The position numbers and the translations under genes are program-made. The notes beneath the pieces are model-generated. The model ran no database searches, was not told where the DNA came from, and was given only the letters and a program-made list of their open reading frames with translations. Below, piece by piece: positions 1 through 38,972 of a DNA stretch of 38,972 nt (positions are counted from its first letter, which is position 1; each line of letters begins with the position of its first letter). This DNA is from an uncultured bacterium. Lineage in GTDB: Bacteria; Bacillota; Clostridia; Oscillospirales; Oscillospiraceae. The DNA lies in assembly GCA_946548895.1 (NCBI GenBank), contig CAMNQF010000033.1, positions 1 through 38,972 on the forward strand, in the 5' to 3' direction.

Positions 1-51
1 ATAATTACATTTTTTCCTCGGCGTTTTCTTACATTTTATCACTGGCGCTGA

Positions 52-396
52 CACGGATACACGGATTTTATCTTTCTGAACCGTGATGGGAAAAATCTTA
101 ACCAGCAGACGGTGAACCGGGCTATTAAACGAATCCTCCGGGATTATAATACACAGGAATTGGATAAGGCGGAGAAGGAAGGTCGAATTGCCGTCCTGTT
201 GCCTAATTTCTCCGGCCACAATCTGCGCCATACCTTTGCAACCCGTTACTGTGAGAATGAGACAAATTTGAAGCTGATTCAGAAAATACTCGGTCATAAG
301 GATATCAGTACCACAATGGATGTGTATGTGGACGCCACAAGAGACAAATTAAACGAATCCTTTGAAAATCTGGCTGGTAAAATCGTTATCAGTTAA
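52..396 (+). pseudogene. 3' fragment of a tyrosine recombinase (integrase)
   Basis: This is the C-terminal part of a Tn916/phage-type tyrosine recombinase. The catalytic-domain motif HNLRHTFATR supplies the H-x-x-R box, and LGHKDISTTMDVY supplies the second His/Trp-position residue and the nucleophilic tyrosine. Family-like sequence (GYTDFIFLNRDGK) can be read back from the GTG at 112 to position 52, where a TGA at 49-51 closes the frame. The N-terminal arm-binding domain, the core-binding domain and the first catalytic arginine are missing. Upstream bases 1-48 do not resemble an integrase in this frame. I read it as a broken remnant of an older element beside cotJC, not as the integrase of the prophage to its right. 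An annotation pipeline may start it at GTG 112. Confidence 0.8.
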
Positions 397-410
397 GACA
401 ACGTTTGAAT

Positions 411-439
411 GTGCGGCAGGGTAATCAGCCTTGCCGCAC
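411..439 (+). terminator. Hairpin after the integrase remnant
   Basis: GTGCGGCA and TGCCGCAC form an inverted repeat just after the stop of the recombinase fragment, followed by a moderately T-rich stretch (TTCGTGTTTA). It is a probable factor-independent terminator, but the U-tract is weak. Confidence 0.45.
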
Positions 440-670
440 GTTCGTGTTTAGTTGACAGTGAGCCAATACACCATGACTACACCACTACTACACCAAATTT
501 TTTGAATAAGTGACGGATGGTGAGCGGATTGGGAGTTGCAAACTGTAATGAAGTCATTTATAATAAGGTTATGAGCAGTTATGAAGTGTGTTGTAAAAAT
601 GAGAAAAGATATCCCCACCATGAAGCCGTTGGACTAAAAAGTCGTTGCTCCGCTTAAAATAAAGAAAGCG

Positions 671-706
671 CAAAAGGGCTGTGATTGCTGAACCACAGCC
701 CTTTTG
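671..706 (-). terminator. Perfect 13-bp hairpin downstream of cotJC
   Basis: CAAAAGGGCTGTG at 671-683 pairs perfectly with CACAGCCCTTTTG at 694-706 across a 10-nt loop. Read on the minus strand, the stem is followed by CGCTTTCTTTATTTT. This suits a factor-independent terminator for the leftward cotJC transcript. Confidence 0.65.
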
Positions 707-793
707 CCGTATCATAATGACATGAAGAAAAATAGCTGATCCGGCAGCTTGGCGCATACAAGCGCTGAAGCGGCTAGACCGTTCCCGCTGGCT

Positions 794-827
794 CAGGCCC
801 CTGGAACCGTAAGGTTCCAGGGGCCTG
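794..827 (-). terminator. 15-bp hairpin with GTAA loop just after the cotJC stop
   Basis: CAGGCCCCTGGAACC and its exact complement flank a GTAA (plus) / TTAC (minus) tetraloop, 7 bp past the cotJC stop codon. There is no U-tract on the minus strand, so it may act as a 3'-end stabiliser ahead of the terminator at 671-706. Confidence 0.5.
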
Positions 828-833
828 ACGGCG

Positions 834-1370
834 TCACTTGTCAAAAGCCGGGTTTGTAAAGTACACGTTTTTCTGATCCAGCCGTTCCTTTGCCAGGGCG
901 ATCGCTTCGCCGAAACGCTGAAAGTGTACGATTTCCCGCTCACGCAGGAAGCGGATGACGTTGCTTACGTCCGGGTCATCGGATAGCCGAAGTATATTGT
1001 CGTATGTGAGGCGGGCTTTCTGCTCTGCGGCCATATCCTCAGTCAGGTCGGCAATGACGTCGCCAGTGACTTGCATTGTGGAGGCAGACCACGGATAGCC
1101 CGAGGCAAATTGGGGATAAACTCCGGCCGTGTGGTCAACAAAATAGGCGTCGAAACCGGCTGTTTTAATTTGATCTTGGTTCAGATCGCGGGTGAGCTGA
1201 TGCACCAAGGTTCCAATCATCTCCAGGTGCCCCAATTCCTCTGTGCCGATATCGGTGAGCAGCCCTTTCAGTTCAGGGTAGGGCATGGCGTACCGCTGGG
1301 ACAGGTAGCGCAGGGAAGCGCCCAGTTCGCCGTCGGGACCACCATAGTGCAACAGACTGCAACGTTGCAT
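834..1370 (-). CDS. cotJC: CotJC-type manganese catalase, 3' part of a split gene
   Basis: This is a spore inner-coat protein of the manganese catalase family. The sequence runs in register with CotJC from YGGPDGEL to the usual end (NPAFDK). All dimanganese ligand motifs are visible: GEL (Glu), EELGHLEM (Glu and His), AAEQ (Glu) and REREIVHFQRF (Glu and His). The first 25-30 residues normal for CotJC are absent. The residues before GGPDGEL (MQRCSLLHY) are supplied from the recombinase side. The ATG overlaps the stop codon of the serine recombinase as TAATG. I infer that the native 5' end, with cotJB and cotJA upstream, lies beyond the right end of the inserted element. The gene would be whole only after excision. 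The protein family is clear; function in the integrated state is doubtful. Confidence 0.85.
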   Translation of the reverse strand: MQRCSLLHYGGPDGELGASLRYLSQRYAMPYPELKGLLTDIGTEELGHLEMIGTLVHQLTRDLNQDQIKTAGFDAYFVDHTAGVYPQFASGYPWSASTMQVTGDVIADLTEDMAAEQKARLTYDNILRLSDDPDVSNVIRFLREREIVHFQRFGEAIALAKERLDQKNVYFTNPAFDK

Positions 1371-1375
1371 TAAAA
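1330..1375. other. Probable left attachment junction (attL) inside cotJC
   Basis: CotJC homology begins at about 1345 and the serine recombinase gene ends at 1370-1372, so the crossover must lie in this short interval. It contains the perfect 12-bp palindrome TGCAACGTTGCA at 1358-1369. Large serine recombinases usually bind imperfect inverted repeats around a 2-bp core. The exact core cannot be fixed without the other end. Confidence 0.55.
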
Positions 1376-2833
1376 CATCATGCGGTAGGTGATTGCCAGG
1401 GTGGAAGACTTCTTATCAAACACACAGGTTTCCAGGATGGACCGGGCGGCCATGTTTTTCTCCTCAATTGTGGTTTCCGGGGAGCGGAGGGTTTCCAATG
1501 CCGCCGCGATGGAGGAGCGCAGGGCGGGTACTACGGCGTCCTGGGCCAGCATTGCCCGGCGGGCCGCAAGGTCCTTTTCCGTATGGGCAATGTTGGCGTC
1601 CAGAGACTGTTTCGCGCTGGCAAAGTCGGCCAGGTCGAAAACACCGGCGAGATATGCCTCCTGGAGCCGTCCCTTCTTTGCGCGAAGCAGCTTGAGCGCG
1701 GCCTCCAGCTCGCGCAGTCCGCCGCCGGCCGAAGCGCTGGTGCAGGTTACGTCGTAGGAGACACAGGTGGAGCCATAAGCATCCTCGGCCATCCGGGCTA
1801 TGACCGCCTCGGCCAAAATATCCGCCTTGACGTGTTGGGAATGGGAGCAGCTTCCCCGGACATAGCTGTTGCACTTAAAATAGTGGGGCTTGGCGAAGAT
1901 CAGCGTGCTGCCGCAGGCGGAGCAGCGCACCAGCCCGGACAGCCAGTGCTTCAGCTCGTAGGTGGGGCGGGCCTTATAGCCAAACTGCGCTTTCATGCGG
2001 TCCATGCGGTCCTGTGCCGCTTTCCAGGTTTCCATGTCGATGAGCGGTTCGTGTTCGCCGTCGGCCACAATAATGTTTTCGTCAAAAAAGTCCCGGCGGC
2101 TCCGGCCGGCGGGGTTCCACCTGAGCTTGCCGATGTAGACCGGGTTTCGGATGATGTACTCGACGGTGCGGTTCTCGAAGGCGTTGCCCCGGTGGGTGCG
2201 CACCCCTTGGTCGTTCAGCTCCTTGGCAATCTGGTAGATCCCGGCCCCGGCCGCAAAGCGGTCAAAAATGCGGCGGACATGAGCGGCTTCCTCTGGCAAG
2301 GGGATTAGCTTGCCGCCCTCGGCGCGGTAGCCGAAGGAAGGGGATGCCTGCAGCTTGCCCCGCTGGGCGTTCACCGTCATGGAGCGCTTGACCTCCTGGC
2401 TCAGGCGGATGGAGTAGAACTCGTCCATCCACTCAATGATGCGCTCGATCAGGCTGCCGAAGGGCCCCGCGATCAGCGGCTCAGTGACGCTGATTACCTC
2501 GATGCCGCACTTGGAGCGGAGGACGGATTTATAGAAAATACTCTCCTCCTGGTTGCGGGCGAAACGGCTGTATTTCCAGAGCAGGATGACCGAGAAGGGG
2601 CAGGCGGCCTCCTTGGCCTGGGCCACCATCCGCATGAACTCCGGGCGGCGCTCCGCCTTTTTCCCCGAGATGCCCGCGTCGATATAGATGTGCTGATTGA
2701 GCAGGAGCAGGCCCTCCCGCTGGGCGTATTTGCGGATCTCCTCCAGCTGAGAGTCGGGGGAGAGCTCCGCCTGATCGTCGGTGGAGACGCGGATATAAGC
2801 CGCCGCGTAACGGGGCAGGGCAGGGGTGGGCAT
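1370..2833 (-). CDS. Large serine recombinase (prophage integrase)
   Basis: This 487-residue site-specific recombinase should integrate and excise the element through a phosphoserine intermediate. The N-terminal resolvase domain carries AAYIRVSTDDQ with the nucleophile at Ser17 and WKYSRFARN near residues 86-94. A recombinase domain follows (about 165-290), then a zinc ribbon with Cys304, Cys307, Cys321 and Cys329, and a coiled-coil region from about 370 to 430. The length is normal for the family. The start at 2833 is supported by GAGAGGAGG 8 nt upstream. The gene lies at the very end of the element with its 3' end touching the cotJC junction. This resembles the recombinase of skin-like and A118/TP901-type elements. 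A separate directionality factor was not recognised. Confidence 0.95.
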   Translation of the reverse strand: MPTPALPRYAAAYIRVSTDDQAELSPDSQLEEIRKYAQREGLLLLNQHIYIDAGISGKKAERRPEFMRMVAQAKEAACPFSVILLWKYSRFARNQEESIFYKSVLRSKCGIEVISVTEPLIAGPFGSLIERIIEWMDEFYSIRLSQEVKRSMTVNAQRGKLQASPSFGYRAEGGKLIPLPEEAAHVRRIFDRFAAGAGIYQIAKELNDQGVRTHRGNAFENRTVEYIIRNPVYIGKLRWNPAGRSRRDFFDENIIVADGEHEPLIDMETWKAAQDRMDRMKAQFGYKARPTYELKHWLSGLVRCSACGSTLIFAKPHYFKCNSYVRGSCSHSQHVKADILAEAVIARMAEDAYGSTCVSYDVTCTSASAGGGLRELEAALKLLRAKKGRLQEAYLAGVFDLADFASAKQSLDANIAHTEKDLAARRAMLAQDAVVPALRSSIAAALETLRSPETTIEEKNMAARSILETCVFDKKSSTLAITYRMMF

Positions 2834-2901
2834 GGACGCGCCTCCTCTCTCGGTTTACATCATGATATGAGCACAAATGTTCGACTATGCGCGCTTTTTT
2901 T

Positions 2902-2930
2902 ACCTCCCCCGAACCTTCGGGGGAGGTTTT
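2902..2930. terminator. 12-bp GC-rich hairpin upstream of the recombinase
   Basis: ACCTCCCCCGAA pairs perfectly with TTCGGGGGAGGT across two bases. TTTT follows on the plus strand and T7 precedes it. It lies between the recombinase gene and the coiled-coil gene 2962-3258, both leftward. On the minus strand the distal side is A-rich, so it is a poor terminator there and may instead act as an RNA structure. Confidence 0.45.
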
Positions 2931-2961
2931 GCCATTTTGACGCCTAGGGGTTTATAGCTCC

Positions 2962-3258
2962 CTATTGCGCCGCCTTTAGAGCCTCAATATCGCGGGTGTT
3001 CTGTGCCACTACGGTGCGCAGGAGCCGAACTTCCTCCCGGAGTTCCGCCAGTTCGTCCTTTCCGGCCAAATCCTTCAGGCGCTGGTGGGTGAGATCCTGC
3101 CCCTCGGCCAGTGCGTCCAAGCTTTTGAGTACCATGTTCTCCTGGGTGACCGCCACGCGGGTGAGGGTGGTCTGCATTTGGCCCATGTCGGCCCGCATTT
3201 GCTTCTGCTCTTGCTGAATTTGCTCCAACAGGGCTAAAATCTTTTCTCCGGTGTCCAT
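2962..3258 (-). CDS. Small coiled-coil protein, function unknown
   Basis: This 98-residue soluble protein is nearly all predicted helix. It is rich in Gln, Glu, Leu and Arg with heptad spacing at about 5-35 and 60-98 (for example LLEQIQQEQKQM and ELREEVRLLRTVV). It has no signal peptide and no membrane segment. The start is supported by AGAAAGGAG upstream on the minus strand. It lies between the recombinase and the exonuclease in the lysogeny region. Small coiled-coil proteins are common next to phage integrases, but I do not recognise a named family. A role as a recombination accessory protein would be a guess. Confidence 0.7.
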   Translation of the reverse strand: MDTGEKILALLEQIQQEQKQMRADMGQMQTTLTRVAVTQENMVLKSLDALAEGQDLTHQRLKDLAGKDELAELREEVRLLRTVVAQNTRDIEALKAAQ

Positions 3259-3301
3259 GGGGCGCTCCTTTCTGGGTCATAGAAAACTCCGTTGACATTT
3301 G

Positions 3302-4453
3302 TCAATTGATATCGGCATCCATTCTAATGCTACATATTTCTTTGAAAAGTAAGCCTGTTGCGAGAGCATCAGAAAGTGAGTCATGAGCATCAGAACGAAA
3401 TATTTTCAAACACTTTTTTGTCAAATAATCAAGTTTATATATCGAATAGTAATCATATTCCCTCTGAGATAGCTCTAATGTATCATAATAATCTCTTAAG
3501 TATGCACCAGGAAGGCAATTATTAGCTGCAAGAAATTGAACGTCAAATGCAACATTGTGCCCAACAATTGGAGGACACCGCTTTGTACCTAATGTATTGA
3601 TAAAATCACTAAAACAACCTGCAATTTCTTCTATATAGGGGGCATCTTCAACATCAGCTTCGGAAATCTTATTTATTTCCTGAGCTTTGGCTTTTAACCC
3701 TTGTCTGGGCTTAACATATGTTGAAAAAGCCTCAACAGGAGAAAAGTTTACAAATTTAATCGCGCTGATTTGAATAATTTCGTTCGTAGTGGGATTAAGC
3801 CCTGTTGTCTCAACATCAACCACAAAAAAGGTTGTAAGTTTTTTTAATGGGGTCCTTTTTGTAATATTTTTTGTGTCAAAAATGGGAAGTGTTTTCTTTC
3901 CTTCTTGAGGAAGTTCATCTGCGTTCTCATCACGAATAATACTGACCAAGGGCAAACTTTTTTTGATTTCTTGAAATCCATCTGTGCTTTCAAAGCATTT
4001 TTCTAGCCGTTTTTTTCGGGCTTCAATTTTGTCAATAAGCTGTTCAAAATTCAAACAAATAGTGCCGTTGTCGGCGGGACTTGTATTCATTCGACCAAAA
4101 TCATCATTATAGCATGATTCAGTATCAATTCTTGAACAATGAGCAGAAAATATCTCTTTAAAATACACTATTTCAGGAAGCTTATTTATCAAATCCACAA
4201 ACTCATTACACGCAAATATTTTTTCTTTTACCTCAGCCAATGAGTCCCCTTCAGAACTGTACAAGTCACCAGCCTTTTCCCACAAATGTACCAACTTGTT
4301 ATAATACGCCCGAGCACATTCCCTCTCAGAGTTTTGCTTTTGAGCCTGTTGAGTTATTTCTGCCGCATGGCAATCAGAACAAAGTCCATCAGGACCAATA
4401 GAAAAAGATAACTTTTTCTTCCCACAACGTGAACATTTTGAAAACAACCCCAT
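3302..4453 (-). CDS. Zinc-ribbon protein with DEDDh 3'-5' exonuclease domain
   Basis: The 383-residue protein begins with a zinc ribbon (Cys7, Cys10, Cys25, Cys28), has a helical middle, and ends with a DnaQ/PolC-epsilon-like exonuclease. The exonuclease motifs are complete: VVDVETTG (Asp213, Glu215), VGHNVAFDVQFL (Asp304) and HDSLSDA (His357, Asp362). By family it should degrade DNA or RNA from the 3' end using two metal ions. The gene is clearly AT-rich against its GC-rich neighbours, which points to recent transfer. It lies next to the repressors, where lysogenic-conversion and superinfection-defence genes often sit. Defence is possible but not shown. The ribosome binding site (GAGGGGGG) is weak. 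Confidence 0.85.
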   Translation of the reverse strand: MGLFSKCSRCGKKKLSFSIGPDGLCSDCHAAEITQQAQKQNSERECARAYYNKLVHLWEKAGDLYSSEGDSLAEVKEKIFACNEFVDLINKLPEIVYFKEIFSAHCSRIDTESCYNDDFGRMNTSPADNGTICLNFEQLIDKIEARKKRLEKCFESTDGFQEIKKSLPLVSIIRDENADELPQEGKKTLPIFDTKNITKRTPLKKLTTFFVVDVETTGLNPTTNEIIQISAIKFVNFSPVEAFSTYVKPRQGLKAKAQEINKISEADVEDAPYIEEIAGCFSDFINTLGTKRCPPIVGHNVAFDVQFLAANNCLPGAYLRDYYDTLELSQREYDYYSIYKLDYLTKKCLKIFRSDAHDSLSDALATGLLFKEICSIRMDADIN

Positions 4454-4487
4454 AGTGACCCCCCTCGTGCTTAATTAGGGCACATTT

Positions 4488-4715
4488 TTATTTATTTACT
4501 TCTGGGTTATCTGTTCGACCCAGTAAGTAATCCACAGAACAATCTAAGTAGTCAGCAATGCGAGCGAGATTTTTTGAAAGCATATCATTTCCTTTTGCCA
4601 TCTGGGAAATGGTATTGATGCCCAGGTCACATTCTGAAAGCATTACCTTTAAGGCAATCCCCTTAGATTTTGCGGTCAACTTGATGCGGTTTGCTATTTC
4701 ATGTGAATTATACAC
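4488..4715 (-). CDS. XRE-family helix-turn-helix regulator
   Basis: The 75-residue protein is a single HTH_XRE domain. It has a family-typical ending (DYLDCSVDYLLGRTDNP) and a recognition-helix region around GINTISQMAKGNDML. It probably binds as a dimer to the inverted repeats immediately upstream and regulates its own transcription. The GTG start at 4715 is chosen because GGAGG lies 7 nt upstream on the minus strand. It is one of two repressor-like genes in the switch region. The second (4884-5480) carries the protease domain. The pair may form a Cro/CI-like arrangement, although both run in the same direction. Confidence 0.88.
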   Translation of the reverse strand: MYNSHEIANRIKLTAKSKGIALKVMLSECDLGINTISQMAKGNDMLSKNLARIADYLDCSVDYLLGRTDNPEVNK

Positions 4716-4750
4716 AATCTTGCCTCCGTCCCTTTGTTGACCTTTACAAA

Positions 4751-4799
4751 ATCACTAAAGTATGTGATTTTCACATTGACAATCACTAAAGTTCGTGAT
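4751..4799. promoter_or_regulatory. Paired operators upstream of the XRE gene
   Basis: Two 18-bp near-palindromes, ATCACTAAAGTATGTGAT (4751-4768) and ATCACTAAAGTTCGTGAT (4782-4799), are spaced 31 bp centre to centre, close to three helical turns. A weak minus-strand promoter (TTGTCA at 4782-4777, TTTAGT at 4759-4754) overlaps both. This suggests autoregulation of the gene ending at 4488. Confidence 0.7.
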
Positions 4800-4883
4800 A
4801 TCTTGCAATCGTGGACATCATTCATATTGAACCGCACCAAGAGGGCAAAGGTACGGAAGGTGGTGATACCTGATTTGAACATT

Positions 4884-5480
4884 TCAATACTTTGCCCGCA
4901 GCTCCACCACCCGCCCAATGACCCGGACGGGCAGCTGCTCCACCTCGGCGGCGGTGTAAAACATGGGATCATAGGCCGGGTTGGTCGGCAGCAGGGTGAT
5001 GCCGTCCTGGCCATATTTGATTTTCTTGACCGTTGCGCTGTCTCCGTTGACCAGCACCACCACTGTGTCCCCGGTCTCGGCAGTTTCCTGCTGGCGGACG
5101 ATGACCACGTCGCCCTCCCGCATTCGGGGTTCCATGCTGGCCCCCTTGATCCGCAGCCCAAAGAACTCTCCCGTCCGGGCCAGGGCGGCGTCAATCTCTT
5201 CGTAGTCCACGATGTCGGTGATGGCCTCAATAGGGATGCCGGCGGCGACGTCGCCTAGGACAGGAATTCTGACACCGCTGGAGACAGGGACTTCCGTATT
5301 TCCGAGCAAATAGTCAACGGATACCTCGAACAGCGCCGCTAATTTGAGAATTTGATCTTTATCAATCTTTGCTTTCCCATTCTCCCAATAGGAGTATCCA
5401 TTCTGAGTTAACCCAATGGCTTGTGCCACCTCGGTTTGGGTTAGGCCCTTTGCCTTGCGAGCAGCTTTCAGATTGTTCAT
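4884..5480 (-). CDS. CI/LexA-type repressor with S24 autoprotease domain
   Basis: This 198-residue protein is the likely master repressor of lysogeny. Residues 1-60 form an XRE helix-turn-helix (GLTQTEVAQAIGLTQNGYSYWENG). Residues 70-198 form a LexA-like peptidase S24 domain with the Ala80-Gly81 cleavage bond, Ser115 in GASMEP and Lys152 in ATVKKIKY. RecA-stimulated self-cleavage after DNA damage would release the lytic genes; this is family knowledge. The start at 5480 has GAGGTG upstream. Its promoter (5498-5526, minus) faces the rightward promoter at 5566-5594 across a region full of TATCAA half-sites. This is the expected layout of a lysis-lysogeny switch. Confidence 0.93.
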   Translation of the reverse strand: MNNLKAARKAKGLTQTEVAQAIGLTQNGYSYWENGKAKIDKDQILKLAALFEVSVDYLLGNTEVPVSSGVRIPVLGDVAAGIPIEAITDIVDYEEIDAALARTGEFFGLRIKGASMEPRMREGDVVIVRQQETAETGDTVVVLVNGDSATVKKIKYGQDGITLLPTNPAYDPMFYTAAEVEQLPVRVIGRVVELRAKY

Positions 5481-5497
5481 CCCATCACCTCAAGCAA

Positions 5498-5526
5498 AGA
5501 ATATCAATAAAAATGATTTTTCGCAA
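5498..5526 (-). promoter_or_regulatory. Leftward promoter of the repressor gene
   Basis: On the minus strand, TTGCGA (5526-5521) is separated by 17 bp from TATTCT (5503-5498), and the repressor start codon lies 18 bp further on. A TATCAA half-site overlaps the -10 region, fitting autoregulation. Confidence 0.7.
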
Positions 5527-5565
5527 CAATAAAATTGATTTCCTGATTTTTTCTTGATATTCATC

Positions 5566-5594
5566 TTGACAGCGCTTGATTACTGTGCTATTCT
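5566..5594 (+). promoter_or_regulatory. Rightward early promoter
   Basis: TTGACA (5566-5571), a 17-bp spacer and TATTCT (5589-5594) form a near-consensus sigma-A promoter. It points into the small membrane-protein gene at 5647 and faces the repressor promoter at 5498-5526. Confidence 0.8.
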
Positions 5595-5603
5595 ATCAAT
5601 AGA

Positions 5604-5629
5604 TTAGATATCTAAAGTGTTGATATCAA
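5604..5629. promoter_or_regulatory. Operator-like palindromes between promoter and first gene
   Basis: TTAGATATCTAA (5604-5615) and TTGATATCAA (5620-5629) are perfect palindromes just downstream of the rightward promoter. TATCAA or TTGATA half-sites also occur at 5502, 5554 and 5594. They are candidate binding sites for the S24 repressor. Confidence 0.6.
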
Positions 5630-5646
5630 AGAAAGGAGGTGCAAAC

Positions 5647-5814
5647 ATGACCAGAGAAACAGCTGCTCTTATTCTTTCGCTCGTGGCCCTGATTTTTGGC
5701 GGTGTTGGAATTGGGATGAACGTTTGGAGCCTTGTTCTTGCTATCAAGTGGCTATTTAGGGATAAGGGGAAAGATAGCGGCGACGGCGGCAGCAATACCA
5801 GCAATAAGCGTTAA
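5647..5814 (+). CDS. Small single-span membrane protein
   Basis: This is a 55-residue protein with one hydrophobic segment at about 6-43 (ALILSLVALIFGGVGIG), followed by a charged Gly/Ser/Asp-rich tail. ATG 5647 is preferred because AAAGGAGG ends 6 nt before it, and the near-consensus promoter at 5566-5594 lies just upstream. An in-frame TTG at 5617 has no such support. It is the first gene to be expressed rightward from the switch. Its last 63 bp overlap the oppositely oriented gene 5752-6132. The function is unknown; roles in superinfection exclusion or membrane signalling are possible. Confidence 0.7.
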   Translation: MTRETAALILSLVALIFGGVGIGMNVWSLVLAIKWLFRDKGKDSGDGGSNTSNKR

Positions 5815-6132
5815 AATGCCAATGATTGCAGTAAATATGAATCGTGCTTTATCCGCTCGTCTTTGTTTTTCGGTATCCTTAGCGGCTTTAACCTCAGCTG
5901 AAATTCGCGCCTGCTGTTCAGCCGCTTGTGTATCGCGAATTTCTTGCATCTGGCTCTTCATTTGGTCGAGCATCTCCGCAGTTCGTATGATGCTTTCTTC
6001 CACAGCCACTTGGCGGCGTCTGGCTTCAAGCTCTGCGGTTTCCGCACCCTTGAAGATGGTGTGCTGTTCCTGAAAAAATTTTTCTTCTTCGAGTTCTTCT
6101 GGCGACTTGTCGCATAATCCGTATTCTGTCAT
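5752..6132 (-). CDS. Coiled-coil protein with C-terminal membrane anchor
   Basis: This 126-residue protein has a long charged helix at about 10-95 (many Glu, Gln, Ala and Arg; for example ARRRQVAVEESIIRTAEMLD). It ends in a hydrophobic tail at about 97-126 (FIFTAIIGILTLIAGIAAAV), so it is probably tail-anchored with the coiled coil in the cytoplasm. ATG 6132 is preferred over the upstream start at 6168 because AAAGGAG lies 9 nt before it. The 3' end overlaps the rightward gene 5647-5814 by 63 bp, so both transcripts are antisense to each other there. Family unknown. Confidence 0.72.
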   Translation of the reverse strand: MTEYGLCDKSPEELEEEKFFQEQHTIFKGAETAELEARRRQVAVEESIIRTAEMLDQMKSQMQEIRDTQAAEQQARISAEVKAAKDTEKQRRADKARFIFTAIIGILTLIAGIAAAVAAIFPLIPK

Positions 6133-6158
6133 AGCGCACAGCTCCTTTCTCCGCCCTA

Positions 6159-6188
6159 ATATTACCACATGGGCAGGGAAGCGGGCAA
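6159..6188 (-). promoter_or_regulatory. Possible promoter of the coiled-coil/membrane gene
   Basis: TTGCCC (6188-6183), an 18-bp spacer and TAATAT (6164-6159) on the minus strand precede the gene starting at 6132. The -35 match is modest. Confidence 0.4.
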
Positions 6189-6209
6189 TAGCGAAAGGAG
6201 GTGACCAAC

Positions 6210-6413
6210 GTGGTCATGAGAATCAGAGAACTGCGGGAGGCAGCAAACCTTCAGCAGAAGCAGGTGGCGGCGCATATGGGTGTGTTCCAAACCGCGGTGT
6301 CCAACTGGGAGACCGAGGTAGCCCTGCCCAAGACCCGCCAGCTCCCGCTGCTGGCCCAGGTGCTGGGCTGCTCCATCAGCGACCTGTTCGTGCCGCTGGA
6401 GGACGCCGGGTAG
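6210..6413 (+). CDS. XRE-family regulator (Cro-like)
   Basis: This is a protein of about 67 residues consisting only of an HTH_XRE domain (REAANLQQKQVAAHMGVFQ, then TAVSNWETEVALP). GTG 6210 is chosen because AAAGGAGG sits 8 nt upstream; GTG 6201 lies inside that ribosome binding site, and ATG 6216 is rather distant. It is the first gene of the rightward early block after the switch, the usual place for a Cro-type repressor that shuts off lysogenic transcription. That role is inferred from position and size. Confidence 0.85.
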   Translation: MVMRIRELREAANLQQKQVAAHMGVFQTAVSNWETEVALPKTRQLPLLAQVLGCSISDLFVPLEDAG

Positions 6414-6452
6414 CCCGCACCCTAAGCATACCACCCCAAGGAGGGATTTACC

Positions 6453-6905
6453 ATGCAGAACGACTGCACAAACATCTATCAAAGCGCCCGGAAAATTGCG
6501 GGTCTGACCCGGGAACGCGCAGCGGAGCTGCTGGGGCTGTCTGCCCGCTCCCTGGCTGACTATGAATCCGGCCTGCGCCTGCCGCCCAATGACGTGGCCG
6601 ACCGCATGGTGACGGTCTACAACTCTCAGCTCCTGGCGGTCCAGCACCTGCGCAACTCCACCCAGATTGCCCGGGACCTGCTGCCCGATGTCAAGGAAAT
6701 GGCCTTGCCGGAGGCGGTGCTCACCCTTGTGGACGCGGTGTACGCCTTCGCTGACGACCGGCTGGACCGGGAGCTGATCGACATCGCCAGGGACGGCGTG
6801 ATTTCTGAGGATGAGCGGGAACGCTATGACCGGGTAATCGACAAGATCCGGGACATCACCGCCGCGGCCATCGCGCTGGCGTCCATGCCCCGGGGAGGAG
6901 CATGA
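6453..6905 (+). CDS. XRE-domain phage regulator
   Basis: This 150-residue protein starts with an HTH_XRE domain at about 8-50 (SARKIAGLTRERAAELLGLS) and has a helical C-terminal domain with a run of Asp/Glu/Arg. The start is supported by AAGGAGG upstream. Such longer XRE proteins are common as second regulators in Clostridia prophages and often precede the replication genes. It follows the small XRE gene with a 39-bp gap, so the two are probably co-transcribed. The target is unknown. Confidence 0.85.
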   Translation: MQNDCTNIYQSARKIAGLTRERAAELLGLSARSLADYESGLRLPPNDVADRMVTVYNSQLLAVQHLRNSTQIARDLLPDVKEMALPEAVLTLVDAVYAFADDRLDRELIDIARDGVISEDERERYDRVIDKIRDITAAAIALASMPRGGA

Positions 6906-6952
6906 AATAGGACAACTTTGTGCCGGAATATATTGCGAAGGGAGGTGGTCAG

Positions 6953-7186
6953 ATGCCACGGAAGGAACAGAAGATCAAGGTGGTCAGCTATGTCCATGTG
7001 GGCGATCAGCTGGTGTGCACGGACGACCTGGACCCGGAGCGGAAAAAGCAGCTGGCCACCTGGATCAAGTGTACTTATCTCAACGCCCTGTTCGCGGGCA
7101 AGGCGAAATTTTACCCGGTGGAGGATGGTGAAAAGGAAAAACACTTGTCGGGCAAACCGGGGGCGCCGGATCGTCCCCAGGCATAA
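6953..7186 (+). CDS. Small conserved-type phage protein, function unknown
   Basis: This 77-residue basic protein begins MPRKEQKIKVVSYV. ATG 6953 is chosen over TTG-type upstream starts because GGAGG lies 7 nt before it. It has no membrane segment or recognisable catalytic motif. Its position between an XRE regulator and the replication genes, on a continuous rightward strand, suggests an early regulatory or accessory role. I cannot assign a family. Confidence 0.65.
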   Translation: MPRKEQKIKVVSYVHVGDQLVCTDDLDPERKKQLATWIKCTYLNALFAGKAKFYPVEDGEKEKHLSGKPGAPDRPQA

Positions 7187-7190
7187 AAAG

Positions 7191-7211
7191 CCCGGCGGGC
7201 GGCCCGCCGGG
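7191..7211. other. 9-bp GC hairpin between small early genes
   Basis: CCCGGCGGG and CCCGCCGGG flank a 3-nt loop in the gap after the stop at 7186. No U-tract follows, so it more likely affects mRNA stability or processing than termination. Confidence 0.45.
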
Positions 7212-7229
7212 ACACAGGAGGAGGCGCTT

Positions 7230-7493
7230 ATGACAAAGCGGGATTTATTGGACCGTCTGGACGCCCTGCGGGCGGCGGCTGAGACGCTGCCGGAGGACGC
7301 GGCGGTTGACTGCGCCATGACGTTTAATCCGGATTATTCCGGGTCCACGGGCAGCATTGCCCTGACGCAAAACCTGGATGAGGCCGCGGCCGCTTTCAGC
7401 GCGGAGGACGTGAGGGAGCTCGACTGCGGGGACCGTATCTATCGCTTTTTCTATGTGGGCGGCGTGAGGGTGGGTATGTATGAGGACAAATAA
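7230..7493 (+). CDS. Small acidic phage protein, function unknown
   Basis: This 87-residue protein has an acidic composition and a helical N-terminus (MTKRDLLDRLDALRAAAETL). A beta-rich C-terminus follows, ending YRFFYVGGVRVGMYEDK. ATG 7230 has AGGAGGAG upstream. It lies in the early operon just before the replication organiser, flanked on both sides by strong intergenic hairpins. No known domain was recognised. Confidence 0.68.
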   Translation: MTKRDLLDRLDALRAAAETLPEDAAVDCAMTFNPDYSGSTGSIALTQNLDEAAAAFSAEDVRELDCGDRIYRFFYVGGVRVGMYEDK

Positions 7494-7496
7494 AAC

Positions 7497-7546
7497 TCCC
7501 CCGGCGGGTTGGGGGCCCCGCCGGGGGATGGTAAGCAAAGCTTACC
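7497..7546. terminator. Two tandem hairpins before the replication gene
   Basis: TCCCCCGGCGGG (7497-7508) pairs with CCCGCCGGGGGA (7517-7528). Directly after it GGTAAGC (7530-7536) pairs with GCTTACC (7540-7546). Neither has a clear U-tract. They may form a processing or partial termination signal between gene blocks. Confidence 0.45.
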
Positions 7547-7601
7547 GTGAGAACAAAACAATTATACCACAGAGCCCGACAATTTGCAAGGGGTGCTGCC
7601 A

Positions 7602-8453
7602 ATGGAACCACTAAAACGCATTATCGGCGAGGCCCATGTCGCGGTGGTCTACGGCATGGAGGAGGCCGTGTTCCTGGACGCCATTATGTTCTGGTACAGG
7701 TCTAACCGGGGAAACGGCAGCCCCACGCACTTTTATGAGGGCCGCTGGTGGACCTACAACAGCGTCAGAGTGTTCGAGGACATCTTCCCATGGTGGAACG
7801 CCGGTCAGATCCGGCGGATCATCGCCCGATGCAAGGAAAAGGGGGCGCTGCTGTCCGGCAACTTCAACAAGGACCAGAGGGACCGGACGGTGTGGTATTC
7901 CCCCAGCGACGAGCTGCTGGCGCTCTACGGGGAGCCCGCGGGCGCAACTTGCAATTGCCGGAACCGGCAAATGGAAGAACCGGAACCGACAGCTGAGTGT
8001 GACGAAAACGGCGAACCATTACCATGTAGTACCCATGATAGAAACAATATTCCCCCCTATAGCCCCCCCACGGGGGAGCCCGCGCCTGTCCCTGCCTCCG
8101 GCCCGCCGGACAAGCCCCAGAAAAAACCCCGGCGCTCCCGCCAGAAGAAGTCCGTGCCCACCCACGCCCCGGAGCGGTTCGAGCAGTTCTGGCAGGCCTA
8201 TCCCGGGGGCGGATCCCGGCTGAAGGCGGTGGAGGAGTGGGACGCCCTGGCCGCCTCCCCCGAGCTGCTGCGCGAGATGGCCCAGGCGCTCAAGCGGCAG
8301 AAGGCCAGCCGTATGTGGCAGGACGGGGTGGGCATTCCCCACGCGCATCGGTGGCTGCGGGACAAGCGCTGGACGGACAAGCTCCCGGAAGCGCCCAGGC
8401 CCCCGGCGGGGGGCGCCTCCGGCTGGGCGGACGACCCGGAGGTGCGCACATGA
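7602..8453 (+). CDS. Phage replisome organiser / replication initiator-like protein
   Basis: The protein is about 283 residues. The N-terminal 110 residues resemble winged-helix replication organisers (AVFLDAIMFWYRSN, then GRWWTYNSVRVFEDIFPWW). A Pro-rich basic linker follows (about 140-195). The C-terminal part (RFEQFWQAYPGGGSRLKAVEEW, shared with DnaD/helicase-loader-type phage proteins) ends with HAHRWLRDKRW. ATG 7602 is chosen with AAGGGG 9 nt upstream. It should bind the phage origin and help load the DnaB helicase encoded two genes later. The last bases overlap the next gene as ATGA, indicating translational coupling. Confidence 0.82.
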   Translation: MEPLKRIIGEAHVAVVYGMEEAVFLDAIMFWYRSNRGNGSPTHFYEGRWWTYNSVRVFEDIFPWWNAGQIRRIIARCKEKGALLSGNFNKDQRDRTVWYSPSDELLALYGEPAGATCNCRNRQMEEPEPTAECDENGEPLPCSTHDRNNIPPYSPPTGEPAPVPASGPPDKPQKKPRRSRQKKSVPTHAPERFEQFWQAYPGGGSRLKAVEEWDALAASPELLREMAQALKRQKASRMWQDGVGIPHAHRWLRDKRWTDKLPEAPRPPAGGASGWADDPEVRT

Positions 8454-8620
8454 GGCGGTGCAAAATCCCCACCGGCTGCAAACGGGCGGACAAGCCCTGC
8501 TGCGCGGACTGCGGGGACAAGACCTGCCAGGCCCGGTGCTGGAACGACCCCAGGCGCTGCTGGTGCTGGACCGAGGCTCCGCCGCCCAGGGCGGAGGGAA
8601 TTGGAGGGAAAAAGGCATGA
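8450..8620 (+). CDS. Small cysteine-rich protein
   Basis: This 56-residue protein has nine cysteines in pairs (CKIPTGC, CCADCGDKTC, RCWND, RCWCW), suggesting one or two small zinc-binding knuckles. The ATG overlaps the preceding stop (ATGA) and has GGAGG 7 nt upstream. Its own stop overlaps the dnaB start in the same way, so the three genes are tightly coupled. I recognise the pattern as one often seen beside phage replication genes in Clostridia, but no function is known to me. Confidence 0.75.
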   Translation: MRRCKIPTGCKRADKPCCADCGDKTCQARCWNDPRRCWCWTEAPPPRAEGIGGKKA

Positions 8621-9984
8621 CAATTCTTGACCGGGGCGCCCAGGCCCAGATGTCGGTGATCGGCGCCATGCTCATCGACGAGCAGTGCGTCCCGCTGGTG
8701 CTGTCCAAGCTGGCCCCGAAGGATTTTGCGGACGGAACCTGCCGGGCCACCTTTGCCGCCATCCGCAGGCTGGCCCGGGAGGGGCGGCCCGTGGACCCGG
8801 TGACGGTGACGGACGCCATGCGGGGGGGCGACCGCTACATCGCCTGGTGCCGGGAGGTCATGGAGACCACCCCCACCGCCGCCAACGTGGGGGAGTACAT
8901 ACCGATGGTGCGGGAGCACGCCGCCCGGAGGCGGGTGCTGGAGCTGTCGGAAAAGCTGCCGGAGGCGGCGGACCACGCCCAGCTGGAGGCGCTGGTGCGG
9001 CAGATGGTGTCGGCGGCGTCAATTACGGACCGCGTCCCCATGATGACGGGCCCGGAGCGGGCGGCCGACTTCCACCGGCGGATGAGCGGCGCGGACAGGC
9101 CCCAATACCTGCCCTGGGGCATCCCCACGGCGGACCGGTGCGTCTACGCCGAGCTGGGGGACATGATTCTGCTGGGGGGCTACGCCTCGTCGGGCAAGAC
9201 CCTGCTGTCCATCGCCATGGCCACCGTCCAGGCCAAGGCGGGCTACCGGGTGGGCTACTACTCCCTGGAGACCAGCCCCCAGAAGATCACGGACCGGCAG
9301 ATCGCCGCGCTGGCCGGGGTGCCGCTGCGGAAGCTCAAGACCAGGCAGTTCAGCGAGGGGGAGTGGGCCCGGTTTGCCCAGGCGGAGAATTTCGCCGCCA
9401 CGGAGGGGAGCTTCGCCGTCATCGACGCGGCGGGGCTCTCGGCGGAGGACGTGGCCGCCCACGCCATTGCCCACGGCTTCCAGATCGTCTACGTGGACTA
9501 TGTGCAGAACCTGCTCTCGCCGGGGACGCGGGCCTCGGACAACTACGCCCGGGTCACCGCCATCAGCCAGAGTCTCAAGACCTTTTCCCGGAGCACCGGG
9601 ACGGCGGTAGTGGCCCTGGCCCAGCTCTCCCGCCCGCCCAAGGAGAACGGGAAGCCCGTGCCCCCTTCCATGCACTCCTTCAAGGAGTCCGGCCAGCTGG
9701 AGCAGGACGCGGACGCGGCTTTCCTGCTGTATCCCTCCGACCCGAACGACAACAACTCCAACCGAATCTTCAAGATCGGGAAAAACAAGGAGGGCCCCCG
9801 GGGACAGGCGGAGCTGGTGTTCCACGGCGACACCCAGACCATGGTGGAGGTGGAGCGGAATCATTCGGCGGCGGCGGAGCTCTCCGCCCGGGGCCGGGCC
9901 GTCAAGCGGGCGAACCGGGCCGCCGCCCGGCGGGAGCAGTTCCGGGAGGCGGAGGACGGGGACGGGGAAAACCCGTTCGCGTAA
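8617..9984 (+). CDS. dnaB: Phage replicative DNA helicase, DnaB family
   Basis: The 455-residue protein has the DnaB N-terminal helical domain (about 1-100; SVIGAMLIDEQCVP). The RecA-like helicase domain has Walker A GGYASSGKT at about 188-196 and Walker B IVYVDYVQNLL near 290. The residues ALAQLSRPPKE and SFKESGQLEQDAD around 330-360 match the DnaB arginine-finger region. It should unwind DNA at the phage replication fork as a hexamer. ATG 8617 is chosen over the longer open frame from 8458 because GGAGG lies 9 nt upstream and it couples to the gene before. It forms a replication module with the organiser at 7602. Confidence 0.95.
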   Translation: MTILDRGAQAQMSVIGAMLIDEQCVPLVLSKLAPKDFADGTCRATFAAIRRLAREGRPVDPVTVTDAMRGGDRYIAWCREVMETTPTAANVGEYIPMVREHAARRRVLELSEKLPEAADHAQLEALVRQMVSAASITDRVPMMTGPERAADFHRRMSGADRPQYLPWGIPTADRCVYAELGDMILLGGYASSGKTLLSIAMATVQAKAGYRVGYYSLETSPQKITDRQIAALAGVPLRKLKTRQFSEGEWARFAQAENFAATEGSFAVIDAAGLSAEDVAAHAIAHGFQIVYVDYVQNLLSPGTRASDNYARVTAISQSLKTFSRSTGTAVVALAQLSRPPKENGKPVPPSMHSFKESGQLEQDADAAFLLYPSDPNDNNSNRIFKIGKNKEGPRGQAELVFHGDTQTMVEVERNHSAAAELSARGRAVKRANRAAARREQFREAEDGDGENPFA

Positions 9985-9995
9985 AAAAACAGGGA

Positions 9996-10126
9996 CCCGC
10001 CGAAGGCGGGACGGCGCGAGTGCGCCGTACAAGCGTTTTGCGAAGCAAAACCTTGGCGCAGGCGGAATTCATTTCCGCCGAGCATTGAAATCAAAAGGGG
10101 CCCCCATCCGGGGGGCCCGGATGGGG
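9996..10126. other. Array of five hairpins between dnaB and parA
   Basis: Successive inverted repeats are CCCGCC/GGCGGG (9996-10010, GAA loop), ACGGCGC/GCGCCGT (10011-10028), GTTTTGC/GCAAAAC (10035-10051, GAA loop), GGCGGAA/TTCCGCC (10061-10079) and GGGCCCCC/GGGGGCCC (10098-10118). The last one competes with CCCCATCCG/CGGATGGGG (10102-10126), which covers part of the parA ribosome binding site. It may be a structured leader, a partition site or a repetitive intergenic unit. Confidence 0.6.
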
Positions 10127-10137
10127 AGGTACATACC

Positions 10138-10923
10138 GTGAGAACATTCGCGATTTTGAACATGAAGGGCGGCGTGGGCAAGACCACCACCGCCGTCAAC
10201 CTGGCCTACCTGCTGGCCGCCGAGTACCGGCTCAGGACGCTGCTCATCGACGCGGACCCCCAGGCCAACGCCACCCACGCCCTGCTCCCGGACGGAGACC
10301 GGACCGGGCTGGCGGGGCTGCTGGGCGGATACGCCACCGTGTACGACGAGGTGGTGGCGCCCTCCGGCATCCCCAACCTGGATGTGATCCCCGCCTCCGA
10401 GGAGCTGTGGGGCATCGACCTGAACGAGCGCACCGGGGACCGCCCGCTCCATGGGACGGCAAGCGCCCTGCGGGACCTCCGGGACGCGGCCATGGAGGAC
10501 GACGCCTATGACGTGATCGTCATCGACTGCCCGCCCAACTTCTCGGCGGCCTGCGTGGCCGCCATCAACGCCGCCAACAGCATCATCATCCCGGTGCTGC
10601 CCGACGCCTTTTCCGCCGCCGGCATGGACAGCCTGGTGTACCAGATCGACGGGGTGCGGAAAATTCATCCCGATGTGCGGGTGGCCGGGTGCCTGGTGAC
10701 CCAGTGGCACCGGGCGGACGTGGTGGAGGACGCCACGGCCCACCTGCGCTCGGAGTCGCCGGTGCCGGTGTTTGACACGGTGATCCGGCGGACGGACAAG
10801 GTGCTGGAGGCCACCTGGGCACGGGAGCCGGTGCAGACCTGGAGCCCCTTCAGCGCGGCGGCCCGGGACTATCGGGCCTGGGTCAAGGAGCTGGTGCGGA
10901 AGGAGGGCCTGGAAAATGCCTAG
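10138..10923 (+). CDS. parA: ParA-family partition ATPase
   Basis: This 261-residue deviant-Walker ATPase has KGGVGKTT at residues 10-17, the Walker A' segment LLIDADPQ at about 35-42 and Walker B VIVIDCPP at about 126-133. ParA proteins move plasmid or phage DNA along the nucleoid with a partner protein and a centromere. GTG 10138 has GGGGAGG upstream, partly held in a hairpin. The next gene overlaps its 3' end by 8 bp and encodes a DUF3102 coiled-coil protein, a likely partner. A ParB-domain gene begins 27 kb away at 38216. ParA in a prophage suggests stable maintenance of a plasmid-like or excised form, though this is inference. Confidence 0.92.
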   Translation: MRTFAILNMKGGVGKTTTAVNLAYLLAAEYRLRTLLIDADPQANATHALLPDGDRTGLAGLLGGYATVYDEVVAPSGIPNLDVIPASEELWGIDLNERTGDRPLHGTASALRDLRDAAMEDDAYDVIVIDCPPNFSAACVAAINAANSIIIPVLPDAFSAAGMDSLVYQIDGVRKIHPDVRVAGCLVTQWHRADVVEDATAHLRSESPVPVFDTVIRRTDKVLEATWAREPVQTWSPFSAAARDYRAWVKELVRKEGLENA

Positions 10924-11944
10924 GTTTCAGCTGGCCGACCACCTCCAAAAGGCCCAGCCGCCCCAGGCGCGGGACATCGAGGCCATCACGGCGGAGATTT
11001 TGGACGCCAAACGGGCCGGGGGCGAGGCCATCCTCACCATTGGGCGGGGGCTGATGGAAGCCAAGGCCCTGCTGCCCCATGGGGAGTGGCTGCCGTGGCT
11101 GGAGGAACGGGTGGAATTTTCGGAAAAGGCCGCTCAGAATTTTATGCGGATCGCCCGCAATTACGCAAATCCGCAAGCGCTTGCGGATTTGGGCGCGACC
11201 AAGGCGCTGATGCTGCTGGCGGTCCCCGACGACGCCCGGGATGAGTTTATCTCCACCCCCCATCTGGTGGACGGCGAGGAGAAAACGGTCATCGACATGA
11301 CCTCCCGGGAGCTGGACCGGGCCATCAAGGAGCGGGACGAGGCGCTGAAAGCCGCCGCCCAGGCTCAGGCGGAGCAAAAAGCGGCGGACGAGGCCCGGAA
11401 AAAGATGGCCGAGGACATGGCGCTGGTGAATGGCCGCATGGAGGGGCTCCGGGATGAGGCGGCGGCCCAGGCGGAACGGCTGAAAGCGGCCAGAGAAAAC
11501 GCCGAGCGGCTGGAAGCGGAGCTGAGGGAGCTGCGCGCCCGCCCGGTGGATGTGGCGGTGCAGGTAGACGAGGCCGCCGTGGAGGCTGCCCGGAAGGAGG
11601 CGGAGGCGGCGATGCGGGGCAAGCTGGACAGGGCAAAGGCCGCTGAGAAAAAGGCCCGGGAGGACCTGATGGAGCTGAACAGCGCCCTACAGAGAGCCAA
11701 GATGGAAAGGGAGGACGCTTTACAGCGGCTGGACGCCATGCAGCGGGCGGAAAAAAGGGCGGCAATGGCCTCCAATGAGGATCTGGTGCTGTTCCGGGAG
11801 CTGTTTGAGCGGGTGCAGGAGCAGGTCAACCGCATCCATGGCCTGCTGCTGAAGGCCCGGGACAAGGACGCGGACCGCGCCGAAAAAATGTCCAAGGCCC
11901 TGCTGGCGCTGGCGGAAAAGGTGAGGGAGGTGGCCGCGCCATGA
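10916..11944 (+). CDS. DUF3102-type protein with long coiled coil, probable ParA partner
   Basis: The 342-residue protein starts with a DUF3102-like domain (about 20-120; GEAILTIGRGLMEAKALLPH and EFSEKAAQNFMRIA), a helical domain often seen in phage and plasmid proteins. A continuous coiled coil rich in Ala, Glu, Arg and Lys follows at about 135-300. It overlaps parA by 8 bp, so the two are coupled. The pairing with parA and the KfrA/ParB-like build (DNA-binding-like head plus long coil) suggest a partition or DNA-organising role. A perfect 26-bp palindrome lies inside the gene at 11166-11191. Confidence 0.8.
   Translation: MPRFQLADHLQKAQPPQARDIEAITAEILDAKRAGGEAILTIGRGLMEAKALLPHGEWLPWLEERVEFSEKAAQNFMRIARNYANPQALADLGATKALMLLAVPDDARDEFISTPHLVDGEEKTVIDMTSRELDRAIKERDEALKAAAQAQAEQKAADEARKKMAEDMALVNGRMEGLRDEAAAQAERLKAARENAERLEAELRELRARPVDVAVQVDEAAVEAARKEAEAAMRGKLDRAKAAEKKAREDLMELNSALQRAKMEREDALQRLDAMQRAEKRAAMASNEDLVLFRELFERVQEQVNRIHGLLLKARDKDADRAEKMSKALLALAEKVREVAAP
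11166..11191. repeat. Perfect 26-bp palindrome inside the DUF3102 gene
   Basis: The half-site CAAATCCGCAAGC (11166-11178) is followed with no spacer by its exact reverse complement (11179-11191). It encodes NPQALADL using CAA, CTT, GAT and TTG, whereas the surrounding gene prefers CAG, CTG and GAC. The palindrome therefore seems to be kept for its own sake. It may be a parS-like centromere or a regulatory site. Confidence 0.8.
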
Positions 11945-12303
11945 CGGAATTTCAGGAGAAGGCCATCGCCGCCATCGAGGCCCAGCAGGCCAAAGCAAAA
12001 GACCGCTCCCCCCAGTGGATGGTGGGGGAGCAGCTCAAGGACATCTGCCGCGTGGAACCCCGCAGTGCGGAGCTGATCGCCCAAGACCTGGAGAACGAGG
12101 CCATGTCCATCGTCGGGGCGGAAAAGAAGATCAAGGCCTTTGCCGACGGGCACAAGACCGGCAATTTCTCCTGCGTGACGCCGCTGGAAGCGGACCGCAT
12201 CCTGCGGGAATTCTACGGCCTGCCCGCCGCCGGAGAATCCGCCGCGGCCTTCACTCCGGCTCCGGCGGGCGGCGGCCTCATCCGATTGGAGGACTACTTC
12301 TGA
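11941..12303 (+). CDS. Small protein beside PcfJ, function unknown
   Basis: This 120-residue protein starts in an ATGA overlap with the DUF3102 gene and ends at the start of the PcfJ-like gene. The centre is helical (WMVGEQLKDICRVEP, then GAEKKIKAFADGHKTGNF) and the C-terminal third is Ala/Pro/Gly-rich, ending LIRLEDYF. In related mobile elements the gene before pcfJ is often pcfK, a family that includes the anti-Cas9 protein AcrIIA9. I cannot confirm PcfK motifs here. I therefore give only the position-based comparison. Confidence 0.7.
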   Translation: MTEFQEKAIAAIEAQQAKAKDRSPQWMVGEQLKDICRVEPRSAELIAQDLENEAMSIVGAEKKIKAFADGHKTGNFSCVTPLEADRILREFYGLPAAGESAAAFTPAPAGGGLIRLEDYF

Positions 12304-14057
12304 TGGCGGGCGTGGCGGATTACCGCGCTCTGGTCCCGCGCACGCCGCCGGAGGGCCTGCGGGAGTGGGTCCTGGAAAACTGCTGGTCAGAGCTGGACCG
12401 GCATGGGCTGGTCTACGAGGTGGAGTATGTGGAGGACTATGGTTTGCTCCAGGTGCTGGACGAGTGGTCCAAGCCCCGGAAAACCAAAATGGTCCGGGTC
12501 ACCTGCTCCTGCTGCGGGGAGAGCTGCCTGCTGAACTGGGGCAAGGACGCGAAACACGGCTACGGCTTTGTCCTGCCGGATGACGAGGAGGGCGACTGGG
12601 CCCACACCGTCACCACCGCCGGCGATGAGGCGCGGTGCCCGATGTGCGGGGAGAAGGTGCTGGTGAACAAGCGGGCGGCTGTCCGGGACTGGTATGTGGC
12701 GGCAGAGTGCCATGTGATGAGCGCCGCGGTTCTGGAGGCCGGGGAGCTGGTGCTGACAGGCTGGATAGTCCAGCGCCGGATATACAAATCCGGGTGTGAG
12801 CGCCTGGAGCTCCTGCCCGCCGAGGCCTATGTGTTTACCGCGGCAGACTGCGTCCAGCTCATGGGCTGGAGGAACGGATACAGCGGCAATGGGGGGTATT
12901 TTATCCAATGCTGCTCCTCCTGGCGGCAGCCGAAATGCTGGACAGAGCGCTGGGGCAGGGAGGAGCATATTTTCGGGCTGTCCCCCGAACTCCTTGAGCG
13001 AAGCTGCCTGCCCCACTGCAAGCTGGGCGCGTACATGGCGCCGCGCCCCGGCGCGGCGCACTACCCGGTGGCATACCTCCGGCTGTACCAGGCCCACCCC
13101 AATGTGGAAGCGGTCCTTCTCCACGGCCTGCCCCGGGTGCTGGACGGCCTGATCTCCGCCAGAACGGAGGCGGCGGACTGGGTGGAAAACAACCGGGGCC
13201 GCTTGGAGCTGCCGAAGCTGGATTGGACCCAGACCCGGCCCGCCCAGATGCTCTACCTGACCAAGGAGGAGTTACGCATAGGCCGCGCCCAGGACTGGGG
13301 CACGCTGTTCTGGAACCTATTTGTGGGGACCAAGCGCACCGGGGAGCTGCTGACGGCGGAGGACATGAGAAACGCTTTCTGCCTTGGGGACGAGCACCTG
13401 ATTCTGCTGGTCCCCTGGGGCCGGGTGGGGAAGGGCATCCGCTATCTCCTGCGCCAGTGTGAGGAATCAGCCTGTGAGGTTGACGGCGCGGGGGCGGACC
13501 CCATCCCGGATGCCCAGCTGCTCACGGACTACTGGGCCATGGCGCGGAGGCTGGGCCGGGACCTGGCCGACCCGCTGGTACGGTATCCCGTGGACCTGAT
13601 CGCCGCCCATGACCGGGCCGCGGCGCTGATGGAGCAGAAAACGGCGGAAGGTATGGCGGACTTGTTCCGCGTCCGGCGGCGCTCGCTGAAGCGGTACGCG
13701 TACGCCGCCCACGGGCTGCTCATCCGCCCGGCGGCCAGCCAGCGGGAGCTGACGGCGGAGGGGGACGCCCTGCGCCACTGCGTAGGGACCTACGGGGAAA
13801 GGCACGCCACGGGTAAAACCGCCATCTTCTTTATCCGGCGGGCAGCCTGTCCGAAAGAACCTTTTTACACGCTGGAGCTGGACGAAAAGGGATTAAACGT
13901 CCGGCAAAACCGGGGGATGCGCAACTGCGCCCGCACCCCGGAGGTGGAGGCGTTTGAGAAGGAGTGGCTGGAGTGGGTCCGGGCCGGAGCGCCCAGGGAC
14001 CGAAGGGGAAGGCCGCTGGATGTGAAGCAAATTGGGCGAAAGGCGGGGGCGGCGTGA
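12303..14057 (+). CDS. PcfJ-like protein
   Basis: The 584-residue protein contains two Cys pairs near residues 62-65 (CSCCGESC) and about 113-116 (CPMCG), a likely zinc-binding region. Its C-terminus carries the PcfJ signature: HCVGTYGERHATGKTAIFF at about 491-509, PFYTLELDEKG and RGMRNCARTPE. PcfJ was first described on the enterococcal plasmid pCF10 and is widespread on phages and integrative elements; its biochemical role is unsettled. ATG 12303 follows GGAGG by about 12 nt and touches the stop of the preceding gene. An open frame extends upstream to 12015 but has no support. Confidence 0.85.
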   Translation: MAGVADYRALVPRTPPEGLREWVLENCWSELDRHGLVYEVEYVEDYGLLQVLDEWSKPRKTKMVRVTCSCCGESCLLNWGKDAKHGYGFVLPDDEEGDWAHTVTTAGDEARCPMCGEKVLVNKRAAVRDWYVAAECHVMSAAVLEAGELVLTGWIVQRRIYKSGCERLELLPAEAYVFTAADCVQLMGWRNGYSGNGGYFIQCCSSWRQPKCWTERWGREEHIFGLSPELLERSCLPHCKLGAYMAPRPGAAHYPVAYLRLYQAHPNVEAVLLHGLPRVLDGLISARTEAADWVENNRGRLELPKLDWTQTRPAQMLYLTKEELRIGRAQDWGTLFWNLFVGTKRTGELLTAEDMRNAFCLGDEHLILLVPWGRVGKGIRYLLRQCEESACEVDGAGADPIPDAQLLTDYWAMARRLGRDLADPLVRYPVDLIAAHDRAAALMEQKTAEGMADLFRVRRRSLKRYAYAAHGLLIRPAASQRELTAEGDALRHCVGTYGERHATGKTAIFFIRRAACPKEPFYTLELDEKGLNVRQNRGMRNCARTPEVEAFEKEWLEWVRAGAPRDRRGRPLDVKQIGRKAGAA

Positions 14058-14061
14058 TGGG

Positions 14062-14090
14062 GAAAAAAGGCCGCCCCGAAACCGGGGCGG
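14062..14090 (-). terminator. Terminator of the minus-strand gene 14095-14292
   Basis: CCGCCCCG (14071-14078) and CGGGGCGG (14083-14090) flank a 4-nt loop. Read leftward, the stem is followed by CCTTTTTTCCCC. The U-tract is on the minus strand, directly after the gene that ends at 14095. Confidence 0.75.
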
Positions 14091-14094
14091 TGCT

Positions 14095-14292
14095 TCAGGA
14101 CTGATCGTCCCGGTCCGCCGGGTGGGGCCGGGTGTGGTACACCTTCAGCTCCGGCCCGGAGGTCCCGGCGATGACGGGTTGGGCGGGCTGCTTGGTGCGC
14201 TTGGCTTTTCCCTGGATCTCCGGCACCGGCGGGACCTCGTTTCGGGGATGGGTATGGGTCCAGTCCGGGCGGGCCATGCCTTGCTTTGCCAT
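14095..14292 (-). CDS. Small minus-strand protein (antisense cassette)
   Basis: This 65-residue basic, Pro- and His-rich protein begins MAKQGMARPDWTHTHPRNE and contains VPPVPEIQGKAK and PVIAGTSGPELKVYH. It is probably largely extended or disordered. It lies opposite to all neighbouring genes. A strong ribosome binding site (GGAGG, 7 nt before the ATG) and a minus-strand terminator right after its stop show that it is a real gene. No strong promoter is visible; an inverted repeat (14303-14320) lies next to its ribosome binding site and may control translation. I recognise the sequence style from other Clostridia elements but not a function. Confidence 0.75.
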   Translation of the reverse strand: MAKQGMARPDWTHTHPRNEVPPVPEIQGKAKRTKQPAQPVIAGTSGPELKVYHTRPHPADRDDQS

Positions 14293-14338
14293 AAAATCAC
14301 CTCCGGGTCAGTTTGCCCGGGATTGGAGGGAGTAACCC

Positions 14339-14854
14339 ATGAAAAGGCTGACAAAGCGAATTGATGGGGATGCAGCATTTCACGAATGCGCAGGTATATG
14401 TGCAACGTGCACTAGCGCAGAGAGCTTTTGCAGTGGCGCTATGGTGGAGCGTCTCGCCGCCTATGAGGACACCGGGCTGGGACCGGAGGACATAGACGCA
14501 CTCCGAAAGCGTGAGCAGGGCCTTGCGGAATTGCTTGTGCAAGTGTCTTGCGGGTGTGCTGTGTCCTATACCCGCCTCACGGAGCTTGCCCAGGCCGAGA
14601 AGGACGGACGGCTGGTGGTATTGCAACCCAACGACCCGCTGACGCTGGAGGAGCTGCGGGAGATGGACGGGGATAAAATCTACGTCCACTATATCGATGG
14701 TTTTTACACTGATGAGGACGGGGCGTATTTTGGGAAATTTGAGCAACTTGTGCGGGAGTGCAACGGCAAGCTGACAGCGTGTGAATTGCCACTGGAATAC
14801 TACGGCAAGACCTGGATTGCCTACCGCCGCAAGCCGGAGGAGGCAACGCTGTGA
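14339..14854 (+). CDS. Conserved-type phage protein, function unknown
   Basis: This 171-residue protein has the N-terminal style common in Clostridia phages: MKRLTKRIDG, several cysteines (about 18-32), then LAAYEDTGLGPEDIDALR. The middle (ELAQAEKDGRLVVL) is also typical. The C-terminal half is beta-rich and acidic with many aromatic residues (KIYVHYIDGFYTDEDG). The ATG has GGAGGG upstream. The final bases overlap the next gene (GTGA), so translation is coupled. No catalytic motif was recognised. It probably belongs to the early accessory block. Confidence 0.78.
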   Translation: MKRLTKRIDGDAAFHECAGICATCTSAESFCSGAMVERLAAYEDTGLGPEDIDALRKREQGLAELLVQVSCGCAVSYTRLTELAQAEKDGRLVVLQPNDPLTLEELREMDGDKIYVHYIDGFYTDEDGAYFGKFEQLVRECNGKLTACELPLEYYGKTWIAYRRKPEEATL

Positions 14855-15093
14855 AAATATTATGCAGCTGCTGCGGGGCGGACTATGAATTCCGCTACGG
14901 CGCCGGGAATGTGCTGTGCGCCGTCTACACCCAAGGCTGGAGCAGCTATGGGGCCGCGCTCTACTGCCCGAAATGTTCCAAAACCTGGGATGAGCGGAAT
15001 AGAGGCAGACCGCTGGCCGGACCGGAAAGCACCATCGGCGTGATCGACGAACTGTACCGCCGGAGCAGGCGGACGCGGGGGAAATGCTTATGA
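14851..15093 (+). CDS. Small zinc-ribbon protein
   Basis: This 80-residue protein has CSCCGADY at residues 5-12 and CPKCSKTW at about 39-46, a four-cysteine zinc ribbon, followed by a basic tail (RRSRRTRGKCL). GTG 14851 overlaps the previous stop and has GGAGGAGG upstream. It sits in a tightly packed run of small early genes, each overlapping the next. A nucleic-acid-binding role is plausible from the fold but unproven. Confidence 0.72.
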   Translation: MKILCSCCGADYEFRYGAGNVLCAVYTQGWSSYGAALYCPKCSKTWDERNRGRPLAGPESTIGVIDELYRRSRRTRGKCL

Positions 15094-15251
15094 GCCGCCT
15101 GCTGCTGACCATCGCCGTGGAGGGCGCCGCGGCGGGCAAGGCCATCGGCGTCAAGGAGGCCATCGCCATGGACTTGGAGAAGTATGGAGATGTTAAAGTC
15201 CTGCGGGTGGAGGTCCGGGAGCCGGAACAGGTGAGGATGAAAGGGGAGTAG
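15090..15251 (+). CDS. Very small early protein, function unknown
   Basis: This 53-residue protein begins MSRLLLTIAVEGAAAGKAIG and ends in a charged segment. The ATG overlaps the preceding stop (ATGA) and its stop lies 4 bp before the next start. It is therefore part of an unbroken translational chain from 14339 to 16089. Composition suggests a small alpha/beta fold without a membrane segment. I cannot name a family. Confidence 0.6.
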   Translation: MSRLLLTIAVEGAAAGKAIGVKEAIAMDLEKYGDVKVLRVEVREPEQVRMKGE

Positions 15252-15255
15252 GCGT

Positions 15256-16089
15256 TTGGCGCGGGCAATCAAGCACATCAAGGCGGGGCTGCTCCACGTG
15301 GAGGTTATCGGGACCATCCCGGAACGGGAGCCGGGGCGGCGGCGCGGGGGCCGCTGCCGCCCCACCTGCGCCGCCCAGCAGTTTTACAATGACAAGTGCT
15401 CCTGGCGGGAGTGCGAGCTCCAGCTGGCCGCCAACTTTTCGGGCCGGGACCTGGTGCTCACCCTCACCTATGGCGACGCCCGCCTTCCCGCCGACAAGCG
15501 GGCGGCAGATAAAGAGTTCCAGAAATTCGTCCGAAAGCTCCGAACGGCGCGGCGAAGGCGCGGGGAGGAGCTGCGGTACATCTATGTGACAGAAGGGTGG
15601 CACGGCAAGGCTGAAGATGAGTATTTTGGCGGCGACGGCCGGCTGGAAGACAAGCGTCTCCATCATCATTTGGTGGCCAACAGCGTGGGACCGGGAGACC
15701 TGGAGGAGATCCGCAGCCTGTGGGAACCCGTCGGCGGGGGCTACGTCCGGGTGGAGCCGGTGGACGTGCACTACTACCGGGAGCTGGCCAAATACCTCAC
15801 CAAGGAGGTCCGGGAGTTTGGCCGTGCCAAGCCAGGGGAGCGCGTCTGGCGGGCCAGCCGGAACCTCAAAAAGTACGAGGTGGAGTACATTGAAATCCCG
15901 TCGGACAGCGTGACGCTGGCCCAGCCGCCGGGCGCGGTGGACTACGTGCAGTTCTCGGAGCGGAATCCATATGGGTTCGCGGACTGCGTGGGGGCGCGGT
16001 ATCTGCTGTATGAAGAGACGCCGCCGGAGTACAGCTATACGTCGGGGCGAAAACGAAAATCGAAGGGTTCTAATAATTTTTCAGCTTGA
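15256..16089 (+). CDS. HUH-endonuclease-like rolling-circle replication protein
   Basis: The 277-residue protein shows the motif order of HUH replication proteins of small ssDNA phages and plasmids. LVLTLTYGDARLP (motif 1, about 66-78) is followed by ADKEFQKFVRKLR, YIYVTEGWHG, RLHHHLVAN (HUH motif, His136 and His138) and YYRELAKYLTKE (motif 3, candidate nucleophiles Tyr173, Tyr174 or Tyr180). By family it would nick one DNA strand and stay bound to the 5' end. The only plausible start is TTG 15256, with AAGGGGAG 8 nt upstream. This gene is unexpected beside a complete DnaB replication module. It may act at an alternative origin. Confidence 0.7.
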   Translation: MARAIKHIKAGLLHVEVIGTIPEREPGRRRGGRCRPTCAAQQFYNDKCSWRECELQLAANFSGRDLVLTLTYGDARLPADKRAADKEFQKFVRKLRTARRRRGEELRYIYVTEGWHGKAEDEYFGGDGRLEDKRLHHHLVANSVGPGDLEEIRSLWEPVGGGYVRVEPVDVHYYRELAKYLTKEVREFGRAKPGERVWRASRNLKKYEVEYIEIPSDSVTLAQPPGAVDYVQFSERNPYGFADCVGARYLLYEETPPEYSYTSGRKRKSKGSNNFSA

Positions 16090-16123
16090 AACCACTCTTA
16101 ATAATTGGGTACAGGTGGTAGAA

Positions 16124-16333
16124 ATGGAGGGAAAGGTATTGCGGGATCAGGAGAAACATGGTATGATGGTCACGACAGGCGGAAGGGTGCGCTGCCCGGT
16201 GTGCAAGGGCCCTACGACGCTGATGGTCACGCCGCAGACCAGCGGAAAGAACATCCCGGCCTATTGCCGGCGGTGCAAGACCACGACGCTTGTGAATATC
16301 GAACATGGCCAGTGCTCCAGTAGCCCGTGCTGA
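16124..16333 (+). CDS. Cysteine-rich KTR-like zinc-ribbon protein
   Basis: This 69-residue protein has the paired-cysteine pattern CPVCKGPTTL and YCRRCKTTTLVNI spaced about 22 residues apart. It resembles the Cys_rich_KTR family found in conjugative elements and phages of Firmicutes. It probably binds one zinc ion. ATG 16124 is chosen with AGGTGG a few bases upstream; GTG 16115 in the same frame is possible. A strong terminator begins inside its last codons, so it closes the early operon. Confidence 0.75.
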   Translation: MEGKVLRDQEKHGMMVTTGGRVRCPVCKGPTTLMVTPQTSGKNIPAYCRRCKTTTLVNIEHGQCSSSPC

Positions 16334-16376
16334 GAACGACCCGAGAGGGTGGTTGTCGGCGCGGGCTTTTTGTTTT
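16322..16376 (+). terminator. Strong terminator closing the early operon
   Basis: The outer stem AGCCCG (16322-16327) / CGGGCT (16362-16367) and the inner stem ACGACCC / GGGTGGT surround a GAGA loop and are followed by TTTTTGTTTT. The left arm overlaps the last codons of the KTR-like gene. Confidence 0.8.
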
Positions 16377-16395
16377 GCCCGGAGGTGATAGCCCG

Positions 16396-16764
16396 ATGGC
16401 ACAAAAGCCCCTGCGCCCCTGCCGGCGCCCCGGCTGTCCCGCGCTGACCCGGGAGGGCTGGTGCCCGGCTCACAAGCCGCGGCAGGCCCCGCGCCGGGAG
16501 TCCGCGGCGTGGCACGGCTGGTACTCCCTGCCGGTGTGGACGGACGATCTCCGCCCCGCCCAGCTGGCGGCGGAGCCCTTCTGCCGGGAGTGCGCCCGCC
16601 GGGGCCTGCGCACCCGCGCCACCGACGTGGACCATGTCCGGGACCACAAGGGGGACTGGGCGCTGTTCACCGACCGGGCCAACCTGCAAAGCCTGTGCCA
16701 TGCCTGCCACTCCCGCAAGACCATGGAGGAGCTGTGGCAAAAGCGGCGCAAAAACAGGGACTGA
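16396..16764 (+). CDS. HNH endonuclease
   Basis: This 122-residue phage HNH nuclease has DVDHVRDHKGD at about 77-87 (catalytic His80), ANLQSLCHACHSRKT at about 96-109, and zinc cysteines Cys63, Cys66, Cys101 and Cys104. HNH proteins next to the terminase are needed in HK97-type phages to stimulate DNA cutting at the packaging site. The ATG has GGAGG upstream. It lies directly after a terminator and before the terminase genes, so it is the first gene of the late packaging block. Confidence 0.9.
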   Translation: MAQKPLRPCRRPGCPALTREGWCPAHKPRQAPRRESAAWHGWYSLPVWTDDLRPAQLAAEPFCRECARRGLRTRATDVDHVRDHKGDWALFTDRANLQSLCHACHSRKTMEELWQKRRKNRD

Positions 16765-16986
16765 ATGGGGCGGTGGAAACACCGAACCGCGGCCGGCTTT
16801 GGGCGCGGGCGCACAGCCCGTGTGCGGCCTGCGCGCCTGGGCGGGATTCCTTGCGGACCCTCCCCCCCCACCCCAAAAAAGTTTTGGGCGGGAAGCAAAA
16901 GACCGCATGGCCCCATCCAGGCGGGAAATTTTCCCCACAGCGGGCAAAAAAAGACCGACGAGTGATGAGAGGGGAGGGCAACGGCG
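16765..16986. other. 222-bp gap between HNH gene and terminase, candidate packaging site
   Basis: No gene with a start signal was found. The gap holds a C8 run, CCCAAAA/TTTTGGG (16872-16888), GGGAAA/TTTCCC (16923-16935), and an A-rich stretch before the terminase start. In cos phages the cos site commonly lies between HNH and small terminase genes, so this is the best place to look for it. Confidence 0.45.
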
Positions 16987-17493
16987 ATGCCGGGACCAAG
17001 ACAACCGACGGAATTGGTGATGGCAAACGGCCGCAAGCACCTGACCCGGGCCGAGACGGACCAGCGCCTGGATCAGGAGGTCCATGTGCCGGTGCCGGAT
17101 CAGGCGGAGCCTCCCCCGTGGCTGCCCAAGAAGCTGCACGCTGAGTTCCGGCAGGTCGGCGAGATTCTGCGGATGGCGGGTCTGTACGCGGAATTGGACC
17201 GGGACGCCCTGGGGCAGTATTTCCTGGCCCGGGAGCGGTGGCAGCGGGCGGACAAGCTGGCCAGCGCGGCCATCCGGGACAAGGATGAAAAGCTGGCCAA
17301 GGAGTGGACCGGCGTACAGAGCACCTATTTCCGGCAGTGCCGCCAGTGCGCCGAGGTGCTGGGCCTGTCCATCTCGTCCCGGTGCCGCCTGGTGGTGCCG
17401 CCCGCCCTGAGCGCCGCCGCGGCGCCCGCGGAGGAGGACGAATTCACCCGGGCGCTGCGGGCCAGACAGAATCGGGCCGCCGGTGGAGACTGA
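16987..17493 (+). CDS. terS: Terminase small subunit, P27 family
   Basis: This 168-residue protein has features of P27-type small terminases. These are a basic N-terminus (MPGPRQPTELVMANGRKHLT), PPPWLPKKLHAEFRQVGEIL at about 42-61, then helices with DALGQYFLARERWQRADKL. A C-terminal region that contacts the large subunit follows. It recognises phage DNA and loads the packaging motor. AGGGGAGGG precedes the ATG. The gene almost abuts the large subunit and follows the HNH nuclease, the standard order. Confidence 0.9.
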   Translation: MPGPRQPTELVMANGRKHLTRAETDQRLDQEVHVPVPDQAEPPPWLPKKLHAEFRQVGEILRMAGLYAELDRDALGQYFLARERWQRADKLASAAIRDKDEKLAKEWTGVQSTYFRQCRQCAEVLGLSISSRCRLVVPPALSAAAAPAEEDEFTRALRARQNRAAGGD

Positions 17494-17497
17494 GCCT

Positions 17498-19315
17498 GTG
17501 CCTAACGTGGAACAGAGCGGACTTTGCTTCGACGAGGAATGCGGGCGGTTTGTATGCGATTTCGTGGAGCGCCTGCCCACCACGGACACAGGGAAGCCCT
17601 TTGACCTCCACCCATGGCAGCGTGGCGCCATCATGGAGTTTTATTCCACCCTGGAGCCCTTTGACGAGATGGGACACGATGCCGGGGCGCTGGTGCGCAA
17701 GTATCAGTATCTCTACCTGGAGATCCCCAAAAAGAACGGTAAATCGGAGCTGGCCGCCGCCCTGGGGCTGTACCACCTGTTTGCGGACGGCGAGATGTCC
17801 GCCGAGGTGTACGTGTGCGCGGCGGACCGGGAGAACGCCGATATTGTATTCCTGGCCGCGGTGTTCATGTTGGAGAGCGCCTCATGGACCGCTAAGATGG
17901 TGGCCTCCGGCGAGCTGAAGATCATCCGCTCCAAGCGGCGCATTGAGTTCCGCCAGCGGCAGAGAGCGGACAACGGCCGCGTGGACTGGGTGATGGTTGG
18001 CCGCCTCCAGGTGCTGTCTGCCGAGGCCTACTCCAAACACGGATACCGGCCCTCCTGCGTCATCTTTGACGAGCTCCACGCCCAGCCCAACCGGGATTTG
18101 TGGGACGTCATGACCTTCGGCGCGGGGTCCGGGCGGCGCCAGCCGGTTTGGATTGTGCTGACCACCGCCGGAGATGACCCGGACCGCACCAGCATCGGCT
18201 GGGAGGTCCACGAGAAGGCGGTGGCCATCCGGGACGCCCGGCATCTGCGCGCCATCCTGGCGGAGGGCGGAGATCCCAGGCAGGTTCTCAGCCTGCGCCA
18301 TACCGAGTGGTCGGACATGGAGCAGGCCCAGGCCGCGCTGCTGGAGCGGGATATGCCCAACTGGCTGCCGGTGCTGTACGGCCTCACCGCCATGTATGGT
18401 GACGACCCGGACGACCTGGCCAAAACCGACATCTGGGACGAGGCGCTGTGGTATCAGTGCAATCCCTCCCTGGGCACCCACCTGGCGCTGCGCACCCTGC
18501 GGCTGGAGGCCCGGGAGGCGAAAAAGAGCGAGGCGGGGGAAAAGCTGTTCCGCTGGCTGCGGCTCAACCAGTGGATCGCGGTGAAGGCGGTGGGCTGGCT
18601 GCCGCTGACCCTGTACGACAAAACCCAGTGGGGGCCGTCCAAAAAGGCGGAGCGGGAGGCATGGACGGAACAGCTCCGGGGCAAGACCTGCTATGGCGGG
18701 CTGGATATGTCCATGACCACCGATTTGACGGCGCTCACGCTGCTGTTCCCGCCCCAAAAGGGTTTGGATACCTGGGTGGCCCTGTTTCAAGCGTGGCGGC
18801 CCCGCGACACCGCCCCGGAGGCGGAGCGCCGGGACCACGTGCCCTACCGGGATTGGGAGCGGGCGGGCTTCCTGACCCTGTGCGAGGGGGATATGGTGGA
18901 CTACCGGGATGTGACGGCGGCGGTGCTGGCGGCGGCGGAGCTCTACGACCTCCAGGCCCTGGGGGTGGACCAGCATCTGACCCAGACCATCACCCCGGCC
19001 CTCCAGGACGCGGGAATTCTGGTGATGGCCATCCCCCAGACCATGCTGGGTATGTCCCCGGCCATGAAAGAGCTGGAGCAGCTCATCCGGCGTCATGAGA
19101 TGCTCCATGTGCACAACACCTGTGCCCGCTGGAACTTTGGCAATGTGCGGTGCGCCGTGGACGGCAACGAGAACATCAAGCCCATGAAGAACCGCTCCAC
19201 CGGGCGCATTGACATCACGGTATCCTGGATTATTGCCATGGCGGCGGCGATTCAGCGCAGAAGCGTGCCGCCGGACCTGAACGCCGCGCTGGAGCGGGGA
19301 AATTACCAGATGTGA
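17498..19315 (+). CDS. terL: Terminase large subunit
   Basis: This ATPase-nuclease of about 605 residues powers DNA packaging into the capsid. The N-terminal motor has a variant Walker A PKKNGKSE (about 77-84) and Walker B CVIFDELHAQ (about 187-196). The C-terminal RNase H-like nuclease starts with YGGLDMSMTTDLTAL near 405. The C-terminal region GNVRCAVDGNENIKPMKN is typical of Terminase_1 (HK97/P27 type). GTG 17498 is preferred because GGTGGAG lies upstream and it avoids overlap with terS. GTG 17483 in the same frame is the alternative. Confidence 0.95.
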   Translation: MPNVEQSGLCFDEECGRFVCDFVERLPTTDTGKPFDLHPWQRGAIMEFYSTLEPFDEMGHDAGALVRKYQYLYLEIPKKNGKSELAAALGLYHLFADGEMSAEVYVCAADRENADIVFLAAVFMLESASWTAKMVASGELKIIRSKRRIEFRQRQRADNGRVDWVMVGRLQVLSAEAYSKHGYRPSCVIFDELHAQPNRDLWDVMTFGAGSGRRQPVWIVLTTAGDDPDRTSIGWEVHEKAVAIRDARHLRAILAEGGDPRQVLSLRHTEWSDMEQAQAALLERDMPNWLPVLYGLTAMYGDDPDDLAKTDIWDEALWYQCNPSLGTHLALRTLRLEAREAKKSEAGEKLFRWLRLNQWIAVKAVGWLPLTLYDKTQWGPSKKAEREAWTEQLRGKTCYGGLDMSMTTDLTALTLLFPPQKGLDTWVALFQAWRPRDTAPEAERRDHVPYRDWERAGFLTLCEGDMVDYRDVTAAVLAAAELYDLQALGVDQHLTQTITPALQDAGILVMAIPQTMLGMSPAMKELEQLIRRHEMLHVHNTCARWNFGNVRCAVDGNENIKPMKNRSTGRIDITVSWIIAMAAAIQRRSVPPDLNAALERGNYQM

Positions 19316-19326
19316 GGAGGTTTTAT

Positions 19327-19536
19327 ATGGAGGGCGAAAAAAAACAGCGCCCCCGTCTGCGGGAACGGCTGACGGGGTGGCTGGGCCGCTGGGGCGCGGA
19401 CCTGCTGCTGGTGTGGGGGGCCGGGTGCGCCGCCGCCGGGGCGGGGTGGATCTATCCGCCCGCCGGACTGATCGCGGCGGGGGTGTTCCTCATCCTGGGC
19501 GGCGTCCTCTGGGCCAGGGGAGGGGATGAGCCGTGA
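19327..19536 (+). CDS. Small two-span membrane protein between terminase and portal
   Basis: This 69-residue protein has a basic, charged N-terminus (KKQRPRLRERL) and two hydrophobic segments at about 25-42 and 46-63. It could form a hairpin in the membrane with the N-terminus inside. ATG 19327 is chosen with GGAGG 6 nt upstream. Its stop overlaps the portal start. The position between terL and portal is unusual for a membrane protein. A holin-like function is possible by size and topology but cannot be claimed. Confidence 0.7.
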   Translation: MEGEKKQRPRLRERLTGWLGRWGADLLLVWGAGCAAAGAGWIYPPAGLIAAGVFLILGGVLWARGGDEP

Positions 19537-20834
19537 TCTTTGACAAGGCGCTGCGCAAACGCGGCGGGCCCGCCCCGCCCGCCCCCGGCGGCGTGCTCAC
19601 CCTGGAGAGCTCCGCCGGCTGGGAGGGCTGGACCAGCGAGGACGCCGTGGCCATGTCCCGGGACAAGGCCATGAAGCTTTCCACCGTGTCCCGGTGCGTG
19701 GAGCTGCGGGCCAACGCCGTGGCCATGCTGCCGGTGTACCTGATGGACGAGCGGACCAAGGCCCGGCCCCGGGACCACCCTCTGGGCCCCCTGCTGTGGG
19801 GCCCGCCCAATGAGGCCATGACCCGGTTTGATTACGAGCGGCTGATGCAGGCGAATCTGGACCTGCGGGGCAACGCCTACGCCTGGATCGGCCGGGACCG
19901 GCGGACAGGCCGCCCCGGGGAACTCATCCCCCTGCGGCCGGACAGCGTGACCCCGTATCTGGACCCCGCCGGGGCGCTGTGGTACGTCTACGCCGACCCC
20001 CACACCGGGGCGCTCACCCGGCTGTCCCCGGAGGACGTGCTCCACTATAAGGCGTTCTCTACCGACGGCATCACGGGCATCTCCATCCTGCGGCGGGCGG
20101 CAGCGGCCATCTCCACAGGGCTGTCCGCCCAGCAGTACCAGGCGGACCTGTACGCCAACGGCGGGAGGCCCTCCGGGGTGCTGAAAACAAGCACCGATTT
20201 GAGCGGAAAGCCATCTGTGCAGATATCCAACGCAAAAGGCGAGACGGAGTCCATCTCCCGGAAGGAATTAATCCGCCGGGAATGGGAGAAGGTGCACAAC
20301 GGACCGGGGAAGGGATTCCGGGTGGCGGTGCTGGATCTGGGGCTGGAGTACACCCCCATCGCCATGAGCAACGCCGATGCCCAGTTCGTGGAGTCGGAGG
20401 AGTACCGGGTGGCGGACGTGGCCCGGTTCTTCGGGGTGCCGCTCTACCTGCTCAACGCCGGGAGGCAGGCGTACTCCTCCAACGAGCAGAACAGCATCGA
20501 CTTTGTGAAGCACACCGTGCTGCCTCCCATCGTCCAGCGGGAGCAGGAGGACAGCCGGAAGCTGCTGCTTCCCCGGGACCGGGAACAGGGCCTGCGGGTC
20601 AAGCGGGAGCTCAAGCAGCTGCTGCGGGGGGACACCGCCGCCCAGGCGGCGTGGTACAAGGCCCTGTGGGAGATCGGCGTGTACTCGGTGGACGACATCC
20701 GGGCGCTGGAGGACCTGGAAAACGTGCCGGGCGGCGGGCACCGCCCCGCCAGCCTGAACTATGTGCCGCTGGAATTCTGGGCCGAGCTGTCCCGGCTTCG
20801 GGCCCTCCAGGGCCGGCGGGAAGAAAAGGAGTGA
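19533..20834 (+). CDS. HK97-family portal protein
   Basis: This 433-residue protein forms the dodecameric portal at the capsid vertex. Family features are AMKLSTVSRCVELRANAVAM near residue 45-65, LDLRGNAYAWIGRD at about 108-121, LSPEDVLHYKAFSTDGITGI at about 155-175, and ADVARFFGVPLYLLN with EQNSIDFVKHTVLPPI near 295-330. The length is normal. The GTG start at 19533 overlaps the previous stop codon. It is followed by a putative protease and the capsid gene, the classic order portal-protease-capsid. Confidence 0.95.
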   Translation: MIFDKALRKRGGPAPPAPGGVLTLESSAGWEGWTSEDAVAMSRDKAMKLSTVSRCVELRANAVAMLPVYLMDERTKARPRDHPLGPLLWGPPNEAMTRFDYERLMQANLDLRGNAYAWIGRDRRTGRPGELIPLRPDSVTPYLDPAGALWYVYADPHTGALTRLSPEDVLHYKAFSTDGITGISILRRAAAAISTGLSAQQYQADLYANGGRPSGVLKTSTDLSGKPSVQISNAKGETESISRKELIRREWEKVHNGPGKGFRVAVLDLGLEYTPIAMSNADAQFVESEEYRVADVARFFGVPLYLLNAGRQAYSSNEQNSIDFVKHTVLPPIVQREQEDSRKLLLPRDREQGLRVKRELKQLLRGDTAAQAAWYKALWEIGVYSVDDIRALEDLENVPGGGHRPASLNYVPLEFWAELSRLRALQGRREEKE

Positions 20835-20839
20835 CGCGG

Positions 20840-21523
20840 ATGGATATGACGTGCAAGACGGCAGTCCCCGGCCCGGAGGATCTGGCCCGTATCAACGCCA
20901 TGGCCCGGCGGGAGCTGGGGGCGGAGGAAGTGTATACCTTCGCCCTGCGGCTGTGCGACAACGACATCGACCGGGATTTAGAGCGGTTTGGCGACGAGAC
21001 GCTGGACGAGCTGGCGGGGCTGTTCCTGGGGGCCCCGGGCATCTTTGACCACTGCTGGTCGGCCAAGGGGCAGACGGCGCGGCTGTACCGCGCGGAGGCG
21101 GTAGCGGAGCCGGGGCGGCTCACCGCCGACGGGCGGCCCTACCGTTACCTCAAAGGGTGGGCCTACATGATGCGCACGGAGGACACCGCGCCCCTCATCG
21201 CCGAGATCGACGGCGGCATCAAGCGGGAGGTGAGCGTGGGGTGCTCGGTCCGGCAGGTGGTGTGCTCCGTGTGCGGCCAGGAGCTGGACCGCTGCGGCCA
21301 CGAGAAGGGGCGGCGGTACGGCGGACAGCTGTGCCACGGGGTGCTCACCGGGGCGGCGGACGCCTATGAATGGTCCTTTGTGGCGGTGCCCGCTCAGAAG
21401 AGGGCGGGCGTGGTGAAATCCAAGCGGTACGGCGGGGAAGATCCCCATCAGGACAGTTCCAAGGCAATCCGGGCGGCAAGGGCCCGCCTGGCGCTGGAAA
21501 AAATCAGATTTGGAGGAATGTGA
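20840..21523 (+). CDS. Putative prohead protease with cysteine-rich insert
   Basis: This 227-residue protein sits between portal and capsid, the place of the HK97-type prohead protease. It contains IFDHCWSAKGQTARL (candidate catalytic His, about 71-85) and GGIKREVSVGCSV (candidate Ser in a VSVG context, about 127-139). An unusual Cys/His cluster follows (CSVCGQELDRCGH), likely a zinc knuckle, and then YEWSFVAVPAQ, which fits the end of the U35 protease fold. ATG 20840 is chosen with AAGGAG 7 nt upstream. The identity rests on motifs and position, and the cysteine insert makes it atypical. Confidence 0.7.
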   Translation: MDMTCKTAVPGPEDLARINAMARRELGAEEVYTFALRLCDNDIDRDLERFGDETLDELAGLFLGAPGIFDHCWSAKGQTARLYRAEAVAEPGRLTADGRPYRYLKGWAYMMRTEDTAPLIAEIDGGIKREVSVGCSVRQVVCSVCGQELDRCGHEKGRRYGGQLCHGVLTGAADAYEWSFVAVPAQKRAGVVKSKRYGGEDPHQDSSKAIRAARARLALEKIRFGGM

Positions 21524-21525
21524 CC

Positions 21526-22749
21526 ATGGAAAAGATCAGCAAGCAGGCGCTTTACCAGCTGAAGGCCGACCGGTCGGAGGCCCTGGAGGCGGCGGAAAAG
21601 GCGCTGAACGAAGAGCGGATGGACGACCACGCCGCCAAAATGGCGGAGGTGGAGGGCTACAACGCCAGGATCGCCGCCGTGGAAAAGACGCTGGCGGAGC
21701 GGGAGCGGTTCGGCGGGCAGGAGGGGGCGGGCAATCCCCCGGCTGTGGAGCAGGAGCCGGAGCTGAAGGGCTATGAAGCCGCGGTGAAGTCCTTTGCGGC
21801 GGCGGCCCGGAACGGCTTCCGGGTGGACAAGGCGGAGACCGCCCCCACCGGCCATATGCGGGAGGGCAGCGACCCGGACGGCGGATACACCGTGCCGGAG
21901 GACATTGTGACCCGGATCATTTCCCTGCGGGAGGCCAAGGAGAGCCTGCTGGGGGAGGTGCGGGTGGTGAACGTCACCACCAAGAGCGGGCGGCGGACCA
22001 TCAAGAAGCGGGGCCAGCACCAGGGCTTCGCCACGGTGGCCGAAGCGGCCAGGTTTGGCAAGACGGCCACCCCCCAGTTCGCCGTGCTGTCCTATGAGAT
22101 TGAGAAGCGGGGCGGCTACCTGCCCGTCACCAACGAGCTGCTGGAGGACAGCGACAACAACATTGCCGCCATTGTGGAGGAGTGGCTGGCGGATGAGGCC
22201 CGGGTGACGGCCAACAATGAGATCCTGGCGGTGGTCCAGGCCAAGGCCGCCAAGGACCTGAAAAACCTGGACGGTATTCTGTCCGCCTGGGTGGGGCTGG
22301 GCTCCACTTTCCGGGCTACCTCCAAGCTCATCACCAATGACGACGGCCTGTTGTGGCTGGGCACGCTGAAGGACGGCAACGGGCGTTATCTGCTCACCCC
22401 CAACCCCGCCGACTCCCAGCAGCTCCGGCTATGCGTGGGCCCCCATGTCCTGCCGGTCAAAACCTATGACAACGACACCATCCCCACCAAGGACGGCAAG
22501 ATCCCCATGATTCTGGGCGACCTGAGAGAGGGTGTAGTGTACTGGGATCGCCGGGCGTTCAGCCTGAAGGTATTCGATCAGGCCACCATCGGCGAATTCA
22601 ACGCGGCGGAGCAGGACATGACGCTGTGGCGGGGCTCCCTGCGGGACGACTGCACCGTCCGGGACGACGGGGCGTTTGTCAACGGCTGCGTCTCCGTGTC
22701 CGCCGGGACTTCCAGCGGCGGTTCGGGCGCCCAGGAGCCCCAGGGCTGA
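21526..22749 (+). CDS. HK97-family major capsid protein
   Basis: The 407-residue protein has an N-terminal coiled-coil scaffold-like delta domain (about 1-75, rich in Glu, Ala and Lys). The HK97 fold follows: DPDGGYTVPEDIVTRI at about 119-134, YEIEKRGGYLPVTNELLEDS near 190-210, a P-loop region and IGEFNAAEQDMTLWRGSLRDD near the end. It forms the icosahedral head after cleavage of the delta domain by the upstream protease. Length and order are normal. The start follows GGAGG by 8 nt. Confidence 0.95.
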   Translation: MEKISKQALYQLKADRSEALEAAEKALNEERMDDHAAKMAEVEGYNARIAAVEKTLAERERFGGQEGAGNPPAVEQEPELKGYEAAVKSFAAAARNGFRVDKAETAPTGHMREGSDPDGGYTVPEDIVTRIISLREAKESLLGEVRVVNVTTKSGRRTIKKRGQHQGFATVAEAARFGKTATPQFAVLSYEIEKRGGYLPVTNELLEDSDNNIAAIVEEWLADEARVTANNEILAVVQAKAAKDLKNLDGILSAWVGLGSTFRATSKLITNDDGLLWLGTLKDGNGRYLLTPNPADSQQLRLCVGPHVLPVKTYDNDTIPTKDGKIPMILGDLREGVVYWDRRAFSLKVFDQATIGEFNAAEQDMTLWRGSLRDDCTVRDDGAFVNGCVSVSAGTSSGGSGAQEPQG

Positions 22750-22762
22750 GGGGGCGGCGGCT

Positions 22763-23182
22763 ATGGGAAGGACGAAAAAGCCCGCGGCGGCCCCTGAGAG
22801 CGCCCAGGAGACACGGGACGGACTGGATAAGGGTATGGATATCTCCACGCCTGAAGAGGGCTCTGAGGGTGCTCTGGCCGGCCGCGTTGTTGGTCCGGCG
22901 GACCCGGCGGAGCTGCTGGGGTGCCAGGAGGAGGCGGAGCTATCTGAGGGGGTGCTGACGGAGTATTCCGTGACGGCGGAGGGCGGCCTGCGGCTGAGGG
23001 AACGGCCCTCCCCGAACGCGCCGGTTATCGCGGTGCTGCCCTGGGGCTCGGGCGTGTTCGCTGATGAGCCCCCTGTTGGCGAGTGGCTCTGCGTGACCAC
23101 GGGGCTGCTGTCCGGCTATATGCTGGCCGAGCATCTGGCCCCGCTGACCGGCGCGCTGAAAGCGGCCATTGCCTATGAGTGA
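22763..23182 (+). CDS. SH3-domain protein in the head-tail region
   Basis: This 139-residue protein has a disordered, acidic N-terminus (to about residue 65). A bacterial SH3-type domain follows (about 67-128; YSVTAEGGLRLRERPSPNAPVI would be its first strands, then GEWLCVTTGLLSGYMLAEHL). Such domains bind peptides or cell-wall material. It lies between capsid and connector genes. It could be a head decoration or head-fibre protein, but this is inference from position. ATG 22763 has only a weak ribosome binding site (GGCGG). Confidence 0.72.
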   Translation: MGRTKKPAAAPESAQETRDGLDKGMDISTPEEGSEGALAGRVVGPADPAELLGCQEEAELSEGVLTEYSVTAEGGLRLRERPSPNAPVIAVLPWGSGVFADEPPVGEWLCVTTGLLSGYMLAEHLAPLTGALKAAIAYE

Positions 23183-23483
23183 GGAGCGTATGGCCAGCCT
23201 GCTGGCCTACTGCAAGCTCACCGAGCTGGCGGACGACCCGGAGGTGCGGGCGCTGATCCCGGGGATGTACGCGGCGGCGGTGGGCTACCTGGAGGACACG
23301 GGGGTGGCCCAGCCGGAGCCGGGGACCGCCCGGGCGGCGCGGTACGACCTGTGCGTGAACTGCCTGGTGCTGGACGCCTGGGACCACCGGGACATGGCCG
23401 CACCGGCCGCGCAGGCGGACAACCCCGCTTTCCGGCGGCTGGTGAACCAGCTGAAGCTGACGGAGGAGGGAATGGGTCTGTGA
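23175..23483 (+). CDS. Head-tail connector, gp6-like
   Basis: This all-helical protein of about 102 residues matches the pattern of HK97 gp6-like adaptor proteins. It has SLLAYCKLTELADDPEVRALIPGMY at the N-terminus, in which two helices form the ring, and RYDLCVNCLVLDAWDHRD in the middle. It would bind the portal and extend the DNA channel. ATG 23175 overlaps the previous gene by 8 bp; ATG 23190, with GAGGAG close upstream, is an alternative. The next gene overlaps its stop. Confidence 0.82.
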   Translation: MSEERMASLLAYCKLTELADDPEVRALIPGMYAAAVGYLEDTGVAQPEPGTARAARYDLCVNCLVLDAWDHRDMAAPAAQADNPAFRRLVNQLKLTEEGMGL

Positions 23484-24166
23484 GCAAAGCAGGGAGCAGG
23501 GTGGAAGTTGGCCGCCTCAACGACCGGGTGGAGGTGCTGGGGCTGCGAAGCGTGAGCGTAGACACGCCGTCCCGGATGGACTGGAGCGAGGTTGAGCGCA
23601 GGGACGCACAGCGGCCCGCAGGCCAGGCCGAGTCGGAAGGAAGCCGGGGCGGCAGCGTGTCCAACGCGAGCGTGACAACGCCGCGGATTTGGGAGTGGGA
23701 GCCCATCCGGCGGACCTGGGCGCAGGCGGAGCTGGCCACGCGGCCCAACGTGTATTCGGTCCACGGCCTGGGGGCGGCGGGGGTGAGCTTTACCCTGCGC
23801 CGCCAGCCCCTGGACCTGGACAGCGCCCTGCGCTGGCGGGGGCAGCACTGCCTCATTACCGCCATCCGGCCCCTGGGGCGGATGTACCTGACGGTGGACG
23901 CGGCCCTGGTGGTGCTGTCCCAGTGCCGGAACCCCCGCACGGGGGAGGCGTTCCCCGCCGTGATGACGGAGGAGTACGTGCGCCACCAGCAGCTGGAGCC
24001 CATGGCGGTGAACAGCCGCCGGCGGGTGCTGGTGGCGCCCAAGGCGGTGCGTCTGACGCCGGGGCCGCTGGTGGAGGTGGACGGGACGCCCTGGCCTATC
24101 GTTACCGCCTATGAGCTGGACCCGCACAAGAACGAATATATGCTGGAGCGGACGGTAGACCTTTAA
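23480..24166 (+). CDS. Head-closure / head-tail joining protein
   Basis: This 228-residue protein starts with GTG 23480 overlapping the previous stop. The start (VGRLNDRVEVLGLR) and the segment SFTLRRQPLDLDSALRWRG with CLITAIRPLGRMYLTVDAALV resemble head-tail adaptors of the SPP1 gp16/HK97 gp7 group. These close the connector after packaging. Residues about 25-70 form an odd low-complexity insert (Arg, Ser and Glu-rich) between the first strands, so the protein is larger than usual. It ends the head block; a non-coding stretch follows. Confidence 0.68.
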   Translation: MSKAGSRVEVGRLNDRVEVLGLRSVSVDTPSRMDWSEVERRDAQRPAGQAESEGSRGGSVSNASVTTPRIWEWEPIRRTWAQAELATRPNVYSVHGLGAAGVSFTLRRQPLDLDSALRWRGQHCLITAIRPLGRMYLTVDAALVVLSQCRNPRTGEAFPAVMTEEYVRHQQLEPMAVNSRRRVLVAPKAVRLTPGPLVEVDGTPWPIVTAYELDPHKNEYMLERTVDL

Positions 24167-24355
24167 CTCACGACGGCTCGGGCACCATGCACCTTGTCAA
24201 CCGAATACAGACTGACGGGAAAACAAATGCCGCCCAAACAGGCGGCGAACGTTGACCAAAACGGCGTCATTGTGCTGTTCATACGGCCCCCGTTTTGTCA
24301 ACCAGCAAGACGGGGATGCACTGCCCCCCTTTACGGAAGGGTCAAGGCGGGAAAA
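24167..24355. other. Non-coding stretch with inverted repeats
   Basis: GTTGACCAAAACGG (24251-24264) pairs with CCGTTTTGTCAACC (24290-24303) with one bulge. Bases 24196-24219, read on the minus strand, match 22 of 24 bases of the terminator at 26202-26225, loop included. The open frame starting at 24252 has no ribosome binding site and runs over a promoter and the next gene, so I do not accept it. Confidence 0.55.
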
Positions 24356-24356
24356 C

Positions 24357-24401
24357 TTTTTTGAAAAACCTCTTGTTCCAAAGCTGATTTCATGGTATCA
24401 T
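24357..24401 (+). promoter_or_regulatory. Promoter of small gene A with shared upstream box
   Basis: The box TTTTTTGAAAAACCTCTTG (24357-24375) runs into -35 TTGTTC (24373-24378), then a 17-bp spacer and -10 TATCAT (24396-24401). The same box occurs before the next two small genes. Confidence 0.7.
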
Positions 24402-24432
24402 GATTTTAGCCAAAAGAAGGGAGGGCAATATT

Positions 24433-24585
24433 ATGCCGACCGATAGGGAATCCAACGAGATCAAGAAGTCCATGGCCTATGACCTGATCGACGTCATTGA
24501 GTCCGCCAAGGACAAGGAACACTACACCCCGGAGGAGATCAAGACGCTGATCAAGGCGTATATCGCCGGGCTGTCCCAGAAATAA
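24433..24585 (+). CDS. 50-residue protein A, paralogue of the gene at 32960-33109
   Basis: This small acidic-basic helical protein begins MPTDRESNEIKKSMAYDLID and has DKEHYTPEEIKTLI in its second half. It is similar along its whole length to the minus-strand protein at 32960-33109 (shared MPT, YDL, DKE.YT.EE and following leucines). The start has AGGGAGGG upstream, its own promoter lies at 24373-24401, and a terminator follows. It is therefore an independent transcription unit set inside the late region. The longer frame starting at 24400 is not preferred. Function unknown. Confidence 0.78.
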   Translation: MPTDRESNEIKKSMAYDLIDVIESAKDKEHYTPEEIKTLIKAYIAGLSQK

Positions 24586-24601
24586 ACCGATGCGCTAAAA
24601 T

Positions 24602-24631
24602 TCCCGTCCAGAAATGGGCGGGAGTTTTTTT
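24602..24631 (+). terminator. Terminator after small gene A
   Basis: TCCCGTCC (24602-24609) and GGGCGGGA (24616-24623) pair with one G-T across a 6-nt loop and are followed by T7. The T-run is also the beginning of the next promoter's shared box. Confidence 0.8.
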
Positions 24632-24682
24632 GAAAAACCTCTTGACTTGTTACTAGTGATGTGATAGATTATAACTAGTAAC
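24626..24682 (+). promoter_or_regulatory. Promoter and operator of small regulator B
   Basis: The shared box TTTTTTGAAAAACCTCTTG is followed by TTGACT (24642-24647), 17 bp and TAGATT (24665-24670). GTTACTAGT (24649-24657) and ACTAGTAAC (24674-24682) form a perfect 9-bp inverted repeat enclosing the -10 box. This is an ideal operator for the ribbon-helix-helix protein encoded just downstream. Confidence 0.8.
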
Positions 24683-24696
24683 AAGGAGGTGATGAA

Positions 24697-24870
24697 TTGG
24701 CTCCTGAGAGCAGGGCCGAGTATATGAGAGAACGCCGAAAAACTATTGGGCAGTTTAGCGTACCTATTGCGAGAGAAAAGCTGGATGCACTCACAGAAAA
24801 GCTGAAGCAACAGGACAAAACAAAAACACAATGGCTCAATGAGAAAATCGACGAAGAACTCGGCAAATAA
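24697..24870 (+). CDS. Ribbon-helix-helix (Arc-like) regulator B
   Basis: The 57-residue protein has the short strand QFSVPIAREKLDAL followed by two helices (LTEKLKQQDKTKTQWLNEKIDEEL), the ribbon-helix-helix layout of Arc/MetJ repressors. It should bind DNA as a dimer of dimers, most likely at the ACTAGT repeat in its own promoter. TTG 24697 is the start that fits AAGGAGGTG 6-7 nt upstream. It has its own promoter, and the first copy of a duplicated leader follows. It could also be an orphan antitoxin; no toxin gene is adjacent. Confidence 0.8.
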   Translation: MAPESRAEYMRERRKTIGQFSVPIAREKLDALTEKLKQQDKTKTQWLNEKIDEELGK

Positions 24871-24917
24871 GAAGGACGCCCACCGACCCCGCTAAAGACC
24901 GTGTGAGCGCCCTCAAT

Positions 24918-24979
24918 CACCACCCGAAGGAGGCTAAATCCATTATAGCCGAACCTCCGGGGGAAATCAAGGAGGTTTT
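24918..24979 (+). repeat. Duplicated 62-bp leader, copy 1
   Basis: It differs at one base from the copy at 25301-25362. It contains GGAGG (24929-24933), GGCTA/TAGCC, CCTCC (24954-24958) and GGAGG (24971-24975). AACCTCC can pair with the following GGAGGTT, which then runs into T's, or CCTCC can pair with the earlier GGAGG. The ribosome binding site is followed here only by an 8-codon open frame (GTG 24984 to a TGA at about 25010), as if its gene had been lost. Confidence 0.8.
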
Positions 24980-24999
24980 TCAAGTGAGCGAAATTGAGA

Positions 25000-25065
25000 A
25001 ATTTTTTTGAAAACCCTCTTGACTTTCTGCGCGCGCAGTAATATACTTATTGCAAGGGCAGAAAG
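25000..25065 (+). promoter_or_regulatory. Promoter and operator of small regulator C
   Basis: The box TTTTTTGAAAACCCTCTTG is followed by TTGACT (25019-25024), 17 bp and TATACT (25042-25047). TGCGCGCGCA lies in the spacer. CTTTCTGC (25023-25030) and GCAGAAAG (25058-25065) form an inverted repeat around the -10 box, fitting autoregulation. Confidence 0.78.
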
Positions 25066-25076
25066 TAGGTGATTGT

Positions 25077-25256
25077 GTGTGCCCACGTACTGGTCGTCCG
25101 CCCAAGGAAAACCCGAGGAATGTTAATCTGAATATTCGTGTTACGGTAGACGAAGCGGCGCTGATTCAAGAATGTGCCGATGCTTTGAAAACTACACGGA
25201 CAGATGTTATCGTTCAGGGGGTTAGGCTGGTGAAGGACGGATTGAGAAAAAAATAA
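25077..25256 (+). CDS. Ribbon-helix-helix (CopG-like) regulator C
   Basis: This 59-residue protein begins MCPRTGRPPKENPRN. The strand NLNIRVTVDEAALI and helices ECADALKTTRTDVIVQGVRLVKD follow, a pattern of CopG/DUF1778-like DNA-binding proteins. The GRPPK segment resembles an AT-hook extension. GTG 25077 is chosen because AGGTG lies close upstream; the frame is open to 25050. It probably represses its own promoter at 25019-25047. The second copy of the duplicated leader follows. Confidence 0.78.
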   Translation: MCPRTGRPPKENPRNVNLNIRVTVDEAALIQECADALKTTRTDVIVQGVRLVKDGLRKK

Positions 25257-25300
25257 GACAACCGGGGAGCCGTGGAAAGCAAATCCCGATTGTCTTATAA

Positions 25301-25362
25301 CACCACCCGAAGGAGGCTAAATCCATTATAGCCGAACCTCCGGGGAAAATCAAGGAGGTTTT
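25301..25362 (+). repeat. Duplicated 62-bp leader, copy 2
   Basis: This is the near-identical second copy, placed so that its GGAGG (25354-25358) is the ribosome binding site of the gene at 25368. Bases 25254-25299 upstream also form a long imperfect stem (AAGACAACCGGG with CCCGATTGTCTT). Alternative pairing of CCTCC with either GGAGG would open or close the ribosome binding site. Confidence 0.8.
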
Positions 25363-25367
25363 GAAAA

Positions 25368-25586
25368 ATGAAGTACATCAACGTGAAACCCGGGGCAGTT
25401 CCGGGGATCGAAGCGAAAGGCGGCGCGGCATACTGCGAGGTGTCCGGGAGCTTTTTCCCCATCGCGTCGTTCCTGGCCCACCAGGAGCTGGGGCTGATCC
25501 CGGTCCTGGATATCCCCCAGATGTCGGACGAGCGGTGGAAGGAGCTGGCTGTGACGCACCCGGTCCCAGAGGGGGCGGCGGTGTGA
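25368..25586 (+). CDS. Small phage protein controlled by the duplicated leader
   Basis: This 72-residue protein begins MKYINVKPGAVPGIEAKGGA and contains SFFPIASFLAHQELGLIPVLDIP. It has a compact alpha/beta look without membrane segments or catalytic motifs. Its ribosome binding site is the last part of leader copy 2, and its stop overlaps the GTG start of the BRO gene, so the two are coupled. Function unknown; the arrangement suggests joint control with the antirepressor. Confidence 0.72.
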   Translation: MKYINVKPGAVPGIEAKGGAAYCEVSGSFFPIASFLAHQELGLIPVLDIPQMSDERWKELAVTHPVPEGAAV

Positions 25587-26185
25587 ACGATCTCCAGGTG
25601 TTCAGCAGCCCCGAGTTCGGGAAAGTTCGGGCCATTGAGCGAAATGGGGAACCATGGTTTGTTGCTGCTGATGTGTGCAAAGCGTTAGAAATCTCCGATA
25701 CTTGGAACGCGTTGCAGCGATTGGATGATGATGAAAAGGGTACTTGTTCAATCAGTACCCCTGGCGGCGAACAGAAAATGAACATCATAAACGAGCCAGG
25801 GCTTTATACTCTGGTGCTCGGAAGCCGCAAATCGGAGGCAAAAGCCTTCAAACGCTGGATCACTCATGAGGTTATTCCCTCCATCCGCAAACACGGGGCC
25901 TACCTCACGCCGGAACTCGCGGACAAGCTGGACACGCTCACCCGGCGGGTGGACTGTCTGGCGAACGCCATGCCCGCCGTATCCTGGCCGCCCATCCAGC
26001 CGGAGGTGTCCTTAACCGGGCTGGCCAAGGTTATCACCGTGACCCGGCGGGTGATGCTGGACATGGGCAGCACCCCGGAGCAGGTGGGCGAGGTGACGCG
26101 GAATATTTTGAACACCTGCGGCTTCCGCCTGCCGGACTTCAAAAAACGCAGTTTCCCCTTTGTGGATTTGATTGATTTCTTTTGA
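25583..26185 (+). CDS. BRO-N domain phage antirepressor
   Basis: The 200-residue protein has an N-terminal BRO domain (about 1-110: VFSSPEFGKVRAIERNGEPW, FVAADVCKALEI, NIINEPGLYTLVLGSRK, FKRWITHEVIPSIRKHG) and a helical C-terminal domain ending FPFVDLIDFF. Such proteins bind DNA or repressors and can relieve phage repression. GTG 25583 overlaps the previous stop; the frame is open further upstream without support. The N-terminal half is lower in GC than the flanks. A strong terminator follows, closing the island. Confidence 0.88.
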   Translation: MNDLQVFSSPEFGKVRAIERNGEPWFVAADVCKALEISDTWNALQRLDDDEKGTCSISTPGGEQKMNIINEPGLYTLVLGSRKSEAKAFKRWITHEVIPSIRKHGAYLTPELADKLDTLTRRVDCLANAMPAVSWPPIQPEVSLTGLAKVITVTRRVMLDMGSTPEQVGEVTRNILNTCGFRLPDFKKRSFPFVDLIDFF

Positions 26186-26198
26186 TTCTATATGCAAA

Positions 26199-26237
26199 CC
26201 CCCCGTCAGTGTGTATTCGGCTGACGGGGGGCTTTTT
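26199..26237 (+). terminator. Terminator after the antirepressor gene
   Basis: CCCCCCGTCAG (26199-26209) and CTGACGGGGGG (26221-26231) form a perfect 11-bp stem with an 11-nt loop, followed by CTTTTT. A second hairpin CGTCTCCA/TGGAGACG (26241-26260) lies just beyond, before the tail genes. Confidence 0.88.
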
Positions 26238-26313
26238 ACGCGTCTCCACGCCTGGAGACGGAGAGACGGGAAAATGGGCTGACAGGGCTTATTTTTGAGA
26301 GGAGGTGAACAGA

Positions 26314-26781
26314 TTGCAGGAGATGAAACTTGACGCTTCCGCCTTTGATAGGTTTCGGGAGCGGCTGGAACAGACACCGCAGGTAATAAAAGACGCAAAA
26401 CGGCAGGCACTTGAGATCGCAGCACCAAAGTTGGAAGCATTGGCGCGGGCAGAAATAGGTGGGTCTGGCAGGGTTCAAAGCTGGCAGGAAGGGCATATTG
26501 GCTCCAAAGGTGGATACGCCAAAGCCCGACCCAGGCCCAAGACCTATGCAGAGACAAAGGGTCTAAAAACCTATGCTGAATGGAGCGAAGAAAATAAGCC
26601 CAAGCGCTATGCTGTGGGTTATATCACTAATGCCATCAACAATGGACACTTGAGCCCTCGGGCTCGAAAGCCAATCGCAGGCAAGAATTTTTACCAGCGT
26701 GCCCAGGCCAGAGCTGAACCGATAGCTCAGGAAGTCGGAAAGCAGATCGTCCAGGCGCTCATCGACCATTTGGAGGGATAA
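26314..26781 (+). CDS. HK97 gp10-like tail/connector component
   Basis: This protein of about 155 residues begins MQEMKLDASAFDRFRERLEQ, with the helical N-terminus (TPQVIKDAKRQALEIAAPKLEAL) typical of HK97 gp10-family phage proteins. YAVGYITNAINNGHLSPRA in the middle and FYQRAQARAEPIAQEVGKQ at the end are also typical. These proteins join the tail to the head completion complex. TTG 26314 is chosen with GGAGG 8 nt upstream; GTG 26305 lies in the ribosome binding site. The gene is lower in GC than its neighbours. It resumes the late operon after the accessory island. Confidence 0.78.
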   Translation: MQEMKLDASAFDRFRERLEQTPQVIKDAKRQALEIAAPKLEALARAEIGGSGRVQSWQEGHIGSKGGYAKARPRPKTYAETKGLKTYAEWSEENKPKRYAVGYITNAINNGHLSPRARKPIAGKNFYQRAQARAEPIAQEVGKQIVQALIDHLEG

Positions 26782-26784
26782 CCC

Positions 26785-27255
26785 GTGATCACCAACAACG
26801 ACATTGCCGACGCCGTGGAGACGCTGGTGAGACAGGCCTTTCCCGAAGAGCCGGTGTACCGGGGCTACGTCCCGACGGGCTTTCAGCGGCCCAGCACGCT
26901 GGTGGAGATCTCCGGGGGCAAATTCTATCCCAATACCGCCTGCGGCTCGGTGGAGGTGCGGCCCAGGCTCACCCTGACCACTTTTGTAGAGACGGACCCC
27001 TACCATCAACAGGAGGACCGGGAGCTGACCCGGCGGCAAATGATTCTGCTGGGACTGTTCCTGCCGGGGTACGTCAAGGTGAAGGACCGGGCTCCTCATG
27101 TGCTGGATGAGGGGGAGCTGGCCAACGGGCTGGACTTTGCCGCGGTCACCGCTGTCCTCAGCTACACACTGGACCGCAGGGAATTCATGGAGCTTCAGCA
27201 GGCGTCCGATATGGGCACGCTGCACATCAGACAGGAGGTAAGCACGCATGGCTAA
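26785..27255 (+). CDS. Tail completion protein
   Basis: This 156-residue protein begins MITNNDIADAVETLVRQAFP, with PSTLVEISGGKFYP and RLTLTTFVETDPYHQQEDRE. It fits the tail-terminator/completion group (DUF6838-like) normally found immediately before the sheath gene in PBSX-like phages. GTG 26785 has GGAGG 8 nt upstream. It overlaps the sheath gene by 8 bp. The family name is inferred from sequence style and position. Confidence 0.75.
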   Translation: MITNNDIADAVETLVRQAFPEEPVYRGYVPTGFQRPSTLVEISGGKFYPNTACGSVEVRPRLTLTTFVETDPYHQQEDRELTRRQMILLGLFLPGYVKVKDRAPHVLDEGELANGLDFAAVTAVLSYTLDRREFMELQQASDMGTLHIRQEVSTHG

Positions 27256-28318
27256 ACTTACAAGCCCCAGAGTGTCGGTGATCTTCACCGAGCTGGGCAT
27301 TTCCGCCATCACCCGGGGCGACAAAGGCACGGTGGCCCTCATCGTCCGGGACGGGGCGGAGCAGGTTCCTTTCGCCATCACACAGGCCAGCCAGGCCCCC
27401 GCCGCCCTGAGCAAAGAGACCCAGGACTACATCAAGCGGACCTTCCTGGGATACGTCAACCCGCCCAAGAAGGTGATTGTGTACGTGCTGGGGCCGGACA
27501 GCGCGCTGACCGACGCCCTGGACTACATGGCGGCCCAGTCGTTCGACTACATCTGCGGCCCGGCGGACTGCACCAGGGAGGAGGCGGCGGACATCGCCAG
27601 CTGGGTGAAAAGCCGGCGGCTGAACGACGGCGCCAAGTTCAAGGCGGTGCTGCCCAACCACGCCGCCGACAATTACGCCATCGTCAACTTCACCGGGGAC
27701 GGCATGACGGACGGCGCCACGGTGTGGACCACGGCGGAATACTGCTCCCGGATCGCGGGGCTGCTGGCGGGCACGCCCATGAAGATCGCCGCCACCTACG
27801 CGCCACTGCCGGAATTGAGCGACTGCGCCCGGCTGACGCGGGAGGAGAGCGACGAGGCGGTGGGGGCCGGGGAGCTGGCCCTGCGCTGGGACGGGCGGAA
27901 GGTGAAGCTGGACCGGGCGGTGACGTCGCTGGTCACCACGTCCCAGGGGATGCTGGACAGCTTCAAAAAAATCAAGATCGTGGAGATCATGGACTTGATC
28001 CGCACCGACATCACCTCCACCGCCGAGGACGATTACGTGGGCAAGTACGCCAACACCTACGACAACAAGCTGCTGCTGATCACCGCCATCCGGGGCTATT
28101 TTATGGGCCTGGAGCAGAGCCAGCTGGTACAGCCAGGGTATACGGTGGACCTGGACGTGGACGCCATCGAGCAGTACCTGACGAGCCGGGGGGTCAACGC
28201 CGAGGAGATGAGCGAGCAGGAGATCCGGGAGGCGGACACCGGCTCCCACGTGTTCATCCTGGTGCGGTGCAAGATCCTGGACGCCATCGAGGACATCATC
28301 ATCGTGGTGGAAATCTGA
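27248..28318 (+). CDS. Contractile tail sheath protein (XkdK-like)
   Basis: This 356-residue sheath subunit defines the phage as a myovirus. XkdK-like features are SPRVSVIFTELGISAITRG at the start, AQSFDYICGPADCTREE near 98-112, and a C-terminal domain with KIKIVEIMDLIRTDI, YVGKYANTYDNKLLLI and GSHVFILVRCKILDAIEDI. The last of these forms the donated strands of the sheath mesh. It contracts to drive the tube through the host envelope. The ATG overlaps the preceding gene and has GGAGG upstream. Confidence 0.93.
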   Translation: MAKLTSPRVSVIFTELGISAITRGDKGTVALIVRDGAEQVPFAITQASQAPAALSKETQDYIKRTFLGYVNPPKKVIVYVLGPDSALTDALDYMAAQSFDYICGPADCTREEAADIASWVKSRRLNDGAKFKAVLPNHAADNYAIVNFTGDGMTDGATVWTTAEYCSRIAGLLAGTPMKIAATYAPLPELSDCARLTREESDEAVGAGELALRWDGRKVKLDRAVTSLVTTSQGMLDSFKKIKIVEIMDLIRTDITSTAEDDYVGKYANTYDNKLLLITAIRGYFMGLEQSQLVQPGYTVDLDVDAIEQYLTSRGVNAEEMSEQEIREADTGSHVFILVRCKILDAIEDIIIVVEI

Positions 28319-28323
28319 GCATC

Positions 28324-28406
28324 CCTCCCCCGCCTCCGGCGGGGGAGGAGAGCGCTTGAGAAACGTCATCGCGGTGGAGGCCTGCGCCACCGCGGCGGAA
28401 ATTTGA
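28324..28406 (+). other. Two hairpins and a 16-codon open frame before the tube gene
   Basis: CCTCCCCCGCC/GGCGGGGGAGG (28324-28348) and CGCGGTGG/CCACCGCG (28370-28394) lie in the sheath-tube gap. Between them TTG 28356 opens a 16-residue frame (MRNVIAVEACATAAEI), 5 nt after GGAGGAG, ending just before the tube ribosome binding site. No U-tract is present. It may tune the sheath:tube ratio. Confidence 0.4.
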
Positions 28407-28420
28407 GGAGGTAATGACAC

Positions 28421-28861
28421 ATGGCAGAGGCAATGATCCCCGCCAACCGGGTGATGTCTGGCACCTGGGGGCAGGTGTGGGTGGACGGCGAACTGTGGGC
28501 GGAGCTGTCCGGGTTCCAGGCCAAGTTCGCCTATAACAAGTCGCCGGTGAACATCTGCGGCGCTATGGCGGAGGACTCCAAAATCACCAGCATCAAGGGG
28601 ACGGGCTCCATCTCCGTGGCCAAGGTGTACACCCGGAACATCTCCCGATCCGATTCCCTGATGGAGGGCCGGGACGTGCGGGCCACCATCGTGGCCAAGC
28701 TGGCGGACCCGGACGCTTTCGGCGCGGAGCGCGTGGCGCTGTACAATGTGAGCTTCGACGACGAGACCATCATGGATTTCACCCACGGGGAGATGGGCAA
28801 GAGCACCCACCCCTTCACGTTCACCAAGCGGGAGTGGCTGGACGTGGTGCGGCCGCAGTGA
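28421..28861 (+). CDS. Tail tube protein (XkdM-like)
   Basis: This 146-residue protein matches XkdM-type inner tube subunits. It has ANRVMSGTWGQVWVDGELWA at about 8-27, KITSIKGTGSISVAKVYTRN near 53-72, GRDVRATIVAKLADPD and the closing VSFDDETIMDFTHGEMGKST. It polymerises into the hollow tube inside the sheath. The ATG has GAGGAGG upstream. Gene order sheath, tube, chaperone, tape measure is the standard one. Confidence 0.92.
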   Translation: MAEAMIPANRVMSGTWGQVWVDGELWAELSGFQAKFAYNKSPVNICGAMAEDSKITSIKGTGSISVAKVYTRNISRSDSLMEGRDVRATIVAKLADPDAFGAERVALYNVSFDDETIMDFTHGEMGKSTHPFTFTKREWLDVVRPQ

Positions 28862-28927
28862 CCCCGGCGCGTCCCGCAAGCATGAAAACGCCCCCCGCCC
28901 GGCGGGCAGGGAGCTGAGGAGGATATC

Positions 28928-29299
28928 ATGAGCAAATTTTTGGACCAGATGCTCCGCCCGGAGGCGGAGGACGTGCAGAAAAACCTGCCCACGGCCCGGT
29001 ATGAGGTGAAGCGTCTGAGCCGCGCCCTGGGAGAGCCGGTGGCGCTGGAGCTGCGGGCGCTGCCCTACGGCAAGGCCCAGGAGCTGCGGGAGATGGAGCG
29101 GGACGTGGAGGTGCATATCCTCCTGGCGGGCTGTCCCGAGCTGAAAGACCAGGGCCTGACGGCCAAGTTCGGCGGGGCCACCCCGGCGGAGACGGTGAAG
29201 GCCATGCTGCTGCCCGGGGAGATCGCGGACCTGTCCCGGGCGGTGGAGCGGCTGTCCGGCTACCGGCAGAACACCATCCGCGAGATAAAAAACGGCTAG
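28928..29299 (+). CDS. Tail assembly chaperone, zero-frame product (gpG-like, XkdN)
   Basis: This is a 123-residue XkdN-type chaperone. It begins MSKFLDQMLRPEAEDVQKNL and contains LPYGKAQELREMERDVEVHI and LLPGEIADLSRAVERLSGYR. It binds the tape measure protein during tail assembly and is absent from the finished virion. The frame ends at TAG 29297-29299, two codons after a slippery A AAA AAC. The ATG has GAGGAGG upstream. A longer form made by -1 frameshifting is listed separately. Confidence 0.88.
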   Translation: MSKFLDQMLRPEAEDVQKNLPTARYEVKRLSRALGEPVALELRALPYGKAQELREMERDVEVHILLAGCPELKDQGLTAKFGGATPAETVKAMLLPGEIADLSRAVERLSGYRQNTIREIKNG

Positions 29300-29451
29300 A
29301 GGAGCACAGCGACCCGGAGCTGGAGCTCCTGTACTGGCTGTTCCGACACAAGAACGTCATGCCCTGGGAGGTCTACGGGCGCTCCCAGGGCTACCGGGAC
29401 CTGGCCTACACCTTCGCGTGCCGCGAGTGCGAGGGGTGGCAGAAAAAATAG
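28928..29451 (+). CDS. Tail assembly chaperone, -1 frameshift fusion (gpGT-like)
   Basis: A -1 shift at AAAAAAC (29287-29293) makes the ribosome read CGG CTA GAG GAG instead of GGC TAG. The fusion of about 174 residues adds 52 residues including LELLYWLFRHKNVMPWEVYG and YRDLAYTFACRECEGW, ending at TAG 29449-29451. The added part has no start codon and no ribosome binding site of its own, and it fills the gap exactly. This matches the programmed frameshift of lambda G/GT and many other long-tailed phages (established knowledge). The frequency cannot be judged from sequence. Confidence 0.85.
29287..29293 (+). promoter_or_regulatory. Slippery heptamer for -1 frameshifting
   Basis: A AAA AAC is in register with the zero frame (ATA AAA AAC GGC TAG). 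Both tRNAs can re-pair after slipping back one base. The zero-frame stop follows immediately. Confidence 0.88.
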
Positions 29452-29476
29452 CGCCGCCGTCCGGTCGGGGCGGCGG
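29441..29476 (-). terminator. Terminator of the antisense membrane-protein operon
   Basis: CGCCGCC (29452-29458) and GGCGGCG (29469-29475) pair. On the minus strand the stem is followed by CTATTTTTTCTG. It begins right after the stop of the leftward gene at 29477 and overlaps the end of the frameshifted chaperone. Confidence 0.75.
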
Positions 29477-29656
29477 TCAGTTGAGCAGGGAGTTCAATTC
29501 AATGAATACGACCGACGCGCTCAACGCGATACAGACCCAAAAGGCGACCGCTTTGGGCTGGCCGATCCATTCGCCGAAGGTGAGCCCGGGTTTCAGCGAG
29601 GAAAACCCGAGGTACAACGCGGCAAGCAGGAGGGGACCGGCGAGAAACAGCGTCAA
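29477..29656 (-). CDS. Small antisense membrane protein, start uncertain
   Basis: The minus-strand frame encodes two hydrophobic segments (LFLTLFLAGPLLLAALYLGF and AVAFWVCIALSASVVFIEL) separated by SSLKPGLTFGEWIGQPK, ending LLN at 29477. This is a convincing small membrane protein. AAAAGGAG precedes it, but the ATG directly after that is in a different frame. In the hydrophobic frame the starts are TTG 29656 (used here, about 59 residues) or CTG 29662. A one-base error or mutation near 29660 is possible. It is the second gene of a leftward pair and is followed by a terminator. Confidence 0.6.
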   Translation of the reverse strand: MTLFLAGPLLLAALYLGFSSLKPGLTFGEWIGQPKAVAFWVCIALSASVVFIELNSLLN

Positions 29657-29681
29657 AAACAGAGGTGTTCATCTCCTTTTA

Positions 29682-29846
29682 CTAAATGTTCCATGCGGCG
29701 AGGGAAATAAACCCGCCAAGGAAAACAATGCCAAGGATACCGGCCGGCCATTTCAGCACGGCCCTGTCTTTCGAGTTCAGCGGGCCGCGCTTTGCGTGCG
29801 TAAACGCATACCACGCTGTAAGCAGGTTTAAGTTGTTTTTATTCAT
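29682..29846 (-). CDS. Small antisense membrane protein
   Basis: This 54-residue protein begins MNKNNLNLLTAWYAFTHAKR and ends in a hydrophobic span (PAGILGIVFLGGFISLAAW). It therefore has one membrane segment with a basic N-terminal part, probably cytoplasmic. AAAGGGAGGTG lies before the ATG, and a good promoter (29870-29897, minus) precedes it. Together with the next leftward gene and a terminator it forms a complete minus-strand operon between the chaperone and tape measure genes. Function unknown; lysogenic conversion or exclusion of other phages is an inference from layout. Confidence 0.8.
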   Translation of the reverse strand: MNKNNLNLLTAWYAFTHAKRGPLNSKDRAVLKWPAGILGIVFLGGFISLAAWNI

Positions 29847-29869
29847 GCGGCTCACCTCCCTTTGTATTT

Positions 29870-29897
29870 AATATACCACAAATTGAGTTTACGTCAA
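29870..29897 (-). promoter_or_regulatory. Promoter of the antisense membrane-protein operon
   Basis: TTGACG (29897-29892), a 16-bp spacer and TATATT (29875-29870) on the minus strand. The -35 box is complementary to part of the tape-measure ribosome binding site, so transcription in the two directions may interfere. Confidence 0.75.
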
Positions 29898-29908
29898 GAG
29901 GTGAAACC

Positions 29909-32086
29909 ATGCCGAACGAGAGTTTAAGCGTCTATCTGACCGCAAAGGATGGAATGTCCCCGGTGCTGGCCTCCATCACGGACAAGACCAAAGCGCTGGA
30001 CAAGGAGAGCCAGGAGCTCCAGCAGACCTTTGAGGCCCTGCAAAAGGCCAACAAGGGTCTCATTGAGCGGAAAACTGAGCTGAAAAGGAAGCTCAAAGAG
30101 GTCAATGAGGAGGTAAAGGAGGCCCGGAAGAACTTCAAGGAACTGGGGGACGAGGCCAGCTCGGACGCCTACCAGACAGCCCAGATGAACCAGCAGAAGC
30201 TGCGCGACGAGATCGCGGCCACCAACAAGGCCCTGCAGGAGAACCAGAAGATCTACAAGGAAAACATTGAGACCATTCGTAAAGGCGATTTGGAGGGGCA
30301 GGGCACCAGTCTAAGCGACATGGCAAAGGGAATCTTTGCCGGACAGATCGGGCAGATGTTTTCGGCCTCACTAGGCGGATTAGGACAATCTGTGCTCACC
30401 AGCGCTATTGGAACCCCAGAGGCTTCGCTGGTCTCCGATATGTTGAGCAGCGCCATTTCTGGTGGCACGGCGGGCGCGATGTTTGGTATTCCGGGCATCA
30501 TTGCCGGCGCCGTTCTGGGCGGGGTGTCTGGCCTGGTTTCCGGCGGAACAAAAATCTTTGAAGCAAAGGACGACGCCTTCAAAGACTACTACGGCGGGCT
30601 GTACGGCGACGTGAAGGACCGCTCGGGGGAGATGGTGGAGAGCGGCACGTCCATCGCCGCCGGACGGGAGAAGGACCGCATTTCCTTCCGAACCCTGTTC
30701 GGGGACGGGGAGACCGCCGACGCCTATCTGGACGAGCTGGTGGACCTGGCCAACCACACGCCCTTCCTCTACGGCGACCTGACGGCCATGAGCAAAACCC
30801 TGGCCACCTACGGCTACAGCGGCAGGGCGGGGGACAAGGACTATATGCTGGACACCCTGCGGGCCATCGGCGACGCCGGGGCGGCGCTGGGAATGGAGAC
30901 GTCCGACATGACCGCCGTGGCCCAGGCCCTGGGGCGGATGAAGTCCAGCGATAAAACCACGCTGGAATATCTGAACATCCTCAACGACCGGGGCGTGGGC
31001 GCGGTGGGCTACCTGGCGGACGCCTATGGGGTGAGCCAGGGGGATATGTACGGCATGATCTCCAAGGGACAGATCTCCGGCACGGAGGCGGTGGAGATCA
31101 TCACGGCGGCGCTGCGGGACGCCTACGCCGGGGCCATGGAGGAGCAGAGCAGGACCTTCTCCGGCGTCACATCCACCCTGGAGGGGCTGGAGCAGGAGCT
31201 GGAAAACGCCGGGGGCGACGCCTACAACAGCCTGCGGGCGGTGGGCCAGAACGCCATGGTGGACGCCTACGGCGGCGAGCTGGGGGACGCCATCAAGGAG
31301 ATCAACGCGGTGATGGGGGAAAACCAGGCCCGGCGGGAGAACCTTCAGGACCAGTATATGCGGGAGACGCTGGACGCGGTGCTCAACGGCAACCAGGGCA
31401 AGGTGTTCACCGCGGAGCAGAACGCCGAGCTGGCGGAGCTGTCCGCCCGGTACACGGAGATGAAGGCCCGGTATGAAGCCAGCGGCGGCGGCGACGCGGA
31501 GGCGGGGGCGGAGATGGAATCGCTGTATGAGCAGGCCCAGGCCCTGGGGCAGGCCTATTTTGACAACAGCGAATTTGTCAAAAAGCTCAACGATACCGAG
31601 CTGGACGAGATCCAGGCCATCCGGGACAACACGGCGGGGCTGGAAAACGCAAGTCAGGCCAGCTACCAGTTGAGCCAGGAGTTGAGCAAGGGGATGGCCG
31701 TCAGGCTCATCAAGGAGAATTATGGCGCGGCCATTGCCGAAGGGAAGGGCGGCGAGCTGCCCGAGCTGGCCACAGTGGGCGGGCACGTAGGACTGGCGGA
31801 GGAGAAGCAGGAGGGCTACTACGGCTACAACGGCATCTGGCACCCCCATGCCTTCGGCCTGGACCGGGCGCCCTATGACGGCTACCCCGCGCTGCTCCAC
31901 GAAGGGGAGCGGGTGCTCACCGCCAGCCAGGCCAGAGCTCAGGACGCGGGGGGCGGCGCGGGCTCCATCCAGCTCACCGTCACCGGGAACAGCTTCACCG
32001 GGACCGGCGAGGAGATGGCCGACCAGCTGTGGAGCATCATCATAGGCAGGCTGGAACAAGCCGCTGCCGCCGCCGCGCCAAAATAA
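29909..32086 (+). CDS. Tail tape measure protein
   Basis: The 725-residue protein sets tail length and exits first during DNA injection. It has a long coiled coil at about 20-120 (LQKANKGLIERKTELKRKLK) and a Gly/Ala-rich hydrophobic stretch at about 190-225 (GIPGIIAGAVLGGVSGLVSG). A TMP-type central domain follows (GDLTAMSKTLATYGYSG, AVAQALGRMKSSDKTTLEYL). Near the C-terminus GYPALLHEGERVLTASQARA matches the common tape-measure end. AGAGGTG precedes the ATG. At 725 residues it predicts a fairly short tail. Confidence 0.92.
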   Translation: MPNESLSVYLTAKDGMSPVLASITDKTKALDKESQELQQTFEALQKANKGLIERKTELKRKLKEVNEEVKEARKNFKELGDEASSDAYQTAQMNQQKLRDEIAATNKALQENQKIYKENIETIRKGDLEGQGTSLSDMAKGIFAGQIGQMFSASLGGLGQSVLTSAIGTPEASLVSDMLSSAISGGTAGAMFGIPGIIAGAVLGGVSGLVSGGTKIFEAKDDAFKDYYGGLYGDVKDRSGEMVESGTSIAAGREKDRISFRTLFGDGETADAYLDELVDLANHTPFLYGDLTAMSKTLATYGYSGRAGDKDYMLDTLRAIGDAGAALGMETSDMTAVAQALGRMKSSDKTTLEYLNILNDRGVGAVGYLADAYGVSQGDMYGMISKGQISGTEAVEIITAALRDAYAGAMEEQSRTFSGVTSTLEGLEQELENAGGDAYNSLRAVGQNAMVDAYGGELGDAIKEINAVMGENQARRENLQDQYMRETLDAVLNGNQGKVFTAEQNAELAELSARYTEMKARYEASGGGDAEAGAEMESLYEQAQALGQAYFDNSEFVKKLNDTELDEIQAIRDNTAGLENASQASYQLSQELSKGMAVRLIKENYGAAIAEGKGGELPELATVGGHVGLAEEKQEGYYGYNGIWHPHAFGLDRAPYDGYPALLHEGERVLTASQARAQDAGGGAGSIQLTVTGNSFTGTGEEMADQLWSIIIGRLEQAAAAAAPK

Positions 32087-32098
32087 CGGGAGGATTTT

Positions 32099-32935
32099 AT
32101 GGAGCGCGTCATCATCCTGAAGAACACGGATACCGGGCAGGCGCTCACCCTGCCGGTGACGCCGTCCGCTTATCCCATGGCCGCGGGACGGGCGGTGGAA
32201 CGGCTGGATATGGCACAGACGGGGCAGATCGCCCTGCCGGGGCTGAACGCGTTGTTCACCGGGACGCTGGAATTCTTTCTTCCCGCCCGGGAATACCCGT
32301 TTATGACCGCCGGGGCGGCGGCCCAGCCGTCCCACTACCTGGACCGGCTCACCGAGTGGAGCGCCGCCGCCAATGTGTGCCGCTATATCGTCACCGGCGC
32401 CGGCATCAACGTGCCGGTGCTGCTGGGCCCCCTGGAGTACAGCGAGGACGACGGAACCAACGACGTGAAGTGCAAGCTGCCGCTGTACGAGTATCGGTAT
32501 CTGGAGGAGGCCAGGGCGGAGGCCGTGACCCAGAACAGCGGCCGCCCCGTGGAGGCGTCCAACCAGCCGGAGCAGGCGTCCAGCTACACGGTGGTCAAGG
32601 GAGACAGCCTGTGGTCTATCTGCAAGAGAATCTACGGGGACGGCTCACTGGCCTATAAGCTGGCCACCGCCAACAGCATCAAGAATCCCAACCTGATTTA
32701 TCCGGGGCAGGCGCTCACCCTGCCGGACAAGGCGGCGCTGGCGGGGTACGCGGCCGCCCCGGCCCCGGCGCTGCCCGTTCCGGCAAAGAGCGCCGCCAAG
32801 GCTCCTGCCGGGACCGGGAAGGGCGGCGGAGCCGGGACAATCCCGGAGAAAAGCGGGACAGGAGCCATGATCAAGGACTGGTGGGACAAAAAGATGGCAA
32901 GGGCGGAGGAGCGGGCCCGCATGGGGCTGAAATAA
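32099..32935 (+). CDS. LysM-domain baseplate protein (XkdP-like)
   Basis: The 278-residue protein has an N-terminal XkdP-type domain (about 1-135; LTLPVTPSAYPMAAGRAVE, FPFM-like core, LGPLEYSEDDGTNDVKCKL). One LysM domain follows at 163-209 (YTVVKGDSLWSICKRIYGDG to YPGQALTLP), then an Ala/Pro/Lys-rich tail. LysM binds peptidoglycan, so it may fasten the tail tip to the wall. GGGAGG precedes the ATG. The position after the tape measure matches XkdP of PBSX. Confidence 0.88.
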   Translation: MERVIILKNTDTGQALTLPVTPSAYPMAAGRAVERLDMAQTGQIALPGLNALFTGTLEFFLPAREYPFMTAGAAAQPSHYLDRLTEWSAAANVCRYIVTGAGINVPVLLGPLEYSEDDGTNDVKCKLPLYEYRYLEEARAEAVTQNSGRPVEASNQPEQASSYTVVKGDSLWSICKRIYGDGSLAYKLATANSIKNPNLIYPGQALTLPDKAALAGYAAAPAPALPVPAKSAAKAPAGTGKGGGAGTIPEKSGTGAMIKDWWDKKMARAEERARMGLK

Positions 32936-32958
32936 AAATGACCGGGGCCTGCGCCCCG
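32931..32958 (-). terminator. Terminator of the antisense gene 32960-33109
   Basis: CGGGGC (32943-32948) and GCCCCG (32953-32958) flank CTGC. Read leftward, the stem is followed by GGTCATTTTTATTTC. It sits exactly at the stop codon of the minus-strand gene. Confidence 0.78.
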
Positions 32959-32959
32959 A

Positions 32960-33109
32960 TCATTCCTGATCTTTCGCGTCCGCGATGGTGTCCAGCAGAT
33001 CGCACAGCTCCTCTTTGGTGTAGGTCTCCTTGTCGCTGTTTTTGAACAGTCTCCGCAAGTCGTAGATCGTTGCCTTTTCAATGACCTTATAGTCCTTCTC
33101 CGTAGGCAT
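32960..33109 (-). CDS. 49-residue antisense protein, paralogue of the gene at 24433
   Basis: This small helical, charged protein begins MPTEKDYKVIEKATIYDLRR and has DKETYTKEELCDLLDTIAD in its second half. It aligns over its length with protein A at 24433-24585 (shared MPT, YDL, DKE, YT.EE). The ATG has AGGAGGTGAG upstream, a promoter lies at 33130-33158, and a terminator sits at its stop, so it is a complete minus-strand unit between two tail genes. It is too short for many gene finders. Function unknown. Confidence 0.82.
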   Translation of the reverse strand: MPTEKDYKVIEKATIYDLRRLFKNSDKETYTKEELCDLLDTIADAKDQE

Positions 33110-33129
33110 ACTGCTCACCTCCTGCCTTT

Positions 33130-33158
33130 ATCATAGCATGATCGGCGGGAGAACGCAA
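33130..33158 (-). promoter_or_regulatory. Promoter of the antisense gene 32960-33109
   Basis: TTGCGT (33158-33153), a 17-bp spacer and TATGAT (33135-33130) on the minus strand. The -35 box abuts the ribosome binding site of the hub gene at 33168, the same layout as at 29870-29897. Confidence 0.72.
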
Positions 33159-33167
33159 GGAGGAAAT

Positions 33168-34169
33168 ATGGCACAGGATTATGTGAAAATCCGGGCCACC
33201 GACCCGGATGGGACCACGGCCAACATCACCCAGCTGTGCCGGAGCATCACCTGGTCCGGGGACTGCCGCAGCGCCGCCCGGACGCTGCGCTATTCGCCCG
33301 TGGTGTCCGCCGATGACATCCACCTGCCCCGCGCCCCCACCGAGCTGGGCGGCTCAGTGCAGTTCTGGAAGGACGGCGACCTGCTCATGGACGCCTACGC
33401 CTTGGAGCGCACCCGGGACAGTCTGGGCTCCGCCATCGACGTCACCGCCTATGACCGGGGGCTGTACCTCACCCGGAACAGTGACTTTCTGCGGGTGGAG
33501 GAGCAGACGGCGGAGGCGGTCACCGCCTCGGTGTGCGGCAAGTTCGGCATCCCGGTGGGGGAGCTCGCGGCCACGGGCGTGCCGCTGACCCGGAACTTTC
33601 TGGGGGTGGCGCTGTACAAAATCATTATGACCATGTACTCCCTGGCCGCCGACCAGACAGGGAAGGAGTACCGCATCCGCTTCCGGGGGGCCCGCCTGGA
33701 GGTGGTGGAGATGAAGCGGTCGGCGGAGACCGTCCTGCTCAAGCCGGGTGGAAAGCTCCTGTCCTGCGTGGCCAAGGAGAGCGCCAGCGCCATGACCAAT
33801 TCCGTGGCCATCTACGACGACCAGTATAATTTGAAGTCCGTCCAGGAGGACGGAGGCGCGGTGAAGCTGTACGGGCTGATGCAGGCGGCCATCCGCTCCG
33901 GAGCCTATGACGACCCAGAGGGGCACGCCAAGCAGATATTAAAGGAAAACGGGCTGAAAACCACCATCACCGTCAACGCCCTGGGTGATCTCAGGCTCAT
34001 TACGGGAAACACGGCGGCGGTGGAGGAGCCGGTGACGGGGACCTACGGGCTGTTTTGGATCATCTCAGACGCCCACACGTGGCGTCGGGGGCTGTACCAG
34101 ACCAGGCTGACGCTGTCGCTGGAGACGCTGATGGACAGGCAGACGGCGGGGAGCCTGCCGAAAATTTGA
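33168..34169 (+). CDS. Baseplate hub protein (XkdQ/gpD-like)
   Basis: The 333-residue protein resembles XkdQ and the late-control gpD family that forms the trimeric hub at the tube end. It has the N-terminal domain DYVKIRATDPDGTTANITQ, AIDVTAYDRGLYLTRNSDFL near 87-106, SLAADQTGKEYRIRFRGARL near 155-175, and GTYGLFWIISDAHTWRRGLY near the end. ATG 33168 is chosen with AAGGAGG upstream; the frame is open from 33138. It is the first gene after the antisense cassette. Confidence 0.87.
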   Translation: MAQDYVKIRATDPDGTTANITQLCRSITWSGDCRSAARTLRYSPVVSADDIHLPRAPTELGGSVQFWKDGDLLMDAYALERTRDSLGSAIDVTAYDRGLYLTRNSDFLRVEEQTAEAVTASVCGKFGIPVGELAATGVPLTRNFLGVALYKIIMTMYSLAADQTGKEYRIRFRGARLEVVEMKRSAETVLLKPGGKLLSCVAKESASAMTNSVAIYDDQYNLKSVQEDGGAVKLYGLMQAAIRSGAYDDPEGHAKQILKENGLKTTITVNALGDLRLITGNTAAVEEPVTGTYGLFWIISDAHTWRRGLYQTRLTLSLETLMDRQTAGSLPKI

Positions 34170-34182
34170 GGGGGCGGATGAG

Positions 34183-34677
34183 ATGGGCTTCACAGACGGC
34201 GACCCCTATGTTCGGTTCGTGGCACTGAGCCGCGGCCTGTCGGCGGACGCTATGCCGGCCGGGGACAGCCAACAGGCCGGGCTGGGGGCGGCTCCGGCCA
34301 GAATGAGACTGGGAGAGGTGCTCCAGCGGGTCCCGCTGAAGGTGCGGGTGGCGGGGCTGGAACAGCCCGCCAGCGCCCTGCGGATCAATGAGCGCCTGGT
34401 GAAGGGCGCAAAATGGAAAACCAAGACCACCAGCCCCAACAGCGACTACAACGGCCTGGCCGGGTCTGTTTCCGGGCCGGTTACTACGCCGCACGGGCCT
34501 TCTACCGGCGCGCTGGAGCGAGTGGCTGACAGCAGGCTTCACAGCCCGGACACCACCATCGACGAGGCCACGGTGGAGCAACTGGAGATCGACCTGGAGG
34601 TGGGGGACGAGGTGCTGCTGCTCACCGAGGACGACCAAGTATTCTATATCGTGATGAAGGTAGTGAAGGCTGTATGA
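34183..34677 (+). CDS. DUF2577-like baseplate protein (XkdR-like)
   Basis: This 164-residue protein has ARMRLGEVLQRVPLKVRVAG followed by ASALRINERLVKG, then a variable linker. Its end is VEQLEIDLEVGDEVLLLTED with FYIVMKVV, the typical OB-like C-terminus of DUF2577/XkdR proteins. It belongs to the baseplate between hub and wedge. The ATG at 34183 has a weak upstream site (GGGGCGG). Its stop overlaps the start of the next gene. Confidence 0.8.
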   Translation: MGFTDGDPYVRFVALSRGLSADAMPAGDSQQAGLGAAPARMRLGEVLQRVPLKVRVAGLEQPASALRINERLVKGAKWKTKTTSPNSDYNGLAGSVSGPVTTPHGPSTGALERVADSRLHSPDTTIDEATVEQLEIDLEVGDEVLLLTEDDQVFYIVMKVVKAV

Positions 34678-35102
34678 GTATTTTCCCCATGATAGACCCA
34701 AAGCCTCTGGAAAACAACGGGAATGAAGCGCTTCCGCTTTACAGGGAGGTGGCTTGGGATTATGAGCGGGACGTACCCATATTCCGGGAGGGCCGGCCGG
34801 TGTCCGTCACGGGCAAGGAGGCGCTGAAAGTGTGGATCTGGCGGGCTATCCGCACACCGCGGTTCAAGTATGAGATATACACCTGGGCCTATGGATCTGA
34901 GTTTGAATCCCTGCTGGGCCAGGCGTATACCGATTCCGTCAAGACCGCCGAGGCCCCCCGATACCTAAGGGAATGCCTGCTAATTAACCCATATATCATA
35001 GATGTAAAGGACATTTCCGTTACATTTGATTCCGCGAAATTGACCGTGGTGGGCACGGCCGTCACCGTCTATGGAGAGGAGGAATTTTATGCCATTGTTT
35101 GA
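34674..35102 (+). CDS. DUF2634 baseplate wedge protein (XkdS/gp25-like)
   Basis: This 142-residue protein is of the DUF2634 family, equivalent to gp25-like wedge proteins. ALPLYREVAWDYERDVPIFR, ALKVWIWRAIRTPRFKYEIY and AYGSEFESLLGQAY are all typical. It initiates sheath assembly and contacts baseplate J. It overlaps the preceding gene (ATGA) and the following gene by 14 bp. This gene is slightly lower in GC than the flanks. Confidence 0.9.
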   Translation: MSIFPMIDPKPLENNGNEALPLYREVAWDYERDVPIFREGRPVSVTGKEALKVWIWRAIRTPRFKYEIYTWAYGSEFESLLGQAYTDSVKTAEAPRYLRECLLINPYIIDVKDISVTFDSAKLTVVGTAVTVYGEEEFYAIV

Positions 35103-36147
35103 GGGCGTCACGCCGGAGAGCGTTTTGGAGCGCATTTTGAGCCGGATGGACACCGACTTGCAGACCCGGGAGGGGTCCTACGCCTATGACCAGGCGGCGC
35201 CCATCGCGTTTGAAATCTGGCGGGTGCTGATGACGCTGAATGAGCTCATCGACGCGTTCTATGTTGGCGAGAACAGCGGGAAGTACCTGGACGCCCACGC
35301 CAGGCTGTTTGCCATGAGCCGCCGGGAGGGGGCAAAGGCGGCGGCAAAACTGACTTTCACCGGGCGGGAGGGCACGGTGATCCCCGCCGGTTCCGCGTTC
35401 TTCACCCAGGGCGGGCTGGAATTCCGGCTGGTCCAGGACGCGGTGATCCGGGACGGCTCTGCCGCGGGCTATGTGATGGCCGCGGCGGTCGGCCAGCGTT
35501 ACAACGTGCCCGCCGGGTCCATTGACCAAGCGCTGCGCACCGTACCGGGCCTGGAAGCCTTTGACAGCGGCGCGGCGGACGGCGGCGCTGACCCGGAGGA
35601 GGACAAGGACCTCTTCGCCCGCTTAGACGAGAAGCGGAAACGCCCGCCCACCAGCGGCAATGAGGCTCATTACCGGGAGTGGGCTCTGAGCGTCAATGGG
35701 GTGGGGGCCGTGCGGGTGACGCCGCTGTGGAAAGGCCCGGGCACCGTCAAGGTGCTCATTGCGGGTTTTGACCGCCGCCCTGTGGGGGAAACCATTGTGG
35801 ACGCCTGCGCCAAATACATTCAGACCCAGCGGCCGGTGGGAGCGGACGTCACCGTGGCCTCCGCCAGAGCCGTGGAGGTAAACGTAGGGGCGGCTGTGGT
35901 GCTGGAAACTTCCGCGTCCCTGGCGGCGGTGGAGACAGCCTTCGCGGCCGCGCTGGACGCCTATCTGGCGGAGACCGCTTTTCAGGAGTTCACCGTATAC
36001 GCCCACAGGGTAGGGGCGCTGCTCATGTCCATTGACGGGGTGCTCGATTACCGGGATCTCACGCTCAACGGCTCGGCAGGCAACCTGGCGCTGGACGGCG
36101 GCAGCGTACCAGTCACAGGGGAGGTGGAATTGAAATGCGGGAGCTGA
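35089..36147 (+). CDS. Baseplate J protein (XkdT-like)
   Basis: The 352-residue protein is of the baseplate J/gp47 family. It has TPESVLERILSRMDTDLQTR at the N-terminus, NSGKYLDAHARLFAMSRREG near 66-85, LTFTGREGTVIPAGSAFFTQ near 89-108, and EAHYREWALSVNGVGAVRVT near 187-210. The C-terminus has HRVGALLMSIDGVLDYRDLT. It forms the wedge ring that holds the tail fibres. ATG 35089 is chosen with GAGGAGG upstream; the open frame begins at 35071. Confidence 0.92.
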   Translation: MPLFEGVTPESVLERILSRMDTDLQTREGSYAYDQAAPIAFEIWRVLMTLNELIDAFYVGENSGKYLDAHARLFAMSRREGAKAAAKLTFTGREGTVIPAGSAFFTQGGLEFRLVQDAVIRDGSAAGYVMAAAVGQRYNVPAGSIDQALRTVPGLEAFDSGAADGGADPEEDKDLFARLDEKRKRPPTSGNEAHYREWALSVNGVGAVRVTPLWKGPGTVKVLIAGFDRRPVGETIVDACAKYIQTQRPVGADVTVASARAVEVNVGAAVVLETSASLAAVETAFAAALDAYLAETAFQEFTVYAHRVGALLMSIDGVLDYRDLTLNGSAGNLALDGGSVPVTGEVELKCGS

Positions 36148-36752
36148 TGAGCTACCTGCCGGAAAACTATCCGGCCAGCCGGGAGACCACCGCCTTCCAG
36201 GAAGCGCTCCAGCCGGAAGCGGAGCTGATGTGGCGGGCCCGGGATGAGCTGCTGGCCCAACTGGATCTGTATACGGCCACATGGGGCCTGTCCTACTGGG
36301 AGCGTGCCCTGGGGCTGCCCAATGGGGGAGAGGCGGACCTGGACGGCAGGAGACGGGCCGTGGCGGCCAAGCTCCAGGGACGGGCCGCCACCACGCCCCA
36401 GGTGGTGAAGGATGTGGCGGAGACCCTGTTGGGGACCGGCGTTACAGTGATTGAGCTGTTCGGCGAATACACGGTGATGCTGGAAACGGAGACTGGATAC
36501 CGGCCTGGTCCGGGGGCTGCGCGGCTGGGAGAAAGGCTGCGGGAAATGATGCCCGCCCATTTGGATTGGCAGATGGTGTTCCCCGCGCTGATCCACGTGC
36601 TGATTCGCCCCCAGCTGGGCGTTCGATTGAGCGAGAGCTCCCTGCCGGACAGAAAGCGGCAGCTCCCTCCCGGACCTGTGCGCGTTGGGACGGCGCTGGG
36701 CTGCCGGATGAGCATCACAACACTACCCGCGCAGGCGGAAGGAGGGCAATAA
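36135..36752 (+). CDS. DUF2313 tail protein (XkdU/YmfQ-like)
   Basis: This 205-residue protein has the family start (MRELMSYLPENYPASRETTA), LYTATWGLSYWERALGLPNG near 43-65, and GRRRAVAAKLQGRAATTPQV, then EMMPAHLDWQMVF near 140. DUF2313 proteins are gpI-like baseplate components that connect to the tail fibres. It overlaps baseplate J by 13 bp. The C-terminal 50 residues are a looser Arg/Pro-rich extension. Confidence 0.87.
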   Translation: MRELMSYLPENYPASRETTAFQEALQPEAELMWRARDELLAQLDLYTATWGLSYWERALGLPNGGEADLDGRRRAVAAKLQGRAATTPQVVKDVAETLLGTGVTVIELFGEYTVMLETETGYRPGPGAARLGERLREMMPAHLDWQMVFPALIHVLIRPQLGVRLSESSLPDRKRQLPPGPVRVGTALGCRMSITTLPAQAEGGQ

Positions 36753-36753
36753 A

Positions 36754-37431
36754 ATGGGCTATAACGTCACGATGACAAAGGCGGGCTATGAGCTTCAGGC
36801 CAAATTGTTTGCCGAAGGCGGTAATTTTCCCGTCACGAGGGTGGAGGTTGGCTCGGGTGTGTGCCCGGCAGGACTTGATCCCGCGAAACTCACCGCGCTG
36901 GTGGAGCGCCGCGCCGCCGCCACCAGCACCACACCCCGCCGGGAGGGCTGCGAGGTCAGCCTGACGGTGGAGTACCGCTCCGGCATGGAGGAGGAGACAG
37001 AGGAGCCATTCCAAATCACGGAGTTTGGCGTGTTTGCCGCCGGGACGGACGGCAATGAGTTTTTGCTGCTCTACGGCGACCTCAGCGACTACCCGGAGAG
37101 CGCGGTGCCGCAAAAGTACGGCGGCTGTGTGCGGCGTTACCCGGTTAAAATCACGATTGGGCCCAAGGCCGGGGTTGAACTGGCCTATCCGCCGGGGGCG
37201 TGGGTGATCCATGAGGAGCTGCGGCAAGCCATCGCAGACCATAACGGCGACACCGGCGCCCATCCTTATTTGCAGGGGCTGTGCGCGGCCCTGGATGCGA
37301 GGCTGGCCCTGATTGAGCTGATGTATGCGACCAATGTGAGCGGAAATCCATTTGCAGTCACTTTCGAGAGTTTGAATGGCACGGTTGTGGCCGGCGTTTG
37401 GAATCAGCCCCAGGCCCGCCTGGAATTCTGA
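36754..37431 (+). CDS. Tail-collar fibre protein (DUF3751-like)
   Basis: This 225-residue protein begins MGYNVTMTKAGYELQAKLFA. GNFPVTRVEVGSGVCPAGLD and FQITEFGVFAAGTDGNEFLL follow, the domain of collar/fibre proteins that plug into the baseplate. A short collagen-free linker with DHNGDTGAHPYLQGL follows. The C-terminus (NPFAVTFESLNGTVVAGVWNQ) is probably the junction with a receptor-binding partner. AGGAGGG precedes the ATG. It is short for a fibre, suggesting that specificity lies in the next gene. Confidence 0.82.
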   Translation: MGYNVTMTKAGYELQAKLFAEGGNFPVTRVEVGSGVCPAGLDPAKLTALVERRAAATSTTPRREGCEVSLTVEYRSGMEEETEEPFQITEFGVFAAGTDGNEFLLLYGDLSDYPESAVPQKYGGCVRRYPVKITIGPKAGVELAYPPGAWVIHEELRQAIADHNGDTGAHPYLQGLCAALDARLALIELMYATNVSGNPFAVTFESLNGTVVAGVWNQPQARLEF

Positions 37432-37447
37432 TGGGAGGGAATCGACC

Positions 37448-38023
37448 ATGGCAAGCGTGAAACTGAGCGCGAAGGCGGTGGGCAGCACCGTTAAGCTGAA
37501 GGTAGGCGGCACATACCGGGACTTCATCGTGGTCCATCAGGGGCTGCCGGGGAGTATGTACGACGCCAGCTGCAACGGGACCTGGCTGCTGGAGGAGGTC
37601 GGCCACGAGCGCAGGAATTGGCATAGCTCCAACGTCAACGACTATGCCAACAGTGATGTCCACGCATATCTAAACGGAGATTATTTAAACCAGTTTGATG
37701 CCGGCATTCGGTCGATCATCATGCCGGTAAAGGTTCCGTACGTCAAAGGTGACGGGAAATCTGGGACGATTTGCTCTGGTTCAGATGGATTACCATGCAG
37801 AATTTTTCTGTTGTCCAGCGGCGAGGTTGGCCATAGAAGCAGCGATATTTCATCAGTGATTGATGTTGGAAATTTGTTGAGCTACTTTATTGCTGGACAA
37901 GACACCACCGCTATGAACAAAAGAAGAGCAAAGGGGGACGGGAGTTCTGGTTGGGTACGCTGGTGGAATCGAAGCCCGCTGAATAATACTTCATATGAAT
38001 GTCTCCTATTAGGAACGCTGTAA
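37448..38023 (+). CDS. DUF6273-like receptor-binding tail protein, possibly truncated
   Basis: The 191-residue protein starts with a repeat-like beta domain (KLSAKAVGSTVKLKVGGTYR). NWHSSNVNDYANSDVHAYLN, IFLLSSGEVGHRSS and WVRWWNRSPLNNTSYECLLL follow, the pattern of DUF6273 C-type-lectin-like domains on phage tips and surface proteins. Family members usually continue after the WW.RSP motif for some 30-50 residues to a conserved RPAL ending. Here the frame stops 15 codons later. It may be shortened by mutation or by segment exchange. A GGGAGG-type site precedes ATG 37448. GC content falls in the last third. Confidence 0.72.
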   Translation: MASVKLSAKAVGSTVKLKVGGTYRDFIVVHQGLPGSMYDASCNGTWLLEEVGHERRNWHSSNVNDYANSDVHAYLNGDYLNQFDAGIRSIIMPVKVPYVKGDGKSGTICSGSDGLPCRIFLLSSGEVGHRSSDISSVIDVGNLLSYFIAGQDTTAMNKRRAKGDGSSGWVRWWNRSPLNNTSYECLLLGTL

Positions 38024-38082
38024 TATCAAGGCTTTTCGGAGCCTACACCCACAAAAAAATTTAATCAGAGCTATCACATTAC

Positions 38083-38124
38083 GCAAAAAGCCGTCCGGCA
38101 TGAAAAAACGGGCGGCTTTTTTGC
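38083..38124 (+). terminator. Strong terminator at the end of the tail operon
   Basis: GCAAAAAGCCGTCC (38083-38096) pairs with GGGCGGCTTTTTTGC (38110-38124) with one wobble pair and one unpaired T. The T-run is within the stem, so it could work in both directions. It separates the tail genes from the ParB-like gene. Confidence 0.88.
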
Positions 38125-38215
38125 GTGGATAGCCGGGAGGGAGGCGAAAAAATAGTAACAAACTTTTAGCGCAAGATTTGTGCAACATTCACGAAATTAA
38201 AAAAGGAGGTAACGA

Positions 38216-38972
38216 ATGGCAGACGAAAAACTGAACACAGGCCAGGAAGAAAATCCCCAGCCCAGCTTGTTCGATGCTGGCCCCGAGGGTGCTCCTGCCC
38301 AGGATGCTCCCGCGCCGGAGCCCCCGGCCCCGGAGAACGCCCCCGAGCAGGCCGCCGGGGAACCGACCGCCCAGGATGCCCCCGCCGGGGCTCCCGGCGA
38401 GGTGAATGTCTCCGCTGACCAGATTGAAAAGCTGATGGCGGAGCGCCGGGCGGCGGAACGTGCGGAGGTGGAAAAGAACGAGCCGCCCGAACCGGAACAG
38501 CCGCCCACCCCGGCCCCGGAGGAAAAGGCCGCCGAGAAAAAGGGGCCCGCCAAAGAGGGCAAGACCGCCGGGGAAAAAGCGCCTGAGCCGGATAAGCCCA
38601 AGGGCAGGCGGGGCCGCAAGCCCAAGGAAGAAAAGGCGGGGCCCGGTGAACCGGGAGGGACGGGGGCCCGCAAGGGCCGCCCGGCCAAGGCTGATAAGGC
38701 GGCCCCCGGCAAGCCCCCGTCCCCACCTCGAGACAAAATGTCCCAAGGCAAGGGCGGAAAGGCCGCCACGGTAAAGGGCAAGGAAGAGGCCCCCGCCGCT
38801 CCCCAGCCTGCGCCGGAAGTGCCGCCCCAGCCCCGTGACGCTACCCGCGCCGAAAAGGAAGAGATTGTTTACCTCAACCTCTCGGAGCTGTTCCCGTTCA
38901 AAGACCATCCCTTTGGGGTGCGGGACGATGCGGAAATGAAAGGGCTTGTGGAGTCCGTCAAGGACAACGGCG
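38216..38972 (+). CDS. ParB-domain protein with long disordered AT-hook region (runs off the window)
   Basis: The first 252 residues are visible. Residues 1-210 are low-complexity (Pro, Ala, Glu, Lys, Gly) and contain two AT-hook-like segments, KGRRGRKPKEE near 127-138 and RKGRPAKADK near 152-161. A ParB/Spo0J N-terminal nuclease-like domain begins at about 215 (IVYLNLSELFPFKDHPFGVR, then MKGLVESVKDNG) and is cut by the window end. ATG 38216 has AAAGGAGG upstream. Such ParB-like proteins are common in integrative elements of Clostridia. It follows the tail operon instead of a lysis cassette. It could partner the ParA at 10138. Confidence 0.85.
   Translation, partial: MADEKLNTGQEENPQPSLFDAGPEGAPAQDAPAPEPPAPENAPEQAAGEPTAQDAPAGAPGEVNVSADQIEKLMAERRAAERAEVEKNEPPEPEQPPTPAPEEKAAEKKGPAKEGKTAGEKAPEPDKPKGRRGRKPKEEKAGPGEPGGTGARKGRPAKADKAAPGKPPSPPRDKMSQGKGGKAATVKGKEEAPAAPQPAPEVPPQPRDATRAEKEEIVYLNLSELFPFKDHPFGVRDDAEMKGLVESVKDNG

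Follow-up and report, generated by a model that had tools for sequence, protein, structure and literature searches.

The locus studied here raises the question of whether a prophage lying within cotJC has ended the use of this coat gene, or whether the gene is put together again by removal of the phage. The window, by which we mean the whole stretch of 38,972 nucleotides that was analysed, comes from an uncultured member of the Oscillospiraceae and holds the 3' part of cotJC directly adjoining a large serine recombinase gene (Table 1). We consider it likely, and hold with some confidence, that a prophage sits in cotJC and that the gene is rejoined without a scar by the prophage's own serine recombinase, presumably in the mother cell.

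In the window, the Pfam Mn_catalase model matches the 178-aa ORF at 834-1370 (-) with 148.9 bits over profile positions 29-198. The opening eight codons of this ORF, MQRCSLLH, are not CotJC, and the CotJC frame picks up at Y29 (YGGPDGELG...), so 28 codons are absent from the window's cotJC, which agrees with the loss of 25-30 residues given in the initial annotation. The described TAATG overlap is likewise present, combining the TAA of the recombinase ORF (1370-2833 (-)) with the ATG of ORF 834-1370 (-). When searched against the genome's own assembly (116 contigs, 96% complete), the Mn_catalase model matched two places, the window piece (profile about 28-198) and C40:29562-29657 (profile 1-32), and revealed no further cotJC copy. 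The missing 5' end, which the initial annotation expected together with cotJB and cotJA, was thus located on a different contig of this genome (G000:C40:29562-29660 (+)), behind a fused cotJA-cotJB ORF with CotJA and CotJB domains; the order on this contig is the fused ORF, then MFVYEKKLQYPVRIKNTNPRLAALIISQYGGP, then a stop. This 5' end is not an intact one without a trace of the element: it is cut at the core, with non-cotJC DNA beyond. Both the Mn_catalase family match and the cotJA-cotJB-cotJC order identify the gene as cotJC, and the nearest solved structure is Alr3090 (6j42). Upstream of cotJ, G000:C40:28062-28935 encodes what we take to be a radical SAM maturase and a 47-aa cysteine-rich SCIFF-type peptide. 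On the other side, beside the cotJC 3' end, window positions 1-396 appear by eye to encode the C-terminal part of a tyrosine integrase, and a second mobile element may adjoin cotJC there.

The core TATGGTGGTCC is present at both junctions, in the window (C33) and on C40, and recombination at this core gives ...IISQYGGPDGELGASLRYL..., an unbroken in-frame gene of 198 codons with, for example, the peptide IISQYGGPDGELG across the junction. Exact excision would therefore restore cotJC, as had been proposed. The attL arm on C40, GCAACAGTCT, is an inverted repeat of the attR arm GCAACAGACT about the core (9/10 bases, by eye), and in attP the two arms would flank the core as an inverted repeat, which further supports C40 and C33 as the two ends of one element. 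We found no overlap between the ends of these contigs and no bridging contig with the window's right end, so the element should be ~40 kb or more, with its middle not closed. PHROG searches, which covered 30 chosen window ORFs, gave integrase, repressor, packaging, head, sheath and baseplate genes, the gene set of Caudoviricetes; judged by these genes, the inserted DNA is a contractile-tailed temperate phage whose right end is missing from the window. With these matches and both cotJC halves in hand, the interruption of cotJC by a serine-integrase prophage with contractile-tail genes is confirmed.

Table 1. Features of the cotJC junction and of the prophage in the window.
Feature	Position	Strand	Basis or remark
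cotJC 3' remainder (codons 29-198) in 178-aa ORF	834..1370	-	first 8 codons element-derived
attR core TATGGTGGTCC, 11 bp	1336..1346	-	identical to attL core on G000:C40
attR element-side arm GCAACAGACT	1349..1358	+	read by eye
Large serine recombinase, S1 clade	1370..2833	-	Resolvase, Recombinase and Zn-ribbon domains
CI-like repressor	4884..5480	-	PHROG
Small protein, 77 aa from ATG at 6953; candidate recombination directionality factor	6953..7186	+	relatives in 5 other S1 elements
DnaB-like helicase	8458..9984	+	PHROG
ParA-like partition protein	10138..10923	+	PHROG
Terminase large subunit	17483..19315	+	PHROG
Portal protein	19533..20834	+	PHROG
Major head protein	21370..22749	+	PHROG
Tail sheath (contractile tail)	27248..28318	+	PHROG
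Probable tail tape measure protein	29909..32086	+	best match is a family of unknown function
Baseplate wedge subunit	35071..36147	+	PHROG

Splits at the same places recur in other genomes beside relatives of the same recombinase, which tells against chance. The breaks fall at S1 (codons ~29-32), S2 and S2b (61-65), S3 (134-136) and S4 (after RFGEA, codon ~177). Within the genus (42 genomes, the window's own included), Mn_catalase matches were found in 35, and a reading of the table by eye gives cotJC in one piece in 12/42, at least one split seen from both sides in 20/42, none in 7/42, and a single side only or a gene cut by contig ends in 3/42 (G008, G016, G026). Several inserts can share one gene, with three in G015 and two each in G010 and G023. 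In the family set, 237 of 300 genomes match Mn_catalase, and among the matches listed, 78 genomes from outside the genus whose best hit fell short of full length (E worse than ~1e-46) were picked by eye. Both junction sides are present in 55 of these 78, a piece ending at a site without its partner in 18, and another arrangement in one (G340); four have weak matches only, judged non-cotJC. Two or more sites occur in 19 genomes of this picked set. S4 was scored in the family set by piece ends only, and some matches counted as near full-length end at profile 188-191, as S4 pieces do (e.g., G126:C60, G135:C19, G179:C72, G353:C12, and G350:C1:2075711), so the count of S4 splits may be too low. In the class set (118 genomes, 80 matching), S1, S2, and S3 breaks were found in several further families, and an intact cotJC copy is also present in some of the split-bearing genomes. 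Across 80 named loci, a set biased towards near-complete matches, the 5' end is contiguous in 67, not contiguous in 10, and cut by contig ends in three.

Many of the surveyed genomes are metagenome bins, and contamination in the window's own assembly is 4%, so phage contigs could in principle have been misjoined to cotJC during assembly or binning. The same junction positions are however found in separate assemblies, both sides lie on one contig in many genomes, and elements are collinear in sister species. In addition, a one-contig genome (G161) carries an S2 element of ~3.1 kb, and the control gene SpoIVA, found in 41/42 genus genomes, is unsplit in 41/41. SpoIVA also speaks for a spore-forming background of the genus. 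We regard an artefact as extremely improbable, the least credible of the explanations considered here. A few arrangements are unusual in themselves. In G394 (one contig), cotJC pieces 1-68 and 61-198 lie on the same strand at C1:2541492 and 2698414, 157 kb apart, a spacing that far exceeds the usual phage, and in G206 (C1:71980-129852) the S3 3' piece and the other two pieces lie on opposite strands, suggestive of an inversion between elements. Another sporulation gene, sigK, also appears split in many members of the genus, at profile ~67 and 106-113 (e.g., G015:C12:53959, C12:63169, and C65:12040; G001:C81; G061:C28). G015 and G017 each hold it as three pieces, and the window genome's own sigK (C57:483-1094) is apparently in one piece.

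To place the breaks, 59 junctions from 51 genomes were set in register on intact cotJC, and 21/59 share at least 8 identical bases. Cores of 2-5 bases weigh little alone, and the in-frame join comes from the register placement on intact genes; automatic core calls were misplaced in G103 and G310 and are doubtful in G034, G059, and G212. All 40 rejoined genes whose 3' end was recovered read through, at 197-202 aa. The other 11 joined genes lack this end: 10 of them run up to S4 and one (G174) to S3. For S4, a single genome, G117, allowed closure, its last codons lying 9.2 kb on and sharing GAAGCGA in register; no S4 tail was found in the stretches examined of the remaining S4 genomes of the set. 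It could be argued that the pieces are translated separately and work as a split protein, with no need for DNA rejoining, given the ATG of the 3' piece, which is coupled to the stop codon of the recombinase gene. Yet the 5' piece ends right after the core, the three inserts of G015 would mean four short peptides, and neither the conservation of the recombinases nor the presence of an identical core at each end would be explained, which makes a split protein very hard to believe. We also asked whether every site falls within the most conserved codons, which is only partly true (permutation p 0.04), with conservation ranks among 188 windows of 2 for S1, 13 for S2, 42 for S3, and 138 for S4. Group II introns as the cause of the splits were rejected, without a separate search, because recombinases and duplicated cores are present.

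Each site has its own kind of recombinase. A recombinase was located by profile in 47/51 split genomes, and was not found in the examined stretches of G001, G059, G103, and G217. In a tree of 66 recombinases (S1 13, S2 25, S2b 5, S3 16, S4 6, and one labelled "extra", the second recombinase of the G015 S2b element), each site group falls on one side of a well-supported branch, with one clade per site for 65/66, and the site changes five times, the least possible, compared to a mean of 35.7 after shuffling. Some labels need qualification: in a first tree of 59 recombinases two S2-labelled rows fell with S2b, after which G096 and G015:65795 were relabelled from S2 to S2b, in agreement with their junction core coordinates, and the labels of G005, G016, G037, and G051 come from a single cotJC piece. 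Because the branches are long, relations among the five groups are unsure. The S2b element of G015 (C10:64241-67636, 4.3 kb) carries two serine recombinases of different lineages. As read from these genomes, the phenomenon is wider than the single window of the initial annotation, involving five cotJC positions and five recombinase lineages.

The inserts range from ~2.4 to >40 kb. Small elements of ~3-6 kb pair the recombinase with cargo, in several cases metabolic or DNA-repair genes: a pyrimidine nucleoside phosphorylase (assigned by Pfam in G161 and from similar ORFs in G228 and G320), an aldose epimerase (G013), a polysaccharide deacetylase (G212), an O6-methylguanine methyltransferase together with a methyladenine glycosylase (G302), or a DNA methylase together with a ResIII helicase (G115). 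Relatives of the window recombinase are also encoded on 20 viral contigs, and in 20/20 the best match is an S1 recombinase (29-81% identity). Just past the recombinase, 19 of these contigs (L248 was left out) were examined: seven run straight into a cotJC 3' piece, two into the reverse of a cotJC 5' piece (by reading), six into att-like sequence without cotJC in the stretch read, and four are cut or unclear. An att-like inverted repeat is present in L232, L243, and L244 and is weaker in L245, and the same test gave none in L236 and L247. Such att-like sequence without cotJC suggests that S1 elements include phages that occur outside cotJC. The nearest deposited phage integrase is that of bajarodcaudo virus 3 (40.5%), after which no S1-like core was found.

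Integration by the serine recombinase is supported by both gene fragments with their common core and in-frame join, by the neighbouring recombinase, by the recurrence within one clade, and by the att sites of viral contigs. The recombinase would integrate the prophage at a fixed attB inside cotJC, for S1 at codons 29-32 just before the DGELG motif, and integration would cut the gene in two; recombination of attL with attR would then remove the phage and rebuild a scarless cotJC. Whether the gene is still used is a different matter. In a plain lysogenic disruption, the phage would use conserved cotJC as its attB, cotJC would be dispensable, and excision would happen upon phage induction only. 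Consistent with this, viral contigs exist with an S1-like recombinase and then an att site without cotJC, and Bacillus subtilis mutants that do not incorporate CotJC into the coat are described as having no apparent defects (PMC12122855).

Selection on the split gene speaks to this alternative. Median dN/dS (NG86, codons 1-180 of 40 joined and 12 intact cotJC, pairs with dS 0.05-0.8 only) is 0.096 for split-split pairs (12 pairs), 0.149 for mixed pairs (44), and 0.147 for intact-intact pairs (36). Since recent insertion alone could explain these medians, 15 chosen pairs were compared, five of them over the whole element, and 3/5 were collinear, which points to inheritance. In G117/G260, 4.8 kb of the element is collinear at 85% and cotJC differs by 1 N / 44 S (its final few codons lie beyond S4); in G275/G152, the figures are 9.0 kb at 90% and 4 N / 63 S; and in G228/G320, elements of 3.0 and 3.3 kb are collinear at 79%, with 6 N / 58 S. 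The recombinases of these three pairs are constrained too (dN/dS ~0.08, 0.11, and 0.16, respectively), and this holds even for the G228 and G320 elements of 3 kb, in which no listed ORF looks like a phage gene by eye, with part of the ORFs searched against families. Where elements are collinear, split cotJC is under strong purifying selection and the recombinase is constrained as well. This argues against plain disruption, since a gene left broken over such a time would be expected to show more damage unless it is rejoined, and the split cotJC is probably rejoined and used; the evidence comes from S2 and S3 elements and does not include S1 or the window prophage, which may be a recent insertion.

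Some elements are also moved or replaced, which would fit lysogenic disruption as well. Recombinase dS compared to cotJC dS is 0.95 vs 0.46 in G117/G260, 0.77 vs 0.78 in G275/G152, and 0.93 vs 0.68 in G228/G320. In the S3 genomes G018, G027, and G063, recombinases are far more diverged than cotJC, with dS of 1.12-1.55 vs 0.18-0.41 (3-8 times higher), as if the elements there and in G117/G260 had been replaced or gained separately. The elements of G161/G228 match in part only, and those of G143/G349 are mosaic. Conversely, the S3 recombinases of G034/G344, from different genera, are 97% identical where cotJC dS is saturated, and the recombinase is closer in dS than cotJC in G143/G349, G137/G313, G028/G023, G014/G034, and G000/G015; these pairs point to transfer of elements.

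If cotJC is rejoined, we would expect the sporulating mother cell to be the place: cotJC would be expressed there, and an element lost from that cell is not lost to the offspring. Excision would then be driven by a small directionality factor produced at this stage, as in skin and SPbeta. The 77-aa protein at 6953-7186 is our candidate for this recombination directionality factor. Its relatives occur in five other S1 elements, including the 4-kb element of G015, and its gene sits divergently beside the recombinase in G115, G088, and G212; other S1 elements were covered in part or are without it (G058). The six proteins came as two groups, of four and two, first joined by eye, and in profile cross-matches the four-member profile finds G010 at 1.8e-6 and G212 only at 0.08, and the two-member profile finds G088 and G115 at ~1e-6.

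A promoter active in the mother cell was sought in several ways. A textbook sigma-E matrix was uninformative on cotJ upstream regions (4/50 at p<=0.05), and a motif read from the data, CATAnnnT with TGTCAC or GGCAC upstream, is present in 44/50 cotJ operons (shuffle mean 6). With a cotJ-type matrix built from 32 of these motif sites, 7/57 recombinases have an upstream hit at p<=0.05 and four at p<=0.01, at most a slight excess; no such promoter was detected before the window recombinase (p=0.12), nor before the candidate directionality factor (0/6 at p<=0.05), and there was no excess inside 27 elements (17 hits vs 19.8 expected). The comparison with skin and SPbeta made in the initial annotation holds for the layout. 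That no clear mother-cell promoter was detected also favours lysogenic disruption, which we nevertheless consider unlikely overall, though clearly less so than a split protein. Separately, ATAGGA(C/T) was noticed upstream of the candidate factor gene, 32-70 bases before its conserved stretch, in 5/6 S1 elements (window ~6906); this motif was seen after the fact, and a 6-mer common to 5/6 arose in 1/300 shuffles.

Known intervening elements help to judge the timing. In Bacillus subtilis, SPbeta interrupts spsM, and the 58-aa SprB, under a mother-cell promoter, controls its excision (PMC4191935). SPbeta resembles the cotJC prophage in being a phage in a spore gene with a large serine recombinase and precise, gene-rebuilding excision (predicted in our case); it differs in the gene, and in that factor and mother-cell timing are demonstrated for SPbeta but are a candidate and presumed, respectively, for cotJC. 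The skin element in sigK of Clostridioides difficile uses a recombinase and a 72-aa factor, with excision confined to the mother cell, and its recombinase is expressed in vegetative cells too (PMC5025042). In both systems the recombinase is not sporulation-specific and a factor of 58-72 aa sets the timing (PMC5025042, PMC4191935), so the absence of a sporulation promoter at the cotJC recombinase is compatible with mother-cell excision. Unlike the cotJC elements, skin is a single element and interrupts a regulator gene rather than one for a coat protein (PMC5025042). The gin element in gerE of Bacillus cereus is, like the small cotJC elements, non-phage, but is 28.6 kb long, with three recombinase genes and one site in a 225-bp gene (PMC5595907). 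In Clostridium botulinum, yin in yabG is prophage-like with a site-specific recombinase, as here, and its circle has been seen, but it is reported as unique to one strain (PMC10747680). Helper-embedded PICIs also enter conserved genes and delay the interrupted gene until excision, with 14 target sites; theirs are prophage late genes, reached by one integrase clade at many sites, whereas in cotJC five clades reach one gene (PMC10111431). The C. difficile phage phi027 adjoins a cotJC homologue, downstream of attR, which it does not split. The window prophage has several features of a sporulation gene-intervening element such as skin, SPbeta, vfbin, gin or yin, with both halves of a sporulation gene flanking it (the ends on separate contigs), a core, an in-frame join, and its own recombinase. 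Excision timed to the mother cell seems reasonably probable for cotJC elements in general, and for the window prophage itself the balance tips only slightly in its favour.

In the literature that was accessible, the interrupted genes and elements named are sigK, spsM, spoVFB, gerE, yabG, and the element vrin, and each intervening element found uses one site of one gene; for cotJC, entered repeatedly by several integrase lineages, no report of an insertion site or of the five-site, multi-lineage pattern was found in the accessible part of open-access PubMed Central. We lean, with moderate confidence, towards cotJC being a shared harbour gene of spore-forming Clostridia, in which five serine-integrase lineages each target their own stretch and the catalase then needs one to three mother-cell excisions. 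The split arrangement would be tolerated since the mother cell dies and the inherited copy stays untouched. Natural replicates of this arrangement number in the dozens and extend from full phages down to elements of 3 kb; they allow a comparison of what a phage must keep to become gene-intervening, of the identity of directionality factors, and of the preference for mother-cell genes. They also imply that many gut bacteria could be misannotated as being without CotJC.
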